A DNA stretch of 59,021 nt from an uncultured beta proteobacterium (GTDB lineage: Bacteria; Pseudomonadota; Gammaproteobacteria; Burkholderiales; Burkholderiaceae_B): assembly GCA_903932425.1 (NCBI GenBank), contig CAIZGG010000096.1:1-59021 (forward strand). The letters are read 5' to 3'. Below the pieces are notes generated by a model, which had not been told where the DNA came from, did no database searches, and worked only from the letters and a program-made list of their open reading frames with translations. Shown here in pieces: positions 1 through 59,021 of the stretch (positions within the stretch are counted from its first letter, which is position 1; the number at the start of each line of letters is the position of its first letter). A program made the position numbers and the translations under genes.

Positions 1-22
1 AAAAAACTACACGACATGTAGT
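1..22 (-). terminator. possible weak Rho-independent terminator at the window edge
   Basis: Read on the minus strand, ACTACA and TGTAGT form a 6-bp stem around a 5-base loop and are followed by at least six T residues. It would end transcription of the gene reading off the left edge. The stem is short and AT-rich, and the sequence stops here, so this is tentative. Confidence 0.3.
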
Positions 23-641
23 CTGACACAGGGGGGTATTGAGCCAGCTCTGTTTTATTTGAGTTTTGATGGCATTTCTGTCTGCGACTTTTGCTCCAGT
101 TACCATTTTCATGCCAGTAATGAATTTTCACCCGTGAACTGGGAGCGTATTTAGGCATCGCTGTCTGGGGTTCGTATTCAACCCAGTTAACACCCGATTT
201 CTGATACATGTGATACAGAAAAGTATGCTCAAAATTAGCCGCTAGAAAATAGCAAGCACCAAAATCTTGATAAATCTCTGGTTTGACATAGGTCAGCCAT
301 TTTCTCCAGCGCAAGGCGATGGTATCTTGCAAAAAATAGTAAAAACTAAAAATAGGGATCGCTGCGGTCAAAATATATCCGTAGCGCCAGATCGAGCCCC
401 AAAAGCGAGAGCCGTCTTTGTCAGCCAGTGCAGAAATGAATTCGCCTGACTCGCGATTGAACATCACACTGCTAACGGTTTGCAAGAACAATAGAGCGGC
501 GAGTAGGCCGAGTCCTGCCAAGAGCGACCAACGGTGTTCTGAGACACAGTATGGTCTGGCGATTGTTAGAAAGTGTCGCCACAGCTGGCGATTGATAGCG
601 GGCGGCTTAGGTGGGCTGACGGGGTCTTTTTTTTCATGCAA
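1..641 (-). CDS. N-terminal fragment of an SbmA/BacA-like (YddA-type) ABC permease, partial and probably truncated
   Basis: An open minus-strand frame runs from a TTG at 641 off the left edge with no stop. GGAGAG lies about 5 bases upstream of the TTG, which decides the start. Residues 1-117 match the start of the YddA/SbmA-type permease-ATPase family: a basic N-terminus, an ARPY segment, two membrane helices (about 38-55 and 85-105), and the family hallmark RWRKWLT at 111-117. Homologues should then continue with a DYYLNRW-like segment. Here, from about position 291, the sequence becomes an unrelated, His/Lys/Asn-rich tail of about 97 residues that I do not recognise. No ATPase domain is visible. 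The simplest reading is a gene broken by deletion or rearrangement. A novel C-terminus cannot be excluded because the end is outside the window. Confidence 0.6.
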   Translation of the reverse strand, partial: MHEKKDPVSPPKPPAINRQLWRHFLTIARPYCVSEHRWSLLAGLGLLAALLFLQTVSSVMFNRESGEFISALADKDGSRFWGSIWRYGYILTAAIPIFSFYYFLQDTIALRWRKWLTYVKPEIYQDFGACYFLAANFEHTFLYHMYQKSGVNWVEYEPQTAMPKYAPSSRVKIHYWHENGNWSKSRRQKCHQNSNKTELAQYPPVSDYMSCSF

Positions 642-686
642 CGGGCCTCTCCATCTACTGCCCCAGTATCCCGGATAAGTGGAGGA

Positions 687-712
687 GACTCCGTGCGCTG
701 TCGCACGGAGTC
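687..712. repeat. perfect 11-bp inverted repeat (hairpin) between the two minus-strand genes
   Basis: GACTCCGTGCG and CGCACGGAGTC flank a 4-base loop. The hairpin lies just past the dadA-like stop and just before the transporter fragment. Neither strand has a T-run after the stem, so it is not a classical intrinsic terminator. It could stabilise the dadA mRNA 3' end. Confidence 0.6.
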
Positions 713-785
713 AGGCAAAAGAATCTCGACCATTGCGGCGAAAGGCTCTTCGGACCAAGACCCTTGCGCCGCACCTTCGGCCGAT

Positions 786-2054
786 TTAAGCAAGCGCAGG
801 CGTTGGCGAACCTGCCGACTTTGTGCTTGATACCGATTGATTTGCAGCATCAATGATGCCGCTTACCATGTCGGCTGTCACAGCAGATAATGTCCAACCC
901 AGGTGGCCATGCCCAGTGTTGTAAAAAACGTTAGCATGACGGCCACGTCCGATACGAGGCATCATGTTTGGCATCATCGGACGCAAACCAGCCCACGGCA
1001 CCACTTGCCTGGTGTTGACCCCCGGAAAGCATTGCTCGACCCAATCAATCAGCGGACGAATGCGGTCAGCGCGAATGTCTTTGTTGTACCCATTGAACTC
1101 TGCAGTGCCCGCGACACGAAATCGATCGAGCCCTAGGCGACTTGTGACGAGTTTTGTTTCGTCATCCAGCAAACTGACTTGAGGCGCTGAAGCTTGACTT
1201 TGTGCATCGAGCAAGTTGACTGTAATTGAGTAGCCTTTGACGGGATAAACGTTGACACGATCGCCGAGTTGCGATGCTAGGTTGCGACTGGCCACACCCG
1301 CACACACAACGACGCTATCAAATGTAAGGTCTTGGCGGTTCTGTTCTTGTTCAAGCGTGATCGTCGCTTGCGTACCGTTGCTTTGCACGCGCGTGACGTC
1401 GTGCCCGAAAAGCATCTTTACGCCCAAACGCTCTGCAGCCGCGGCAATGCCGACCGTAAATTTATGAATATCACCGGTGCAGTCGCTTTCGGTAAAGTAG
1501 CCCCCATAATAATTGCCCGCAAGAGTTGGTTCAATCGCACGCATTTCGTCAGGGGTCACTGCACGACGCTCAAGCCCACCCGCCGCGAGCAGCGTTGAGA
1601 CTTTACCCGCATGCTCAAAACCTTTCTTATCGCGATAGATATGGAGGATGCCTAGTTTTTTTAAATCAAAGTCAATGCTTTCGTTTTGTGCCCAAGTAAA
1701 TAAATGATCTCGGGCAGCGATCGCGAGTTTGGTTGTTTCGATTGTGTTTTTACGATAGTTGGGAAGGTTGCCAATAAATTCTGCAAACCAAGAAAATTTG
1801 TGCCAGCTCGGTTTTGGATTGACGAGTAAGGGCGCGTCACTTTTCAGCATCCATTTCATCCCCTTGAGGATGGTCGACCAGTGATTCCAAACTTCAGCGT
1901 TTGAGGCAGAGAGTTGCCCACCGTTCGCGAACGAGGTCTCCATCGCCGAGTAGCGATGTTTTTCAATGAGGGTGACTTGATAGCCGCGTTTTGCTAAAGC
2001 ATAGGCTGTGGTTGCGCCAGTAATGCCACCACCGATAACAGCGATTGATTTCAT
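786..2054 (-). CDS. dadA: DadA-family FAD-dependent D-amino-acid dehydrogenase
   Basis: The predicted enzyme oxidises an amino acid to the 2-oxo (or glyoxylate) product plus ammonia and passes electrons from FAD to the respiratory chain. The N-terminus has the dinucleotide-binding signature (GGGITG at residues 8-13) and an acidic strand end (LIEKH). A DAO-type catalytic domain follows, and near the C-terminus the AGLRPMMPNMMPRIGRG and NTGHGHLGWTLS segments are typical of DadA. I chose the ATG at 2054 because GGAG lies 9 bases upstream; an in-frame TTG at 2069 has no ribosome site. A tandem glycine riboswitch sits directly upstream and no other gene is in the transcription unit. The regulation suggests glycine itself, or a glycine-linked amino acid, may be the physiological substrate. 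The family call is firm; the substrate is inferred. Confidence 0.85.
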   Translation of the reverse strand: MKSIAVIGGGITGATTAYALAKRGYQVTLIEKHRYSAMETSFANGGQLSASNAEVWNHWSTILKGMKWMLKSDAPLLVNPKPSWHKFSWFAEFIGNLPNYRKNTIETTKLAIAARDHLFTWAQNESIDFDLKKLGILHIYRDKKGFEHAGKVSTLLAAGGLERRAVTPDEMRAIEPTLAGNYYGGYFTESDCTGDIHKFTVGIAAAAERLGVKMLFGHDVTRVQSNGTQATITLEQEQNRQDLTFDSVVVCAGVASRNLASQLGDRVNVYPVKGYSITVNLLDAQSQASAPQVSLLDDETKLVTSRLGLDRFRVAGTAEFNGYNKDIRADRIRPLIDWVEQCFPGVNTRQVVPWAGLRPMMPNMMPRIGRGRHANVFYNTGHGHLGWTLSAVTADMVSGIIDAANQSVSSTKSAGSPTPALA

Positions 2055-2111
2055 GAGAGCGAGCTCCAAACGTCGATAGGGTTGGGTGCGAAAACCAAAT
2101 GTTTTCTACAC

Positions 2112-2301
2112 GCCCCCTCTGTTTGGTACCTGAGAGATTCACATCCAGCGAAATTGGATGTTTGCTCCTGCGGTGAGCCGTATGACGAATAGCGGCCGCT
2201 CTTCAGAGTGCAAGATCTAGATCGGTCCTTTTGCCTGAGAGTTTCCGGGGCGGTTGCTCCTTCGGCGCCTGATGCTGAGTCAGCATTTAGGGCTCTCCCG
2301 A
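2112..2301 (-). promoter_or_regulatory. tandem glycine riboswitch (two aptamers)
   Basis: Read on the minus strand there are two consecutive glycine aptamers. The first starts with GGGAGAGC and contains GCCGAAGGAGCAACCGCC and CTCTCAGGCAAAAGGACC. A short linker (GATCTAGATC) leads to the second, which has CCGCAGGAGCAAAC, a perfect CATCCAATTTCGCTGGATG hairpin, and AATCTCTCAGGTACC. These are the conserved cores of the cooperative gcvT-type glycine riboswitch. About 57 bases separate the last core from the dadA-like ATG. They hold a small GAAAAC/GTTTTC stem but no clear terminator, so control may be at translation or by a structure I cannot fold by eye. Confidence 0.93.
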
Positions 2302-2485
2302 TCGAGATTTGAAACTGATTATTACACGGGTTGATTGTTTTTGGCTAGTCTGCAAGGTGTTCAGCTCAAGCCGTTTACAGGTGTGGATCTTTCTTTTTTG
2401 CCGTAGCGATGATCCCAAGAAAAATAGTGTGTATGTGATAAATGGTATCAACTAAGCACATCGCGTGTTCACACTCACGTGCCGA
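2302..2485. other. intergenic stretch upstream of the riboswitch
   Basis: This should hold the promoter of the riboswitch/dadA transcript on the minus strand. A TGTAATAAT-like -10 is visible near 2320, but there is no convincing -35. Nothing else was recognised. Confidence 0.4.
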
Positions 2486-3448
2486 TCACTCGGGCTTAAT
2501 GCCCGCACTTTGCAAAGCCTTTTGCCAAACCACGAGCTGATCTTTGACAATCGCATCAAGATCTTCGGGTGTGCCTGCTGCGCTTTCCATTGACTGGCGC
2601 TCGAGTTGCTCGCGCACCTCGGGCATCTTCAGTACTGCATTGAGTTCTTTATTAAGAAGATCAACAATCGGCCTTGGCATTTTCGCAGGGCCGACTAGCG
2701 CCATCCAGCTGATGTTTGTGAAATTTGGTAAGCCCGCTTCTGCCATCGTTGGGACCTCAGGGAATATGGGGCTACGCTTATCAAGCACGACACCTAACGG
2801 CCGTAATCTGTTTTCTTTAATGAAGCCCGTTGAGGTCGCCGGTGAGGTAAAGGCGAGCTGTATGCGATTAGCGAGTAAGTCAGCGGTTTGCTCGGGTTCG
2901 CCTTTATAAGATACCTGCACGATGTCGACTTTGCCTAAGGTTTTAAGCTGTGTTCCATAAATCAACGCCGCCGTGTGTCCAGACCCAAAGTTCAATTTGC
3001 CTGGGTTCGCGCGTGCATAGGCAAGCAGCTCGTTCAGGTTTTTGACTGGTAACTCTTGGTTGACCAACAAAAAATGTGTGAAGTTACCGATAAATCCGAT
3101 AGAGGTGAAATCGGTCAACACGTTGTAAGGCGGGTCTTTCATTAAAAAGGGCACACCCGCTAACGGACTATTGGTGCCCATCATCAGGGTATAGCCGTCG
3201 GGCGCAGCCCGTGCAATAAACTGACCTGCGATCGCGCCATTTGCGCCGGCCTTGTTTTCGACAACGACGTTTTGGCCTAAGCGTTGCGAGAGCTTTGGAG
3301 CGATCACGCGGGTCAGGGTGTCGGTCACCGAACCCGCCGGAAATGGAATGATCAGGCGTATGGGTTTTTCTGGATATTGCGCATACGCCGCAGCCGAGGC
3401 GAAGGCGAGGGTGCATGCTGCAACAAAAGTCGTGATCCGTTTATACAT
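2486..3448 (-). CDS. Bug-family (TctC-like) periplasmic binding protein 1
   Basis: A 320-residue extracytoplasmic binding protein of the tripartite tricarboxylate transporter (TTT) receptor family. These usually bind carboxylates and deliver them to a TctA/TctB permease or act in sensing. An N-terminal signal peptide ends near residue 23 (AYA-Q). It is followed by the family signature: YPEKPIRLIIPFPAGS, then VVENKAGANGAIAG and APDGYTLMMGTN. No tctA or tctB is nearby, so this is an orphan receptor, the usual state in Burkholderiales. It is transcribed divergently from the SDR gene at 3696 across about 250 bp. The ligand cannot be read from the sequence; the SDR neighbour could belong to the same catabolic route. 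Confidence 0.93.
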   Translation of the reverse strand: MYKRITTFVAACTLAFASAAAYAQYPEKPIRLIIPFPAGSVTDTLTRVIAPKLSQRLGQNVVVENKAGANGAIAGQFIARAAPDGYTLMMGTNSPLAGVPFLMKDPPYNVLTDFTSIGFIGNFTHFLLVNQELPVKNLNELLAYARANPGKLNFGSGHTAALIYGTQLKTLGKVDIVQVSYKGEPEQTADLLANRIQLAFTSPATSTGFIKENRLRPLGVVLDKRSPIFPEVPTMAEAGLPNFTNISWMALVGPAKMPRPIVDLLNKELNAVLKMPEVREQLERQSMESAAGTPEDLDAIVKDQLVVWQKALQSAGIKPE

Positions 3449-3695
3449 GGTTCGTCTCGTTTGTTTTTTATCTTTTTAAAAATTGGTGAGCGCATGACTT
3501 GAAGCAGTTGCTTTGATGTCCGCATACCTTTATAAACTCATCATAATACAAACTGCGGTGGTGATTTCTATGAAACCATGCCCTCCTGTTTTGCTGGGCG
3601 ACTTGCGTCAAACCACGACTTCGTTTTTTAGAAGCCCGCGTTTGTGAGGGGACAGTTCCTGATTTTTTATACAAGAATTCAAAAGGTCAAATAAC
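3449..3695. promoter_or_regulatory. divergent intergenic region between Bug 1 and the SDR
   Basis: About 247 bp separate two divergent starts, so promoters for both genes must lie here. I see no strong operator palindrome. Short open frames inside it look like chance. Confidence 0.35.
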
Positions 3696-4544
3696 ATGAC
3701 AGCAAACATTTCAAACGCCCGTGTTGCGCTGATTACCGGTGCAGGTAAGGGCATTGGCAAGGCAATGGCTTTGGGTTTGCTTGCACAGGGCATGCGCATA
3801 GCTGCAGTCGATCGTGATGAGCAAAGCTTGCTTGCGCTTAAACATTTAGCCAAGCAATCAGGACACGCCGAACACCTAGAACTTTTCACAGAAGATCTCA
3901 CGCAGTTCGACGCAGTGTCTTTGTTAGACCGGGCCCAAGACCGCCTAGGTCGTATCAATATATTGATCAACAACGCGGGTCTCGGTCAGGGGCAAGTTCG
4001 CAACGACTACCATCGGCACCCACCGAAGTTTTACGATGTCACTCCCGAGCAATGGATGAACGCGATCGCAGTCAACGCGAATGCGGTTTTTTTGCTCAGT
4101 CAGGTTGTCGCTAAACGAATGCTTGAGGATGGCTGGGGTCGCATCATCAACGTGACGACAAGTTTAGGTACCATGCTCAGAGAGGGCTACTGTCCCTATG
4201 GCCCGACCAAGGCTGCTGCCGAGGGGCTCAGCGCGGTCATGGCAAGCGACCTAAAGGGATCCGGCGTGACGGTGAACGTTTTGATACCGGGTGGCATTGT
4301 GAACACACCCATGATTCCTGGGGAGGCCCCCTTCTTGCGAGACGAGCTGATTCAACCCGAGGCGATGTTGCCGCCCCTATATTGGTTGTGTTCTAGCGAG
4401 GCGGATGACGTGACCGGCTTACGGTTTTTGGCAAATCGGTGGGATGACAGCCTGGTGGGCGCCGCGGCGGCAAAACTGGCGGGTGCACCGATTGGCTGGA
4501 AGGATCTTGCCGTTTTACCCGTCACGCCGAAGTTCAAATCCTGA
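3696..4544 (+). CDS. short-chain dehydrogenase/reductase (SDR)
   Basis: A classical NAD(P)-dependent SDR of 282 residues. The cofactor motif TGAGKGIG is near residue 15, the structural NNAG near residue 90, and the active site is a Ser in NVTTS followed by Tyr-x-x-x-Lys in the YGPTK segment. A tail of about 40 residues after the core is longer than in the smallest SDRs. The upstream spacer carries only a weak AAGG, so the start depends on the conserved N-terminus. It probably oxidises or reduces a hydroxyl group in a catabolic pathway fed by the divergent Bug receptor. The substrate is unknown. Confidence 0.85.
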   Translation: MTANISNARVALITGAGKGIGKAMALGLLAQGMRIAAVDRDEQSLLALKHLAKQSGHAEHLELFTEDLTQFDAVSLLDRAQDRLGRINILINNAGLGQGQVRNDYHRHPPKFYDVTPEQWMNAIAVNANAVFLLSQVVAKRMLEDGWGRIINVTTSLGTMLREGYCPYGPTKAAAEGLSAVMASDLKGSGVTVNVLIPGGIVNTPMIPGEAPFLRDELIQPEAMLPPLYWLCSSEADDVTGLRFLANRWDDSLVGAAAAKLAGAPIGWKDLAVLPVTPKFKS

Positions 4545-4738
4545 TGTTGCGATTGCTGTATCGCAGGCATCTGGTCGGTTAGGTTCAAGCGCGTAATCAA
4601 GAAGGGGCTGTCACGCCTCTCTCTTAGGTGCGCTAACAGACGGAAGCCGAAGTTCTTGTTGCATAACATCGGGCTCAGGAGTCGGACCGACATCGTTGTC
4701 GAATCCGAATCATCCCAACGTTTTGCAAAGGAATCATC

Positions 4739-5122
4739 ATGAAAACACTGAAAATTACCCTTATCGCGGCCGCACTCAGCCTTGCCTTTAATGCCAGCTC
4801 ATTTGCGCAAGGGATGTCTAAAACTGCTCATCAGGCAGCAGAAGAGAAGATCGAGGCCGAATACAAATCTGCCAAAACTGGATGCAATTCTCTTGCAGGC
4901 AACGCCAAGAATATTTGTTTGGCCGAGGCCAAGGGCAAAGAGTCTGTTGCTAAGTCTGAGTTGGAAGTTGAATACAAACCGAGTGCCAAAGCGCGCTACG
5001 AGGTGCGTATGGCCAAGGCTGAGGGTGACTATAAAGTTGCCAAGGAGAAGTGCAATGCCTTTGCCGATGCAGCTAAGGATAAATGCCTTGCTGACGCCAA
5101 GGCGGCATTTGATAAGAAGTAA
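4739..5122 (+). CDS. small secreted Lys/Ala-rich protein with a repeated Cys motif
   Basis: A 127-residue protein with a clear signal peptide (cleavage after SSFA, about residue 23) and AAGGA 9 bases before the ATG. The mature part is helical, rich in Ala, Lys and Glu, and contains two copies of a C-N-x4-A-x-x-x-C-L-A-[ED]-A-K unit, near residues 49-65 and 105-121, linked by charged helices. The two Cys pairs could form disulfides in the periplasm. Similar small proteins are common in Burkholderiales and usually remain uncharacterised; some databases label them as TolA-like envelope proteins. I do not assign a function. It stands alone and is followed by a long hairpin. Confidence 0.75.
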   Translation: MKTLKITLIAAALSLAFNASSFAQGMSKTAHQAAEEKIEAEYKSAKTGCNSLAGNAKNICLAEAKGKESVAKSELEVEYKPSAKARYEVRMAKAEGDYKVAKEKCNAFADAAKDKCLADAKAAFDKK

Positions 5123-5203
5123 TACAACTTTTGCACTGTTAGCTTAAGTTGCACGTTTGGCTGAATCGGGCAGGGTATTGCAGTTATAACTGTCAGCGCT
5201 AAT

Positions 5204-5239
5204 TTCAACGCGTCATATAGATTCAACGCGTAATAAGAC
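5204..5239. repeat. two tandem copies of an 18-bp unit beginning TTCAACGCGT
   Basis: TTCAACGCGT occurs at 5204 and again at 5222, each followed by a similar AT-rich 8 bases. The pair lies immediately before the large hairpin at 5235. The purpose is unknown. Confidence 0.5.
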
Positions 5240-5282
5240 AGCAGCCTCTTGCATGGTGATCCATACAAGAGGCTGCTGTCTT
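5235..5282. terminator. perfect 17-bp hairpin, probable bidirectional terminator
   Basis: AAGACAGCAGCCTCTTG and CAAGAGGCTGCTGTCTT are exact reverse complements around a 14-base loop. The hairpin lies between the plus-strand secreted protein and the 3' end of the minus-strand cupin, so it could end transcripts from both sides. T-runs next to the stem are short on both strands, so termination may be modest. Confidence 0.7.
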
Positions 5283-5332
5283 TGACTCGCTAAAAAAGTT
5301 TTGAGTCTGTCTCAGTTCACGAACGCGCGATC

Positions 5333-5755
5333 CTATTCAACGTAAAACTCTGTGCCATTGGCAAAGATATTGGGTTTCATAAACATACCTAATAAAACAG
5401 CACCGTTCGGTGAGTAGGCCTGATGGACGTTGCCACCCGGACGCCATACGAATTGGCCGGCCGACGCTGCGCCGTCTAAGTCGACAAGGCTACCTTCGAT
5501 GATCCAGGTTTGTTCAAGTGCGGCATGCTCGTGTAAGGGCACAATCGCACCGGGCTCCATCTTAAACAGAATACTTGAGATGCCAGAGGCAGGGTCGGCG
5601 AACAAGACCTTCGAACTGATGCCGGGAAACTTAGAGGGTACCCACTCCATCTTGGCTGGATCGACGAGCGTTGATTTTAAGTGGGCGGGTAATTTTTGAG
5701 GGTCTAGCCAACCTTCTGGCACTTTCGGTCTTAGTGCGGCTTCAGCAGCATTCAT
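5333..5755 (-). CDS. ChrR-like cupin protein
   Basis: A 140-residue single-domain cupin. The metal-binding motif 1 is visible as the PLHEH segment followed by Glu (ALEQTWIIEG). A second His lies in GGNVHQAYSPNG, near residue 110. The N-terminal 40 residues are a short extension typical of cupins related to the anti-sigma factor ChrR, without the anti-sigma domain. GGAGA before the ATG supports the start. It lies just downstream of a Bug receptor on the same strand (gap about 55 bp) and may be co-transcribed. It could be a small dioxygenase, isomerase or sensor. Confidence 0.8.
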   Translation of the reverse strand: MNAAEAALRPKVPEGWLDPQKLPAHLKSTLVDPAKMEWVPSKFPGISSKVLFADPASGISSILFKMEPGAIVPLHEHAALEQTWIIEGSLVDLDGAASAGQFVWRPGGNVHQAYSPNGAVLLGMFMKPNIFANGTEFYVE

Positions 5756-5810
5756 ATTTGTCTCCGGTTTGTAGGTTAATTGGTATAGATTTAATTTAGG
5801 CGTTTTGGGT

Positions 5811-6815
5811 TTACTTATCGAGCGTGATGTTTCTGCTTCGAATAATCTCGCCTAAGTCTTTTTCACTTTTAATAAACTGCGCCTTAAATTGAGCGGGCGT
5901 GCTGGGGCTAGGGATATAGCCGCGCGAATTCAAGTCATTGGCAATGGTCGGGTTATCTAGCGCAATTTTTATCTCTGCCGCTAATTTCGCCACGAGGGGC
6001 GCAGGTGTGCCTTTGGGCAGAATCACGCCCTGGTAGCTGTACAAGTCGAAACCAGGAAAACCAGATTCTGCAATGGTCGGCAGGTCTGGTAGTTGCGTAA
6101 TCCGGGTTGCGGTCGAAACGGCAAGTGGCTTGAGTTTGCCCGCTTGAATTTGTGGCAAGGCAGAGCCAAGATCGGTAAAAAGCAGATCGATGAAACCACC
6201 TAGCAACGCATTAATCGCTAAAGGTGCGCCCGCGTAAGGAACATGTAACGGCGTCGCTTTGAGTCGGCCGGCCAACGCCTCCATGGTCAGGTGATTCATA
6301 CTGCCATTTCCCCAACTACCGTAACTCATTTTCTTTTCATTTTTTTGAATATACGCAACGAGCTCTTTCATCGTGCTGACAGGTAAATCGTTACGAGCCA
6401 ACAGAACCAAAGGTGTCTTCACCAATGAGCTTACAAATTCAAAATCTTGATTGGCGACGTAAGGCAACTCTTTGTATAACGAGGTGTTCGCCGCAAGTTG
6501 ATCCGCGGTTTGCATCGCAGAGTAGCCGTCTGCCGGTAATTTACTCAGCGCCTGAGTCGCGATAATGGTGTTGCCGCCGCCTCGGTTTTCGACAATAAAC
6601 GGTTGCTTGAGGTTTGTTGACATATTCTGAGTAACAATCCGCGCCACGATATCGGTCCCGCCACCTGGTCCGTACGGCACAAGCCATTTGATAGGGCGAT
6701 CTGGATAGTTCTGCGCCTGTGTAAGGCTTGGAGCGATCGATAGGCCAGCAACGATCGCCGCTAAGACTGTTATCCCGCGCCGCTTAATATTTAACTTGAA
6801 GCCTTTCTTCAACAT
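5811..6815 (-). CDS. Bug-family periplasmic binding protein 2
   Basis: 334 residues. A strongly basic N-terminus and signal peptide end near LTQAQ (about residue 34), then NYPDRPIKWLVPYGPGGGTD and VENRGGGNT. Of the nine Bug proteins this one has an unusually Gly-rich ligand loop where the others read ENKxGAxG. AGGGA lies 9 bases upstream of the ATG. It probably forms a small operon with the cupin gene. No TTT permease genes accompany it. Confidence 0.93.
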   Translation of the reverse strand: MLKKGFKLNIKRRGITVLAAIVAGLSIAPSLTQAQNYPDRPIKWLVPYGPGGGTDIVARIVTQNMSTNLKQPFIVENRGGGNTIIATQALSKLPADGYSAMQTADQLAANTSLYKELPYVANQDFEFVSSLVKTPLVLLARNDLPVSTMKELVAYIQKNEKKMSYGSWGNGSMNHLTMEALAGRLKATPLHVPYAGAPLAINALLGGFIDLLFTDLGSALPQIQAGKLKPLAVSTATRITQLPDLPTIAESGFPGFDLYSYQGVILPKGTPAPLVAKLAAEIKIALDNPTIANDLNSRGYIPSPSTPAQFKAQFIKSEKDLGEIIRSRNITLDK

Positions 6816-7039
6816 GATTTGTCCCTTTGCTCGCTCGTTGGCGTATATTTTTTTTCATTCTAGATGCAGTCTTGACCCGAGCCGCCATCAGAAGATTGCC
6901 GCAGGTCGTAATGCCTTAAGAATGTTTATTGTTTTTACGACCCTATTGGACGTACGTCAAGATAAAAATGGAATATTTTGAATGCCGCTAGGGTTTAGGG
7001 TTGGCGCTTGCTCGAAACAAGCTTTGGCTGAAGCGGTAT
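6816..7039. other. intergenic region between the TRAP genes and Bug 2
   Basis: About 224 bp holding the end of the TRAP operon and the promoter of Bug 2 on the minus strand. The short open frames here lack ribosome sites and coding character. Nothing else was recognised. Confidence 0.35.
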
Positions 7040-7537
7040 TTATTCAGGCAAGGTTTCGCCGTGAAGTGGCTTGGCTGGACTTAAACCCAGTAACGCCTCA
7101 ACCCCAAATACCACCATCAAAAAACCAGAGATTGGTAAGCATAGGTAGGGGATGCTCATCGGGATTTGAGTGCCCGTCGCGAGCTGCATTGAGGCAAGAT
7201 CCACAAGGATGAGGCCTTGCCAGGATAAGAGCATACCGATGCCGATCGCCGCGCAAGAAGGTAAGCGATCGAGCCACTTTAACGAGAGGCCAAACTGTGC
7301 AGTTAAATCCATTCTGAAGTGTGCACCTCTGCGCACTGCCATTGCTGCGCCGCATAGGGCTGCCCAAATCATTAGAAAGCGAGCGACCTCTTCGCTCCAA
7401 GAGAAGCTAGCATTGAAGACGCTGCGCGCAAAAATATTTGCACAAACAATTAAAGTCATCGCGATGAGAGCGCCAATCGCAATAGCGCTCGTCAGACGGT
7501 AAAGTAGACCCGATATTTTTGTAATAGTTTGCATCAT
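7040..7537 (-). CDS. dctQ: TRAP transporter small permease subunit (DctQ)
   Basis: A 165-residue membrane protein with four predicted helices and the DctQ core FLMIWAALCGAAMAVRRGAHFRMD, read in pieces near residues 51-76. DctQ pairs with DctM to form the sodium-driven carboxylate importer that receives substrate from DctP. The ATG overlaps the dctM stop as TGATG, so translation is coupled. It is the last gene of the dctP-dctM-dctQ operon, an order less common than P-Q-M. Confidence 0.9.
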   Translation of the reverse strand: MMQTITKISGLLYRLTSAIAIGALIAMTLIVCANIFARSVFNASFSWSEEVARFLMIWAALCGAAMAVRRGAHFRMDLTAQFGLSLKWLDRLPSCAAIGIGMLLSWQGLILVDLASMQLATGTQIPMSIPYLCLPISGFLMVVFGVEALLGLSPAKPLHGETLPE

Positions 7538-8820
7538 CAGTCCATTAGAAGCTTTGGCAAGATCAGAGTGATTGCGGGTATTAACGCAATGATGACTAAT
7601 GAAAGTATCAGCACCAGTAGGTAAGGCATAAACACTTTAGTCACACTGCGCATGCTGCAACGGGCAATGCCAGCTGACAAAAGCAAGCCAATTCCAATGG
7701 GTGGTAAAAAAATACCGACGCCAACCGTACCAATAGCAAGAATGCCAAAATGAAGAGGATCGACGCCTACTCGCTCTGCGACGGGCAAGAGGATCGGCAT
7801 CAAGATAATGAGTGCGGGCAGTCCCTCTAAGAATACGCCTGCGATCAAAAAGATAATAATACTGAGCAAGAGAAAACCGACTGAACCGCCGCCAATGATC
7901 GACATCAGGTGCGCAATCGCAGCGGGCGTTTGTTGGCTCGCTAAGATCCATGAAAACGTCATGGCCAAGCCTATTAGCAAGAGTGCGGCACCTGTCAAAA
8001 CAATAGTTTGCTCGCAGATCTCACGTAGATCGCGCCAAGACACCTCGCGATAGATGAACAAACTCACGACCAAGGCATAGACTGCACCAAGGGCTGCAAT
8101 TTCTGTGGGGGTCGCGATCCCTAACAAAATCCCACCGAAAATGATGACGGGCAATAGCAAAGCGAGTGCACTGTTTTTAAACGCAGCCCAGATTTCGCTT
8201 CGCGTTGCCCGCAACTCGCTTGGGGGTAAGACCCCTTGCCGTGCCTGATAGGTAATCAAGGCCATTAAACCAAGCACCATGACTGCCGAAGGCAAAAATC
8301 CTGCGATAAATAAGCGTCCGATCGAGATGTTGACAAGACTGCCAAGCACTACCATCATGATGCACGGTGGAATCAGCACACCCATGGATGAGGCCGCAGC
8401 GACAATGGCCGCAGCGCGTTCAGGTGAATACCCAGCCCGCCGCATCGCCGGAATCATCGTCGAGCCAATCGCCGAAATATCAGCGGTCGTCGAACCAGAG
8501 ATACCTGAGAAAAACATTTCGGCAAGCATGACGACCATCGCCAAGCCGCCGCGCACATGTCCAATTAGTACACGGGCAAGGGTCACTAAGCGAGCCGAAA
8601 TTCCACCGGAATCCATTAAGAGTCCGGCAAAAATAAAGAAAGGGACTGCCATCAACGGGAATGAATCGATACCGGCAAAAAGTCGCTGAGCGATTAATGC
8701 GAGAGGGAGACGTCCTTCAAGCAGTAAGAAAGTGACCGATGCAGCCCCCATCGCAAAGGCGATAGGGATCCCGATTGCAACGAAGAAAATAAAAGAAATA
8801 ACAAGAGCGGCAACCAGCAT
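7537..8820 (-). CDS. dctM: TRAP transporter large permease subunit (DctM)
   Basis: The large permease, 427 residues from the chosen start, with about 12 hydrophobic segments. It has the FxGIPIAFAMG beginning and the GSTTADISAIGSTMIPAMRRAGY segment characteristic of DctM (residues about 110-135). The open frame extends 29 codons further upstream into dctP, but the extra residues are polar and non-homologous. The ATG at 8820 begins the typical MLVAALVISF and lies 7 bases after the dctP stop. It carries the substrate across the inner membrane. Confidence 0.92.
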   Translation of the reverse strand: MLVAALVISFIFFVAIGIPIAFAMGAASVTFLLLEGRLPLALIAQRLFAGIDSFPLMAVPFFIFAGLLMDSGGISARLVTLARVLIGHVRGGLAMVVMLAEMFFSGISGSTTADISAIGSTMIPAMRRAGYSPERAAAIVAAASSMGVLIPPCIMMVVLGSLVNISIGRLFIAGFLPSAVMVLGLMALITYQARQGVLPPSELRATRSEIWAAFKNSALALLLPVIIFGGILLGIATPTEIAALGAVYALVVSLFIYREVSWRDLREICEQTIVLTGAALLLIGLAMTFSWILASQQTPAAIAHLMSIIGGGSVGFLLLSIIIFLIAGVFLEGLPALIILMPILLPVAERVGVDPLHFGILAIGTVGVGIFLPPIGIGLLLSAGIARCSMRSVTKVFMPYLLVLILSLVIIALIPAITLILPKLLMD

Positions 8821-8827
8821 CGCAGGA

Positions 8828-9802
8828 CTACGCTTTGATCGCTCGAATTTGTTCGATGATCTTTTGATTTTTAGCGAGGTCCTTATAGACAGGGCCCATC
8901 GCTGCAATCAAGGGCGCCTTATCAATCGTATCGACTTTCACGCCTTTTGCCGTCAATTCGGCTGAAGCGTCTGCATCAAGTTTTGCGGCAAGCTCGCGCA
9001 TGTAGCGTCCGGCTTGTACGCCAGAATCAGTTGCCGCCTTTTTTTGCTCTGCATTTAGTTTTTTGAAGGCGGGGGCGGACATGCCGAAGACTAAGGCAGA
9101 GTAGGTATGCTCATCTAAGGTGACAAATTTTGCGACCTCATTTAACTTAGAGCTCAACATCACGTTTGGCGGACATTCAAGTCCGTCAATCACGCCTTGT
9201 TGCACGGCGGTATAAACTTCGCCCCAGTTCATTTGAATGGCGCTAGCACCTAGTGCTTTAAACATGCCGATGAAGACAGGGCCTCCGGCAACGCGAAATT
9301 TCATACCAGAAAAACCCTCTTTGGTTGCGATGGGTCTTTTTGCATTCAAACATGAGCGAAAACCGCCTGCGCCCCAACCTAAGCCGATGATGCCACGAGG
9401 CTCAAGAAGCTTCAGCCAGTGATCGCCGATAGCACTTTCAAGGCACTTGTCGGCGTGTGCTTTGGAGGTGTAAAGAAATGGCAAATCGCAGTCACCAATC
9501 TCTGGTGCAACGGCGGTTAAGGTTGAGGTGCCGTAGAGATGTAAATCGACAATACCCAAAGGCATGCCTTCCATGGCTTCACGCTCTTGGCCAAGTTGGC
9601 CGCCAGGGAACACATTGACCTTAACGGCGCCATTCGTTTTTTGTTCGAACAGTTCAGCGAATTTTTTTGCGCCCATATCAAAGACTGAACCAGCAGCAGT
9701 GACGTGTCCCATGCGAAGCGTTGTGACGGTTTGTGCATTGGCAACAAATGGGACGGCGACTGAGGCTGCTGCGATCGTGAGAAAGTTACGGCGACTAGTC
9801 AT
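8828..9802 (-). CDS. dctP: TRAP transporter solute-binding protein (DctP)
   Basis: 324 residues with a Tat-like or Sec signal (RRNFLTIAAASVAVPFVANAQ). The DctP core has GHVTAAGSVFDMGAKKFAE at the start, FPGGQLGQEREAMEG in the first lobe, and the conserved Arg of FRVAGGPVF that binds the ligand carboxylate (near residue 168). AGGA precedes the ATG. It leads the P-M-Q operon and determines specificity, probably for a small carboxylate. Confidence 0.92.
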   Translation of the reverse strand: MTSRRNFLTIAAASVAVPFVANAQTVTTLRMGHVTAAGSVFDMGAKKFAELFEQKTNGAVKVNVFPGGQLGQEREAMEGMPLGIVDLHLYGTSTLTAVAPEIGDCDLPFLYTSKAHADKCLESAIGDHWLKLLEPRGIIGLGWGAGGFRSCLNAKRPIATKEGFSGMKFRVAGGPVFIGMFKALGASAIQMNWGEVYTAVQQGVIDGLECPPNVMLSSKLNEVAKFVTLDEHTYSALVFGMSAPAFKKLNAEQKKAATDSGVQAGRYMRELAAKLDADASAELTAKGVKVDTIDKAPLIAAMGPVYKDLAKNQKIIEQIRAIKA

Positions 9803-9980
9803 GATTTTCCTAAAAAATTAGTGTTGTAGAGAGACGAAGAAAGCGTCGACCGCGGTCACGGATTGCTATGCCCAGTAGGAGCCATGCGAGACTGATAAAG
9901 CCAGCCTGAGTTGCCCAAGGTTAATTGGTTAGGCCAAGTTTGTTTGTCTGTAAGCATACACTTCAAGAGACCAACGGTCA

Positions 9981-10937
9981 TTAAAAAATAGCCATGGCGT
10001 TTGGGGGTGAACCAATGGCTCCGCGAAGATTTAAGGGCTTAGAGGTAAACAGAAAGGTGTTTCGTTTGTGCTTGTGCGCTGTAGCACGTAGCGCGTCGAG
10101 ATCAAACATTTCGCCCAAGACGAGACCAAGGCGCGCAATAGCGAGGTGCAGGCTTGGCTTGCCTTGTTGTAACGGCCAGGCTTCGACAGTCACCGAATCG
10201 CTAGCGACGGCGGCAAAGCCTGCGTCCCACAAGTACTGCCACATCGACTCGTCGCCTGCCAAACCCGAATAATCGCGGCCTTGAAATATACTTGCCTTGG
10301 CTTCAGGGCTGGCCTTATTAAAGGCCTCAAGCCAGCCAGTGCGCACGCACAGCACGTCACCCAAGTGTGGTGTGATTTCGTTTTGCTCGAGTGCAAGTTG
10401 TAAATCGTGGGCGCTACATATTTGAGATCCTAGTGCGGACCATGGACGATGATTGCGAGCGTAAAACTCAGGTAAATCAATATAGATTCCACGCGTAAAG
10501 ATCCCAAAATCCGCGTAGCGATCAACCCCATTGCGCGAGCCCTCCCCTAAATGAATCTCCTGGCTTTGCGTTCCATCATAAAACCCGTGTACGGGGTCCC
10601 CAACGTGGGCTAGGCTATCCCACTGCGAAGAGGCCTGCGGATGAAACGTCACGCAGTCATCGCGTATGAGTAAGCCTTCATACGTGTCAGTCACAAGCTC
10701 ATGAATGGGTGCTTCTCGGATACGGTGCGAATGTGCAGGTACAGCTCCAAGTGGTAAGTGCAAGGGTAAATCCAGATTCACTCGATCACCGCTTAGAACC
10801 AATCTGGCCGCCTGTGCCGCATATTCAGCGCTAATTGCGGCGAGCATACCGACATTTTCTTTTTCAAGTCCCCAGGCTAAGGGCAGCGTTTCTCCGATGG
10901 GTCTGGGTAACTCTGTAAAGGCTGGGCGTTGATACAT
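9981..10937 (-). CDS. cyclase-family metal-dependent hydrolase
   Basis: A 318-residue member of the cyclase/kynurenine-formamidase-like fold. The usual H-x-G-T-H-x-D-x-x-x-H metal signature appears here in the variant form H99-x3-SSQWD-x3-H111, known from the branch annotated simply as cyclase family. Family members hydrolyse amides, lactones or cyclic imides (for example isatin or formylkynurenine). The gene lies about 180 bp upstream of dctP on the same strand and is divergent from Bug 3, so it may act on a compound taken up by the TRAP system. The substrate is unknown. Confidence 0.8.
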   Translation of the reverse strand: MYQRPAFTELPRPIGETLPLAWGLEKENVGMLAAISAEYAAQAARLVLSGDRVNLDLPLHLPLGAVPAHSHRIREAPIHELVTDTYEGLLIRDDCVTFHPQASSQWDSLAHVGDPVHGFYDGTQSQEIHLGEGSRNGVDRYADFGIFTRGIYIDLPEFYARNHRPWSALGSQICSAHDLQLALEQNEITPHLGDVLCVRTGWLEAFNKASPEAKASIFQGRDYSGLAGDESMWQYLWDAGFAAVASDSVTVEAWPLQQGKPSLHLAIARLGLVLGEMFDLDALRATAHKHKRNTFLFTSKPLNLRGAIGSPPNAMAIF

Positions 10938-11093
10938 GGTGAGTCCGTTATTGAGTGAGCGATACGGCGAACGAGTGGCAATAAACTTAAATTTACACTT
11001 ATCGTGGTGTATCGTGAAATCGCCATGAGGCGGTATGTTAATTTATGAGCATATAGATGATGTCACTGTTATCAAAACTGAAGGGTTCCAGTC
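10938..11093. promoter_or_regulatory. divergent promoter region, cyclase gene and Bug 3
   Basis: 156 bp between divergent starts, AT-rich around 10980-11010. Promoters for both genes must lie here. No clear operator was seen. Confidence 0.35.
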
Positions 11094-12059
11094 ATGAGTC
11101 GTCATATTTTTTCGCGGTGTTGCCTGGCGATCGTTTTTTTTCTTAGTGCGCCTGCCAGCGTTTTTGCGAATCCAGCGTGGCCTGCATCACCGATCCATAT
11201 GGTGGTCCCGTTTCCGCCTGGGGGCAGTAACGATGTCATCGCTAGGCGCTTAGCTGATGGGTTGAGCAAAGCCTTTGGTCAGACAGTCGTGGTTGAGAAC
11301 AAAGGCGGTGGAGCCGGCGCGATTGGTTCACAAGCGGTAGCAATATCGAAGCCTGACGGATATACATTCCTCTTCATTTCAAGCTCGCTCGCAACGTCGG
11401 CGGCTGTTCAACAAACACCTTATGATCCGCCTAAAGCATTCATGGGGGTGGCGCAAGTCGCACGCTCTCCCTTTGTCGTGCTCATTAGTAAAGAGTTTCC
11501 GGTCAAAGACATTAAAGAACTGATCGCTTACGCAAAGGCGAATCCACGCAAAATGAACTTTGGTAGTGCTGGTTTGGGTGACAGCACACAGATGGCGACC
11601 GAGCTCTTTAACGATATCTTTGATATCAAAATGACGGCAGTACCGTATAAAGGGATCTCACCTGCTCAGCTAGATTTGGTGGCGGGACGACTCGATATGA
11701 TTATCACAACGATTGCGTCGATTAAGGGTAACGCTGCCGATAGCTTGCCAAAACTTGCTTTCACCGGCGCACAGCGCGAGCCAGACTATCCAAATATTCC
11801 GACTGTCATCGAGGCGACAGGGACGCAATATGAGGTGGATGTTTGGTGGGGCTTGTTTGCACCGGCAGGTATTCCAGTACCAATCTTACAAAATATGAAT
11901 GCTGAGGTGAATAAGATCGTCACAGACGCTGCGTTTGCCGAATTTTTAAAAACCGTGGGTGCTTCTCCTGCTATTGGCACGCCAGAGTCTTTTCAGCAAC
12001 TGTTAGTCAACGACCTAGAACGCTGGCGTGCGATTGCGAAACGGGCCGGTGTGCAGTAA
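11094..12059 (+). CDS. Bug-family periplasmic binding protein 3
   Basis: 321 residues. The signal peptide ends near SVFA (about residue 25), followed by WPASPIHMVVPFPPGGSND and VVENKGGGAGAIG. It is the first gene of a plus-strand run that continues with the 79-residue protein, amidase and cysteine hydrolase. The presumed ligand is therefore an amide or the acid released from it. A 114-bp gap containing chained mini-ORFs separates it from the next gene. Confidence 0.93.
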   Translation: MSRHIFSRCCLAIVFFLSAPASVFANPAWPASPIHMVVPFPPGGSNDVIARRLADGLSKAFGQTVVVENKGGGAGAIGSQAVAISKPDGYTFLFISSSLATSAAVQQTPYDPPKAFMGVAQVARSPFVVLISKEFPVKDIKELIAYAKANPRKMNFGSAGLGDSTQMATELFNDIFDIKMTAVPYKGISPAQLDLVAGRLDMIITTIASIKGNAADSLPKLAFTGAQREPDYPNIPTVIEATGTQYEVDVWWGLFAPAGIPVPILQNMNAEVNKIVTDAAFAEFLKTVGASPAIGTPESFQQLLVNDLERWRAIAKRAGVQ

Positions 12060-12109
12060 AGGGTTTGCCGCGAGAGCGTAATGAATTGAATTTTGTTAAT
12101 CGTTGCGCG

Positions 12110-12145
12110 ATGAGTGATCGTGCATCAACCGGGGGTTCTCGATGA
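12110..12145 (+). CDS. 11-codon leader mini-ORF 1 (MSDRASTGGSR)
   Basis: The ATG at 12110 opens 11 codons, and its TGA (12143-12145) overlaps the next ATG as ATGA. The first 12 bases (ATGAGTGATCGT) nearly repeat at 12142 and 12174. It arose by a 32-bp tandem duplication of the initiation region of the downstream gene. No ribosome site is seen before it, so whether it is translated is uncertain. Confidence 0.35.
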   Translation: MSDRASTGGSR

Positions 12146-12177
12146 GTGGTCGTAGATTAACTGGAGATACGCTATGA
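12142..12177 (+). CDS. 11-codon leader mini-ORF 2 (MSGRRLTGDTL)
   Basis: It starts at 12142 inside the stop of mini-ORF 1 and ends with a TGA (12175-12177) overlapping the ATG of the 79-residue gene. A GGGGG run 6 bases upstream could serve as a ribosome site. If translated, it would couple translation into the amidase operon. Confidence 0.4.
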   Translation: MSGRRLTGDTL

Positions 12178-12413
12178 GTGGTCGTACGCAACAGGACGAT
12201 TTAGAGGCAGTACAAGTGGCGTTGAAACAAATCGGTGAGCTTCTGCACGGCATCGTTTCTCGCTCTGACATCAAGCAGATTTCTGCAGAAGTCTTACGAC
12301 TCAACGAGACCGTGCGGCGCGGCGCAGCAGGCCGTGTTCAAAGTGGAGATCATCCTCAAGACTTTGCAATGCTGCTGTTGGCTGAGGCAGATGACACGAA
12401 CCGGATGAACTGA
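12174..12413 (+). CDS. 79-residue helical protein, possible amidase partner subunit
   Basis: A short cytoplasmic protein without signal or membrane segment. It is predicted mostly helical and has an acidic C-terminal part with HPQDFAMLLLAEAD (residues about 60-73). GGAG lies 8 bases before the ATG. It ends 2 bp before the amidase start. In the cyanuric-acid pathway the amidase AtzE requires AtzG, a helical protein of similar size with an acidic C-terminus, and GatA requires the small GatC. Position, size and character suggest an analogous role here, but I see no decisive motif, so the partner role is inference. Confidence 0.65.
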   Translation: MSGRTQQDDLEAVQVALKQIGELLHGIVSRSDIKQISAEVLRLNETVRRGAAGRVQSGDHPQDFAMLLLAEADDTNRMN

Positions 12414-12415
12414 AG

Positions 12416-13870
12416 ATGATGCCACTACCGCTCAATCAGCCTACGGATATTCTTGAGGCTTCAATTGCAGAAGTGGGTGCGCGTTTAAGGCGTAAAGAGT
12501 TAAGTGCTGAGCAGTTGACCCGACATGCACTCGACCGCGCGGTACAGACACAGCCGATGCTCAATGCGTTTATCGATATTTGGGCAGACAGCGCGATCTC
12601 GCAGGCAAAACAGCTCGACCTCGAGGCTGCGTCAGGAAAATGGCGAGGGCCGCTACATGGTATTCCTTTGGCACACAAAGACTGCTTCGAGCGACAGGGG
12701 CTGCCCATGACGGTTGGGTCAAAAGTGACAGGCACGGATCTGGGGCGCGTGACCGCCACTGCGCTTCAGAGACTAAGCGAAGCCGGTGCAGTAGATTTGG
12801 GCCCGCTGAATATGAATGAAATGGTGGCTGGCCCTACCGGACAGAATCCGCACTTCGGTGATTGTCGTAATAGCTGGGATGTAGAGCGTATTTCTGGTGG
12901 ATCGTCGAGCGGTTCGGGTGCGGCGGTTGGTGCAGGGGTGATCTACGGCGCGCTTGGTTCTGACACCGGAGGCTCAACACGCTTACCCGCGTCGATGAAT
13001 GGGTTGTTTGGTATGAAGGGCACCTATGGTCGTGTGTCTCGAGCCGGTTGCTTTCCTAGGGCATTCTCATTGGATTGTGTAGGTCCTATTGCACGCTCTG
13101 CCCAAGATTGCGCCCTATTGCTGCAGGTTTTAGCAGGCTGGGATTCACGCGATGCCTCAAGCCTTCAGGCACCAGTGCCCAACTATTTTTCGGTTATTGA
13201 AAGCGCGGGACAAGGAAGTCGCTGGGCCGTTTTGGAAGGCATCGCGGCCTATCATCCAGACGTTACACAGGCCTTCGAAGCCTTTATTGAAGTTATACAA
13301 AAAAGATACGGTCATGTCGGTCGGGTTGAGTCTAACGAGATTGCTACATGTTATGCCATGGCAGATATTTTTTCAAAAGTTGAAGCCGCAACCTTGCATG
13401 GCCAATGGATGCGAGCACGGCGTGATCTCTACTCGCAGGCCGTATTTTCCAGGACAGAGCCGGGGCTGCATGTGCCTGCGGTACGCTATCTAGAGGCGCT
13501 TCAGATGCGTGCAAAAATACTTCATGAGTTTTTGCATGGCACGATGCAAGATCTCGATGTACTTGTTTGTCCGACTATGCCGATACCCGTGCCAACACAC
13601 GAAGAGGCTGACGTTGAGACGCCTGGTAGGGTATTTGGAGTGGTCACTGCGTTAACCCCACTGGTTCGTCCGTTTAATTATTTAGGGCTTCCATCACTCA
13701 CTATGCCCATTGGCGTCGATCGCGTGGGGATGCCGGTTGGCGCTCAATTGGTGGGGAGGCCTTTTGCAGAGGCTCGGTTATTGTCGGTGGCTCACCAGCT
13801 CTCAAAAGATATCGGCTGGGATCGTTTAGCTAACATGCAAAGAGCACAAGCGCTCAAGGTAGAAAAGTGA
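12416..13870 (+). CDS. amidase-signature hydrolase (AtzE/GatA family)
   Basis: A 484-residue amidase-signature enzyme. The Ser-cisSer-Lys triad is visible: Lys88 in LAHKDCF, the Gly/Ser-rich GGSSSGSGAA at 161-170 holding the cis-Ser, and the nucleophile Ser187 in GSDTGGSTR. The family hydrolyses C-N amide bonds such as those of carboxybiuret, allophanate, aryl amides or amidated tRNA. This is not a standalone GatA: there is no gatB, and the C-terminal part resembles AtzE-like amidases. It is flanked by the 79-residue protein (2 bp upstream) and a cysteine hydrolase whose start overlaps its stop. The three probably degrade one N-containing compound stepwise. Confidence 0.9.
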   Translation: MMPLPLNQPTDILEASIAEVGARLRRKELSAEQLTRHALDRAVQTQPMLNAFIDIWADSAISQAKQLDLEAASGKWRGPLHGIPLAHKDCFERQGLPMTVGSKVTGTDLGRVTATALQRLSEAGAVDLGPLNMNEMVAGPTGQNPHFGDCRNSWDVERISGGSSSGSGAAVGAGVIYGALGSDTGGSTRLPASMNGLFGMKGTYGRVSRAGCFPRAFSLDCVGPIARSAQDCALLLQVLAGWDSRDASSLQAPVPNYFSVIESAGQGSRWAVLEGIAAYHPDVTQAFEAFIEVIQKRYGHVGRVESNEIATCYAMADIFSKVEAATLHGQWMRARRDLYSQAVFSRTEPGLHVPAVRYLEALQMRAKILHEFLHGTMQDLDVLVCPTMPIPVPTHEEADVETPGRVFGVVTALTPLVRPFNYLGLPSLTMPIGVDRVGMPVGAQLVGRPFAEARLLSVAHQLSKDIGWDRLANMQRAQALKVEK

Positions 13871-14583
13871 TGAGTATGCTTTGGGATAAATTCTTAACAG
13901 AAGAAGATAAAGCTGTACTCGCACGCGGAAAATTCGGTCGCCGAATGGGGTTTGGCCAACAGCCGGTTGTCTTGGTGATCGATGCGCAGCGCTACATGGT
14001 TGGCGAAGCAGAAGATGAAAAAAATTGGCCGTCAAGCTGCGGTGAAATTGGACGAGAGGCGATGAGACACATTGCTCAGGTCGTACTTACGGCTCAGCAT
14101 GCCGAGGTGCCATGTATCTTTACGCGCTTTGAAATAGAGCCCTCTGGTATTGATATGGGCGTCTACCAGCGCAAGCGTGATCTACTGCAGTCTGATAGAT
14201 GGTGTCTGGCTGGGAGCTTGGGAGCAGAGCTTTCACCACTACTAGTCCCTACAGCGCGAGATCTTGTTTTTGTTAAAAAGAAACCGAGTGGCTTTCATGG
14301 TACGCCGCTTTTAGGCTATCTGATCGACCGTGGTATTGATACGGTGATTGTTGTAGGTGGCGCAACAAGTAACTGCATCCGCGCAACCGTCTTTGATTGT
14401 GCGTCGTACAACTATCGTGCGATCGTGCCGCAAGAAGCTGTTTTTGATCGCATCCCAATTTCGCATGCGATTTCTCTGTTTGATATGGATCGCCAGTTTG
14501 CGGATGTTTTGCCAACGCCTGAGGTCATTGAGTATTTGTCAGCCTGCCGTAGTGGACGTTTCGAAGCGAGCATAAGTATTTAA
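13870..14583 (+). CDS. isochorismatase-like cysteine hydrolase (N-carbamoylsarcosine amidase type)
   Basis: A 237-residue cysteine hydrolase. The catalytic triad is Asp38 (VIDAQRYM), Lys138 (KKKPSGF) and Cys169 (GGATSNCIRAT), with the family cis-peptide before the Cys. It is closest in layout to N-carbamoylsarcosine amidase and related ureido or carbamoyl hydrolases. An ATG overlapping the amidase stop as TGATG is preferred over an in-frame GTG three bases earlier. Together with the amidase it suggests degradation of a carbamoylated or ureido compound. Confidence 0.87.
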   Translation: MSMLWDKFLTEEDKAVLARGKFGRRMGFGQQPVVLVIDAQRYMVGEAEDEKNWPSSCGEIGREAMRHIAQVVLTAQHAEVPCIFTRFEIEPSGIDMGVYQRKRDLLQSDRWCLAGSLGAELSPLLVPTARDLVFVKKKPSGFHGTPLLGYLIDRGIDTVIVVGGATSNCIRATVFDCASYNYRAIVPQEAVFDRIPISHAISLFDMDRQFADVLPTPEVIEYLSACRSGRFEASISI

Positions 14584-14648
14584 GGATCTGGGTCGGGTGG
14601 TACACAAGGTTTGAGGTCAAGGGTCCACTTCAAATATGAGCTCGGTTT

Positions 14649-14885
14649 TCAAGCAGGCAGATATCTCGCCACATAAAAAACCCCGGTAAACGCCATTCCA
14701 ACTACGACAGTCATCCAGCTGATCATTTTCCAAGTGCATGAGTTGATCTCGTGATGGATGGTCGTGGTGAGCTTGAGCTCCATGCTCGTCAATTTTAGCT
14801 CTACGCTTTTGAGGTCTTCTTTGGTGGCAAGTGTAGGAAGAATCGTGTCAAAGCGAGTTTCTAGCATCGTCATTCTGGTTTCCAT
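14649..14885 (-). CDS. small coiled-coil membrane protein, copy A
   Basis: 78 residues: a heptad-like N-terminal half (METRMTMLETRFDTILP, then Glu/Leu/Lys repeats) and one C-terminal membrane helix (about residues 53-74). The layout resembles phage XhlA-like and other short coiled-coil-TM proteins found singly in Burkholderiales. It differs from copy B by a 7-residue insertion that duplicates an ELKLT unit, plus a few substitutions. The function is unknown. Confidence 0.7.
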   Translation of the reverse strand: METRMTMLETRFDTILPTLATKEDLKSVELKLTSMELKLTTTIHHEINSCTWKMISWMTVVVGMAFTGVFYVARYLPA

Positions 14886-14986
14886 TGGGTTATCCTAAAA
14901 GCTACGGTCAGTCAGTATTTTAAGAGTTTGAGCCTCTATCAAAAATGCTAATGGATAGATTTGTCTTAACTGTTCGCTCTGGAGCC

Positions 14987-15202
14987 CTAGGCCGGTAAAT
15001 ATCTCGCCACATAAAACACGCCAGCAAAGGCCATACCAACGACGGCAGTCATCCAGCTGATCATTTTCCAGGTGCATGAGGTAATTTCGTGATGGATGGT
15101 AGTGGTGAGTTTGAGCTCCATGCCTTTGAGATCTTCTTTAGTGGCTAGTGTCGGAAGAATCGTGTCAAAGCGAGTTTCTAGCATCGTCATTCTGGTTTCC
15201 AT
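14987..15202 (-). CDS. small coiled-coil membrane protein, copy B
   Basis: 71 residues, nearly identical to copy A apart from the shorter coiled coil (LKGMELKLTTT) and substitutions in the membrane helix. It has the same start context. It is the upstream copy in the minus-strand direction. The single membrane segment at the C-terminus and the charged coiled coil imply an inner-membrane protein with a cytoplasmic or periplasmic oligomerising stalk. Confidence 0.7.
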   Translation of the reverse strand: METRMTMLETRFDTILPTLATKEDLKGMELKLTTTIHHEITSCTWKMISWMTAVVGMAFAGVFYVARYLPA

Positions 15203-15327
15203 TGGGTTATCCTAAAAGCTAAGGTTAATCAGCATTTTAAGTTTGCTGGTCTGTGGCACGAATGGTAGGGGATAGTTTTGTCTAGTCGCAATCCCGCAAT
15301 TGCATTTGCTTACATTTATAGAAAGAC

Positions 15328-16335
15328 ATGAAAAATTCAAATATAAAAAATTCGCTTATTCGTAAGGTATCTGCAGCGTTTCTCGCGACTATGTTTGCGG
15401 GCTGTCTATCTGCGTCAGCGTTAGCGCAGACGGCCCCTTGGCCGAGTCGCCCGATTAAGATGGTGATCCCGTTTGGCGCAGGCGGCGGCACCGACGTGAT
15501 TGGCCGTTTTTTGGCGCAAAAACTATCGGAAGGTCTGGGTCAGACTGTGGTGGTTGAAACTCGCCCCGGAGCAGGCGGCAGCCTGGGTAGCGCTGAGGTC
15601 GCGCGCGCACCGGCCGATGGTTACACCATATTGCTAGGTTCAAGCTCAACGCACGGCATCAATCCTGGGATGTATGCCAAGCTTCCTTACGATCCAATCG
15701 AAGATTTTGAACCGATCGGTTTGATCGCGACTAATTTGTTTGTGATGTCTGTGCCCAAAGACTCACCGGTAAAAACGGTCGCTGACTTGGTGAGGTTGTC
15801 GCAGGCGTCACCCGGCCAGTACGATTACGCATCTTCTGGGAATGGCACAACGAGTCACCTTGCAGCTGCGTTGTTTGTTTCGATGTCGGGTGCGAAGCTC
15901 ACACATATCCCCTATAAAAGTAACGTACCCGGCCTGACTGATTTGATGGCAGGTCGCGTAGCGATGATGTTCGATAATATTACGGCCATGCAACGGCAGA
16001 TTAGTGCCGGAACAATCCGCCCGTTGGCCACAACCGGGTTAAAACGGACGACGGTATTAAACGATGTCCCGACCTTAGATGAAGCGGGTGTCAAGGGCTA
16101 TGACCTGAGGGGGTGGTTTTGTTTGCTCGCGCCGGCGGGCACTCCTGCAGAGATCGTGAACAGGCTGAATCAAGAACTTGTTCGAGTCATCGCGATGCCC
16201 GAGGTGGCAGAAAAATTGGTTTCTTTGGGTGCAGATCCTGAAACGGGTACACCGCAAGAACTTAAAGCCCTGATCGCCTCTGAAATTGTTAAATACAAGA
16301 ATATTATCGATCTCGCGGGTGCCAAGGTAGAGTGA
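15328..16335 (+). CDS. Bug-family periplasmic binding protein 4
   Basis: 335 residues. A long basic signal peptide ends near SALAQ (about residue 34), then WPSRPIKMVIPFGAGGGTD and VVETRPGAGGSLG. It lies between the duplicated small genes and a DUF1345 membrane protein, with no obvious catabolic partner. The ligand is unknown. Confidence 0.93.
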   Translation: MKNSNIKNSLIRKVSAAFLATMFAGCLSASALAQTAPWPSRPIKMVIPFGAGGGTDVIGRFLAQKLSEGLGQTVVVETRPGAGGSLGSAEVARAPADGYTILLGSSSTHGINPGMYAKLPYDPIEDFEPIGLIATNLFVMSVPKDSPVKTVADLVRLSQASPGQYDYASSGNGTTSHLAAALFVSMSGAKLTHIPYKSNVPGLTDLMAGRVAMMFDNITAMQRQISAGTIRPLATTGLKRTTVLNDVPTLDEAGVKGYDLRGWFCLLAPAGTPAEIVNRLNQELVRVIAMPEVAEKLVSLGADPETGTPQELKALIASEIVKYKNIIDLAGAKVE

Positions 16336-16397
16336 ATGCAGTTCTGTGCTGCCTCAGCATCTACCCAATATCCTCATCTGAATTTTAGGCGCATCAC

Positions 16398-17084
16398 ATG
16401 TCTGAACGATCAAGCGGTAACCCCTTTGTCGTGATCTACAAGGCGATCCGAAGTCGCCCGCTCTTGGCGATAAGTGCCGTAGCCGGTTTTATCGCTGCAA
16501 TGGTGCTGCCCCTTGCGGTGCAGACAGGGGTATGGGTGCGCTTGATCGTTGGCTGGAATATTGGTTCGGTTTTGTATTTGGCTTTGATCATGACCCTGAT
16601 GACCAGGGCAAACCCAGACGATATTCGTGCAAGAGCGCTGCGCCAAAACGATGGTAAGCGTGTCATTTTGCTTTTGGCGGTTGTGTCGGCTTTTGTATGC
16701 TTGGGCTCAATCGTTGAGTTGCTGGCGATCGCAAAAGACTTACAAGGCTTTCATCGACTGTGGCATATTGCTCTGGCAGTTTTAACGGTGCTGACGTCTT
16801 GGGTATTTACGCAATTCATGTTCGCGACACATTATGCGCACGAGTATTACTCGGCACTCACACGCGGTCTTGAACCTGGTTTGCAGTTTCCCGGCACCAC
16901 CTCGCCTGATTATCTTGATTTTGTGTATTTTGCCTGTGTGATTGGCACGTCTGGCCAAACGGCCGACGTCAGTGTTTCAAGCAAACCGATGCGTAGGGTT
17001 GGCTTAATCCATTGCGTGCTCGCGTTCTTTTTCAACACAACCTTAATTGCTTTGACGATCAACATTGCTGCGAGTTTGATCTAG
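16398..17084 (+). CDS. DUF1345 membrane protein
   Basis: A 228-residue integral membrane protein with five or six hydrophobic segments and the DUF1345 features: the RLIVGWNIG segment near residue 48, the THYAHEYY motif near residue 145, and DFVYFACVIGTSGQTADV near residue 173. No biochemical role is established for the family. It follows Bug 4 by 62 bp on the same strand, though a functional link is unlikely to be more than co-transcription. Confidence 0.85.
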   Translation: MSERSSGNPFVVIYKAIRSRPLLAISAVAGFIAAMVLPLAVQTGVWVRLIVGWNIGSVLYLALIMTLMTRANPDDIRARALRQNDGKRVILLLAVVSAFVCLGSIVELLAIAKDLQGFHRLWHIALAVLTVLTSWVFTQFMFATHYAHEYYSALTRGLEPGLQFPGTTSPDYLDFVYFACVIGTSGQTADVSVSSKPMRRVGLIHCVLAFFFNTTLIALTINIAASLI

Positions 17085-17194
17085 CGACGGTAACAAATTG
17101 TTACGTTTTTATTTAGGTTGATGCGGTTAGAAATTCTTGTTGGTGCGCTTAGAAATTGAGATAATTTCTGCGTCGCACTTAAGAGGTTGTTTAA

Positions 17195-17404
17195 ATGGAA
17201 GCTAGGGTTGTGGCTTTTGAAGAGTTTGCTATTGAAACTCGGCACCGGTTAGCACGTATCGAAACTCGGTTGGACACTTTTGTGACCAAAGCCGATTTGC
17301 ATCAAGAGCTTCATTCTATGACTTGGAAATTACTAGGCGGGGCAATGAGCGTAGCTTCAGCCCTAGTCGGTATCGTCTATTGGATCGCTCGCAATATTCA
17401 TTAA
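17195..17404 (+). CDS. small coiled-coil membrane protein, dispersed third member
   Basis: 69 residues with the same plan as the duplicated pair at 14649-15202: an N-terminal charged coiled coil with ARIETRLDTFVTKADL, matching the pair's METRFDTILPTLATKEDL pattern, then TWKLL and one membrane helix near the C-terminus. AGAGG precedes the ATG. It is more diverged and on the opposite strand, so it is an older paralogue. Confidence 0.7.
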   Translation: MEARVVAFEEFAIETRHRLARIETRLDTFVTKADLHQELHSMTWKLLGGAMSVASALVGIVYWIARNIH

Positions 17405-17650
17405 TACCTTGAACGGCGCTGTTAACGAATGCCAGCGCATCCCTCGTCGCCATAGCACTTAACAGAGGTTCAGCGGCGAAGGGAATTGTGCCCTGTGTCC
17501 GTTAAAAGCAAAAGCCCATATTTTATATCTTCTTATAACCAAAAGAAATATGCGGTTTTTGGACGCCTATTTCACGCAAGAGTGCCTTTATAGTTGCAAG
17601 CTTTTTGGTTCAGGCAACAATAGGCTGCGCACAGGCTGTATCGTACGAGT
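17405..17650. other. intergenic region before the GGDEF-EAL gene
   Basis: About 246 bp with an AT-rich patch around 17520-17560. It probably holds the promoter of the next gene. No RNA gene or repeat was recognised. Confidence 0.35.
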
Positions 17651-19750
17651 ATGAACGGCGACGTCTATACGAGATTGCGAAAATCATTGCTTTTGTTTGT
17701 CCAGCTCAACTGGTCAGGGGCCAAGTCCTCTTCAGCATTCGTATTTTGCCTGTTTCTTGCGCTTTTTGGGTCAATGTTTTTTGGCGCCGCTCAAGCACAG
17801 ACGTTTAATCAGCCTCAAAAAGTTGCGACGCTATTTTCAGTGCCATCAGACTTTGAGCACAATCTCTTGAATTTGTTGATATACGCCTTCAGTGCACTCT
17901 TGGTATTGTTGATCGTCAGCCTATGGTGGATTGTTCGGCTGCGCAAGCGTGCGCACGAATGTCAAATGACGGTGGATGAGGCCAATCGAAACCGCCGTGA
18001 GCTGCTCAGCAAGAATGATTCATTGACGGTTGAGATCGACAGGCTTAAGGGTGTAGAGCTCGAGTTACGCACAAGCGCAGAGCGGTACCGAACTTATATC
18101 GAACATGCACCGATGGGGATTTTTGTGACGCATGCTCATGATGCGTTTGCATTCGAGCTTGTGAACCCCGCCATGAGTTTAATGACGGGCTTTTCTAAAA
18201 ACGAATTGTCGGCGATGCGGCTCACCGAGCTATTTTCTTCAGAGACTTCTACAGAATCGGTTACTTTTTTTGAAAGCATTCATCAAAAGGGTTCAAGCGA
18301 AAAAGAAGTGACCTTGCGCAAGAAAGACGGCTCTGTCTTTGTGTCTTACATGCGGGCGATCACGTTGCCCGGTGACTTGGTCATGGGATTTTGCATGGAC
18401 ATCACCGAGCGCAAAATAGCAGAAGAAAAAATTCATAGTCTTGCATTTTTTGATGCCCTGACCGCTTTGCCCAATCGCCGTCGTTTACTTGACCGACTGA
18501 GGCTGGCCTTGTCTAGCAGCGTACAAGAGCGCGACATAGGCGCTCTGCTGATGATGGACCTTGATCATTTTAAGAACCTCAATGATACGCTTGGGCACGA
18601 TGTGGGCGACCGGTTACTGAAACAAGTGAGTCGTCGTCTGATGGATTGTGTGCGTCCAGACGATACGGTATCAAGGGTTGGTGGTGACGAATTTGTGATC
18701 ATCCTCGAGAAGCTTGGAAATAATGTCGCAACTGCAACCCAGCATGCTCATGAACTCGTTCAAAAGATTCATGCAACTGTGTCGCAGTTATATCCCTTGA
18801 TGCCGGGACGTGCTGATTACTACATCACTTCAAGCATTGGCCTCACCTTATTTGGTGATCAAGAAAGGTCAATTGATACGTTGCTAAAAAAAGCGGATAT
18901 CGCACTGTATGAGGCAAAGAAGGGTGGCCGAAACACGTATCGTTTTTTTAGTCCTGAAATGCAGGCCACGATTGATGGCAGTACCTCGCTGATTGACGCC
19001 TTGAGACGTGCGCTTCGTCAGAACGAGTTCACACTGTATTACCAGCCTCAGGTTAATTCAGCAGGCCGCGTAGTTGGTGCCGAAGCACTGTTGCGTTGGA
19101 CGCCACCGAATGCTGAGATTATTTCACCCCTTACGTTTATTGCCGCGGCAGAAGAAAGCGGTCTGATTGTTCCGATCGGTGATTGGGTCGTTGAGCAGGG
19201 CTTTAAGCAACTCAAGCGTTGGCAGCAACACCCAGAAACAAGCAACTTAAAGCTCTCGATTAATGTCAGTGCTGAACAGTTTCATCACGTTGATTTCGTT
19301 GCCAAAATCTTTAACGGAATCGAGCGTTTTAATATCGACCCAAAATGCATCACGCTTGAACTGACAGAAAGCGCCGTTTTACAACGAGTCGATCAAGCGA
19401 TTGAAAAAATGCTTGAGCTCAAGAGCCGAGGAATCAGTTTTTCTTTAGACGACTTTGGAACCGGATACTCATCCTTATCCTATTTAAAGCTTTTGCCTCT
19501 TGACCAAGTTAAGATTGATAGCTCATTTGTGCGTGATATTTCGTTTGACCCGGGCGACGACGCCATTGTGCGGGCGATATTAGCCATGAGTGGTTCGTTG
19601 GGCCTAAGCGTCATCGCCGAGGGTGTTGAGACACAAGTTCAGCGAGAGTTTTTGTTTGACCATGGCTGCTTGCATTATCAGGGTTACTTATTTGGTAGGC
19701 CTGTTCCGATTGAAAACTTTAACGCCGACGCGTTGACCTCCTCGGTATAG
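17651..19750 (+). CDS. membrane-bound PAS-GGDEF-EAL cyclic-di-GMP enzyme
   Basis: A 699-residue signalling protein. Two hydrophobic segments (about 25-48 and 73-92) anchor it. A short coiled coil, a PAS domain (about 135-260, starting AERYRTYIEHAPMGIF), a GGDEF domain (about 265-430) and an EAL domain (about 445-690) follow. The diguanylate-cyclase site is intact (RVGGDEF near 341-347). The phosphodiesterase site has EALLRW at 478-483 and the metal-binding DDFGTGYSSL loop, so both activities look possible. No RxxD inhibitory site is evident before GGDEF. It overlaps the 3' end of the MmgE/PrpD gene by about 30 bp in convergent orientation. Confidence 0.95.
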   Translation: MNGDVYTRLRKSLLLFVQLNWSGAKSSSAFVFCLFLALFGSMFFGAAQAQTFNQPQKVATLFSVPSDFEHNLLNLLIYAFSALLVLLIVSLWWIVRLRKRAHECQMTVDEANRNRRELLSKNDSLTVEIDRLKGVELELRTSAERYRTYIEHAPMGIFVTHAHDAFAFELVNPAMSLMTGFSKNELSAMRLTELFSSETSTESVTFFESIHQKGSSEKEVTLRKKDGSVFVSYMRAITLPGDLVMGFCMDITERKIAEEKIHSLAFFDALTALPNRRRLLDRLRLALSSSVQERDIGALLMMDLDHFKNLNDTLGHDVGDRLLKQVSRRLMDCVRPDDTVSRVGGDEFVIILEKLGNNVATATQHAHELVQKIHATVSQLYPLMPGRADYYITSSIGLTLFGDQERSIDTLLKKADIALYEAKKGGRNTYRFFSPEMQATIDGSTSLIDALRRALRQNEFTLYYQPQVNSAGRVVGAEALLRWTPPNAEIISPLTFIAAAEESGLIVPIGDWVVEQGFKQLKRWQQHPETSNLKLSINVSAEQFHHVDFVAKIFNGIERFNIDPKCITLELTESAVLQRVDQAIEKMLELKSRGISFSLDDFGTGYSSLSYLKLLPLDQVKIDSSFVRDISFDPGDDAIVRAILAMSGSLGLSVIAEGVETQVQREFLFDHGCLHYQGYLFGRPVPIENFNADALTSSV

Positions 19751-21173
19751 ATTTCGGGCTCTCAACAGCGCCAATATCTTGTAGCACCGCTCTTACGCTT
19801 CTTGTGCGCGCGTGTCGCAAGATGTCTAAGGTTTTCGCGGCTTGTTCAGGTGTTAGCTTCAGTTGCGCGTTGGCTAAAAATTTTTCTGTAATATCTTCGG
19901 CAGACATGGAGCGATCACCTGCTCCTTTGTTGATGGGTACGTCATGATTGAAAATCGTGCCATCTTTCAACTTAACTGTGAGGCGGCCTGAAAAATATTT
20001 TGGAAACTGTGATGCTGAATCCGCTTCGCACACTACTTTTCTGGTTAACGTCTGCACCTCAGTATTGGCAAGTGCTTCGGCGGTAAGCTCTTTCAGACCG
20101 AAGCGGCCTTTGATTAAGCCCATCGCCACGCAAAATTGCGCACTGAATTTTGCCTCGTAATCTGTCGTGACGTTTTGTTTGGCCTCAGGTGGCTCTGCCA
20201 CGATGTGCAGTGTTGGCTCGGGCAGAAATGCTGTGACTTCAGCGATTTCGTCGATGCGTCCCGCAAGCTGAGCACTTAAGGCGATGGCCGCTTCGGTGCA
20301 GCCGTGGCTAAAGTGGCAAATCGGATATGGCTTAATCGCGGTTTCTAACATCCGCCATTCTTGGCCAAAGGTGTCTACTAATAAAGCCGGTAACGGCTTG
20401 GTCTCGTGCAAGTGGGTGTCATACAAGCCGAAGCGGGCCTCATAGGGGCGAGTGGGTGCCACGAAGCCAGCTTGCACCATGTATGCGGCAGTCACGCCCG
20501 CTAGGGCTCCCCAGCCTGGATGCATACGCTTCGTCCAAGCGCCTTCTTCTAAAAATGCCTGAACGCCCGAGGTGGTGCTCGCGGCAACCCCTTGCGCTGC
20601 GCATAGCTGATCAGGGTCAAGGCCCAGCAATTTGCCAGCGACAACCGCCGAACTGAAGTGGGACACAATCCCGGTGGCATGAAACCCAACGTGATGAAAG
20701 CCGCCTTGAACCGAGGCGCCTAGGCGAATAGAGACTTCCATACCCAAAATGTAAGCGCATAGCATGTCATCCCAGCTGGCATCGAGGTGTTCGGCCATGG
20801 CCAACGCAGCGGGCAGGCTGGCTACCGACGCGTGAATGATGCTGGCCAGATGGGTGTCATCAAAATCCAAGCCGTGCATGAGCAGACCATTCGCAAACGC
20901 AGCGTCGCGTGCGGCAAGCCGCCGTTCTGAGCCAATTACAAAGCAGTCGCCTTGGCCCGCAGCGGCAAATATGCCGGCTAACGATGGTTTGGCAAAGTCT
21001 TGCGAATAGGAGGCTAAGGCAAGCCCGAGCGTATCTAGTAAGTGCAGTTCGGCCTTGGCAAAGGTTTCGGGTGGCAGGCTATTAGCGTTGCATTCAAAGG
21101 CGCGTTGAGCTACTTTCTGTGCAAGGCTTTGCTCAGACATTTTTGCAGCAGCGGCGTTGCGTTCGGTGGTCAT
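19719..21173 (-). CDS. MmgE/PrpD-family protein
   Basis: A 484-residue MmgE/PrpD protein from the chosen start. The family contains 2-methylcitrate dehydratase (PrpD), cis-aconitate decarboxylase-like enzymes and iminodisuccinate epimerase. Typical segments are seen: LLDTLGLALASY near the N-terminus, LMHGLDFDDTHLASIIHAS (residues about 92-110), and HPGWGALAG in the middle. The ATG at 21173 is preferred because it lies 13 bp after the preceding gene; the longer frame would overlap that gene and lacks homology. No methylcitrate genes are nearby, so a role in another carboxylate pathway is more likely. Confidence 0.87.
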   Translation of the reverse strand: MTTERNAAAAKMSEQSLAQKVAQRAFECNANSLPPETFAKAELHLLDTLGLALASYSQDFAKPSLAGIFAAAGQGDCFVIGSERRLAARDAAFANGLLMHGLDFDDTHLASIIHASVASLPAALAMAEHLDASWDDMLCAYILGMEVSIRLGASVQGGFHHVGFHATGIVSHFSSAVVAGKLLGLDPDQLCAAQGVAASTTSGVQAFLEEGAWTKRMHPGWGALAGVTAAYMVQAGFVAPTRPYEARFGLYDTHLHETKPLPALLVDTFGQEWRMLETAIKPYPICHFSHGCTEAAIALSAQLAGRIDEIAEVTAFLPEPTLHIVAEPPEAKQNVTTDYEAKFSAQFCVAMGLIKGRFGLKELTAEALANTEVQTLTRKVVCEADSASQFPKYFSGRLTVKLKDGTIFNHDVPINKGAGDRSMSAEDITEKFLANAQLKLTPEQAAKTLDILRHARTRSVRAVLQDIGAVESPKSIPRRSTRRR

Positions 21174-21186
21174 GCCAAATCCTGTT

Positions 21187-22098
21187 TTAGCTTGGTGTGT
21201 AGGCAATATCGCGGCCTGGCACAACCCCAGCAGGTAAACTTTCAATGTGTTGGCAAATGGCGCCAGGCGTGGTGAGCCAAAGTTGATCGCGGTGTTTCAT
21301 AATATGGTCGATCACACGTCTGAACTGTCTAAGTCGGTAGGGTTGTCCCAAAATAAAGCTATGCAACACAATTGGCATGACCAACGGTCTGCGTGCCGAT
21401 TCTTCGAGCATTTCATCAAACTGGTCGATCAGGTTTTGGCAATAGAGTTGTGAAGGCGTGCGCCGGGTGACGGCCTCGATCGAATCGTTTAGATCGTGCT
21501 GATAAGGTACCGACAAGATCGGGCCATGCGTGGTTCTAAACCAAACGGGTTGATCATCCAGCGACCAATCCATCATGTAGCGATAGCCTGCCTCTTTTAG
21601 CAAATCGAGCGAGTGATGCGTTTGTGAAATGTACGGCGCCAACCATCCCATGGGCGGTTTACCTTCGTGGCGCCGAATCGCTTCGGTCGCTTCGGTGATG
21701 CAGGCTTTTTCTTGTTCGTAGCTCATGTCGATCTGGCGTTCGGCATTGGTTCTGCCATGCCCCACGATTTCGTCACCTCGGCTGCTAAAGGCTTTAATCA
21801 TTTCAGGGCAGTAGTCGTAGAGCTCGGTATTAATGAGTAGGGCATACGGAAACTTATAGGCTTGGGCCAACTCAAGTAACCGCCAGGCACCAACCCGATT
21901 GCCGTAATCGCGCCAGGCAAAACTGCGAGTGTTTGGGTGTGGGCCCGGGCCGCCGTAGTCGTTGCCGATGCCTTCACCGAAAGAGAAGTGCTCGACATTT
22001 AAACTGAAATGCACCGCCAAGCGTTTGCCCTCTGGCCAGCTGTAGTCTGGCCGAGCGTTGATGGGGCTGTAATCATAACGATGGTGTGTTTTAAGCAT
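21187..22098 (-). CDS. polysaccharide-deacetylase-like (PuuE-type) hydrolase
   Basis: A 303-residue NodB-fold protein resembling the PuuE allantoinase/deacetylase branch. It has NVEHFSF near the N-terminus, GHGRTNAERQ (about 115-124), where the His is a metal or active-site ligand, and GWLAPYISQTHHS. Unlike chitooligosaccharide deacetylases it lacks a signal peptide and is cytoplasmic, so its substrate is probably a small cyclic amide or ureide. It is upstream of and probably co-transcribed with the MmgE/PrpD gene. Confidence 0.83.
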   Translation of the reverse strand: MLKTHHRYDYSPINARPDYSWPEGKRLAVHFSLNVEHFSFGEGIGNDYGGPGPHPNTRSFAWRDYGNRVGAWRLLELAQAYKFPYALLINTELYDYCPEMIKAFSSRGDEIVGHGRTNAERQIDMSYEQEKACITEATEAIRRHEGKPPMGWLAPYISQTHHSLDLLKEAGYRYMMDWSLDDQPVWFRTTHGPILSVPYQHDLNDSIEAVTRRTPSQLYCQNLIDQFDEMLEESARRPLVMPIVLHSFILGQPYRLRQFRRVIDHIMKHRDQLWLTTPGAICQHIESLPAGVVPGRDIAYTPS

Positions 22099-22223
22099 GA
22101 TAAGCGTCCGTGGCCTTAATTCAAATTCTCTATTTGCAGTGTAAGTGAAGTCTAGCTTATAGTTCGTGGGTGTTCGCCACTCGTTTGACGGCGCATTTTC
22201 GATTTTTTACTGAGGTTTTAAAC

Positions 22224-22658
22224 ATGTCTGCACAAGCTGCATCAATGCCCCCCTTTCATTTGGCTTTTCCGGTGCGCGATATCGAAGAAGCTCGTCAGTT
22301 TTACGTCGGCGTCTTGGGCTGTGGCGAAGGCCGTAGCGCACCTGATTGGGTTGACTTTGACTTTTATGGTCATCAAGTCGTCGCGCACTTAGCGCCTGAC
22401 GAATGCGGTCACAAGCAAACCAGCGCTGTTGACGATCACCAAGTGCCGGTGCGCCATTTTGGGGCTGTATTGTCGATCCCTGAGTGGGAAGCCATGGCAA
22501 CAAAGCTCAAAGCGGTTGGTACAAAATTTGTGATCGAGCCGTACACGCGTTTCAAAGGCGAGGTCGGTGAGCAATCAACCATGTTTTTCATGGATCCGTC
22601 TGGCAACGCCATCGAGTTTAAGGCGTTCGCAAATATGAGTTCGCTCTTCGCTAAATAA
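22224..22658 (+). CDS. VOC/glyoxalase-family protein
   Basis: A 144-residue vicinal-oxygen-chelate protein. It has FHLAFPVRDIEEARQFYVG at the start with the metal His near residue 10, and the C-terminal MDPSGNAIEFKAF with the metal Glu, a typical two-module fold. GAGG lies 9 bases before the ATG at 22224. An 18-codon upstream extension in frame lacks family similarity. Members include dioxygenases, glyoxalase I and resistance proteins; this one resembles the extradiol or glyoxalase-like group without a clear substrate. Confidence 0.85.
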   Translation: MSAQAASMPPFHLAFPVRDIEEARQFYVGVLGCGEGRSAPDWVDFDFYGHQVVAHLAPDECGHKQTSAVDDHQVPVRHFGAVLSIPEWEAMATKLKAVGTKFVIEPYTRFKGEVGEQSTMFFMDPSGNAIEFKAFANMSSLFAK

Positions 22659-22728
22659 TCACGCGATAGCAGCAGTTGCGCTGCCATTAAATGAAGCGGT
22701 GACATCGAATGACTCGGTGACACCTACG

Positions 22729-22772
22729 GGTTTGGGTGGCTTGCCATCGGCAAGGTGCCCAACCCGAGCGAC
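22729..22772. repeat. imperfect GC-rich hairpin
   Basis: CGGGTTTGGGTGGCTTGCC pairs imperfectly with GGCAAGGTGCCCAACCCG around an ATC loop. It lies between the 3' ends of the VOC gene and the small minus-strand gene. No T-run follows, so a terminator role is doubtful. Confidence 0.45.
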
Positions 22773-22790
22773 AGCAATCGGTTCAGTGGT

Positions 22791-22910
22791 TTACGAAGAC
22801 GCCTGATGAATCACCCACCATAGTGTCAGCGCTGACGGGCCAAAAAGAATAAGCATGGTGATCCAAAAACCACTTGAAGATGCTGCGTGCTGCGACGTTT
22901 CGTGTTGCAT
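22791..22910 (-). CDS. 39-residue single-helix membrane protein
   Basis: A short frame with a clear GAGG ribosome site 7 bases before its ATG. The protein begins with a polar Gln/His/Ser segment (MQHETSQHAASSS), followed by one strong membrane helix from about residue 15 to 35 (FWITMLILFGPSALTLWWVI). Small single-helix proteins of this form often assist a membrane complex. I do not recognise the family. It stands alone, so no partner can be named. Confidence 0.55.
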   Translation of the reverse strand: MQHETSQHAASSSGFWITMLILFGPSALTLWWVIHQASS

Positions 22911-23037
22911 GATTGCCTCGTGATCTAAGTATTGTCAGGTCATTATTCAACAAATGATGGCAATGCACAAGCAGCGCTTAGCCTACGGTATTAAAACTGA
23001 CACCCGGCGTTTTTTGCGTGTTGCATGTTCTAACCTC

Positions 23038-24060
23038 TTATTCAGCTTTAATTCCGTTCTTTTTCATCAACTCGGTCCACTTGGTGATGTCGGCCTCGAT
23101 CTCTGAGGCAAAGGCTTGAGGGGTGCTACTGATGGCCTCAGAGCCCTGCTCGGCGAATAGTTTTTGTGTGGCAGGGTCGCGGGCAATACTCGCGACCTCG
23201 TTTGCAAGTTTATCGAGAATTGCTTGTGGTGTTCCAGCCGGCGCAAGCATGCCAATTTTTAAGGTCACGTCATAGCCCGGGTAGCCTGATTCGGCTACGG
23301 TTGGCACGTCGGGTAGCAAGGGCGATCGTTTGTTGCTGGTCACGGCCAGCGCGCGCAGTTTTCCGCCTCGGATATGTGGCAAGGCTGTTGAGGTGGTTTC
23401 GATCATCATTGAAGTTTGCCCTGCTACCGTGTCGGCCAGGCCTGGCGCATTGCCCTTGTAATGGACCGCGGTGAACTGAGCGCCCGAGGCCATCGTTAAT
23501 AACTCAACGGCTAAGTTTGCCGAGCCACCGCTGCCACCGGTTGCCACGTTGATTTGTTTGGGCTTAGCCTTGGCGAGTGCAATGAGCTCTTGCAACGTAT
23601 TCACGGGTAATGACGGATGCACTACAACAAAGAGCGATATTTGCGTAAGCAAACTGATCGGCGCAAAGTCTTTATTGGTGTCGTAGGGCAGCGTGGCAAA
23701 TAAGCCTGGATTCATCGTGTGAGCCGAGGTAATTGTGCCAGTGATTAATAGCGTATACCCATCGGGGGGGCTCTTCACGACAGACTGACTGCCGATAATC
23801 GTGCTCGCGCCCGGACGGTTTTCAACAATGACTTGTTGGCCGAGTTTCTCAGACAGCTTCTTTGTGTAGACCCGTGCGGTAATGTCGACGTTGCCGCCTG
23901 CCGTGTAGGGCACGACCACTTTAATTGGCCGATTGGGGTAATCAGTTTGCGCGTAGGCCGCTGGTGTTGTACTGAGTAGTAAGGCGCTTGCCGTTAGTAA
24001 GATTGAGGCGACGTGCTTGGCGCGACCCTGTGACAGCATTCTTTGAATATTTTGTTTCAA
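23038..24060 (-). CDS. Bug-family periplasmic binding protein 5
   Basis: About 340 residues from the preferred TTG at 24060, which has GGAG with a 6-base spacer. An internal ATG at 24039 is the alternative; the long open frame starting at 24189 overlaps the upstream gene and is unlikely. The signal peptide ends near AAYAQ, then DYPNRPIKVVVPYTAGGNVD and VENRPGASTIIG. It follows the MetE-like gene on the same strand and may serve the same catabolic unit. Confidence 0.9.
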   Translation of the reverse strand: MKQNIQRMLSQGRAKHVASILLTASALLLSTTPAAYAQTDYPNRPIKVVVPYTAGGNVDITARVYTKKLSEKLGQQVIVENRPGASTIIGSQSVVKSPPDGYTLLITGTITSAHTMNPGLFATLPYDTNKDFAPISLLTQISLFVVVHPSLPVNTLQELIALAKAKPKQINVATGGSGGSANLAVELLTMASGAQFTAVHYKGNAPGLADTVAGQTSMMIETTSTALPHIRGGKLRALAVTSNKRSPLLPDVPTVAESGYPGYDVTLKIGMLAPAGTPQAILDKLANEVASIARDPATQKLFAEQGSEAISSTPQAFASEIEADITKWTELMKKNGIKAE

Positions 24061-24134
24061 GTATGTCTCCGCAACGCTTCGCGCTTTTACTATTTCAGAG
24101 AGTGACGTTAATCTTAATGTGCGACCTCGGTGCT

Positions 24135-25184
24135 TTAGGAGGCACCCAGTTCCGCGCGCACGAGCCCTGCGCCTTGACTGAGCGCGCAAAGCTTACCGAA
24201 GGCAACCTCGCGCGGCAGGTATTTCATGCCACAGTCTGGCGCTGGGATCAGTTGTTCTGCTTTGACGTATTTCAGCCCAGCTCGAATGCGGCTTGCAACT
24301 TGTTCGGCCGTCTCAATGTGTTGATGACCTAAGTCCAACACACCGAGCATAATTTTCTTTCCGGCTAAGTCGGCGAGTACACCAAGATCGAGCTTTGGCT
24401 GCGCGGCTTCGATTGAAATCTGCGTAGCAATCGAATCGCCCAGACCCGGTAAAAATGAATAGCCCGTTGGCTTCTGTCCTTTGACAACCGCTGCATAGCC
24501 AAAGCACAGATGCACAATCGTTGGCACGCTGATGCCCTGTAAAGCACGATTAATGGCTTTGACCGCGTAGCGCTTCGCAGCCTCTGGATCATGGCGTAGC
24601 CAGGGCTCGTCAAGTTGAATGAAATCTGCACCGGCGGCTTGTAAGGCCAGTGCTTCGGCGTTTACCGCGGCTGCAAAATCCATCACCATGGCTTCTTCGT
24701 CATGGTAGAACTCATCTTTTGCTTGTTGGCCCATGGTGAAGGGACCCGGCAGGGTTACTTTGGTGAGGCGATCGGTGTGAGCTTTTAAAAACTTAAAGTC
24801 CTCGACCTCAACAGAGTGCACGCGGGCGATTTTGCCGACCACGCGAGGTATCAGTGTTTCAAGGCCATTTTGTGAGCGGATGACAGCTGGATGTTGGTCG
24901 TCGATGCCATCCAAAGAGTTGGCGAAGCGATTCGAATAGCTTTCGCGCCTGATCTCGCCGTCTGTGATGATGTCGATGCCGGCACGCTCCATCTCTTGAA
25001 TCGCAAGCTTCGTGGCGTCATCCTGCGCAGCTTGCAATTGCTCGGGGGCGACACGCCAAAGCTCGCGTAAGCGCGTGCGCGGGACACCTTGTGAGAGTAG
25101 GGCATGGTCAACTAACCAAGCCGGTTGTGGGTAGCTGCCAACGACTGTCGTGGGCAAAATAGGTAAGGTCGTGTTCGTTGTCAT
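24135..25184 (-). CDS. MetE-like cobalamin-independent methyltransferase
   Basis: A 349-residue protein equivalent to the C-terminal catalytic domain of methionine synthase MetE. It begins with TTVVGSYPQP. The zinc ligands H225-x-C227 (HLCFGY) and a later Cys in PDCGMKYL are present, as is DEPWL with the conserved acidic residue. It lacks the N-terminal MetE domain, so it is not a folate-polyglutamate-dependent synthase by itself. Such short forms often demethylate or methylate thiols or unknown methylated compounds. Bug genes lie on both sides on the same strand (gaps 3 bp upstream and about 75 bp downstream), suggesting a substrate uptake and methyl-transfer unit. Confidence 0.85.
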   Translation of the reverse strand: MTTNTTLPILPTTVVGSYPQPAWLVDHALLSQGVPRTRLRELWRVAPEQLQAAQDDATKLAIQEMERAGIDIITDGEIRRESYSNRFANSLDGIDDQHPAVIRSQNGLETLIPRVVGKIARVHSVEVEDFKFLKAHTDRLTKVTLPGPFTMGQQAKDEFYHDEEAMVMDFAAAVNAEALALQAAGADFIQLDEPWLRHDPEAAKRYAVKAINRALQGISVPTIVHLCFGYAAVVKGQKPTGYSFLPGLGDSIATQISIEAAQPKLDLGVLADLAGKKIMLGVLDLGHQHIETAEQVASRIRAGLKYVKAEQLIPAPDCGMKYLPREVAFGKLCALSQGAGLVRAELGAS

Positions 25185-25187
25185 ACT

Positions 25188-26186
25188 TTAGTTTGCTGTC
25201 GCCCCAGAGTCTTTGACGATCTTCGTCCACTTTGCGAGTTCGGTCACTGTAAAAGCATTGAAATCTTTGGTGTTCATTGGGGTAACGATCAAGCCCAGTT
25301 CGATAAAGCGTTTCTGTGTGGCGGGATCATTCAAAATGGTCATCGTCGCGGCATATAGTTTGTCGACGACGTTTTGTGGCAAGCCTGCCGGGCCTGCTAA
25401 GCCCCACCAGGGCAGCAGGTCGTAGCCCATAACCGTGTCACTGATTGGCGGCACTTCGGGGGCAATTGGGCTGCGTGTGGTCGTTGCAATGCCCAGAGCC
25501 CGGAGGCGACCCGACTGCACGTGGGGATAAATGACGGGCACATGATAAAACGCCATTGAGACTTCGCCGGCAAACAGGTCGCTAAAACCTTGAGTAATAT
25601 TTTTGTACGGAATGTGTCTGATATCAATGCCGGCCAGAGTTTTTAGTAATTCTCCGGCCATGTGTGGCGAAGTGCCTGAGCCGGCCGAGATATAAGTGAG
25701 CTTGCCTGGGTTCGCTTTTGCGTACGCGATTAACTCAGCCATGTTGGTGGCTGGGATTTTTGGGTTAATCGCCAACATGTTTGGCGCGGCCACCATGAGG
25801 GCGATATGGGTGAAGTCTTTGATGGGGTCGAAGGGGATATTGGCATAGAGCGCTGGGTTGGTTGCGTGCGTCGCGCTCGTTGAAAACGAGAGTGTGTAGC
25901 CATCGGGTGCGGCTTTGGCCGTTGCGTCGGCCGAGATGTTGCCACCCGCACCACTCTTGTTATCGACCACCACAGTCTGACCAAGAATGTCACCTAGCTT
26001 TTGAGCATACAGTCTGGCAATCACGTCAGTGGTGGTACCCGCCGAGTAGGGCACAAGAAATTTAATCGAACGGTTTGGATAGTCTTGTGACTGTGCCTGC
26101 ACATTGAGCGAAGCTAACGTTCCGACTAAAGCGATGGCCAGGGTACTGACCAGCTGAGTCAGCTTTGAGCGTGAAAAGCGCAACAT
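25188..26186 (-). CDS. Bug-family periplasmic binding protein 6
   Basis: 332 residues. The signal peptide ends near LNVQAQ (about residue 32), then DYPNRSIKFLVPYSAGTTTD and VVDNKSGAGGNIS. AAGGAA precedes the ATG. Its stop lies 3 bp before the MetE-like start, so the two are tightly coupled in one operon. Confidence 0.93.
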   Translation of the reverse strand: MLRFSRSKLTQLVSTLAIALVGTLASLNVQAQSQDYPNRSIKFLVPYSAGTTTDVIARLYAQKLGDILGQTVVVDNKSGAGGNISADATAKAAPDGYTLSFSTSATHATNPALYANIPFDPIKDFTHIALMVAAPNMLAINPKIPATNMAELIAYAKANPGKLTYISAGSGTSPHMAGELLKTLAGIDIRHIPYKNITQGFSDLFAGEVSMAFYHVPVIYPHVQSGRLRALGIATTTRSPIAPEVPPISDTVMGYDLLPWWGLAGPAGLPQNVVDKLYAATMTILNDPATQKRFIELGLIVTPMNTKDFNAFTVTELAKWTKIVKDSGATAN

Positions 26187-26403
26187 TGTGGTTCCTTTTG
26201 ATTTTCTGTCTTGATAGTTATTGTTGCAAGACGCCTGTTTGATGGGAGCGCGCTACGCGCTGACCCTCAGCTTTCTACAGAACGCCATGGACGGGCACTC
26301 AGGTTTTTTATGTGCTAAGTGTAAAGCGCAAACGGCGCGCGCGGGCAGCTTTTGTATACAGGTGAACCTGTATTGACAGGTCGAAAATAGTCAGAAGCCG
26401 CAG
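26187..26403. other. intergenic region between Bug 6 and the dehydrogenase gene
   Basis: 217 bp with no coding potential. The promoter of the Bug 6/MetE-like/Bug 5 operon is expected here on the minus strand. Confidence 0.35.
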
Positions 26404-27432
26404 TTAACCCCTAAGTCGTTTGATCAGCGCCTCAGTGAACGCAACGGTTGTTGCCTTTCCACCTAAATCCGTCGTTTTCACGTTGTCTTGATTAAGGGTT
26501 AGATCAATCGCACTGCGCAAGCGCGTGGCAAGCTCAGAGTGGCCGACATGGTCGAGCATCAAGCCCGAGGCCAAGAGTAAAGAAATCGGGTTGGCAATCC
26601 CCTTGCCAGCAATGTCTGGGGCAGTTCCGTGCACCGCTTCAAAAATTGCGACGTCCTTGCCAATGTTGGCACCTGGGGCCAACCCTAGGCCGCCTACCAA
26701 GCCAGCGAGTTCGTCCGACAAAATATCACCAAACAAATTCGAGCATAAAAGCATATCGAACTGCCAAGGGTTCAACACAAGTTGCATGGCACAGGCGTCA
26801 ACAATGCGGTCATCGACTGCGACACGGCCTTCGTATTCGCGCGCGACGTCGCGAGCCTCTTCCAAAAATAATCCCGTTAAGACTTTCAGAACGTTGGCTT
26901 TGTGCACGATCGTAATTTTTTTGCGGCCATGCTTCACCGCATATTCGAAGGCATAGCGCGCGATACGATTAATGCCAACACGGGTGTTGGCCCCCGAAGA
27001 CAACGCCACCGCGCGTGGGTCATCGCCGACCGGCAGATAGTGCTCATGCGCTACATAAAAACCTTCAAGGTTTTCGCGAATCAATACGATGTCGATTTTC
27101 TCAAAGCGCCCAGGAACAATGGTCAGAGCCGGACGTACATTGGCGTATAAACCAAAGGTTTCACGCAACCGAACGTTGGCTGAACGAAAGCCCTCGCCAA
27201 TTGGTGTCGAGAGCGGACCTTTCAGTGCCAAGCCATTTTTACGAATGCTATCGAGCAACGGCTGCGGCATCGGGTCGCCGCAGGTGTTGAAGGCGGCCAT
27301 CCCGGCAAGTTGAGTCTCCCAAACGAAAGGGGCGCCCAAGGCTTCGAGAATAGCGACTGTTGCTTTGACCACTTCAGGGCCAATGCCATCGCCTGGGATC
27401 AGGGTGGCTGGGATGGGGTTCAGTGTGGTCAT
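26404..27432 (-). CDS. isocitrate/isopropylmalate-dehydrogenase-family enzyme
   Basis: A 342-residue beta-decarboxylating dehydrogenase. It has the PGDGIGPEVV start, substrate-binding RENLEGFY and the SNLFGDILSDELAGL metal-site segment (residues about 210-226). Members convert isocitrate, 3-isopropylmalate, homoisocitrate, tartrate or malate analogues. It lacks the long N-terminus of mitochondrial-type IDH. The position does not reveal the substrate: it lies downstream of ptxD (gap 117 bp) and upstream of the Bug 6 operon on the same strand. An NAD-dependent isocitrate or tartrate-like role is most likely. Confidence 0.85.
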   Translation of the reverse strand: MTTLNPIPATLIPGDGIGPEVVKATVAILEALGAPFVWETQLAGMAAFNTCGDPMPQPLLDSIRKNGLALKGPLSTPIGEGFRSANVRLRETFGLYANVRPALTIVPGRFEKIDIVLIRENLEGFYVAHEHYLPVGDDPRAVALSSGANTRVGINRIARYAFEYAVKHGRKKITIVHKANVLKVLTGLFLEEARDVAREYEGRVAVDDRIVDACAMQLVLNPWQFDMLLCSNLFGDILSDELAGLVGGLGLAPGANIGKDVAIFEAVHGTAPDIAGKGIANPISLLLASGLMLDHVGHSELATRLRSAIDLTLNQDNVKTTDLGGKATTVAFTEALIKRLRG

Positions 27433-27549
27433 GGGCGTCAGAGTTTAGGTGAGTACCAAAAACTCAGTTTAAGACAAAAATCTAAACGTGTTGCGCCGAT
27501 CACGGACCGATCTAAGAGAAAAATTTACTCCAGAAGGGCGCGGCATACC

Positions 27550-28524
27550 TCATCGCAGTACGTTCATGGCATCAGGAGGCGCTAAGCCCGCTAGTACCGC
27601 AATGATATTGTCTGCAGCACGCTGTTCAATCGCCAGACGTACCGAGCGCACTGCTGAACCTAGATGAGGGGTGAAAACAGTTGACGGATGCGCAAGTAGT
27701 TTTGGCTCGATTGCGAGCGGTCGGTCGCTAAGCGCCCAATCCTCACACGCAAACACATCTGCAGCGTAGCCACCAAGAGGGCCGTCTTCGAGGGCCAGAG
27801 CAACGGCGTGTTCGTTGACGACCGAGCCGCGCCCCACATTGATTAATAATTGACCTGGCTTACTTTGCTGCAAGTGTTCGTGATCAATCAAATTCAGAGA
27901 GCTTTCAGTGAGAGGTACCGCCACAAAAACATAATCAGCGTGCTGCAGGGCGTACGTCAGCGTGCATGACTTAATACCGTCTAAGGAGTTGTCTGGATCA
28001 ACGCTTAGGATTGCATTGCAACCAAAGCCTGTCAGTCGTTGGGCGATGGCTTGGCCAACGAGCCCAAGGCCGACAATTGCAACGGTAGCCTTATGTAGGC
28101 CCGTGCCAAAGAATTGTGCACGCCAGCCATCGAACGCGTGCGTGCGAAGCTGTTGGTCGCCTAAACGTATATGCCTGCCCAAAGCGATCGCCAGACCAAC
28201 TGCGAGTTCTGCTGTAGGCTCGGTGAGCAGATCTGGCACGATGCTGACCCAAATACCGCGCTGTGTGCAGGCCGCCACATCGTAATTATCAAACCCTTTT
28301 AACGCACAAGCCACGATCTTGAGTTGTGGTGCTTGTGCCAATAATGCCGCGTCAACACGGTCAGTCATGAAGCCCATCATGGCCGTAGCTGCCGACAGGT
28401 GCCCGGCGAGCTCGCTAGGCTGCCAAGGTTCAAGCCTAGGGTTCATGATCACTTCCCCATGCTGCTCAAGGCGCTGGCGAACTTCGTCATGAATCGGGTT
28501 GGTCACCACAATTTTATTAGGCAT
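27550..28524 (-). CDS. ptxD: phosphite dehydrogenase PtxD
   Basis: A 324-residue D-2-hydroxyacid-dehydrogenase fold enzyme very similar to PtxD of Pseudomonas stutzeri, which oxidises phosphite to phosphate with NAD. The signature segments ALKGFDNYD (Lys76), VPDLLTEPTAELA and TPHLGSAVRSVRL are present. By alignment the catalytic residues Arg237, Glu266 and His292 of PtxD correspond to Arg232, Glu261 and His287 here, all conserved. The nucleotide motif is GLGLVG at 152-157, and Asp176 after the second strand indicates NAD preference. It is the last gene of the ptxABCD operon, so the imported phosphite is used directly in the cytoplasm. Confidence 0.94.
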   Translation of the reverse strand: MPNKIVVTNPIHDEVRQRLEQHGEVIMNPRLEPWQPSELAGHLSAATAMMGFMTDRVDAALLAQAPQLKIVACALKGFDNYDVAACTQRGIWVSIVPDLLTEPTAELAVGLAIALGRHIRLGDQQLRTHAFDGWRAQFFGTGLHKATVAIVGLGLVGQAIAQRLTGFGCNAILSVDPDNSLDGIKSCTLTYALQHADYVFVAVPLTESSLNLIDHEHLQQSKPGQLLINVGRGSVVNEHAVALALEDGPLGGYAADVFACEDWALSDRPLAIEPKLLAHPSTVFTPHLGSAVRSVRLAIEQRAADNIIAVLAGLAPPDAMNVLR

Positions 28525-28582
28525 ATTTATGTTGATGGTGATTCATTCGATCACCAAAGTTTGTTAGATGTTGTTAAGTTGA

Positions 28583-29407
28583 TTACTTCAGAGCTTTACG
28601 CAATGCGCCGCCCAGCCCATCTACGACGATGACACAAGCAAGAATGGTTAGCAGAATCGCTGAGACCTGGTCATAATGAATGAGCCGCAGCGCCGCCATC
28701 AACTCAAAGCCAATTCCGCCGGCGCCTACGATCCCTAACACTGCAGAGGCACGAAAGTGGTACTCCCAACGATAAATCGTAATGTCGGCTAGTTGCGGTA
28801 ACACCTGCGGTAGCACGGCGTGAATAATCACCTGAAACCCATTTCCTCCGGCGGCACGTGCGGCTTCCAGAGGTTTGGGATCGACGTGTTCGATTGCTTC
28901 TGCGTAAAATTTGCCGACCATCCCGACTGAATGTAGCGCCAGCGCCAATACGCCAGGTAGGGCTCCAAAGCCAACCGCTGCGACAAACAGAATCCCTAAA
29001 ATGATTTCGGGTACCGAACGCAAGGCCGATAACAGTACACGCGTGATCCTAGCTAGCCATACGCTCGGAGTAGTATTGGGTGCGGCCAGCAACGCGAGGG
29101 GTAATGAAAGACAGACGGCTAGCGCCGTGCCGGCAATCGACATCGCCAGCGTGTCCACTAGCGGTTTTAGCCAATGTCGCCAGCGGCCGAAGTCTGGTGG
29201 CACCATTTCTGACGCTAGTTGTGCAATGGCTGGCCCGCCATCAATTAGTCGTGTGAGATCAAAGGCGCCGCAGATCCAAAGCGCGGCTAGGCACACGGCA
29301 AGCACGGCGAGCACAAGTCTTCGTTGGCGTCGTTGTGCGCCCTGCGCACTACTTAGAAGGGTCGCGTAGTGAGGCTTAAGTGACGGCATTGCTTCGCTTA
29401 AGGGCAT
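28583..29407 (-). CDS. ptxC: phosphite ABC transporter permease PtxC
   Basis: A 274-residue inner-membrane permease of the phosphonate family (PhnE-like). It has about six helices and the permease signature with SVPEIILGILFVAAVGFGALPG (read in parts) and YRWEYHFRASAVLGIVGAGG, the coupling loop that contacts the ATPase. Its ATG overlaps the ptxB stop as TAATG. It is encoded between ptxB and ptxD, the order seen in the known ptx operon. Confidence 0.93.
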   Translation of the reverse strand: MPLSEAMPSLKPHYATLLSSAQGAQRRQRRLVLAVLAVCLAALWICGAFDLTRLIDGGPAIAQLASEMVPPDFGRWRHWLKPLVDTLAMSIAGTALAVCLSLPLALLAAPNTTPSVWLARITRVLLSALRSVPEIILGILFVAAVGFGALPGVLALALHSVGMVGKFYAEAIEHVDPKPLEAARAAGGNGFQVIIHAVLPQVLPQLADITIYRWEYHFRASAVLGIVGAGGIGFELMAALRLIHYDQVSAILLTILACVIVVDGLGGALRKALK

Positions 29408-30276
29408 TACTTCATTTTTCCCAGATCAAGCTTCAGGATTTTTGCGGTTTCGCGTAAAACATCGTAAGCCTTGTCATCAGTCGCTACAAAACCTTCAACG
29501 CGAAACGATTTCAGCACTTCTTTATCTTGAACGTTTAAAAAAGCATCGCGAATAGCTTGCTTAAGCGCGGGCGTGAGATTGCCTTGCATCACAATTGGAT
29601 AGTTTGGGATGGGTTCTGAGAGAGCAAGCTGCACGATCTTGGTAGGGTCGATGACATTTTTGGTGACTAAAGTGTCGTAGATTGGCTTTGATAAAGCCCC
29701 TGCGGGGACTTGTCCCGCCTGTACTGCGCGTGCGACTGCATCATGGGTCCCCAGAAAGACGGGTTTGTAATCTTTGTCGCCGTCTAGCTGGGCAGTTTTG
29801 AGCAAATAGGCGCGCGGGGCAAGGTGGCTCGAGGTTGAGGCCTGGTCACCAAAGGCGAAGGGTTTGCCCTGGATGTCACTCAGCGTTTTGACCGCACTCG
29901 CCGAATTGGCAATTAAGATCGACTGATAGGTTGGAGCGCCGCGCTCAACACCCACAGCAAATGCCTCGATCTCTGGGGCGCGTGACTTGGCTAACACGTA
30001 AGAGAATGGTCCAAAGTATGCGACTTCAATACGACCAAATCGCATCGCTTCGATCATCGACGAATAGTCAGTTGTGACGATAATTTCAATTTTTTTGTTC
30101 AGCGTGGTCTCTAAATAAGTCTTTAGCGGCTGAGCATTTTGTATCAACGTGGCGGCGTTTTCATCTGGCAGCAACGCAACGCGCAGGGTTGAAGGATCGC
30201 GTCCCTGTGCTAAGGCCTGATTAGCCATGAAGCAAAAGAATACAACCCCGGCAGACATAAACGAACGACGACTCAT
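29407..30276 (-). CDS. ptxB: phosphite-binding periplasmic protein PtxB
   Basis: 289 residues: signal peptide (about 23 residues, ANQALA), then LRVALLPDENAATLI and the ligand-site segments TTDYSSMIEAM and YFGPFSYVL, with GDQASTSSHL in the second lobe. These are hallmarks of phosphite/phosphonate-binding proteins, where the Ser/Thr of DQASTSS binds the oxyanion. GAGG precedes the ATG. The PtxB assignment rests on the neighbouring ptxA, ptxC and ptxD and on this close resemblance. Confidence 0.93.
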   Translation of the reverse strand: MSRRSFMSAGVVFFCFMANQALAQGRDPSTLRVALLPDENAATLIQNAQPLKTYLETTLNKKIEIIVTTDYSSMIEAMRFGRIEVAYFGPFSYVLAKSRAPEIEAFAVGVERGAPTYQSILIANSASAVKTLSDIQGKPFAFGDQASTSSHLAPRAYLLKTAQLDGDKDYKPVFLGTHDAVARAVQAGQVPAGALSKPIYDTLVTKNVIDPTKIVQLALSEPIPNYPIVMQGNLTPALKQAIRDAFLNVQDKEVLKSFRVEGFVATDDKAYDVLRETAKILKLDLGKMK

Positions 30277-30278
30277 GG

Positions 30279-31136
30279 TTAGACCTCAACGAGTGATGAT
30301 TGCAGAAAAGACCCAGGCATTGGCAAAGCCTTGGCAGTTATTGCCGAGTTGCCTGGCTGGTGTTGATACAAATTTTTAATGTGTAGCTCTGTGAACTCGG
30401 ATGCTGAGCCATCAAACACAACGGAGCCCTGCTTGAGACCAATAATTCGATCGGCAAACTGTCGGGCGAAATCAACTTGGTGCAGGCTCACGACTGCGGT
30501 CAAGCCATCCGACTTACAAATGTCATGCAGCGATTGCAACAATCGCAGGGAGGTATTTGGATCAAGGCTCGCGATTGGTTCATCGGCTAGTAACAATTGT
30601 GGCTGTTGAATCAATGCTCTTGCCATCCCAACGCGTTGCTGTTGGCCTCCGGATAGCTGATCGGCACGCTCTAACGCCCGATCCAATAGGCCGACACGTT
30701 CGATCGCCGCGAGGGCCAGCTCTTTCTCAGCCTGTGTCCAGGGGCAAAACATCCGCCAGCCAGCGTGGTGGCCTAGTCTGCCAAGTAATACATTGCTCAG
30801 AACGCTTAGCCGGCCAATTAAATGATGCTGTTGAAAAATCATGCCGGTCTGACGGCGATGCTGTTTTAGGGTTGAGGGCTTGGCGATATTCCCCAGCCCT
30901 GCGGCAGTGACGCTGCCGCCGGTTGGCTTGACCAGACCGTTGAGTGCCCGCAAAAGTGTCGATTTTCCTGCGCCCGACGGACCGAGCAACACCACAAAAG
31001 ATCCCTGGGCTATGTTTAGGGTCGTGCTCTTGAGCGCCGGTAGATTGTTTTTGTAGGTGACCTCTAGAAGCTTTGTGCAAATGATTGAGTTAGCCTGCAC
31101 AGGATCGTGGTTAGAAAGCGATTTTTCTAGATTCAT
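30279..31136 (-). CDS. ptxA: phosphite ABC transporter ATPase PtxA
   Basis: 285 residues with a complete ABC ATPase core: Walker A GPSGAGKST, the signature LSGGQQQRVGMARAL, Walker B LLLADEPIASLDP, and the switch His in VVSLHQVD. It has a 20-residue N-terminal extension and a short C-terminal tail compared with PhnC. It is the first gene of the operon. An 87-base leader before it carries a PhoB box and a -10 element. Confidence 0.93.
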   Translation of the reverse strand: MNLEKSLSNHDPVQANSIICTKLLEVTYKNNLPALKSTTLNIAQGSFVVLLGPSGAGKSTLLRALNGLVKPTGGSVTAAGLGNIAKPSTLKQHRRQTGMIFQQHHLIGRLSVLSNVLLGRLGHHAGWRMFCPWTQAEKELALAAIERVGLLDRALERADQLSGGQQQRVGMARALIQQPQLLLADEPIASLDPNTSLRLLQSLHDICKSDGLTAVVSLHQVDFARQFADRIIGLKQGSVVFDGSASEFTELHIKNLYQHQPGNSAITAKALPMPGSFLQSSLVEV

Positions 31137-31206
31137 CTCTTCTTTTTGATCTCATCACTGTATTGACAAGGGTTCAATGACAATTCCTTTTTCTTGAATC
31201 GTTGGT

Positions 31207-31212
31207 ATTATG
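31207..31212 (-). promoter_or_regulatory. -10 element of the ptxA promoter
   Basis: CATAAT on the minus strand, 10 bases downstream of the PhoB box, the spacing of PhoB-dependent promoters in which the box replaces the -35. Confidence 0.6.
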
Positions 31213-31222
31213 GTGACCTGAA

Positions 31223-31240
31223 ATGACAGTTGTGTGACTG
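31223..31240 (-). promoter_or_regulatory. PhoB box upstream of ptxA
   Basis: CAGTCACACAACTGTCAT on the minus strand agrees with the PhoB consensus (CTGTCAT-A-W-A-W-CTGTCAC) at 14 of 18 positions, with the two GTCA cores 11 bp apart. It lies 87 bp before the ptxA start. It predicts that phosphite use is switched on by phosphate starvation. Confidence 0.75.
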
Positions 31241-31324
31241 GCTTAGTGCGGCTGTGAAGCTGTCGTCTGCGTCAATCAACACCTAATGGACTGTTGACAC
31301 CAAGAGACTTCCAAAACGAGACTG

Positions 31325-32200
31325 ATGATGAATTTGACCCCAGCCCAACTTGATCAGTTTGATAAAGACGGTTACCTGTTTTTTCCTGGCTTGTTTACCC
31401 CTGAAGAAACTAAGACGCTGAACGCTGCCGTACCAGAGCTGTACAGCCGGCGCGAGGCGTTTAATGTGCGTGAAAAAGATAGCGATGCAGTGCGCACCAA
31501 TTTTGCTGCCCATATGTATAGCGAGCCCTTCGCCAAGCTAGGTCGTCATCCGCGCATGATCAAACCGGTTGAAGAGATGTTTGGCGAAAAGCTCTACATG
31601 CATCAGTTCAAAATTAACGGCAAGATGGCGTTTGAAGGTGATGTGTGGCAGTGGCATCAAGATTACGGTACTTGGTTAAACGATGACATGATGCCGACTG
31701 AGCGCGCCATGAACGTGGCCATTTTCTTGGATGATGTGAATCCTTACAACGGGCCACTGATGTTTATCCCCGGTAGCCACAAAAAGGGCGTGATCGAGGC
31801 CAAGCATGACCTCACTACAACGAGCTATCCACTCTGGACGGTCGATAACGCATTGATCACACAGCTGGTCGCGCGCGCGGGCGACAAAAATGGTGGAATC
31901 GTCAGCCCAACAGGCCCGGCGGGCTCAATGATTTTGTTCCATAGCTGTTTGGTACATGCTTCGGCCAGCAACCTCTCACCCTGGAACCGCAACGCGGTCT
32001 ACTTAAGCCTCTGTGCGGTCTCTAATCATATTCGTCGCCACAAACGCCCCGAATACATCGCTCATCGTGATTTCGCACCGATCGAATGCCTTCCCGATGA
32101 CTGTCTGACCAAGTCTTATCCAGTGGATTTGCCTTGGGGTAAAGGGATGCCCGCCAGCGCGCTCGAAACATCGCTTGAAGAATTGCAGGTGACCGCATGA
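31325..32200 (+). CDS. PhyH-family Fe(II)/2-oxoglutarate dioxygenase
   Basis: A 291-residue phytanoyl-CoA-dioxygenase-type enzyme. The iron triad H111-x-D113 (WHQDYG) and H211 and the 2-oxoglutarate Arg222 (SPWNRNAVY) are all present. It oxidises an unknown substrate with O2 and 2-oxoglutarate. Its stop overlaps the next ATG (ATGA). It is divergent from ptxA across 188 bp. PhyH-family enzymes act on phosphonates (PhnY-type) and related 2-oxoglutarate enzymes act on hypophosphite (HtxA), so a role in making phosphite from a reduced-P compound is plausible, but no motif proves it. Confidence 0.85.
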   Translation: MMNLTPAQLDQFDKDGYLFFPGLFTPEETKTLNAAVPELYSRREAFNVREKDSDAVRTNFAAHMYSEPFAKLGRHPRMIKPVEEMFGEKLYMHQFKINGKMAFEGDVWQWHQDYGTWLNDDMMPTERAMNVAIFLDDVNPYNGPLMFIPGSHKKGVIEAKHDLTTTSYPLWTVDNALITQLVARAGDKNGGIVSPTGPAGSMILFHSCLVHASASNLSPWNRNAVYLSLCAVSNHIRRHKRPEYIAHRDFAPIECLPDDCLTKSYPVDLPWGKGMPASALETSLEELQVTA

Positions 32201-33537
32201 GCTTGCATGCAAAGCTTCTAGAACGCGCCTCGGCAAATCGACCAATCCGTATTGGGTTGATCGGGGCAGGTAAATTTGGTTCGATGTATCTGTCGCAAAT
32301 CCCGCGTACGCCAGGCGTCCACTTGGTGGGGATTGCCGATTTGTCTCCGGCAGTGGCGCGCACCAATCTTGCTCGCGTTGGTTGGGAAGCAGAGCGTTTG
32401 CAAGCGAAGTCGTTGGACGACGCCGTCAAAAACGGTACAACGTTTATTTCTGATGACTGGCAAGCGTTGGTGCGCCATCCTTCCGTTGATGTCGTGGTTG
32501 AGTGCACGGGCTCGCCGATGCACGCTGTTGACCACATCCTTGAGGCGTTTGCGCATAAAAAGCATGTTGTGAACGTCACCGTCGAAGCTGACGCTTTCTG
32601 TGGCCCGTTACTTGGCTCGCGTGCCTTAGCCGCTGGCGTGGTTTATTCACTTGCCTTTGGCGATCAACCGGCATTGATTTGTGATTTGGTTGATTGGGCT
32701 CGTACATGCGGTTTTCCGGTCGTGGCCGCAGGCCGTGGCCACAAATGGCTACCGCATTTTTCTGAGTCGACTCCAGAAACCGTTTGGGGTTTTTATGGCT
32801 TAACGCCCGAGCAAGCCGAGCGTGGTGGGTTAAATCCAAAAATGTTTAATAGCTTTCTAGATGGCTCTAAGCCATCGATTGAAAGCACAGCCGTGTCAAA
32901 CGCGACGGGCTTGGGCGTGCCGTCTAACGGTTTGCTGTATCCGCCCGCAAGCGTTGAAGATATCCCGTTTGTGACAAGACCCATCAGCGAGGGTGGCGTG
33001 CTTGAGCGTAAGGGCATGGTTGAGGTCATTTCAAGTCTTGAAAAAGATGGTCGTGTGATTCCGTACGATATCCGTATGGGTGTGTGGGTAACGGTTGAGG
33101 CCGAAACTGACTACATCAAGAATTGCTTCGAAGAATACAACGCGCATACCGACCCAACCGGGCGCTATTTCACACTTTATAAGCGCTGGCATTTAATTGG
33201 TCTTGAAGTCGGAATGAGCGTCGCCAGTGTGGCGTTGCGTGGCGAGGCAACTGGTGTGGCCACCGGCTGGAACGCCGACGTGGTGGCAACAGCTAAACGT
33301 GATTTGAAGCCAGGCGATATGCTGGATGGTGAGGGTGGCTATACGGTGTGGGGTAAGTTGTTACCCGCTTCAACCTCTAAGCGTATGGGCGGCTTGCCGC
33401 TCGGTATGGCGCACAACGTTAAAGTGGTGCGGGCCGTCGCAAAAGGGCAGAGCTTGTGCTGGGATGACGTGCAAATGGATCCCAACACTGCAGCGTTCAA
33501 GATCAGGCGCGAGATGGAATCAGCCTATACTTTTTGA
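32197..33537 (+). CDS. NAD(P)-dependent oxidoreductase with C-terminal SAF-like domain
   Basis: 446 residues. An N-terminal Rossmann fold (GLIGAGKFGSMYLS, residues about 20-33) is followed by a homoserine-dehydrogenase/Gfo-Idh-like middle and a C-terminal SAF-like segment (from about 365: VATAKRDLKPGDMLDGEGGY). This domain pairing is often mislabelled as FlgA. The start overlaps the dioxygenase stop. The dioxygenase probably makes a hydroxylated product that this enzyme oxidises further. The substrate is not known. Confidence 0.78.
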   Translation: MSLHAKLLERASANRPIRIGLIGAGKFGSMYLSQIPRTPGVHLVGIADLSPAVARTNLARVGWEAERLQAKSLDDAVKNGTTFISDDWQALVRHPSVDVVVECTGSPMHAVDHILEAFAHKKHVVNVTVEADAFCGPLLGSRALAAGVVYSLAFGDQPALICDLVDWARTCGFPVVAAGRGHKWLPHFSESTPETVWGFYGLTPEQAERGGLNPKMFNSFLDGSKPSIESTAVSNATGLGVPSNGLLYPPASVEDIPFVTRPISEGGVLERKGMVEVISSLEKDGRVIPYDIRMGVWVTVEAETDYIKNCFEEYNAHTDPTGRYFTLYKRWHLIGLEVGMSVASVALRGEATGVATGWNADVVATAKRDLKPGDMLDGEGGYTVWGKLLPASTSKRMGGLPLGMAHNVKVVRAVAKGQSLCWDDVQMDPNTAAFKIRREMESAYTF

Positions 33538-33721
33538 GGCCTTGGCGAGCCGGTTTGAATGGTTAAAAAAATTAATTCAAACCGGCCCAAACGCTTTAGA
33601 TGTGGATCCCACTGACTGCGATTGTCAAAGTGACTCATACGCGCTTGCCTAAATCAATTCGGTAAAATTGCCTAGTCGTTCAGATGATCTACTCATTGAA
33701 AGCACCTCGAGAGAAAACGAT

Positions 33722-34165
33722 ATGAATGTGCACACACGAGATGCACAAGGTCTCGACTTAGATGTTAAAGCGGGTTGCTTATTTTGCGATGCTCAGCGAA
33801 CCGACCGTGCGCGCATTGTCGAAGAAAATGAACTGGCGTACGCAACGCGTGATGCATACCCTGTCACGCCTTTTCATACATTGTTTATTCCGAAGCGGCA
33901 TACGATCGATTACTTCGGTTTAACTGAGGCTGAAGTCGCCGCGATTCATGCGCTTATTCATTCGCAAAAAAAAATAATCGATGCGCTGGACCCAACAATT
34001 GGCGGCTACAACATCGGTATGAACTGTGGTGAAATCGCTGGGCAATCTGTTTGGCATTGCCATGTGCATTTGATCCCAAGGCGCTTGGGTGACACAGAAT
34101 TTCCGAAAGGCGGCGTGAGGCACGTGATCCCCTGGAAAGGACGTTACATCGATCCAAACGGCTGA
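33722..34165 (+). CDS. HIT-family nucleotide hydrolase
   Basis: A 147-residue HIT protein. The catalytic triad motif HCHVHLIPRR is near residue 118. An N-terminal CLFCDA zinc-like Cys pair (residues about 19-22) matches the HINT/FHIT-like bacterial group. Such proteins hydrolyse AMP- or nucleoside-linked phosphoesters and phosphoramidates. GAGAG before the ATG at 33722 is the likely ribosome site. It follows the oxidoreductase by 184 bp, so an operon link is possible, not certain. Confidence 0.85.
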   Translation: MNVHTRDAQGLDLDVKAGCLFCDAQRTDRARIVEENELAYATRDAYPVTPFHTLFIPKRHTIDYFGLTEAEVAAIHALIHSQKKIIDALDPTIGGYNIGMNCGEIAGQSVWHCHVHLIPRRLGDTEFPKGGVRHVIPWKGRYIDPNG

Positions 34166-34525
34166 TCGACTGGCCAATCAATCAGCGCCGGGTTCTCATC
34201 TTCGGGTAAGAAGAATCAATCTGAAGCAAACGCACCGTATTGCTTTGGTGCAAGGCCTTGGGCGGTAACCTGAGGCTGCTTGTTCACGACTTGTGACTCT
34301 ATTACAGCGCAAAGCTATCGATCTGTATAATATATTTTTAAGATATATCTAGCTGTTTTTAAGATATTTATCGGATTGTATTAAGAAGTTTCGATTTTCC
34401 CCAAACTGATTTGCATGACTTTGCGGTGATCTGACTCGACTTGCTGAGGCCACCGTCAGGTGTTTCGAACTGAGGCGATTCGACGCTACTTGTTTCGTTT
34501 CAACATGTTTGGCTTGGACTGATAA
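34166..34525. other. AT-rich intergenic region before the LysR gene
   Basis: 360 bp without a gene. It contains a TATAAT -10 near 34326 and two copies of TTTTTAAGATAT (about 34335 and 34357), 22 bp apart, a possible regulator site. No RNA gene was recognised. Confidence 0.45.
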
Positions 34526-35464
34526 ATGGAACTCAGACAACTTCGCTATTTTTTAGCCATCGCTGAGCACGGCACGTTTTCAAAAGCGGCTAGTAAAGTG
34601 TTTGTGGCGCAGTCAGCGCTCAGCCATCAGTTGGCTCAGCTTGAAGACGAGCTTGGCGCGCGCCTCTTTGAGAGGTCTCGTCGAGGCGCAGAGCTGACTG
34701 AGGCGGGCGTAGTGTTTCATGCCTATGCGCTCTCGATTTTGCGACAAGTCGAAGACGCTGCCTCAAGCGTGTCTGGGCTAACCGATTCACCGGCAGGTAA
34801 AGTGGTGTTTGGGATACCGCATAGCGCCTCACAAGCACTTGCTTTGCCGTTATTAAACGCCGTTCGCCAAGAGCTACCTAAGGTGCAACTCGAATTGACC
34901 GAAGAGTTAACTGGCAACTTGACCCGCCAACTATTGGCAGGCTCGTTGCATATGGCGATTTTGTTTGATGACGGCGCCCTTGACGACTTTATTTCAGAGC
35001 CCTTGGTAGCTGAGAAGATGTCGCTGATCTATCGCGCAGACGCGGGTGATAAACAGACTAGGGCAAACATCTCGTTTCGTGAGGCCTTAGCCAAGCCGCT
35101 GATTCTGCCTGCTCAACCACATGGCGTTCGGCCACTGATTGAACAGCAGGCGGCTCAGGCAGGTTTGCTTGCGCCCAATGTGGTGGCTGAAATTAGTTCC
35201 ATCAGTATCTTGCGCACCTCGCTGCTTGCTGGACTAGGTTGTACGATCTTGCCCGTCATGCCCTTAAAGGCAGAGCTCGATAGCGGCGCCTTGATTGCTC
35301 GGTCCATTCGTGCCCCTGGTGTGCAAAGGGTGGTGGCACTCTGCCGCTCGCGACATATTCCGCTTTCAACCGCAGCCGCTTCGGTGGGGGCGTTGGCTGC
35401 CAAGGTGGTGCGTGCACTTTGCCAACAAGGTTTATGGGTGGATGGTCGTTATATTGGTCGGTAA
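34526..35464 (+). CDS. LysR-family transcriptional regulator
   Basis: 312 residues. The N-terminal winged helix-turn-helix reads RQLRYFLAIAEHGTFSKAAS and QSALSHQLAQLEDELGARLFER (residues 3-47), followed by a co-inducer domain. It is encoded between the ptx/dioxygenase group and the decayed phosphonate transporter, so it may control either. PtxE of P. stutzeri is also LysR-type, so PtxE is a candidate identity, but I cannot confirm it. Confidence 0.88.
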   Translation: MELRQLRYFLAIAEHGTFSKAASKVFVAQSALSHQLAQLEDELGARLFERSRRGAELTEAGVVFHAYALSILRQVEDAASSVSGLTDSPAGKVVFGIPHSASQALALPLLNAVRQELPKVQLELTEELTGNLTRQLLAGSLHMAILFDDGALDDFISEPLVAEKMSLIYRADAGDKQTRANISFREALAKPLILPAQPHGVRPLIEQQAAQAGLLAPNVVAEISSISILRTSLLAGLGCTILPVMPLKAELDSGALIARSIRAPGVQRVVALCRSRHIPLSTAAASVGALAAKVVRALCQQGLWVDGRYIGR

Positions 35465-35510
35465 GCTGGGTGTCTTTGCCTTGGGCTAGCCGTCTGTCCG
35501 AGCGATGGAT

Positions 35511-36278
35511 CTAAGCCAGCAGGCGCCGAATTTTTGCGCTAAGCATATCGACTAACAAGACCAGTCCAATCATCACTAATAAGATCGAACTGGTTTCTGA
35601 CATCTTGAATAGGCTGAGGTAATACGACAGCATTTGACCAAGTCCGCCCGCTCCAACAATGCCCAACACGGTGGCCGCGCGGATATTGTTTTCCCAGCGG
35701 TAAAGCGTGTAGCTCACCAACTGCGGAGCGATTTGCGGAATTTGTACAAAAAAGAAAATCTTGCTGCGACTAATGCCGCGTACGCTGAGGGCAAACTCAT
35801 TTTCTTTTGGAGCGTTTTCAAGCGCTTCGGCAAACATGCGGCCTAAGACGCCCGTCGTATGCAGTGCGAGCGCCAAGGTGCCAGACATCGGCCCTAGGCC
35901 GGCCGAGATCAACAGTAACGCCGCCCACATCAGCTCTGGAACGCTACGCAGCGCACTCAGCATCCAGCGGGCGCTCGAGCGAAGCAGGCTAAAGCGGGCA
36001 GGCGAACGTTTGCTTGCCGGAATTGCTAGGGCGAGCCCAAGGATAAACGCGATGAGTGTGCCCAAAGCCGACATCGCGAGTGTTTCAAGTGCAGCGGGCA
36101 ATAGTTTTAACCAAAACGCACCAGACCAATTGGGCTGAGTCAGCTCACTAATGAATAGCCCCATCTTGCGCAAGCTGCCAGGGTTAAAAAAAGTAGAAAA
36201 TTGTAGGTTGAGGCTTGCGAAGCTAGCGATAATCAAGCCGCAACACGCAACGAAAAAAAATATTGCTTTCGGTCTCAT
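35511..36278 (-). CDS. phnE: phosphonate-type ABC permease PhnE2 (intact)
   Basis: 255 residues with six helices and the permease coupling loop YRWENNIRAATVLGIVGAGGLG near residue 195. The ATG overlaps the phnE1 stop as ATGA. It is the only intact gene of the four-gene cluster. With its partner permease, ATPase and binding protein damaged, it is probably non-functional as a transporter. Confidence 0.85.
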   Translation of the reverse strand: MRPKAIFFFVACCGLIIASFASLNLQFSTFFNPGSLRKMGLFISELTQPNWSGAFWLKLLPAALETLAMSALGTLIAFILGLALAIPASKRSPARFSLLRSSARWMLSALRSVPELMWAALLLISAGLGPMSGTLALALHTTGVLGRMFAEALENAPKENEFALSVRGISRSKIFFFVQIPQIAPQLVSYTLYRWENNIRAATVLGIVGAGGLGQMLSYYLSLFKMSETSSILLVMIGLVLLVDMLSAKIRRLLA

Positions 36279-37223
36279 GATAAAAACTTTCTTAACCAGG
36301 CGCTGACAAGATCAGAACACCAAACCAGAAGTAAAAACACAATCAGGATGGTTAACACCTCAGAGCCATTAAACATCTTTAATGAGGCATCCATCATCTG
36401 GCCCAGCCCGCCTGCGCCAACGAACCCAAGCACGGCCGACGAGCGAATAGCACACTCCCAGCGATAAATCGTGTAGCTCGTCAGTTCATCGGCGTTTTGG
36501 GGTAACAGGGCATAAAACAAAGTTTGCAGACGCCCCGCGCCGTTGCGCATCAAGGCCTGCGCGTTGCTTGAATCGCCACTTTCGAGGATTTCAGCGTAGA
36601 CCTTGCCCAGCATACCGGCATAGGTCAGTGCAATGGCCAGCACCCCTGTTGTTGGCCCGAGGCCTACAACGCGTACAAAAATTAAGGCCCAAATGAGTTC
36701 AGGCACGCTGCGTAAAATAATCAGAATAGCGCGAACAATTTCACGTACCGCCGAGGGCAAAAATTGCATGCGACCTGTGAGAGCGGATAGTGATAACACT
36801 CTGACGGCGAGAACCGCGAGCGGTACAGCCAGAACAATGGCGAGTGTGATGCCGACCGTTGCCATGGCAACTGTACGCCAGGTTTCATGCGCGACTTGAA
36901 TTAAAAAATCAGGCGAAAGATTAGGTGGAAAAAAAACTCGCCAAAAAATTGCTAGTTTGTTTGAGACTTTCTGAACCCCATAGCGTCCAGATTTTGAACT
37001 CGGTCCATTCGAGCGTAGGCCACAAAATGAGCAAGGCAACAATGGCACCTGTTAGACGGCGTGACCAAGCAGGATCGCGTAGCCGTTTAGCAGCAGCGGT
37101 GGGGGCATAAGGGGCCGGCGTAATCAAGGTAGTGAGCGTGTAGAGTGTCGGTCGCAGATCAGCGGCAGACCGGAGCAAAGGCAGGGCGCGTGATTGTGCT
37201 ACCCGCCGTTTGCTCGGCATCAA
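36275..37223 (-). pseudogene. phnE: phosphonate-type ABC permease PhnE1, frameshifted in a T8 run
   Basis: The N-terminal part (basic segment and first helix, to NFLASFF) reads in one frame to 36921. The remainder, from FFPPNLSPDFLIQV on, is in the next frame. The join lies in a T8 run on the minus strand (A8 on the plus strand, about 36929-36936); seven T would restore a single reading frame. The second part has the coupling loop YRWECAIRSSAVLGFVGAGGLG. The start is uncertain because the longest frame overlaps phnC. A sequencing error or programmed slippage remains possible, but the neighbouring genes are also damaged. Confidence 0.8.
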
Positions 37224-37776
37224 AGGCGTGATCGACTTCGGGTTGATGACTGTAGAGCTCGTCTAACAACGCGGGTGTCACTTGCGTCACGGGTAAGTCA
37301 AATTGAATGTGGCCTTGCGCCAGGCCAATGATGCGTGGAAAAAATTTCAAGGCCATTTCAACATGGTGTAGCGTCGCTATTAAAGTCGCCTGGCGGTCGT
37401 GAGCTGTCTGGCACAAAGCGTCCAAGGCTGATCGCCGCGCTGTGGGTCAAGCGCAGATAAAGGTTCATCTATCAGTAAAGGTTGAGCATTTGAGATCACG
37501 GCACGTGCAAGACCGACCCGCTGTCGTTCGCCTCCGGACAATCGATCAACGCGCTCAAAAAGCTTTTCTGCTAAATCGAAGCGAGCCAAAGCGTCTTGTA
37601 AGGCTTGCAGATTGGCGGGGTAAATCAGGTTGCGCACGCTTTGAAGCAAGCTGAACTGAGGGAGTTGGCCCGCGAGCACCGAGGTGACGACGCGTTGACG
37701 GGGCACGAGAGGGGCAATTGCTACGCAAGAGCGTGGGCGGGTGGCGTACTGAAACCCGTTTTAGGTGAATCTTCAT
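37159..37776 (-). pseudogene. phnC: phosphonate ABC transporter ATPase PhnC, internal deletion and frameshift
   Basis: The ATG at 37776 begins [17 protein letters not shown] as in PhnC, but the sequence then jumps to the [14 protein letters not shown] region, so about 70 residues with Walker A are missing. The remainder keeps the signature [14 protein letters not shown] and Walker [14 protein letters not shown] one-base loss near 37431 then shifts the frame, and the end ([22 protein letters not shown]) is read in another frame. It cannot make a working ATPase. Confidence 0.88.
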
Positions 37777-37832
37777 GGTCGAGGGTCTAACCCGATCAGG
37801 CAATGAGGGCGCAAAATTTTCAAGACGAAGGC

Positions 37833-38069
37833 TTACTTTAACAAGCCAGCATTTGCGGCAGCAGCCTCGATATCTTTGTAGTTTTCAGTTTTAGTCGGAA
37901 CAAATTTCGTGGCACGTTGCAGCGCGAGAATCTCTTTTCCTTCTGGTGTGTCGGGGCTTAACGCTAAAAAGGCGTCTGTTAACAGCTTGCGCTTGGCTTC
38001 GGGCATCGCGCTATGCACAGTCCAGTTGTAATCAAAATAAGTGGGTGCGTACCGTGGAAAGGAAACCAA
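37833..38069 (-). pseudogene. phnD: C-terminal remnant of a phosphonate-binding protein (PhnD)
   Basis: About 78 residues matching the end of PhnD-type proteins, with FDYNWTVHSAM and the TKTENYKDIEAAAANAGLL ending. The first three quarters, including the signal peptide and ligand loop, are absent. The fragment begins about 110 bp after the senA stop. Only the far C-terminal lobe remains, so no transport function is possible. Confidence 0.85.
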
Positions 38070-38182
38070 GCATAGTGAGTGTCCTGAGTAAATTGAAATG
38101 AGACGTCAGTCGACGATAAGTTATACCCCATGATACAAGTATCAGGGTCTTTTGACTTCCCTCGACCATCAGCCTGTTTGAG

Positions 38183-39319
38183 CTAGAGTGCGCAGGTCCT
38201 GAAACCTGAGTAGATGTCGCGACGCTCAGGCGTAAAGAAGTTGCGATACTGAACGTGACGTAAAACATGGTGGGTGACGCGGGCGGCGCCGCGCAATACT
38301 TTGCGGGTTCCGAACCAGGGGGCAGAGTAGTCGGCGTAGGGGTGCACAACGAAACCGTCGAAGGGCTCAAAGGTATCTTGAGTCCATTCCCAGACATTGC
38401 CCCAGTTGAAGTCGCCGAGGCTTCGGGCAGCGCGATCCCATTCGGCTTCAGTAGGCAAACGGCATTGAGCCCAAGCGCAATACGCTTGCGCATCATCCCA
38501 CGAGAGATGAACAGCGGGTGCCTGCATGGGCATGGGCCCCCAGGCGCCAAAAGTTTGTACTTCAAAGCTTGAGCCAGCGCGTCGAACATAAAGCGGTAAG
38601 CGATACCCGGTGGCCTCAACAAACGACATGTACTGCTCCCAACAGACCGGCTCAAGGCTGATTTCAAACGCCTTTAGTGCGGCTGAGCGCGCAACCAGTT
38701 CATTATCAAAACAAAAGTGGTTCGGCGAAGAACCCAGCGACCAACGTTGCGCGGGCAGGTGCGCGGTGGCTGTACAGGGCTCAGATACGCTGGCGTTGGC
38801 ATTGCCGTTTAAGTGTACCCACACCGTTTCAAAGGGTATTGCAAGCGCCTGTGCCATATAGGCACTTGCTTCAAGGTGCATGGCTTCGTGCTGCAGGGCG
38901 AGCCAGTAAAAATAAAGTGCAGGACTGCCGTCGGGTTCCTCTTGCAACAGTTCAAGAGTTTGCTCGAGGGTTTGTGCAGCGTACGCCAGGCAAACGTCTT
39001 GTGTTAGAAGTGCTTGATCCCAGCGGGAGACATGTTGTACTTTAGCGCTGTCGAACCATTGGTCTGCGTGAGCAAGTAGCGAATCGTTTTTACCCTGAGC
39101 GATTTGCAGTGCCACACCTTGAGAGCGTTGTTGATTGCGAGCAATCCAGTGCTCTTGAAACCATGCAATGTGACCAAGCTCCCAAAGCGGTGGATTGAAT
39201 TCTGGTTTGTAAGGGATCTGTAGCTTGTTGGCGCGGGCGTACGCTTGAAACGAGCTCAGCGTATGGGTTCGCAGTTCGTGCAGTGCTGCAGTCAGTTCTT
39301 TGGCGTTAGCCTGACGCAT
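38183..39319 (-). CDS. senA: selenoneine synthase SenA (EgtB-like)
   Basis: A 378-residue EgtB/OvoA-like non-heme iron enzyme. An N-terminal DinB-like bundle has His50 and the HEAMH motif (His144, His148), giving the three-His iron site. A C-terminal FGE/SUMF1-type domain follows, with WDDAQAYCAWAQCRLPTEAEWDRAARS near residues 276-302 and GFRTC at the end. EgtB joins a sulfur donor to hercynine; SenA uses a selenosugar. Assignment to SenA rather than EgtB rests on the neighbours senB and senC and on the absence of egtA/C/D. It lies divergent from senB with only 18 bp between the start codons. Confidence 0.87.
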   Translation of the reverse strand: MRQANAKELTAALHELRTHTLSSFQAYARANKLQIPYKPEFNPPLWELGHIAWFQEHWIARNQQRSQGVALQIAQGKNDSLLAHADQWFDSAKVQHVSRWDQALLTQDVCLAYAAQTLEQTLELLQEEPDGSPALYFYWLALQHEAMHLEASAYMAQALAIPFETVWVHLNGNANASVSEPCTATAHLPAQRWSLGSSPNHFCFDNELVARSAALKAFEISLEPVCWEQYMSFVEATGYRLPLYVRRAGSSFEVQTFGAWGPMPMQAPAVHLSWDDAQAYCAWAQCRLPTEAEWDRAARSLGDFNWGNVWEWTQDTFEPFDGFVVHPYADYSAPWFGTRKVLRGAARVTHHVLRHVQYRNFFTPERRDIYSGFRTCAL

Positions 39320-39337
39320 CCTTTTTACTTACCTTAA

Positions 39338-40327
39338 ATGTTTATAGCCGCTCAACGTCGCAAGCCCAAGATCGTGATTGTAAGTCCGGCGCTTGCCCGT
39401 GCCAATAACGGCAATTGGCAAACGGCCCGGCGCTATGCTCGTATGCTGTCAAACATTTGTTCGGTGCGAATCCTACAAGAGTGGGATGGCAACGAGACTG
39501 ATGACGTCTTGATTGCCCTGCATGCGCGCCGTAGTTACGCGTCGATTGCCGCATGGCATGCTGCGCGCGGCTCGAGGGGGTTGGTCGTGGTTCTAACCGG
39601 CACCGACCTGTATCGCGACATTCAGCAAGACTCGCAGGCCCAGCAGTCGTTGCAATGGGCCGCCCGGCTTGTGGTGCTGCAAGCCGCCGGTTTAGCCGAA
39701 TTGCCGATTGCTGTGCGTGATAAGGCTCAAGTGTTGTTTCAATCGACCACCACCCGCCAGACACTCGCCAAAGCTAAACATCGTATACGGGCTGTGATGG
39801 TGGGGCATTTGCGTGCTGAGAAGTCTCCTCAGACTTTTTTCGAAGCTGCGGCCTTATTAGCTGATCACACTGACCTTGAACTACGCCACATTGGTGGCGA
39901 GCAAGACCCCGCCTTAGCGCAACAAGCCCATCACACCGCAGCTCGCTATGCAAATTATCAGTTTTTAGGTGCACAAAGCCATGAACAAGCGCGGCGATAT
40001 ATCCAACGCTCGCACGTTCTGGTTCACTCAAGTGTGATGGAGGGCGGCGCTCACGTCATCATGGAGGCGATCTGCAGCGGCGTACCGGTACTGGCCTCGC
40101 GGATCGCTGGCAACATTGGAATGCTCGGTGAGGACTACGCCGGATTTTTTACAGTCGGTGACGCGCACGACTTGGCGAGCTTGCTATTGAAATTTAGAAA
40201 TGAACCAGTATTCGTGGGGCGATTGCTAGAGCAGTGCGCCGCGCGTGCACCTATATTTTCGCCTGCTCGTGAACGTAGCGGATTGATTACAATCGTTCAA
40301 GATCTTATCCTCAAGGAACCCTCATGA
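39338..40327 (+). CDS. senB: selenosugar synthase SenB (GT4-like)
   Basis: 329 residues of a glycosyltransferase-4-type Rossmann fold. It begins KIVIVSPALARANNGNWQTARRYARML. The C-terminal half has VGHLRAEKSPQTFFEAA and SSVMEGGAHVIMEAICSGVPVLAS, the nucleotide-sugar binding part. SenB joins selenophosphate to UDP-GlcNAc to give a selenosugar. The start at 39338 lacks a clear ribosome site. The senC ATG overlaps its stop, so the two are coupled. Confidence 0.88.
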   Translation: MFIAAQRRKPKIVIVSPALARANNGNWQTARRYARMLSNICSVRILQEWDGNETDDVLIALHARRSYASIAAWHAARGSRGLVVVLTGTDLYRDIQQDSQAQQSLQWAARLVVLQAAGLAELPIAVRDKAQVLFQSTTTRQTLAKAKHRIRAVMVGHLRAEKSPQTFFEAAALLADHTDLELRHIGGEQDPALAQQAHHTAARYANYQFLGAQSHEQARRYIQRSHVLVHSSVMEGGAHVIMEAICSGVPVLASRIAGNIGMLGEDYAGFFTVGDAHDLASLLLKFRNEPVFVGRLLEQCAARAPIFSPARERSGLITIVQDLILKEPS

Positions 40328-41373
40328 CCACCAACGAACCTCGTCTGACCTCGCTCTCGCACGGCGGTGGCTGTGGCTGCAAAATCGCTCCGGCGGTGTT
40401 GTCTGAGATTTTAAAAGGCACCTTGCAAATGCCGATCCCGAAAGAGTTGATGGTGGGGATCGCGACGGCAGATGATGCAGCGGTATACAAGCTCAATGAT
40501 CAACAAGCGCTGATTGCGACGACTGATTTTTTTATGCCTATCGTTGACGATCCTTATGATTTTGGTCGCATCGCAGCGACCAATGCAATCAGCGACGTCT
40601 ATGCCATGGGCGGCAAACCGATTTTGGCATTGGCTCTCGTAGGTATGCCGATCAATGTCTTATCGACCGACACGATCGGAAAAATTCTGGCTGGTGGCGC
40701 ATCGGTGTGCAACACGGCGGGCATCCCGATCGCGGGTGGCCACACCATTGATTCAGTCGAGCCTATTTATGGTTTGGTCGTGCTAGGGTTGATTCACCCT
40801 GATCGCGTCAAGCGTAATGATGGTGCACGCAAGGGCGATGTGATGGTATTGGGTAAGCCGATTGGTGTGGGGATTTTATCGGCGGCACTAAAAAAAGAGG
40901 CGCTCGATGCAAGTGGTTACGAGTCAATGCTTGCGAACGCAACCAAGCTCAACACCCCAGGCCCTGAGCTTGCGGAACTGTCGGGTGTCCATGCCTTGAC
41001 CGATGTCACGGGCTTCGGGTTGGCCGGACATGCTCTAGAGCTGGCGCGCGGTGCCAATCTGACGGCGCATATCAAGTGGGCAGACGTACCCTTGTTACCT
41101 AACGTGTCTGATTTAATTCGGGCGGGGATGGTGACTGGTGCCTCAGGTCGGAATTGGGATGGTTATGGCAACGAAATTAAGCTTGCGGCAGGCCTGCCTG
41201 CTGATTGTCAAACGCTGTTGTCTGATCCCCAAACAAGTGGTGGGTTATTGGTGTGCTGTTCACCCGAAACTGTGCCTGAGGTCCTGGCCGTGTTTAACCG
41301 CCACGGGTTTAAAGATGCCGCTGTGATTGGCAACATCGGCGAGGCGCAAGCGACTCGTCTGTTGATCGAGTGA
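40324..41373 (+). CDS. senC: selenophosphate synthetase SenC (SelD-like)
   Basis: A 349-residue SelD homologue. It has the catalytic GGGCGCK with Cys17, Cys19 and Lys20, numbered as in E. coli SelD, and the DFFMPIVDDPYDFGRIAATN and GGHTIDSVEPIYGL segments. It makes selenophosphate from selenide and ATP. Cys is used instead of selenocysteine. AAGGA precedes the ATG, which overlaps the senB stop as ATGA. No selA or selB is in the window, so this copy probably serves selenoneine rather than selenocysteine. Confidence 0.9.
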   Translation: MTTNEPRLTSLSHGGGCGCKIAPAVLSEILKGTLQMPIPKELMVGIATADDAAVYKLNDQQALIATTDFFMPIVDDPYDFGRIAATNAISDVYAMGGKPILALALVGMPINVLSTDTIGKILAGGASVCNTAGIPIAGGHTIDSVEPIYGLVVLGLIHPDRVKRNDGARKGDVMVLGKPIGVGILSAALKKEALDASGYESMLANATKLNTPGPELAELSGVHALTDVTGFGLAGHALELARGANLTAHIKWADVPLLPNVSDLIRAGMVTGASGRNWDGYGNEIKLAAGLPADCQTLLSDPQTSGGLLVCCSPETVPEVLAVFNRHGFKDAAVIGNIGEAQATRLLIE

Positions 41374-41401
41374 TGACCAGGCGAGATGCTCGGTTTAGAT
41401 C

Positions 41402-43033
41402 ATGCGAGTGATGCCCGTCGAGTCACCTGTGGCGCGGCGGGTTCTGCACAAGCGTTGCAGCTGGCTTGAGCAACTGACTCTTTTTGTTGTGTTGGCGCTG
41501 GCGCTGGCACAGGTTTCGGTTGCGCAGACTTTGGTGGTTGGCTCAAAGCGCTTTACCGAGTCATACATCCTGGGCGAGATTATTAGCCAGTCTGTCACAT
41601 CAGCCGGTCATGACCGCGTGGTGTTGAAGTCTGGCTTGGGTAACACCGGCATTTTGCTATCTGCCTTAGTAAGCGGTGAAATAGATCTTTACCCTGAATA
41701 CACCGGCACCATTACGCGCGAGATTTTAAAAACCGAGCAGGTTTTGTCGCTGGCAGAGATCAACCAACGTCTATTGCCAACTGGGCTTCAGGCGGGCGTC
41801 TTGCTTGGCTTTGATAATTCTTATGTGCTGGCAGCGCGTCGTGAACTCGCCGAAAAATTACAGCTTCGTAGCATCGCGGATTTGGCGAAGCACCCCGAGC
41901 TTAGGTTGGGTTTTTCGCATGAGTTTATTGGTCGAAGCGATGGCTGGAAAGGCTTGGCAAACAGGTATCAACTCGCTCAATTTTCACCCAAAGGGCTAGA
42001 TCATGGCCTTGCCTACGAGGCAATCAAGGCTAGACAAATAGATGTGATGGATGCCTATGGCACTGACGCAAAGTTGTTGCGTGATGGGTTGGTGGTGCTG
42101 CGCGATGAGCTAACGTTTTTTCCAACTTATGAGGCGCTCTTGTTGTATCGCTCAGAGGTGCCAACTAAATTTTCGGCTTCGTGGCAAGTGCTCTTGGGAC
42201 TGCAGTATAAGATCCCACAACAGACGATGCGTGAGCTCAATGCGCGCTCAGAAATCGACGGCCAGCCTTTTGCTGCGGTCGCTCGTGAGTTTTTGCAAGC
42301 GCAATCCTCAAGTGCAAAAAACTCAACGCTGATAAACGAGGGTGCCGCACCCCCCGAACGTGCTCTGGCTCAGCAGTCGTTTATTCGCCTGCTGTTCGGC
42401 GCCGATTTCTGGCGCTTAGGTACTCAACATCTGTTTTTAGTGTTGGTTTCATTGCTGTTGGCGATTGCTGTGGGGATCCCGTTGGGTGTATTGAGTTTTT
42501 ATCGACCCAGGGCAGGGCAGGTCGTCTTGTCGATCACCAGCGTGATTCAGACGATCCCGTCACTTGCGTTGCTGGCTTTTTTAATTTCATTGTTCGGTTT
42601 AATCGGTACCGTCCCTGCTATCGTGGCCTTGTTTTTATATGCACTGCTGCCCATCATACAAAGCACGCATGCGGGGTTGAGCGAAATCTCACCGTCTATG
42701 CGCCAAGCCGCTCAAGCACTCGGGTTGAGCGCGCGTGATCAGCTTTTTCTGATCGAGCTACCGTTGGCACGCACGATGATTTTGAGTGGCATTCAGGTTT
42801 CGGCAGTATTGAGCGTTGGTACCGCAACAATCGCCGCCTTTGTAGGCGCAGGCGGTTTTGGCGAACGCATCGCTCAAGGCTTGGCCTTGAACAACACGCA
42901 GATGCTCTTGGCTGGTGCAATTCCGTCTGCGGGGTTGGCGCTATTGATCCAATACGGATTTTTTGTCGCTGAGCGCAAACGTGCTCAACGCAGCCAAGTC
43001 GCTTCGGTGCTGCCCAATGGGCCAGCAGGTTGA
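41402..43033 (+). CDS. OpuC-type ABC binding-protein/permease fusion (possible selenoneine or ergothioneine transporter)
   Basis: 543 residues joining an N-terminal OpuC/ProX-like binding domain (about 40-300; VGSKRFTESYILGEI, GNTGILLSALVSGEIDLYPEYTGT) to a C-terminal OpuCB-like permease (about 340-530; SITSVIQTIPSLALLAFL, AAFVGAGGFGERI). A signal or anchor helix at 23-42 places the binding domain outside. In Gram-positive bacteria and Helicobacter the ergothioneine importer EgtU is a fusion of the same domains in the reverse order. The gene lies 28 bp after senC on the same strand. No ATPase is encoded next to it. The substrate is inferred from context only. Confidence 0.8.
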   Translation: MRVMPVESPVARRVLHKRCSWLEQLTLFVVLALALAQVSVAQTLVVGSKRFTESYILGEIISQSVTSAGHDRVVLKSGLGNTGILLSALVSGEIDLYPEYTGTITREILKTEQVLSLAEINQRLLPTGLQAGVLLGFDNSYVLAARRELAEKLQLRSIADLAKHPELRLGFSHEFIGRSDGWKGLANRYQLAQFSPKGLDHGLAYEAIKARQIDVMDAYGTDAKLLRDGLVVLRDELTFFPTYEALLLYRSEVPTKFSASWQVLLGLQYKIPQQTMRELNARSEIDGQPFAAVAREFLQAQSSSAKNSTLINEGAAPPERALAQQSFIRLLFGADFWRLGTQHLFLVLVSLLLAIAVGIPLGVLSFYRPRAGQVVLSITSVIQTIPSLALLAFLISLFGLIGTVPAIVALFLYALLPIIQSTHAGLSEISPSMRQAAQALGLSARDQLFLIELPLARTMILSGIQVSAVLSVGTATIAAFVGAGGFGERIAQGLALNNTQMLLAGAIPSAGLALLIQYGFFVAERKRAQRSQVASVLPNGPAG

Positions 43034-44445
43034 TCCCACTGCATGTTGATCCCTGAAACGTCAACGGGCCAGTGCAAGCGCCGTGCTGCACCCCAGTGGG
43101 TGTCTTCAATTGTGAGGGCTTGATCTGATTCTGTTTCAGACGCAAGTGCCTGATTGCTTTTTTCGGGGTGGCTAAGGGTTTTCATCAGCAGCGCCCCTGT
43201 TCGGGCGAGCGATGCACGAGCGATGCTGCCCGCGCCCGTTCTAAGTCGCGTCTCAAGGCCGCGTAAAGCGGCAGTCGCCAAAATGTAGCCGGTGGCATGG
43301 TCAAGTGCTTGCACAGGCAAGGGCTTGGGCTTAGAGCTGCCCGCCAGTTGTTGGCCCGCGTGTGCAATACCCATACTCATCTGCACCAGGCTATCAAAGC
43401 CGCGACGGTGTTTCCAGGGGCCCGTGAAACCGTAGGCGTCTAGCGAAATGTCGACCAAGCCAGGTCGAATTTTTTGTCGTTGCTCTGCATCTAGCCCCAA
43501 CGATGACAACGCGTCGCTGCGATAACCGTGCACAAGGATATCTGCCTCACCTAGCAATGTGATCCAGCGCTCACGCTCAGACGTGTTGCGCAAATCAAGG
43601 CGCGTACAGCGTTTGCCTAGTGTCATCTCTGGCGCGAGCGTGGGTTCATCCCACCACGGTGGGTCGACACGCAAGACTTCAGCACCTAATCCTGCAAGCA
43701 TGCGCGTGGCAGAGGGCCCCGCTAAGACGCGCGTCATATCAAGAACCTTGAGGCCTTGAAGTGGACGAGAGCGGTTAAAGGCCCACCCCGGCTTGGCCAT
43801 CGGCTCACCAGTCTGCCAGTGCAGTAGAGGTTCGCTGAGTACCGCCTGGCCGTTTGGGTGCGCCTGCCAGTCTTGCCACGAGCGCATTGTCGCAGCGCAC
43901 CCTCCCTCGGCTAAGACCCGGGCTTCAAGCGCGTCAGCAGACCAGTTTGCAACAGCTTGAGCAATGTCGGCACGTTCTTTGGGCGCCGTGAGCTGTAAGG
44001 CGCGTAAGGCGGCCGCTCGGTGGTGTGCAGCGTTGGTATGCAGCCGAATCCAGCCGTCATTTGTCTGATAGTCGCCGATGACGAAATCTTTGGCAGAGGG
44101 CGGCCGCCAACCAATTGGTCGCAGCGAGTCGTCAAACCAGAAAGACGCGAGGCGGCGATCGACAGTAACGGGTTTTATTGAAGACGTGGTGTTTGTTGGC
44201 TTCACGTGAGTCTCAAAGTCCGACCCTGTTGTTTCAGAGCCTGGCGCCGCCTCTATAGCGTCAAGTAAAGAGCTGAGCGCGAGCCCAGCAGCGCCCATTG
44301 CTGCAGCGGCTAAATCTGTTACGGCAAAGACCGAAGGTAGCTCACCATCGCCCTTGAACGTCACCCGAGTTAACGCGTCTTCTTTGCCCTGTGCGGCAAG
44401 CCAAATTGTTTCAAGTAACTGCGCTGCGATGGTGTTTGGTTGCAT
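42985..44445 (-). CDS. CaiB/BaiF-type family III CoA-transferase
   Basis: A 486-residue family III CoA-transferase from the chosen ATG at 44445. The conserved domain begins LKVLDMTRVLAGPSATRML near residue 232 and holds the catalytic Asp region. An N-terminal half of about 200 residues is a degenerate second copy of the fold, as in long members of the family. It transfers CoA between an acyl-CoA and a free acid. It is convergent with, and overlaps by 49 bp, the transporter fusion. The 20-codon longer start has no homology. The substrate is unknown. Confidence 0.82.
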   Translation of the reverse strand: MQPNTIAAQLLETIWLAAQGKEDALTRVTFKGDGELPSVFAVTDLAAAAMGAAGLALSSLLDAIEAAPGSETTGSDFETHVKPTNTTSSIKPVTVDRRLASFWFDDSLRPIGWRPPSAKDFVIGDYQTNDGWIRLHTNAAHHRAAALRALQLTAPKERADIAQAVANWSADALEARVLAEGGCAATMRSWQDWQAHPNGQAVLSEPLLHWQTGEPMAKPGWAFNRSRPLQGLKVLDMTRVLAGPSATRMLAGLGAEVLRVDPPWWDEPTLAPEMTLGKRCTRLDLRNTSERERWITLLGEADILVHGYRSDALSSLGLDAEQRQKIRPGLVDISLDAYGFTGPWKHRRGFDSLVQMSMGIAHAGQQLAGSSKPKPLPVQALDHATGYILATAALRGLETRLRTGAGSIARASLARTGALLMKTLSHPEKSNQALASETESDQALTIEDTHWGAARRLHWPVDVSGINMQWDQPAGPLGSTEATWLR

Positions 44446-44555
44446 GATGCTCGAAATTATGGGAAAAAACTGATTTGAATCAAGCCTGTGGGCCAATGAT
44501 TGCATGCAAAAGGTGCTGTCGGCCCGGCCATCTAGGTAGAACTACTGGTATCATT

Positions 44556-44575
44556 TGAGATAATAACAATTCTCA
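44556..44575 (+). promoter_or_regulatory. Fur box upstream of feoA
   Basis: TGAGATAATAACAATTCTCA is palindromic at its ends (TGAGA/TCTCA) and AT-rich within, resembling the Fur consensus. It ends 26 bases before the feoA ATG. It predicts repression by Fe(II)-Fur. Confidence 0.75.
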
Positions 44576-44601
44576 TTTAGAGGCCGGCGTTCGGGCGGGT
44601 C

Positions 44602-44877
44602 ATGCAACTATTACATACAGCTCAAGTTGGGCAGTTATATCGAATCGCCGAGGTTCGGGCAAATGCCTTGATGCCAGATTGCGATCGACAGCTCAATGAA
44701 CTTGGGTTCTTGGTGGGTGAACAGGTCATGGTGCTTCGACGCGCAATGCCGGGTGCTGACCCCTTGGTTGTGCGTATTGGTATGTCAACGTTTGCCTTGC
44801 GTGCTGCTGAGGCGGCTTTAGTGGGGGTGCAACCCGAGCAAGCCTCATCGGCCCTGACGGAAGGCGGCAGCGCGTGA
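44602..44877 (+). CDS. feoA: ferrous iron transport protein FeoA
   Basis: A 91-residue SH3-like FeoA with the conserved LNELGFLVGEQVMVLRRAMPGADPLVVRIG segments. It is a cytoplasmic partner of FeoB thought to influence its GTPase. The stop overlaps the feoB GTG as GTGA. The Fur box lies just upstream. No feoC follows. Confidence 0.93.
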   Translation: MQLLHTAQVGQLYRIAEVRANALMPDCDRQLNELGFLVGEQVMVLRRAMPGADPLVVRIGMSTFALRAAEAALVGVQPEQASSALTEGGSA

Positions 44878-46757
44878 TCGAAACGCCGATCCATCTTTAT
44901 CCTACGGGTCCGCTTGTGGCGCTGGTGGGTAATCCCAATTGCGGCAAAACAGCACTCTTTAATCGTCTCACTGGCAGTCGTCAAAAGGTGGCGAACTACG
45001 CGGGGGTGACGGTTGAACGCAAAGAAGGACGGCTGATCACGCCTGCCGGTAAAAGTCTTCGCATTCTTGATTTGCCCGGCACTTATAGCTTGTATCCACG
45101 CTCGCTTGATGAGCGGGTCACCTGTGACGTCTTGGCGGGGCGTGCTGTAGGTGAAAAACGCCCTGATCTCGTTGTCTGCGTGGTCGATGCCACCAATCTG
45201 CGCCGCAGTTTAAGGTTGGTCTTGGCGGTGCAGCGCATGAAAGTGCCTTGTGTCGTAGCGTTAAACATGTCTGACGAGGCACGTGCGCGAGGTATACAGG
45301 TCGACGAAACATTACTGTCTGCAAGTCTTGGCGTACGGGTAGTGTCGACCGTCACCATCGAGATGCAGGGAGATCAGGCTTTACGTGCATTGTTTGACGA
45401 CCTGACAATCTGGCAATCTAGTGCCATAAAGCCTGACTTGCCCGAGATTGAAGAAAGCACACAGCTTGACCACGAGCGCGTGCAGTCAATTTTGCGAGCG
45501 CTCAACCTAGATCGCATCACGCCTGATGAAGCCACGGCCAACATTGATCGGGTGTTATTGCACCCTGTTTTTGGCCCTGCGATTTTGGTGCTTTTGTTAT
45601 TTTTGATTTTTCAGGCGATGTTTAGTTGGGCTGCAGTCCCTATGGAGTGGATCAAAGACGCCACTGCTTGGTTTTCAGAGCAAGCGGTGCAGTGGCTGCC
45701 CGATACCTGGTTTCGTAGTTTGCTGGTGGATGGCATCATCGCAGGTGCAGGGGCGGTGATTGTCTTTTTGCCGCAGATTTTGATTTTGTTTGGTTTTATT
45801 TTGATTCTAGAAGAGTCGGGCTACTTGCCACGTGCGGCCTATTTACTTGATCGATTGATGGGGTCGGTCGGATTGTCTGGGCGTTCGTTCATCCCGTTGT
45901 TATCAAGCTTTGCGTGTGCAATTCCGGGCATCATTGCAATCCGTACGATTCCAAACGCGCGCGACCGTGTCGTGACAATGTTGATTGCCCCGTTAATGAC
46001 CTGCTCGGCGCGCTTGCCTATTTATGCATTGCTGATTGCAGCCTTTATTCCCCAACAAACAATCGCTGGCTTTTTGCAATTGCAGGGTGTTGTGATGTTT
46101 GTGCTGTACCTGGCCGGCATCTTAGGGGCGATGGCCGTTGCGTGGCTATTAAAAAAGCTGACCGCTGCAGGGCGCCAGGTGCGCCCCTTGATGATGGAGC
46201 TTCCCACCTATCGACGTCCGCATCTTAGGAATATTTTGATGGGCCTGCTGCATCGCGCGCAATTGTTCATGCGCCGCGTGGGCGGTGTGATTATGGTGTT
46301 GACGATTGTGTTGTGGTTTTTGGCAAGTTTTCCGGGTGCACCCGAAGGCGCGACCAACGCAGCGATTGAATATAGTTTTGCCGGCATGCTTGGCCATGCC
46401 TTGGCCGTTGTCTTGGCTCCGATTGGCTTTAACTGGCAAATTTCGATTGCTTTGATCCCAGGCATGGCTGCGCGCGAAGTTGCAATCAGCGCACTTGGCA
46501 CGGTCTATGCACTGTCGGCAACGGGTGCCGCGCCGGCGGATACCTTGGGCCCATTGTTGGCTCAGCAGTGGAGCCTGCCTACAGCGTTAGCCATGCTCGC
46601 GTGGTATGTCTTTGCACCGCAATGTATTTCAACCATCGCGACTCTTAAACGAGAAAGTGGTGGTTGGACAATCCCTGTTGTCGCCACCACTTATTTATTT
46701 GTCTTGGCATATCTTGCTGCGTTCATCACTTATCGCGTCGCGTTAGCCTTATCTTGA
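44874..46757 (+). CDS. feoB: ferrous iron permease FeoB
   Basis: A 627-residue GTPase-permease for Fe(II) uptake. The G domain has GNPNCGKT at 19-26 and DLPGTYSLYP, and NMSD is the G4 motif. The membrane part contains the two Gate segments with the conserved Cys (SSFACAIPGI, MTCSARLPIY), and a third Cys region in APQCISTIATLKRE. It starts at a GTG coupled to feoA. Downstream a glycosyltransferase is coupled to its stop, an unusual partner. Confidence 0.95.
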   Translation: MIETPIHLYPTGPLVALVGNPNCGKTALFNRLTGSRQKVANYAGVTVERKEGRLITPAGKSLRILDLPGTYSLYPRSLDERVTCDVLAGRAVGEKRPDLVVCVVDATNLRRSLRLVLAVQRMKVPCVVALNMSDEARARGIQVDETLLSASLGVRVVSTVTIEMQGDQALRALFDDLTIWQSSAIKPDLPEIEESTQLDHERVQSILRALNLDRITPDEATANIDRVLLHPVFGPAILVLLLFLIFQAMFSWAAVPMEWIKDATAWFSEQAVQWLPDTWFRSLLVDGIIAGAGAVIVFLPQILILFGFILILEESGYLPRAAYLLDRLMGSVGLSGRSFIPLLSSFACAIPGIIAIRTIPNARDRVVTMLIAPLMTCSARLPIYALLIAAFIPQQTIAGFLQLQGVVMFVLYLAGILGAMAVAWLLKKLTAAGRQVRPLMMELPTYRRPHLRNILMGLLHRAQLFMRRVGGVIMVLTIVLWFLASFPGAPEGATNAAIEYSFAGMLGHALAVVLAPIGFNWQISIALIPGMAAREVAISALGTVYALSATGAAPADTLGPLLAQQWSLPTALAMLAWYVFAPQCISTIATLKRESGGWTIPVVATTYLFVLAYLAAFITYRVALALS

Positions 46758-47821
46758 AAAACGTCATTGTTTTCATTCGAAGTATGCGGTTTTTAGGGAC
46801 GCAAATTGTGTCCTATCCGCTGCTCTATCAAATTAAGCAGTTCTGGCCCGAGTGTCAGTTGAGGGTGGTGGCGCAAGATGCTGTCAGTCAGCATTATTTG
46901 AATTTGCCCTGGGTCGATGCCTTTACGCAAGCAGACAAATTGCCAGCGGTGTATCGCGCGATGGAGGGCAGCGCAGACTTGGTCATTGCCTTGCACTTTG
47001 CCAGCGAAAAATACGGCATTGCGGCTATGTTAAAGCGCCCAAAGTTTCGTCTTGGTTTTAAAAACAGACGCGTCACCGATTTTGTCTGGACTCACTCGCA
47101 CCGCAAAGATTTTTCTGAATACATGGGGCTCGCGAATTTGCGCTTGTTGGCTGCGTTTAAGGATTTTGATCCTGCACGGGTGGCTCGGCGGTGCGTGCAA
47201 GCCTTGGCCGATCTCGAAAGCCGGGCTTTAGCGACTGCGCCGTCTGCTCTTGCTCACGCGAGTGACGCGTCGACGAGTCGCTTGCCTGTCACCGAATCAG
47301 GTACTCAGTCATCTGGCGCTCTTGACGCACAGGCCCCGCAGGTTGTCTTGATGCCAGGCGGTGGTGCTGGTGACTACAAACGCTGGCCGATCGAACATTA
47401 TGTTGCGCTGGCTGATTTACTGAAGTCGACACTGCTGCCGCAAGCGAGATTCTGCTTTGTGATGGGTCCTGACGAAGCCGATCAGCACCGCTGGTTGCAA
47501 AGCCTTGGGCGCACAGATTTTGTATATCTGATGACTCGGCCCATCTCTGAAATCGCGAAAGCGGTGATGGGTGCGAAGCTTGTGGTGGCAAATGATTGCG
47601 GCCCGTCGCATTTGGCGCAATTTGCGGGCGTGCCTTACGTGGGCATCTTTCACGAAAGTAATCGTGAATGGTTTTGGACGCGCGAAACCAGTCTTGACGT
47701 TTTGCCCCAAGACGGCACAACTGAGATTAAAAATGTAATGCCCGAGCAGGTTCTTCAGGCTTGTCAACAGGTGTTGGGGCTTGTGGCCTCGAACGACCCT
47801 CAACATCTCTCGAAGGGCTGA
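46754..47821 (+). CDS. glycosyltransferase family 9 (heptosyltransferase-like)
   Basis: A GT9 protein of about 355 residues. It has the N-terminal VIVFIRSMRFLGT, the VLMPGGGAGDYKRWP segment near residue 195 and VVANDCGPSHLAQFAGVPYVGIF near the C-terminus, the donor-binding part of ADP-heptose:LPS transferases. The true start is probably a TTG at 46754 that overlaps the feoB stop as TTGA; upstream codons belong to feoB. The mid-region (about 165-190) is rich in Ala/Ser and probably a loop. It likely acts on lipopolysaccharide or another cell-surface glycan. Confidence 0.83.
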   Translation: MKNVIVFIRSMRFLGTQIVSYPLLYQIKQFWPECQLRVVAQDAVSQHYLNLPWVDAFTQADKLPAVYRAMEGSADLVIALHFASEKYGIAAMLKRPKFRLGFKNRRVTDFVWTHSHRKDFSEYMGLANLRLLAAFKDFDPARVARRCVQALADLESRALATAPSALAHASDASTSRLPVTESGTQSSGALDAQAPQVVLMPGGGAGDYKRWPIEHYVALADLLKSTLLPQARFCFVMGPDEADQHRWLQSLGRTDFVYLMTRPISEIAKAVMGAKLVVANDCGPSHLAQFAGVPYVGIFHESNREWFWTRETSLDVLPQDGTTEIKNVMPEQVLQACQQVLGLVASNDPQHLSKG

Positions 47822-48020
47822 TTCAGCTTGGTAGTCGCGCGTGCACAACGCGTCTAAGCAAAAGTCCTCAGGCTCTATATTCTGTTGCGCAGACTAGGTG
47901 CTAAACGAACCAAAGTGTCGTATAAAGAGCAAGTAGTCGATCTAATCCATAAAAATATAAGTCGTCAAACAAATTACGAGACAACGTACGATCAAAGACT
48001 TGATCTTTGTCAGGAATCCT
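47822..48020. other. intergenic region before the TPP enzyme
   Basis: About 199 bp, AT-rich from 47920 on, expected to hold the promoter for the TPP enzyme/SDR pair. No other element was recognised. Confidence 0.35.
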
Positions 48021-49763
48021 ATGAACACGCCTAAACCTATCCCCACCCCTTTGACCGTCACGGGGCTTAATGTGCACGACTCTGTGGGGCACGCAATCGT
48101 GCGCGCCCTCAAACGTCACGGTGTTGAATGTACTTTCGGGCAAAGTCTGCCGACCATGTTTCAGCTTTCTGCCGAAGAGGGCGGTATCAAACAGATTGTG
48201 TACCGCACTGAAAACGCCGGTGGTTACATGGCCGATGCGTACGCACGCCTGACGGGTAAGCCTGGCATCGTGACTGCGCAAAATGGGCCCGCTGCCGCAT
48301 TGTTAGTGGCTCCACTTGCTGAGGCACTGAAGGCATCTATCCCGGTCATTGCCTTGGTGCAGGATGTGAGCCGTCTACAAACCGATAAAAACGCGTTTCA
48401 AGATCTCGATCATATCGGCATGTTCAGTGCGGTGTCGAAATGGGTCCGACGCGTCAATGAACCGAGCCGAGTTGATGACTACATTGATCAGGCCTTTACG
48501 ATGGCCTGTTCGGGTCGCCCGGGCCCGGTAGTGTTGATGTTTCCAAGCGACGTGTTGACCGAGCCTTTGGTGCCCTCGACACGTATCGCCTGTTTGGGCC
48601 AGTTTCCCTTAGACCCAACCGTTGCTTCTCCTGCTGCAGTGCGCCAGGCGGCTGAGCTGTTGGCAAAAGCTGAACGTCCGCTCGTGATTGCCGGAGGCGG
48701 TGTGCATTTGTCACATGGCCACTCCGCACTGACACGTCTGATGGACGAAGCACACTTACCGGTCGCGACCACCGTGATGGGCAAAGGTACGGTTGACGAG
48801 CGTCATTCACTTGCCGTAGGTGTGGTCGGCTATTTCATGGGGCCAAACGGTGCTACGCGCTATCAGCGCAAGCTGGTCACCGAGGCCGATGTTGTTCTGT
48901 TGGTCGGTAACCGTACCAATCAAAACGGCACGGATTCGTGGCAGCTATATCCCAAAAATGCACATTACATTCACTTGGATATCGATGGCACTGAGGTGGG
49001 CCGTAATTACGAGGCAACGCGCTTGGTGGGCGATGCAGGGCTGACACTCGATGCCTTGGCCAACGAGCTGGGAAAGCTGGATTTGTCAAAACGTCGTGGT
49101 CAGCGTCTCGCGCTCGAGGCAAGTATTCAGGCTGCGCGCGACGCCTATCTAAAAGAATCAGCCCCTGTGCGTCTTTCTGCCCAGGCGCCGATTCGCCCGG
49201 AGCGGGTCATGCATGAATTACAAAAGCGCCTCACTGGCGATACCGTCATGGTCGCCGATGCAAGCTACTCATCAATCTGGATCTCAAACTGTTTGACTGC
49301 AGTCAAGAGCGGTATGCGCTTTATTACCCCACGTGGTTTGGCCGGGTTAGGCTGGGGCTTTCCGATGGCGTTAGGTGCCAAAGTCGCGCGCCCACAATCC
49401 GAGGTGTACTGCTTGGCGGGTGATGGCGGCTTTGGGCATGTTTGGTCAGAACTTGAAACCGCCCGTCGCATGGGCTTGAAGGTGACACTCATTGTTTTGA
49501 ACAACGGCATTTTGGGTTATCAAAAACATGCCGAAAATGTTAAGTTTGGTACCCATACTAGTGCAGTCGATTTTTATCCGGTAGACCACGCGGCGATCGC
49601 GCGTAACTGCGGTTGCAACGGTATCCGTGTCACAGATCCCGAGCAATTGAATCAAGCGCTTGATGACGCACGTGCAAGCGACGTCACAACGCTCATTGAA
49701 GTGATGACTGATGAAAACGCTTTCCCACCCATTACAGCTTATACGGCAGCGCTCGAAGCGTGA
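48021..49763 (+). CDS. thiamine-diphosphate-dependent enzyme (acetolactate-synthase-like)
   Basis: About 580 residues with three TPP-enzyme domains. The catalytic Glu is in YRTENAGGYMADAYARLTG (about residue 67), and the TPP/metal motif GDGGFGHVWSELETA with NNGILGY lies near residues 465-500. AGGA is 6 bases before the ATG at 48021. It resembles the acetolactate-synthase branch but the partner regulatory subunit is absent, so it may act as a 2-oxoacid decarboxylase or lyase. Its stop overlaps the SDR start, and a Bug receptor follows, so it probably belongs to a catabolic operon. Confidence 0.88.
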   Translation: MNTPKPIPTPLTVTGLNVHDSVGHAIVRALKRHGVECTFGQSLPTMFQLSAEEGGIKQIVYRTENAGGYMADAYARLTGKPGIVTAQNGPAAALLVAPLAEALKASIPVIALVQDVSRLQTDKNAFQDLDHIGMFSAVSKWVRRVNEPSRVDDYIDQAFTMACSGRPGPVVLMFPSDVLTEPLVPSTRIACLGQFPLDPTVASPAAVRQAAELLAKAERPLVIAGGGVHLSHGHSALTRLMDEAHLPVATTVMGKGTVDERHSLAVGVVGYFMGPNGATRYQRKLVTEADVVLLVGNRTNQNGTDSWQLYPKNAHYIHLDIDGTEVGRNYEATRLVGDAGLTLDALANELGKLDLSKRRGQRLALEASIQAARDAYLKESAPVRLSAQAPIRPERVMHELQKRLTGDTVMVADASYSSIWISNCLTAVKSGMRFITPRGLAGLGWGFPMALGAKVARPQSEVYCLAGDGGFGHVWSELETARRMGLKVTLIVLNNGILGYQKHAENVKFGTHTSAVDFYPVDHAAIARNCGCNGIRVTDPEQLNQALDDARASDVTTLIEVMTDENAFPPITAYTAALEA

Positions 49764-50506
49764 ACAAGAAAATCGCCTTAGTGACGGGTGCCGCAAAAGG
49801 TATTGGGCTGGGCACGAGTCAGGCCTTGATTGCTGCGGGTCGGTTTGTGGTGATGGTAGATCGCTTGCCGATTGATCTTGAACAACTGGGCATCGCCGAT
49901 GATCAGGCGATCGCGTTTCAAGCTGACGTGACGGATATGGCCTTTATGACGCGCTTACACGCGCAGATCAAAGAGCGCTTTGGTACGGTGTCTATTTTGG
50001 TGAATAACGCCGGGATATCGCCTAAGCGTGCCGATGGCCTATCCAACGGCATCTTAGACGTCACCATCCAAGAGTGGTCGAAGGTACTGCTAGTAAATCT
50101 GACGACAGTCATGCAGATCACGCAGTTATTTTTGCCCGACATGAAAGCGCAAGGTTTTGGCCGTATCGTCAGTGTCTCGTCTTTAGCGGGGCGCAGTAAA
50201 TCTGTCGTGGCAGGTCCAAGTTATATGGCCTCAAAGGCCGGCATTCTTGGGTTGATGCGTGCCATTGCCTCAGAAATGGGCCCCTTTGGTATTACAGCTA
50301 ATTGCGTGGCACCTGGCCGTATTTTGACTGAGATGGCAATGCAGGCGGGTGAAGCAGTGAACCAACGGTACGCCGAACAAATTCCAGTCAGACGCCTAGG
50401 CACTGCAGACGAAGTGGGCGCCTCAATTGCGTTTTTGTGTGCGGATAGTAGCGGCTTTATTAACGGAGCGACGATTGATATCAATGGTGGGTTCTTTATG
50501 TCGTGA
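49760..50506 (+). CDS. short-chain dehydrogenase/reductase (SDR)
   Basis: A 248-residue classical SDR. TGAAKGIG is near residue 10, NNAG near 84, and the Ser-Tyr-Lys site is in SVSSLAGRS and YMASK (about 155). It starts at a GTG overlapping the TPP-enzyme stop. It probably reduces or oxidises the product of the TPP enzyme, consistent with a hydroxy-ketone or sugar-like substrate. Confidence 0.88.
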   Translation: MNKKIALVTGAAKGIGLGTSQALIAAGRFVVMVDRLPIDLEQLGIADDQAIAFQADVTDMAFMTRLHAQIKERFGTVSILVNNAGISPKRADGLSNGILDVTIQEWSKVLLVNLTTVMQITQLFLPDMKAQGFGRIVSVSSLAGRSKSVVAGPSYMASKAGILGLMRAIASEMGPFGITANCVAPGRILTEMAMQAGEAVNQRYAEQIPVRRLGTADEVGASIAFLCADSSGFINGATIDINGGFFMS

Positions 50507-50714
50507 CAAGATCGCGGCGCGTTGACTACAGTGATTTTGAAGTGTGTAGGGCTTGAGGTAATTCGTTGAGACTCAGGTCTCGGTGGGTTGGTGTTGCAGC
50601 ACCGCGGGCGTCGTGGCGGCCATTAGAGTGAGCTGTCGCAGCACTCATTAAGGTTGGGCGAGGCGTGAAATTTTTAGTGCGCCGAGATATTTCTTAAAAC
50701 AGCAGGAGACAAAA
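50507..50714. other. intergenic region before Bug 7
   Basis: 208 bp between the SDR and Bug 7 on the same strand. A separate promoter is possible. No clear terminator was seen. Confidence 0.3.
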
Positions 50715-51686
50715 ATGAAAAATTACATCAACCGTAAATGTTTTGGCTTGATGGCGTGGTTAGGCTGTTTATTTTTAGCGTCACCCTTGCTTGCGCAAGA
50801 TTTCCCCGCGCACGAAGTCAACATGATTGTGAATTACGGTGCAGGGGGCACGACCGATGTTGCCACGCGCGCCTTGGCTCAAACGATGGAAAAGATTTTA
50901 GGCAAACCCATCGTTGTGCAAAATAAGCCCGGCGCCCTGGGTACCTTGACCCCCGCCTATATCGCGCGCCAAAAGCCAGATGGTTATCAGGTGGGTGTTG
51001 TGACGTATTCCACGGTTGCAATCATGCCGCACTTGATGGACTTGACTTACAGCATGAAAGACTTTGAATTTATTGCAGGCTTTGGGCGCTTTCGTTATGG
51101 GATCGCGGTTCATGCTGATTCACCGTATCACACGCTTGCCGACCTGATTGCTGCCGCAAAAGACGGTAAGGGGCTATTTTTTGGTACGACTTCGGCGCCT
51201 AATAATCTTGCGATTTTTGAGTTGACTCGCTTGGCGGGAGCAAAGTTTGAGCATATTTCGTACAAGTCTGGTGGCGAGGCGGTGACGGCCTTGCTCAGCA
51301 AGCAAGTGCAGGTGATCGTACAGAACCCCCCAGACATCATGCCGCATATCAAAGCTGGCAAGTTACGAATGCTGGCTTCAGCGAGCCCAATGCGATGGCC
51401 TGAGTTGCCCGACGTCAAGACGATCAAAGAGCAGGGCTTTGACATTGAAATCGATTCTTGGCTGGGGTTGGCCGTGCCTAAAGGTACGCCAGCTGCGATT
51501 GTCAAAGTCCTTGAAGACGCCACGCTAAAAGCCATGAGCGACCCCGCCCTGAGCGACCGAATGACTCAAATGGGGGTCGATCCAGCGTCCCTCTCAGCTC
51601 AGCAATACCTTGAGATATTAGAAAAAGGCTATATCGAGATGGGGCGCGCAATCAAGGCTGCCAAGATCCCTCGCATATCAGGCTAA
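50715..51686 (+). CDS. Bug-family periplasmic binding protein 7
   Basis: 323 residues. The signal peptide ends near SPLLAQ (about residue 28), then DFPAHEVNMIVNYGAGGTTD and VVQNKPGALGTLT. The second conserved strand reads NMIVNYGAGG rather than the usual IPFPAGG, a mild divergence that may affect ligand choice. AGGAG lies 5 bases from the ATG. Confidence 0.93.
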   Translation: MKNYINRKCFGLMAWLGCLFLASPLLAQDFPAHEVNMIVNYGAGGTTDVATRALAQTMEKILGKPIVVQNKPGALGTLTPAYIARQKPDGYQVGVVTYSTVAIMPHLMDLTYSMKDFEFIAGFGRFRYGIAVHADSPYHTLADLIAAAKDGKGLFFGTTSAPNNLAIFELTRLAGAKFEHISYKSGGEAVTALLSKQVQVIVQNPPDIMPHIKAGKLRMLASASPMRWPELPDVKTIKEQGFDIEIDSWLGLAVPKGTPAAIVKVLEDATLKAMSDPALSDRMTQMGVDPASLSAQQYLEILEKGYIEMGRAIKAAKIPRISG

Positions 51687-51717
51687 AAACTGCTATACTC
51701 TTAGTCTTGTCTTGAAG

Positions 51718-51794
51718 GCGCCCGTAGCTCAGATGGATAGAGTACCTGGCTACGAACCAGGGGGTCGTAGGTTCGAATCCTGCCGGGCGCACCA
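51718..51794 (+). tRNA. tRNA-Arg (anticodon ACG)
   Basis: A 77-base tRNA with an encoded CCA. The acceptor stem is GCGCCCG/CGGGCGC, the D arm is AGCTCAGATGGATAGAGT, the anticodon arm is CTGGCTACGAACCAG with anticodon ACG, and the T arm contains GGTTCGAATCC. A TATACT -10 lies about 25 bases upstream. Confidence 0.97.
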
Positions 51795-51801
51795 GTCATA
51801 C

Positions 51802-51836
51802 CAAAGGGTTACAGATTTCGGTCTGTAGCCCTTTTT
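51802..51836 (+). terminator. Rho-independent terminator after tRNA-Arg
   Basis: AAGGGTTACAGA pairs with TCTGTAGCCCTT (one G-T) around a TTTCGG loop and is followed by a T5 run. Confidence 0.85.
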
Positions 51837-52026
51837 CGTTGGCGTTTACGTTAAAGCGTTAGGCGTCACCATCTTCCAATAGACAGGATTGCACAAACAA
51901 CTATTTTTTTGCAATTTTTGGTCGTGCCATCCTCAGTTAAACAGCCTACTCTGATTGCGCTTAGCCGCAAACTGCCACGCAGGTGCCTGGCAGCAGGCAA
52001 GCCGTTGCCTAAGAGCCCTAATACCC
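51837..52026. other. intergenic region between the tRNA terminator and the cyclase gene
   Basis: About 190 bp with a T-rich patch near 51903. It probably holds the promoter of the cyclase gene. No integrase or second tRNA-like end was seen. Confidence 0.35.
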
Positions 52027-53118
52027 ATGACAAGCCCCGTCGAAGTCACAGCCAAACCGATCATTTTGGTGGTCGATGACACACCAGATAACTTATCTTT
52101 GATCGCGGGTCTGTTCAAAGAGTTTTACACGGTAAAGATTGCAAATAGCGGTGAGAAGGCCTTAAAGATAGCCCAAGGCGAGAGTAAGCCGGCTTTAATC
52201 TTGCTTGATGTGATGATGCCAGGTATGGACGGTTATGAGGTGATCGGTCGATTAAAAGCCGATAGTGCCACTCGCGATATTCCAGTGATTTTTTTAACCG
52301 CAAAAACGGATATCGAAGACGAAGCAAAAGGTTTGGAGCTTGGCGCAGTCGATTACATCACCAAGCCGATCAGCCCACCCGTTGTGCTGGCGCGGGTGAA
52401 AAATCATTTGATCTTAAAGGCCGCAAAGGACGCGATAGAGAGTAATCGCAAAATTCTTGAAGACGAAAAAAAGCTCGTAGAGATTGAGCAGCTCAAAACT
52501 GAAAAGTTGATGCTCAACATTTTGCCTAAGCCTATCGCAGATCGTTTGAAGCGAGGCGAAAAAAATATCTCTGGGGCATACCCAGAGGTGACGATTTTAT
52601 TTGCTGACTTGGTCGGCTTTACTGAGATGTCGAGTCAGTTGCGTGCGGTTGAACTTGTAAGTTTGCTCAATGACTTATTTTCGCGTTTTGATCGGCGGGC
52701 AGAAGATTTAGGCGTTGAAAAAATTAAAACCATTGGCGATGCTTACCTAGTCGCCGGCGGCATCCCAATTCCTCGTGGTGATCATGCTGAGATTACGGCT
52801 GAGATGGCGCTTGGCATGTTTAATGATCTGAAAGCATTTAATCGCGAGCGAGGTAAGGACTTGAAGATGCGGGTAGGTTTAAATTCAGGCCCCGTTGTGG
52901 CGGGCGTGATTGGTTTTACTAAGTTTTCGTACGATTTATGGGGCAGTACGGTCAACACTGCGAGTCGAATGGAGTCGACGGCCGCACCAGGCACGATCCA
53001 AATCTCGGCAATGACCCACGAACTACTTCAAGACAACTACATTTTCTCAAAAAATGGCTTGGTGCAATGCAAGGGCTTGGGTGAAATTGAAGCCTATGCT
53101 TTGATAGGAAAGCGCTGA
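52027..53118 (+). CDS. response regulator fused to a class III nucleotide cyclase
   Basis: A 363-residue protein from ATG 52027. A receiver domain (about 10-130) has the DDTPDN acidic pocket, phosphoacceptor Asp61 (LLDVMMPG) and the TAKTD/YITKPI switch residues. A coiled-coil linker (about 130-175) leads to a class III cyclase (about 185-355). The metal Asp residues are Asp194 (FADLVGFT) and Asp238 (TIGDAYLVAGG), and the transition-state Asn/Arg are in WGSTVNTASRME, so the catalytic site looks active. It would make cAMP (or cGMP) when phosphorylated by an unlinked sensor kinase. No kinase is adjacent. Confidence 0.92.
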   Translation: MTSPVEVTAKPIILVVDDTPDNLSLIAGLFKEFYTVKIANSGEKALKIAQGESKPALILLDVMMPGMDGYEVIGRLKADSATRDIPVIFLTAKTDIEDEAKGLELGAVDYITKPISPPVVLARVKNHLILKAAKDAIESNRKILEDEKKLVEIEQLKTEKLMLNILPKPIADRLKRGEKNISGAYPEVTILFADLVGFTEMSSQLRAVELVSLLNDLFSRFDRRAEDLGVEKIKTIGDAYLVAGGIPIPRGDHAEITAEMALGMFNDLKAFNRERGKDLKMRVGLNSGPVVAGVIGFTKFSYDLWGSTVNTASRMESTAAPGTIQISAMTHELLQDNYIFSKNGLVQCKGLGEIEAYALIGKR

Positions 53119-53192
53119 GTCCACGCACATACAACTCGATCAGTCATGGTGATTCAGATCGTGGCCGATCGGGTCGCGACGCCAGTCTTTAC

Positions 53193-54194
53193 TTAGTCCT
53201 GCTTTTCAATCTTCGCGTCTTGCAAGATCTTTCCCCAGCGGGTGTACTCTGCATTCACATAGGCTTGAAACGCGGCCGGGTTCTCCATGCTTGAGGGCAT
53301 GATGCCCGCGGCTTCAAGTTTGGTTCTGACGTCAGGGCGAGCGATTGTTTTGATAATGGCAGTGTTGATCTTTGCCACGATCGGCTCTGGTGTTTTGACC
53401 GGAACAAACAGCCCCAGCCAGTTCACCGCGCTAAAGCCGGGCAAAAATTCACCCACGGGTGCCAGGTCTGGCACAAAGCTCATGCGCTCAGCACTCGTGA
53501 CGGCAATCCCTTTGAGGCGCCCGTCAGCCATCATTGGCATCAGCGGTGAAATGTCCATCACGATTCCGTCGACATGACCTGCAACGGTATCCGTCACTGC
53601 GGGCCCTGCGCCTTTGTAGGGCACGTGAACCAGACGCCCTTTAGAAGCCGCTTGCAATAACTCAATGGTGAGGTGCGATACCCCGCCCGTACCGGCAGAC
53701 GACAACGTAACATCGCGAGTTTTAGAAACCGCAATGAGGTCTGCGATTGTTTTGACGTTGGGCAAAGTCGGGCCCATGGCAATACCAAGCGGTGTTGAAC
53801 CTACTCGGTTGATCGCCCGAAAATCGACTGGCGTATTAAAGGGCGGTGTCTTTGCAGCCTGAGGCGACACAATAATCGGACTCAAGCTACCAAGCAAAAT
53901 CATGTAGCCGTCGGGAGCAGCGCGCGACACATAGGTGCCTGAGATCATGCCCGCAGCGCCAGGCTTATTCTCAATCACGATTGTGGCGCCAAGCGCCTCG
54001 CCTAAGGCGGGTGCGATTGCGCGCGCGGTCAGGTCGTTAGAGCCCCCTGGTGGGTAGCTCACCACGAGGGTGACGGGCTTGTTTGGATAGTCTTGGGCGA
54101 TGGCCTGCGAGAAGGTCAGGGTAGTCGATACGAGTAGCGCTGCGCAAAGTGCGTGCGCAGCGAAGGGATGCATCAATGCGGATTTTTTATTCAC
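53193..54194 (-). CDS. Bug-family periplasmic binding protein 8
   Basis: About 333 residues. I prefer the GTG at 54194 (weak GAGA before it, giving a Lys-rich n-region); the ATG at 54173 is the alternative. The signal peptide ends near QAIAQ, then DYPNKPVTLVVSYPPGGSND and VIENKPGAAGMIS. It is divergent from the PhnS-like gene, with repeated GCACAAA boxes between them. Confidence 0.91.
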   Translation of the reverse strand: MNKKSALMHPFAAHALCAALLVSTTLTFSQAIAQDYPNKPVTLVVSYPPGGSNDLTARAIAPALGEALGATIVIENKPGAAGMISGTYVSRAAPDGYMILLGSLSPIIVSPQAAKTPPFNTPVDFRAINRVGSTPLGIAMGPTLPNVKTIADLIAVSKTRDVTLSSAGTGGVSHLTIELLQAASKGRLVHVPYKGAGPAVTDTVAGHVDGIVMDISPLMPMMADGRLKGIAVTSAERMSFVPDLAPVGEFLPGFSAVNWLGLFVPVKTPEPIVAKINTAIIKTIARPDVRTKLEAAGIMPSSMENPAAFQAYVNAEYTRWGKILQDAKIEKQD

Positions 54195-54252
54195 GGCTGT
54201 CTCAATTTTGAATTTTGTTTTAGTGGAGTATAGCGGCAGCGACCTGACACGA

Positions 54253-54288
54253 CAGTATATGCACAAATCGGTAGCAGTATGCACAAAA
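54253..54288. promoter_or_regulatory. direct repeats of GCACAAA, possible operator
   Basis: CAGTATATGCACAAA and CAGTATGCACAAAA lie with their GCACAAA parts 20 bp apart, about two helix turns, between two divergent genes. The arrangement suits a dimeric regulator, but the regulator is not identified. Confidence 0.5.
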
Positions 54289-54354
54289 TGAGTGAGTGGA
54301 CAGGGAGCAACTTAGTCGAAACTAGTACGTTTTCTATGTTTGGGATTTCGAGTG

Positions 54355-55401
54355 ATGAAAGTACTGAGTTTCTTAAAGGCATTCGCCTTGCGCCAAGCAA
54401 GCGCATACCTACTGCTGGCGTCAGCGTTAACCGGTGCGGCCTCGGTTGCAGGTGAGTTGACCATTTATAGCTCTGCTGAGGGTGATAATTTAAAAACTCT
54501 TGCCTCACGCTTTAGCAAGGCTCACCCTGAGATCAAAGTGACTTGGGTCCGCGACTCGACTGGTAGCCTTCAGGCGCGTATCCTCGCAGAGAAAGACAAC
54601 CCTCGCAACGATCTGTACTTTGGGCACTCAGTCACCAATTTATTAGCGCTTGATGCGCTGAATATGTTGTTGCCCTATCGGCCGGTGGGCGTCGAAAAAT
54701 TGAAAGAAAAATTTCGCGACCAACGAGATCCACCGAGTTGGGCGGGTCTCTGGGGGTTTGGTACCGTCATTTGCTTCAACACAGAAGAAGCTAAAAAGAG
54801 AAATCTTCCGCGGCCGGATAAGTGGTCTGACCTGACCGACCCTGTTTATAAAGGACAGATTGTGATGCCTAACCCATCATCCTCTGGCACGGGCTTTCTG
54901 AATGTGTCGGGCTGGCTTCAGTTGATGGGTAAGGATCAGGCCTGGGCATTTATGGATGCGTTACACCAAAATATCGCAAGCTATACGTCTTCAGGCTCGA
55001 AGCCTTGCGAGCAAACTGCGGCCGGGAATTATGTGCTTGGAATTTCACTGCCGTCGCGTGGCGCAACCTTAAAGGCAGTTGGCGCGCCGCTTGACCTCAT
55101 TGTTCCCTCAGACGGTATTGGTTGGGAGTTGCAAGGCGTCGCGATTGCAAAGACTGCGAAAAATCTAAAAGACGCACAGACGTTCGTGGATTGGTCTATC
55201 ACAGAGGCCGCGATGGATGCCTATGCTGTGCGTGCCGATGTAGTCGCCTATCCCGTCAAAACGCCAAAGGCGAAAAACCTTTCGTCTGAATTAGCAAGCC
55301 GTATGATCAAAAACGACTTTGCCTGGGCATCGGCAAATCAAGCGGATATTTTGAAAGAATGGTTGACGCGCTACGACAGCAAGACCGAGTTAAAGAAGTA
55401 A
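54355..55401 (+). CDS. 2-aminoethylphosphonate-type ABC binding protein (PhnS-like)
   Basis: A 348-residue periplasmic protein of the Fe(III)/phosphonate-binding fold, with a signal peptide ending near SVAGE. It matches the putative 2-aminoethylphosphonate-binding family (PhnS2-type) closely: VTWVRDSTGSLQARILAEKDNP early, then the IVMPNPSSSGTGFLNVSGWLQ and QNIASYTSSGSKPCE segments. It probably binds an organophosphonate. The ATG at 54355 is preferred over upstream TTG/GTG codons. No ABC permease or ATPase is adjacent, so it is an orphan or uses a distant transporter. Confidence 0.85.
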   Translation: MKVLSFLKAFALRQASAYLLLASALTGAASVAGELTIYSSAEGDNLKTLASRFSKAHPEIKVTWVRDSTGSLQARILAEKDNPRNDLYFGHSVTNLLALDALNMLLPYRPVGVEKLKEKFRDQRDPPSWAGLWGFGTVICFNTEEAKKRNLPRPDKWSDLTDPVYKGQIVMPNPSSSGTGFLNVSGWLQLMGKDQAWAFMDALHQNIASYTSSGSKPCEQTAAGNYVLGISLPSRGATLKAVGAPLDLIVPSDGIGWELQGVAIAKTAKNLKDAQTFVDWSITEAAMDAYAVRADVVAYPVKTPKAKNLSSELASRMIKNDFAWASANQADILKEWLTRYDSKTELKK

Positions 55402-55414
55402 CGCGTCGGTGTCT

Positions 55415-56437
55415 TTATTCAACTTTAATCTTTGCCGACTTCACCACCTCTGACCAACGCGCCGATTCTTTTGCAAAAAAGTCTTTGAATTCTGGCGCGC
55501 TAAGTGACATGGGGGTGGCGCCCATCGCCTCAAGCTTTGCAGTCATCTCTGGTGTTTTTACCGAAGTGTTGATTGCTTGGTTTAAACGATTCACAAGCTC
55601 AGGCGGTAAGTTACGCGGGCCAAAGACGCCCCACCATACGGCTACCAAAAAGTCGTTCATGCCTTGTTCGGCAAAAGTGGGCACGTCGGGTAAGGTTTTG
55701 TTACGCGTGGTGCTAGCCGTGCCCAATACTTTAACGTTGCCACTTTGCAAGGCTGAAATGGCCGTGATCTGATTGGTAAACATGAGTTGCACTTGACCGC
55801 CCATCAAGTCGTTTGTGGCAGGTGCACCGCCTTTGTACGGGATGTGTGGGATTGTTGTACCCGCTTTAAGATTAAAGAGGGCAGCCGCTAGATGCTCAGA
55901 GGTGCCCGACCCGCCCGAGGCAAAATTCAAACTGGCAGGATTCGTTTTTGACAGCGCGATTAATTCGCTGACTGTTTTAGCAGGAACTGATTTGTGCGCT
56001 AGCAACACGTTCGGCATTTGACCCACGATCGCCACCGGTGTCAGATCGGTATCGGGGTCATAGTTCAGGTTGCCATACAAAGCTTTGTTGACCGAGTTGC
56101 CCGTTGAGCCCATCAAAAGGGTATAGCCATCCGGATCCGACTTGGCAACGAAGGAGGCGGCGATATTGCCGCCAGCGCCCGCTTTATTCTCAACCACTAC
56201 GTTTTGATTAAATTGCTTTGAAAGTTCGCTCGCCAAGAGCCGCCCAACGATATCCAGGGCACCGCCTGCGTTAAACGGGATGATTAGTTTGATCGGCTTG
56301 TTGGGGTAGGGTTGAGCCGAGCTCTCTTGACTGCCCAGACTCAGGCCAAGGCCTAGTACGCCGACTAGACCTAAGGTCAGCGCCCGGCGTGGCAGCGAAG
56401 GTGCAAAAAATGGGTTCAACAATTTACAGATATTCAT
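55415..56437 (-). CDS. Bug-family periplasmic binding protein 9
   Basis: 340 residues from the ATG at 56437, which has AGGAG 7 bases upstream. The 21-codon longer frame is unlikely. A long basic n-region and signal peptide end near ESSAQ, then PYPNKPIKLIIPFNAGGALD and VVENKAGAGGNIA. It is convergent with the PhnS-like gene (gap 13 bp). Confidence 0.93.
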   Translation of the reverse strand: MNICKLLNPFFAPSLPRRALTLGLVGVLGLGLSLGSQESSAQPYPNKPIKLIIPFNAGGALDIVGRLLASELSKQFNQNVVVENKAGAGGNIAASFVAKSDPDGYTLLMGSTGNSVNKALYGNLNYDPDTDLTPVAIVGQMPNVLLAHKSVPAKTVSELIALSKTNPASLNFASGGSGTSEHLAAALFNLKAGTTIPHIPYKGGAPATNDLMGGQVQLMFTNQITAISALQSGNVKVLGTASTTRNKTLPDVPTFAEQGMNDFLVAVWWGVFGPRNLPPELVNRLNQAINTSVKTPEMTAKLEAMGATPMSLSAPEFKDFFAKESARWSEVVKSAKIKVE

Positions 56438-56620
56438 GGCAAGTCTCCTGAGTCGCTTTTCGTCGCGTTGGGCGATTGCAATCGCCATTTTTGTCACCAT
56501 TCTAATTCAGCCTGCAGACGGCCAATATTCGGTCACGCGCCGGGTCCGTCAATATGCACGGTCATTCGTCTTATAGGGAAGAGATAGCAATTCTTTGAAT
56601 AAGACGTTATCATCGTCGCT

Positions 56621-56980
56621 ATGGTTAATCAATCTAAATACTCGTCCTCCTATCTTCGTTTTTTGAACTTGGTGCAGGCGATTCGTGAAATCCCTACTTT
56701 CCCGGCAATGGATCCGGTCGAAGAGCGCTTGCTGACGATGCTTGCTTCCGTTTGGCATCTTGAAAAAAAGATTAGTGTTCTTGAGGCGATGAGCCTGACC
56801 AACGAGATTTCAGCCACAACAGCCCATCGGCGTCTGAAAACCCTGCGCAAAAAGGGAATGATCGATCTGGATACCGATAAGACCGACAGTCGAGTGAAAT
56901 ACGTTGTGCCAACGGCTCTTGCCAAGCAATATTTCATTACACTTGGTCAGGCGCTAGATAAAGCCCTGCATATGGCCTAG
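56621..56980 (+). CDS. winged-helix regulator, MarR/ArsR-like
   Basis: A 119-residue protein with one helix-turn-helix (about residues 55-90: TNEISATTAHRRLKTLRKKGMIDLDTD) inside a predicted winged helix, and a helical dimerisation part. The wing strand RVKYVVPT follows. It resembles small bacterial wHTH proteins that read a repressible signal. It lies 6 bp before the membrane protein gene, so it may control that operon. Confidence 0.7.
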   Translation: MVNQSKYSSSYLRFLNLVQAIREIPTFPAMDPVEERLLTMLASVWHLEKKISVLEAMSLTNEISATTAHRRLKTLRKKGMIDLDTDKTDSRVKYVVPTALAKQYFITLGQALDKALHMA

Positions 56981-56986
56981 TTAGTC

Positions 56987-57592
56987 ATGGCGCTCGATCC
57001 CCACGTTGGCGTCCAAGCGAGCGCCAACTCTAAATCACAAGCTAATTTCTTGTTCATGCTGCTTTCAGCAGGGGTTGTCGCTTTGCTGTGGGTGCTTCTC
57101 TTTGGTCTGAATCAGTGGGTGTTTGCGGCCACGAGCATCAGCACGGTAATTAACTGGATTTTTTTGCCGGCTGCACTTCGAATGCTGGCGATCATGACCT
57201 GCGACTGGGTTGGCGCGGTTGGCCTCTTTGCTGGCGCGCTGTTGACAAACCAGACAGACCCAGCGGGTGGCTTCACCGACGGGCTGGTGTTGGCGTTTTT
57301 ATCGGCGACGGGCCCTTTAGTGGCTTTTTGGTTCTGCACCAGGCTGCTCAATTTATCGACAAATTTAACTGGTTTGACTGCCAGGCAACTATTGGTCTTT
57401 GCTGGAATCGGCGCGCTGTTAAATGCTGTCCCTCATAATATTTATTTTTATTTTTCGGGTCGCATGAGTAGTCCGATCGAAGGGTTGGCTCCGATGTTTT
57501 TGGGCGACCTGATCGGTACGCTAATCACACTGTATGCGGCCAGTCTTGCCTTGCGCTTTGTGTTTAAGCGTAGCCGTCGCGCGCAGGCCTAA
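56987..57592 (+). CDS. membrane protein with five or six helices, MASE1-like
   Basis: A 201-residue integral membrane protein with about six hydrophobic segments. A WIFLPAALRMLAIM stretch near residue 57 resembles the MASE1 sensor domain, where WxPxGLxLA-like segments occur, but no GGDEF or kinase follows. I do not recognise a specific family. It is encoded directly after the wHTH gene and is probably its partner. Confidence 0.6.
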   Translation: MALDPHVGVQASANSKSQANFLFMLLSAGVVALLWVLLFGLNQWVFAATSISTVINWIFLPAALRMLAIMTCDWVGAVGLFAGALLTNQTDPAGGFTDGLVLAFLSATGPLVAFWFCTRLLNLSTNLTGLTARQLLVFAGIGALLNAVPHNIYFYFSGRMSSPIEGLAPMFLGDLIGTLITLYAASLALRFVFKRSRRAQA

Positions 57593-57596
57593 CAGG

Positions 57597-57929
57597 TCAA
57601 AGCCAACCCTGCCGCCAGTGTTCACGGCTTTTTAAATCACGCCACGGCATGCAGACCTTGCGGCCAGTCATGGCGGCTTCAAGTTCAATGTCGATAATCG
57701 CCTGACCCTCGATTTCGGGCTCAAACACCTTTGTCACTAAAAAATGTTTCTCTTTGCGCTCAGGGTGAACCGCAGTCCACTTGCTGAGCAAGAGTTTTTT
57801 CGGGCTGAGGCGATTGCTTTGCGCGGCACCAACCCTTTGAGCGCCTTCAACGACATCGGCAGCTTTGGTCGCACTGGCGTTGCTGTCGCAGCCGCGAGGA
57901 TTACCTCGTTTGACCTTTTCTGCAGGCAT
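57597..57929 (-). CDS. TIGR02450-type small Trp-rich protein with an N-terminal extension
   Basis: 110 residues. The family core (NRLSPKKLLLSKWTAV, EKHFLVTKV, PWRDLKSREHWRQGW) starts near residue 39. The first 38 residues are a charged extension beyond the usual size of about 70. The ATG overlaps the previous stop as TAATG, supporting this longer start. The family function is unknown. Confidence 0.75.
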   Translation of the reverse strand: MPAEKVKRGNPRGCDSNASATKAADVVEGAQRVGAAQSNRLSPKKLLLSKWTAVHPERKEKHFLVTKVFEPEIEGQAIIDIELEAAMTGRKVCMPWRDLKSREHWRQGWL

Positions 57930-58309
57930 TAACTGTACTCTTTGACTTCAAGCTTAGCCGCCAACGCCTTCGGGACAGTGATTGGCATATCCAGCATCCA
58001 AAAAGACAACCCTTTGCCATGCGTGTCTAAATTCAATGCGTCATTGACTCCGCCATCCAGCACGCCCTCGAGTACAAAGTTCATTGCTTCGAGCTTGGGC
58101 AACACATGGCGCGTGACTTTTGTCGGGTGACGGTAGCTAAACCACTGCGCGACCCGCGCCTCGGTGAGTTGCTCGACAAGCAAGGCGAAGCATTCAGAGT
58201 CCCAAGCAATGACGCTGATATTCGAGGTATTGCCCTTGTCGCCTGCACGGCCATGGGCTAGCTGATACAGCGGCAATTCGACTGCGTTTAAAGAGGTGTT
58301 GGTACTCAT
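57929..58309 (-). CDS. AtuA C-terminal-domain-like protein
   Basis: A 126-residue protein equal to the C-terminal ferredoxin-like part of AtuA (LAHGRAGDKGNTSNISVIA at about 18-36). Here it is a separate gene from the N-terminal part, and its ATG overlaps the preceding stop as ATGA. It is thought to form a complex with the large AtuA subunit in acyclic terpene or related catabolism. Confidence 0.8.
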   Translation of the reverse strand: MSTNTSLNAVELPLYQLAHGRAGDKGNTSNISVIAWDSECFALLVEQLTEARVAQWFSYRHPTKVTRHVLPKLEAMNFVLEGVLDGGVNDALNLDTHGKGLSFWMLDMPITVPKALAAKLEVKEYS

Positions 58310-59021
58310 GCGCGTTGCTCCTGCACAAAACTAAAGCCAGAGGGCACCGCCTCGCGAGGGATGGTGCAAGAGAGTGTGTCTAAGCGCGGCCGCAACGAGG
58401 TTCGAACGCCGCCGCCGCCTGCTGGCCCACAACAATAGAGGGCAGTCACTTCGCGAAGAATTTTTTCGGCGATCTCTTTTTGTAGATGGACGCCAGCGAC
58501 GCGTAGGCGTACGTCGCGTGAGGCGCCTGCGTACCCTTGCGCCATCAGTTCACCCGCATCGTCACCAAAAATACTCAAGGCGCCAATTAAATCCACGCGC
58601 AGTGGCAGCAGGTGCCCGATGCGCTTGCGGATGGTTTCGCCGGCCAGCGCAGCACGCTCCTTTGCCTGAAAGCCCGCGTACGAAATTTCCGCCTCAGCGA
58701 AATAACCATTGTCGTAGCAGACGTTCACTTTCAGCTCGTCGGGGCGCTGATGACCGGTGACGCCTTGCACCAGAATCCGATCAGTGCCCTCGCGCGTGAC
58801 CGTTGCTTGTGTGATGTCTGCCACAACGTCTGGGGTGAGGTAGCGGGCGGGGTCATGCACTTCGTATAGGATCTGTTCGCGCCCCGTGCGGTCATCTACG
58901 CGCCCGCCAGTATTGGCCGCTTTAAACACTGAAAACGTGCCGTCTGCCCGAATCTCTGCGATCGGAAATCCAATGCAATCCATGCCAGGTACTGACTTTT
59001 GGCCCGGTACACTGTAATAGC
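58306..59021 (-). CDS. acyclic terpene utilisation AtuA-family protein, partial
   Basis: At least 238 residues, open at the right edge in the frame that reads SVPGMDCIGFPIAEIRADGT, typical of AtuA. Conserved segments include KAANTGGRVDDRT and GVTGHQRPDELKVNVCYD. The first part of the gene lies outside the window. It forms an operon with the small AtuA-like gene and the Trp-rich protein. Confidence 0.85.
   Translation of the reverse strand, partial: YYSVPGQKSVPGMDCIGFPIAEIRADGTFSVFKAANTGGRVDDRTGREQILYEVHDPARYLTPDVVADITQATVTREGTDRILVQGVTGHQRPDELKVNVCYDNGYFAEAEISYAGFQAKERAALAGETIRKRIGHLLPLRVDLIGALSIFGDDAGELMAQGYAGASRDVRLRVAGVHLQKEIAEKILREVTALYCCGPAGGGGVRTSLRPRLDTLSCTIPREAVPSGFSFVQEQRA

Follow-up and report, generated by a model that had tools for sequence, protein, structure and literature searches.

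A senA-senB-senC selenoneine gene cluster in an uncultured Burkholderiales bacterium, flanked by an EgtU-like gene and a broken selenate-type transporter operon

The genes senA, senB and senC of an uncultured Burkholderiales bacterium form what is, judged by homology, a genuine bacterial gene cluster for the selenium antioxidant selenoneine. The stretch of DNA analysed, here called the window (59,021 nucleotides of contig CAIZGG010000096.1), belongs to a metagenome-assembled genome spread over 508 contigs, with 83.9% completeness and 6.1% contamination. Its sen core is of the type described before; the extended locus, with transporter genes on its flanks, is a variant. Very probably, selenoneine is produced from this locus along the pathway already known, a reading in which we include the putative importer, promoter and decayed operon discussed below. 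The core features are:

38183..39319, minus strand: senA, predicted selenoneine synthase (EgtB-like, His 50/144/148; NF041186 and solved SenA relatives)
39320..39337, no strand: gap of 18 bp between the senA and senB start codons, read from the sequence
39338..40327, plus strand: senB, predicted selenosugar synthase (TIGR04348 and solved SenB relatives)
39377..39405, minus strand: putative promoter of senA, TTGGCA-17-TACAAT, within codons 14-23 of senB
40324..41373, plus strand: senC, predicted selenophosphate synthetase (SelD; TIGR00476; C17, C19, K20)

All three reading frames are open, with coordinates, strands and lengths as listed, and the end of senB shares 4 bp (40324-40327) with the start of senC. 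That they make up a contiguous selenoneine cluster, as the earlier note had proposed, is borne out by curated models and solved relatives alike. SenA scores 420.4 bits against NF041186 and so passes the cut-off of 420 by 0.4 bits only, a cut-off reached by SenA in just 8 of the 32 genomes of the window's genus. Its best solved relatives are 8ryz (E 3e-97) and 8k5i (E 4e-97), and its score of 329 bits against SenA structures compares with 156 against OvsA and 78 against EgtB. SenC scores 422.7 bits against the SelD model TIGR00476 (cut-off 125). The residues singled out earlier, His 50, 144 and 148 in SenA and Cys17, Cys19 and Lys20 in SenC, are all present and align with those of the solved homologues; we take Cys17 and Lys20 to be important residues of a SelD-type SenC. 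SenB scores 426.5 bits against TIGR04348 (cut-off 300) and 333-347 bits against its best solved relatives, 8k5u, 8fbx, 8jjq and 8jjn, the next glycosyltransferase after the SenB structures reaching only 27 bits. EGGAHV, K158, N20, T23, E231 and the selenophosphate-pocket residues, as listed in the accessible part of PMC10891094, are present in a HMMER alignment; relative to the numbering given there, V157 is Glu, L209 is Gln and T214 is Ala in the window. Best matches to non-sen EgtB or OvoA enzymes, which would have spoken against the proposal, were not what we found: SenA and SenB both match sen structures far better. The divergent arrangement of senA and senB is usual, nothing special, and is seen in 41 of the 60 loci compared; senC lies directly 3' of senB in 35 of the 60.

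The distance of 18 bp between the two divergent genes is exact. When gap lengths in the genus are taken from aligned starts, not longest-ORF starts, both ATGs prove common to 20 of 23 aligned loci (window included) and lie 18-21 bp apart in them; the senA start codon is conserved in all 23, the senB ATG in 20, with a different start in L061-L063. As to the suspicion that one start might be misplaced, neither looks wrong in this alignment. The absence of a clear ribosome site for senB, also remarked on before, agrees with our finding no Shine-Dalgarno-like stretch in the window's 18-bp gap; two of 22 relatives have a weak one there, L042 (AGGG) and L054 (GAG).

Promoters had been predicted inside the opposite genes, and this part of the proposal finds support for senA alone. 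The TTGGCA-17-TACAAT element is the sole promoter-like match in 39100-39560 (10 of 12 matches; mean in shuffles 0.3), its TTGG(NN)-17-TACAAT form recurs in Limnohabitans and in 18 of the 23 loci from the genus, and the senB codons that overlap it are over-conserved. From this sigma-70-type promoter in the first senB codons senA would be read leftward, with a leader of about 50 bases. A search of the plus strand for a senB promoter found none. We rejected the idea that senB is leaderless and driven by a promoter located where senA begins: the hexamers picked out by eye are not conserved in the 23-locus alignment.

Another gene follows the cluster:

41402..43033, plus strand: EgtU-like fused substrate-binding domain and permease, directly 3' of senC

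Neither this gene nor the broken transporter operon described below figured in the earlier note. Its product carries Pfam OpuAC at residues 43-299, then BPD_transp_1 at 358-516, and H. pylori EgtU is both its nearest fold (Foldseek) and its best phmmer match. The position of the gene beside sen is conserved in the genus, where it occurs in 25 of 26 genomes with SenB over the cut-off and in 1 of 6 without (Fisher p 0.0002), a tally of 26 carriers among 32 genomes that excludes the partial match of G022 (32% identity, 76 bits) and includes G020, whose match is a 158-residue part. Co-occurrence extends to EgtD: in an order sample of 399 mutually related genomes, EgtD (E <= 1e-60) is found in 78 of 84 carriers of the EgtU-like gene (E <= 1e-40) versus 104 of 315 others, or in 41 of 42 versus 53 of 117 when counted by genus.

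Equivalents of EgtU residues K242, T296, N339, Y341, E375, R379, Y419 and Y443 are conserved in the window protein, and the aromatic-cage and carboxylate-binding residues are found in 48 of 48 rows of the alignment (N339 in 47), F293 appearing as Tyr; the 48 rows stand for 42 distinct genomes, six of them present twice. Most of these residues are also present in archaeal ProX, a glycine/proline-betaine binder to which the family profile gives 200.9 bits, against 199.3 and 195.8 for EgtU. Since betaine-binding ProX likewise carries Glu at the position of E375, this residue was discarded as an indicator of ergothioneine binding. The position of EgtU Gly244 is occupied by Phe in all 48 rows; according to the accessible part of PMC9732360, Gly244Phe weakens ergothioneine binding by EgtU about 100-fold and also destabilises the domain, and the effect on binding of replacing sulphur by selenium had not been tested.

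We put forward tentatively that the 41402-43033 protein represents a Burkholderiales family of histidine-betaine importers with the EgtU domain order reversed, a fourth sen gene in the operon of this genus, with which the producer would also reclaim its own selenium antioxidant. A somewhat doubtful, though possible, alternative is that it is an ordinary glycine betaine/choline osmoprotectant importer placed after senC by chance, the tie to sen and egtD arising from shared ancestry and lifestyle. The level scores of ProX and EgtU speak for an osmoprotectant, as do a GSKxF motif, the Phe at the Gly244 position and the presence of OsmF among the best NCBIfam matches, though at 98 of 400 bits, far under the cut-off. 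So does its location elsewhere: within 15 kb of senB the gene is found in one of the 57 genomes with both placed, the window itself, hence in 0 of 56 outside the genus, and among the matches listed 0 of 70 lie within 50 kb of egtD. A chance neighbour, however, fits poorly with the near-coincidence of the gene with senB inside a single genus, with its staying beside the sen genes despite rearrangement of the cluster in G008, G028 and G003, with its distance of 16-34 kb to senB in six family f46 genomes, and with the strength of the EgtD tie by genus.

As a histidine-betaine importer half, the protein would most likely take up selenoneine, ergothioneine or hercynine for salvage, and its gene would probably be read with senB and senC as a rightward operon. 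No ATPase gene adjoins it in the window, and the best match in the window's genome to the sen-linked ATPase of G008 has 42% identity; the importer half would use an ATPase encoded elsewhere. If it takes up selenoneine, producers would recapture their own compound, which would point to selenoneine traffic between cells. Our literature search found no report of a sen-linked EgtU or importer.

A PhnDCEE-type operon, named in NCBIfam as a putative selenate transporter, is located on the left side of senA and is broken in the present assembly:

34526..35464, plus strand: LysR-type regulator, also found next to the sen genes of several relatives
35511..36278, minus strand: phnE1-like permease, open (TIGR01097 237.4 bits, cut-off 216.7)
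36278..37088, minus strand: phnE2-like permease with frame changes near its start (tblastn pieces, two frames)
37162..37718, minus strand: phnC-like ATPase remnant, first 91 residues missing, the rest in two frames (tblastn)
37836..38045, minus strand: phnD-like remnant, putative selenate-binding protein (tblastn, G006 relative, 93% identity)

The phnD-like remnant corresponds to residues 241-310, the last 70 of the 310 in the intact G006 relative, which scores 384 bits against TIGR04553; by tblastn the window copy contains no full-length binding protein over the cut-off of that model (250 bits). The phnE2-like product, at 211.9 bits, is just below the PhnE cut-off of 216.7, and the LysR-type regulator, at 123.5 of 250 bits, is under that of the selenium LysR family NF040786. 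Operons of this type recur near senB in six families. The count of 89 PhnE2 carriers excludes a 106-residue match in G459. The relatives are graded from a complete operon in G006 to none in G004, G007, G010 and G018, where LysR abuts senA. That the breakage is an assembly fault rather than decay is unlikely: the metagenome assembly that contains the window is indeed fragmented and has 6% contamination, but three neighbouring genes are damaged, with two large losses and two frame changes, whereas the reading frames of phnE1, LysR and the sen genes are intact, and the relatives form their graded series. With the selenate-type operon decayed, selenium would therefore have to enter by another way.

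A series of genomes that lose the phn operon while sen stays offers a natural test of the need for it, and the repeated presence of a selenate-type operon beside sen genes is relevant to bacterial selenium acquisition. According to the accessible part of PMC9312934 (2022), a high-affinity system for selenium transport had yet to be identified, and an ABC transporter-related ATPase was predicted to accompany an unknown SelD trait; our search of the literature found no report of a selenate transporter at sen loci.

By homology, SenC would supply selenophosphate, SenB would combine it with a UDP-sugar to give a selenosugar, and SenA would join this oxidatively to hercynine, selenoneine then being released. 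The hercynine would come from EgtD, which is encoded in the genome (G000:C277, 334.3 bits, cut-off 290.9) on a different contig of the same assembly, next to egtB; the egtB-egtD pair is also present in relatives G004 and G019, at 79-84% identity. Hercynine import, an idea for genomes that have sen but lack egtD, was abandoned in the case of the window because egtD is present. G018 has SenB and, at 93% completeness, no EgtD match; for that genome the import idea may still apply. The only full SelD found in the incomplete genome is senC, a second match reaching 57 bits.

It is most improbable that the product is an ergothioneine-like sulphur compound and SenA a divergent EgtB: SenA does belong to the EgtB superfamily and barely clears its own model, and the genome likewise has an egtB-egtD pair, but SenA structures score about four times as high as EgtB, SenB is closely related to selenosugar synthases of solved structure, the sen cluster contains the one full SelD found in the genome, and a separate EgtB exists.

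Among systems to which the selenoneine locus can be compared, the sen cluster of Variovorax paradoxus was reportedly described by Kayrouz in 2022. As presented in the accessible parts of PMC9814287 and PMC10702425, that cluster has in common with the window adjacent SenA, SenB and SenC homologues, a SelD-type SenC and the key residues of SenB; the EgtU-like gene directly after senC is a feature of the window. EgtU of S. pneumoniae and H. pylori shares with the window protein the fusion of binding domain and permease. The order differs: in the window the binding domain comes first and the permease second, whereas the S. pneumoniae binding domain (232-503) is C-terminal, according to the accessible part of PMC9732360. 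The window protein also differs in having Tyr for F293 and Phe for Gly244, and in being encoded without an adjacent ATPase gene. The TIGR04553 operons of G006 and G008 have a binding protein over the cut-off beside the sen genes, whereas in the window binding protein and ATPase survive as fragments only. Limnohabitans sp. MMS-10A-178 (NZ_NERY01000002, L275), unlike the window, is without a gene of the EgtU-like family directly after senC, its partial EgtU-like matches (32-41%) lying further on and on the opposite strand; it shares with the window divergent senA and senB, senC and the same promoter element, and its sen locus carries phnD-phnC-phnE-phnE-egtD.

The three sen genes lie where the earlier note placed them (senA 38183-39319, minus strand; senB 39338-40327 and senC 40324-41373, plus strand), and its core claim, a selenoneine cluster senA-senB-senC, is correct, the pathway itself being already known. 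SenA and SenB pass their curated profiles (420.4 bits against a cut-off of 420 for NF041186; 426.5 against 300 for TIGR04348), and SenC, the sole full SelD detected in the window's genome assembly, is over the cut-off of SelD models. Checked against characterised proteins, SenA is closest to two solved SenA sequences (329 bits; OvsA 156 and 147, EgtB 78) and SenB to four solved SenB sequences (333-347 bits; next match 27); the nearest solved relative of SenC is 3u0o, selenide, water dikinase (322 bits). Ten SenB residues that were tested in PMC10891094 (N20, T23, H58, R61, T83, T85, R155, K158, E231 and E239) are all conserved in the window's SenB, as aligned to solved SenB. It differs from the SenB of that study at V157 (Glu), L209 (Gln) and T214 (Ala); there, V157 mutants retained some activity, and activity rose about 1.5-fold in L209A and T214A.

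Divergence of senA and senB is the rule, not the exception, since it is seen in 41 of 60 loci: the window, the 57 further genomes among 200 relatives in which SenB exceeds its cut-off, and two below cut-off. SenA is placed otherwise in two, of which one (L092) is probably divergent after all, its ORF being over-long, and no SenA above 100 bits was found in 17; senC is directly 3' of senB in 35 of the 60. In the 20 genus loci with both ATGs in common, senA and senB start 18-21 bp apart. Nine of 13 named SenB loci lie on metagenome contigs with the titles Alcaligenaceae, Burkholderiaceae, beta proteobacterium or Bordetella parapertussis, the others being Limnohabitans sp. MMS-10A-178, a Ramlibacter and two Ferrovum assemblies; two public metagenome records (L269, L271) carry this sen cluster under the title Bordetella parapertussis, and these titles look like mislabels. 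At six loci (L067, L068, L070-L072 and L097; genera g34, g20 and g13) a 2.3-2.5 kb ORF, SelD-like in part, comes after senB; those of L067 and L070, which were scanned, encode an oxidoreductase fused to SelD, with TIGR03169 and TIGR00476 over cut-off and TIGR04369 below.

Such close starts had led to the proposal that promoters or leaders lie inside the opposite genes, unless one start is wrong. For senA this is supported by a predicted element:

39405-39377, minus strand (that of senA): predicted senA promoter, TTGGCA-17-TACAAT, within senB, 10 of 12 matches

For senB it is not: neither 39100-39560 nor a further promoter search yielded a senB promoter. The senA element is the sole promoter-like match in 39100-39560 (average in shuffled sequence, 0.3), and TTGG(NN)-17-TACAAT recurs at the equivalent place in 18 of 23 genus loci, the other five (L048-L052) having weaker forms. 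Beyond the genus, 19 loci were compared: Limnohabitans shares the 10-of-12 element, seven score 6-9 of 12, and eleven lack a usable anchor. The senB codons beneath it, ATT GTA AGT CCG GCG, are more uniform than codon usage predicts (conservation excess 0.43; mean 0.17), a window ranking third in senB after two at the senB 3' end beside the senC start; because the 23 loci are related, we regard this as moderate evidence. The first 40 codons of senA show no comparable peak. Reading rightward, a hairpin that resembles a terminator and includes a T run (39303-39317, plus strand) has its end within the senA start, immediately ahead of senB; one such hairpin against a shuffle mean of 0.7 is no excess.

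Directly after senC comes a further gene:

41402-43033, plus strand: EgtU-like gene, binding domain first, permease second

It follows senC in full in 17 of 22 standard loci of other genus genomes (L042-L063) and in part, up to the contig end, in three (G007, G010, G013); the contig of G020 ends too early, and G022 is without it. Across 32 genus genomes, scoring sen by SenB over cut-off, gene and sen occur together in 25 and are both missing from five, with one genome each having only sen or only the gene (p 0.0002). The latter, G014 (L192), has its EgtU-like gene adjoining a TauE/SafE-type permease gene. G003 has the order ATPase, EgtU-like, senC, and two genomes carry ATPase, EgtU-like, senA, senC, phnD, phnC, phnE2, phnE1 and egtD on one strand:

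L193 (G008), 3406-12305: rearranged one-strand set, senB converging from the opposite strand
L194 (G028), 2819-11959: the same set, senB again converging

Outside the genus the EgtU-like gene does not lie beside sen: of 57 genomes with it and senB both placed, only in the window are they 15 kb or less apart, and in six of family f46 the distance is 16-34 kb. In 11 of 20 loci of other genera or families (L207-L226) the EgtU-like gene has an ABC ATPase gene directly adjoining its start. Five of these ATPases are 584-603 residues long, two scanned (L214, L208) being exporter-type permease-ATPases and the other three their homologues; six stand alone; of these, L212 was scanned in NCBIfam, and its closest model there is the betaine ATPase ProV, at a score below cut-off.

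In an order sample of 399 genomes the EgtU-like family (E at most 1e-40, a few members being partial or sharing only 35-44% identity) occurs in 84, SenB in 117 and EgtD in 182; EgtD accompanies 78 of the 84, and SenB 57. The tie to EgtD persists in genomes without SenB (22/27 carriers against 60/255 non-carriers) and when counted by genus (41/42 against 53/117). PhnE2, a comparison family itself egtD-linked rather than a neutral control, has EgtD in 68 of 89 carriers. Among the egtD matches listed, none of 70 genomes has the EgtU-like gene within 50 kb of egtD. The metagenome assembly to which the window belongs, as contig C96, is fragmented. Its EgtD lies on contig C277, directly adjoining an EgtB; a foreign origin of C277 is unlikely, since G004 and G019, of the same genus, carry the same egtB-egtD pair at 79-84% identity. 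No EgtD match was found in 17 of the 117 SenB genomes (e.g. G133, G162, G187, G297), some about 100% complete. G021 has two EgtD genes (C11, C22), one beside an EgtB and the other within the sen cluster, sharing about 45% identity with the EgtD of the window's genome.

Left of senA, what the window retains of phnD is its last 70 residues; phnC persists as pieces in two frames, and phnE2 is broken by frame changes, with phnE1 and the LysR gene open. PhnD-like relatives match TIGR04553, named in NCBIfam as a putative selenate binding protein (384 bits in G006, 368 in G008; cut-off 250). G006 has the full phn set plus egtD, G009 the full operon with no egtD beside senA, and in G004, G007, G010 and G018 LysR abuts senA: the series looks like stepwise loss. 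A PhnE2 relative of at least 50% identity lies within 15 kb of SenB in 14 of the 50 order-sample genomes with both placed, window included, about 0.4 being expected by chance; the linkage spans families f1, f7, f9, f22, f31 and f49. Elsewhere in the window a further phosphonate-type operon is open (phnC, phnD, phnE; 28583-31136, minus strand); its PhnD is under both cut-offs (TIGR04553, 166.6 of 250; PhnD, 203.6 of 261). Many TctC-type tripartite receptor genes, recognised by eye, occur across 1-59021 (e.g. 2486-3448, 5811-6815, 11094-12059, 15328-16335).

The genomic tie points towards a histidine betaine as the cargo of the EgtU-like protein. As modelled by AlphaFold2 (mean pLDDT 95), the binding domain best matches H. 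pylori EgtU, with acetylcholine-sensor, Lmo1422, EgtUC and ProX structures close behind. Structure and sequence do not decide, because EgtU and betaine-binding ProX score equal in profile comparison and because the cage residues are conserved in 48 of 48 rows (42 genomes), apart from one Asn to Asp, whereas Gly244 of EgtU is replaced by Phe in this family. In the literature listings searched, which did not extend to the text of the founding sen paper, no sen cluster was described as containing an EgtU-like gene. To the known pathway, the extended sen locus adds this conserved gene and a decaying selenate-type operon.
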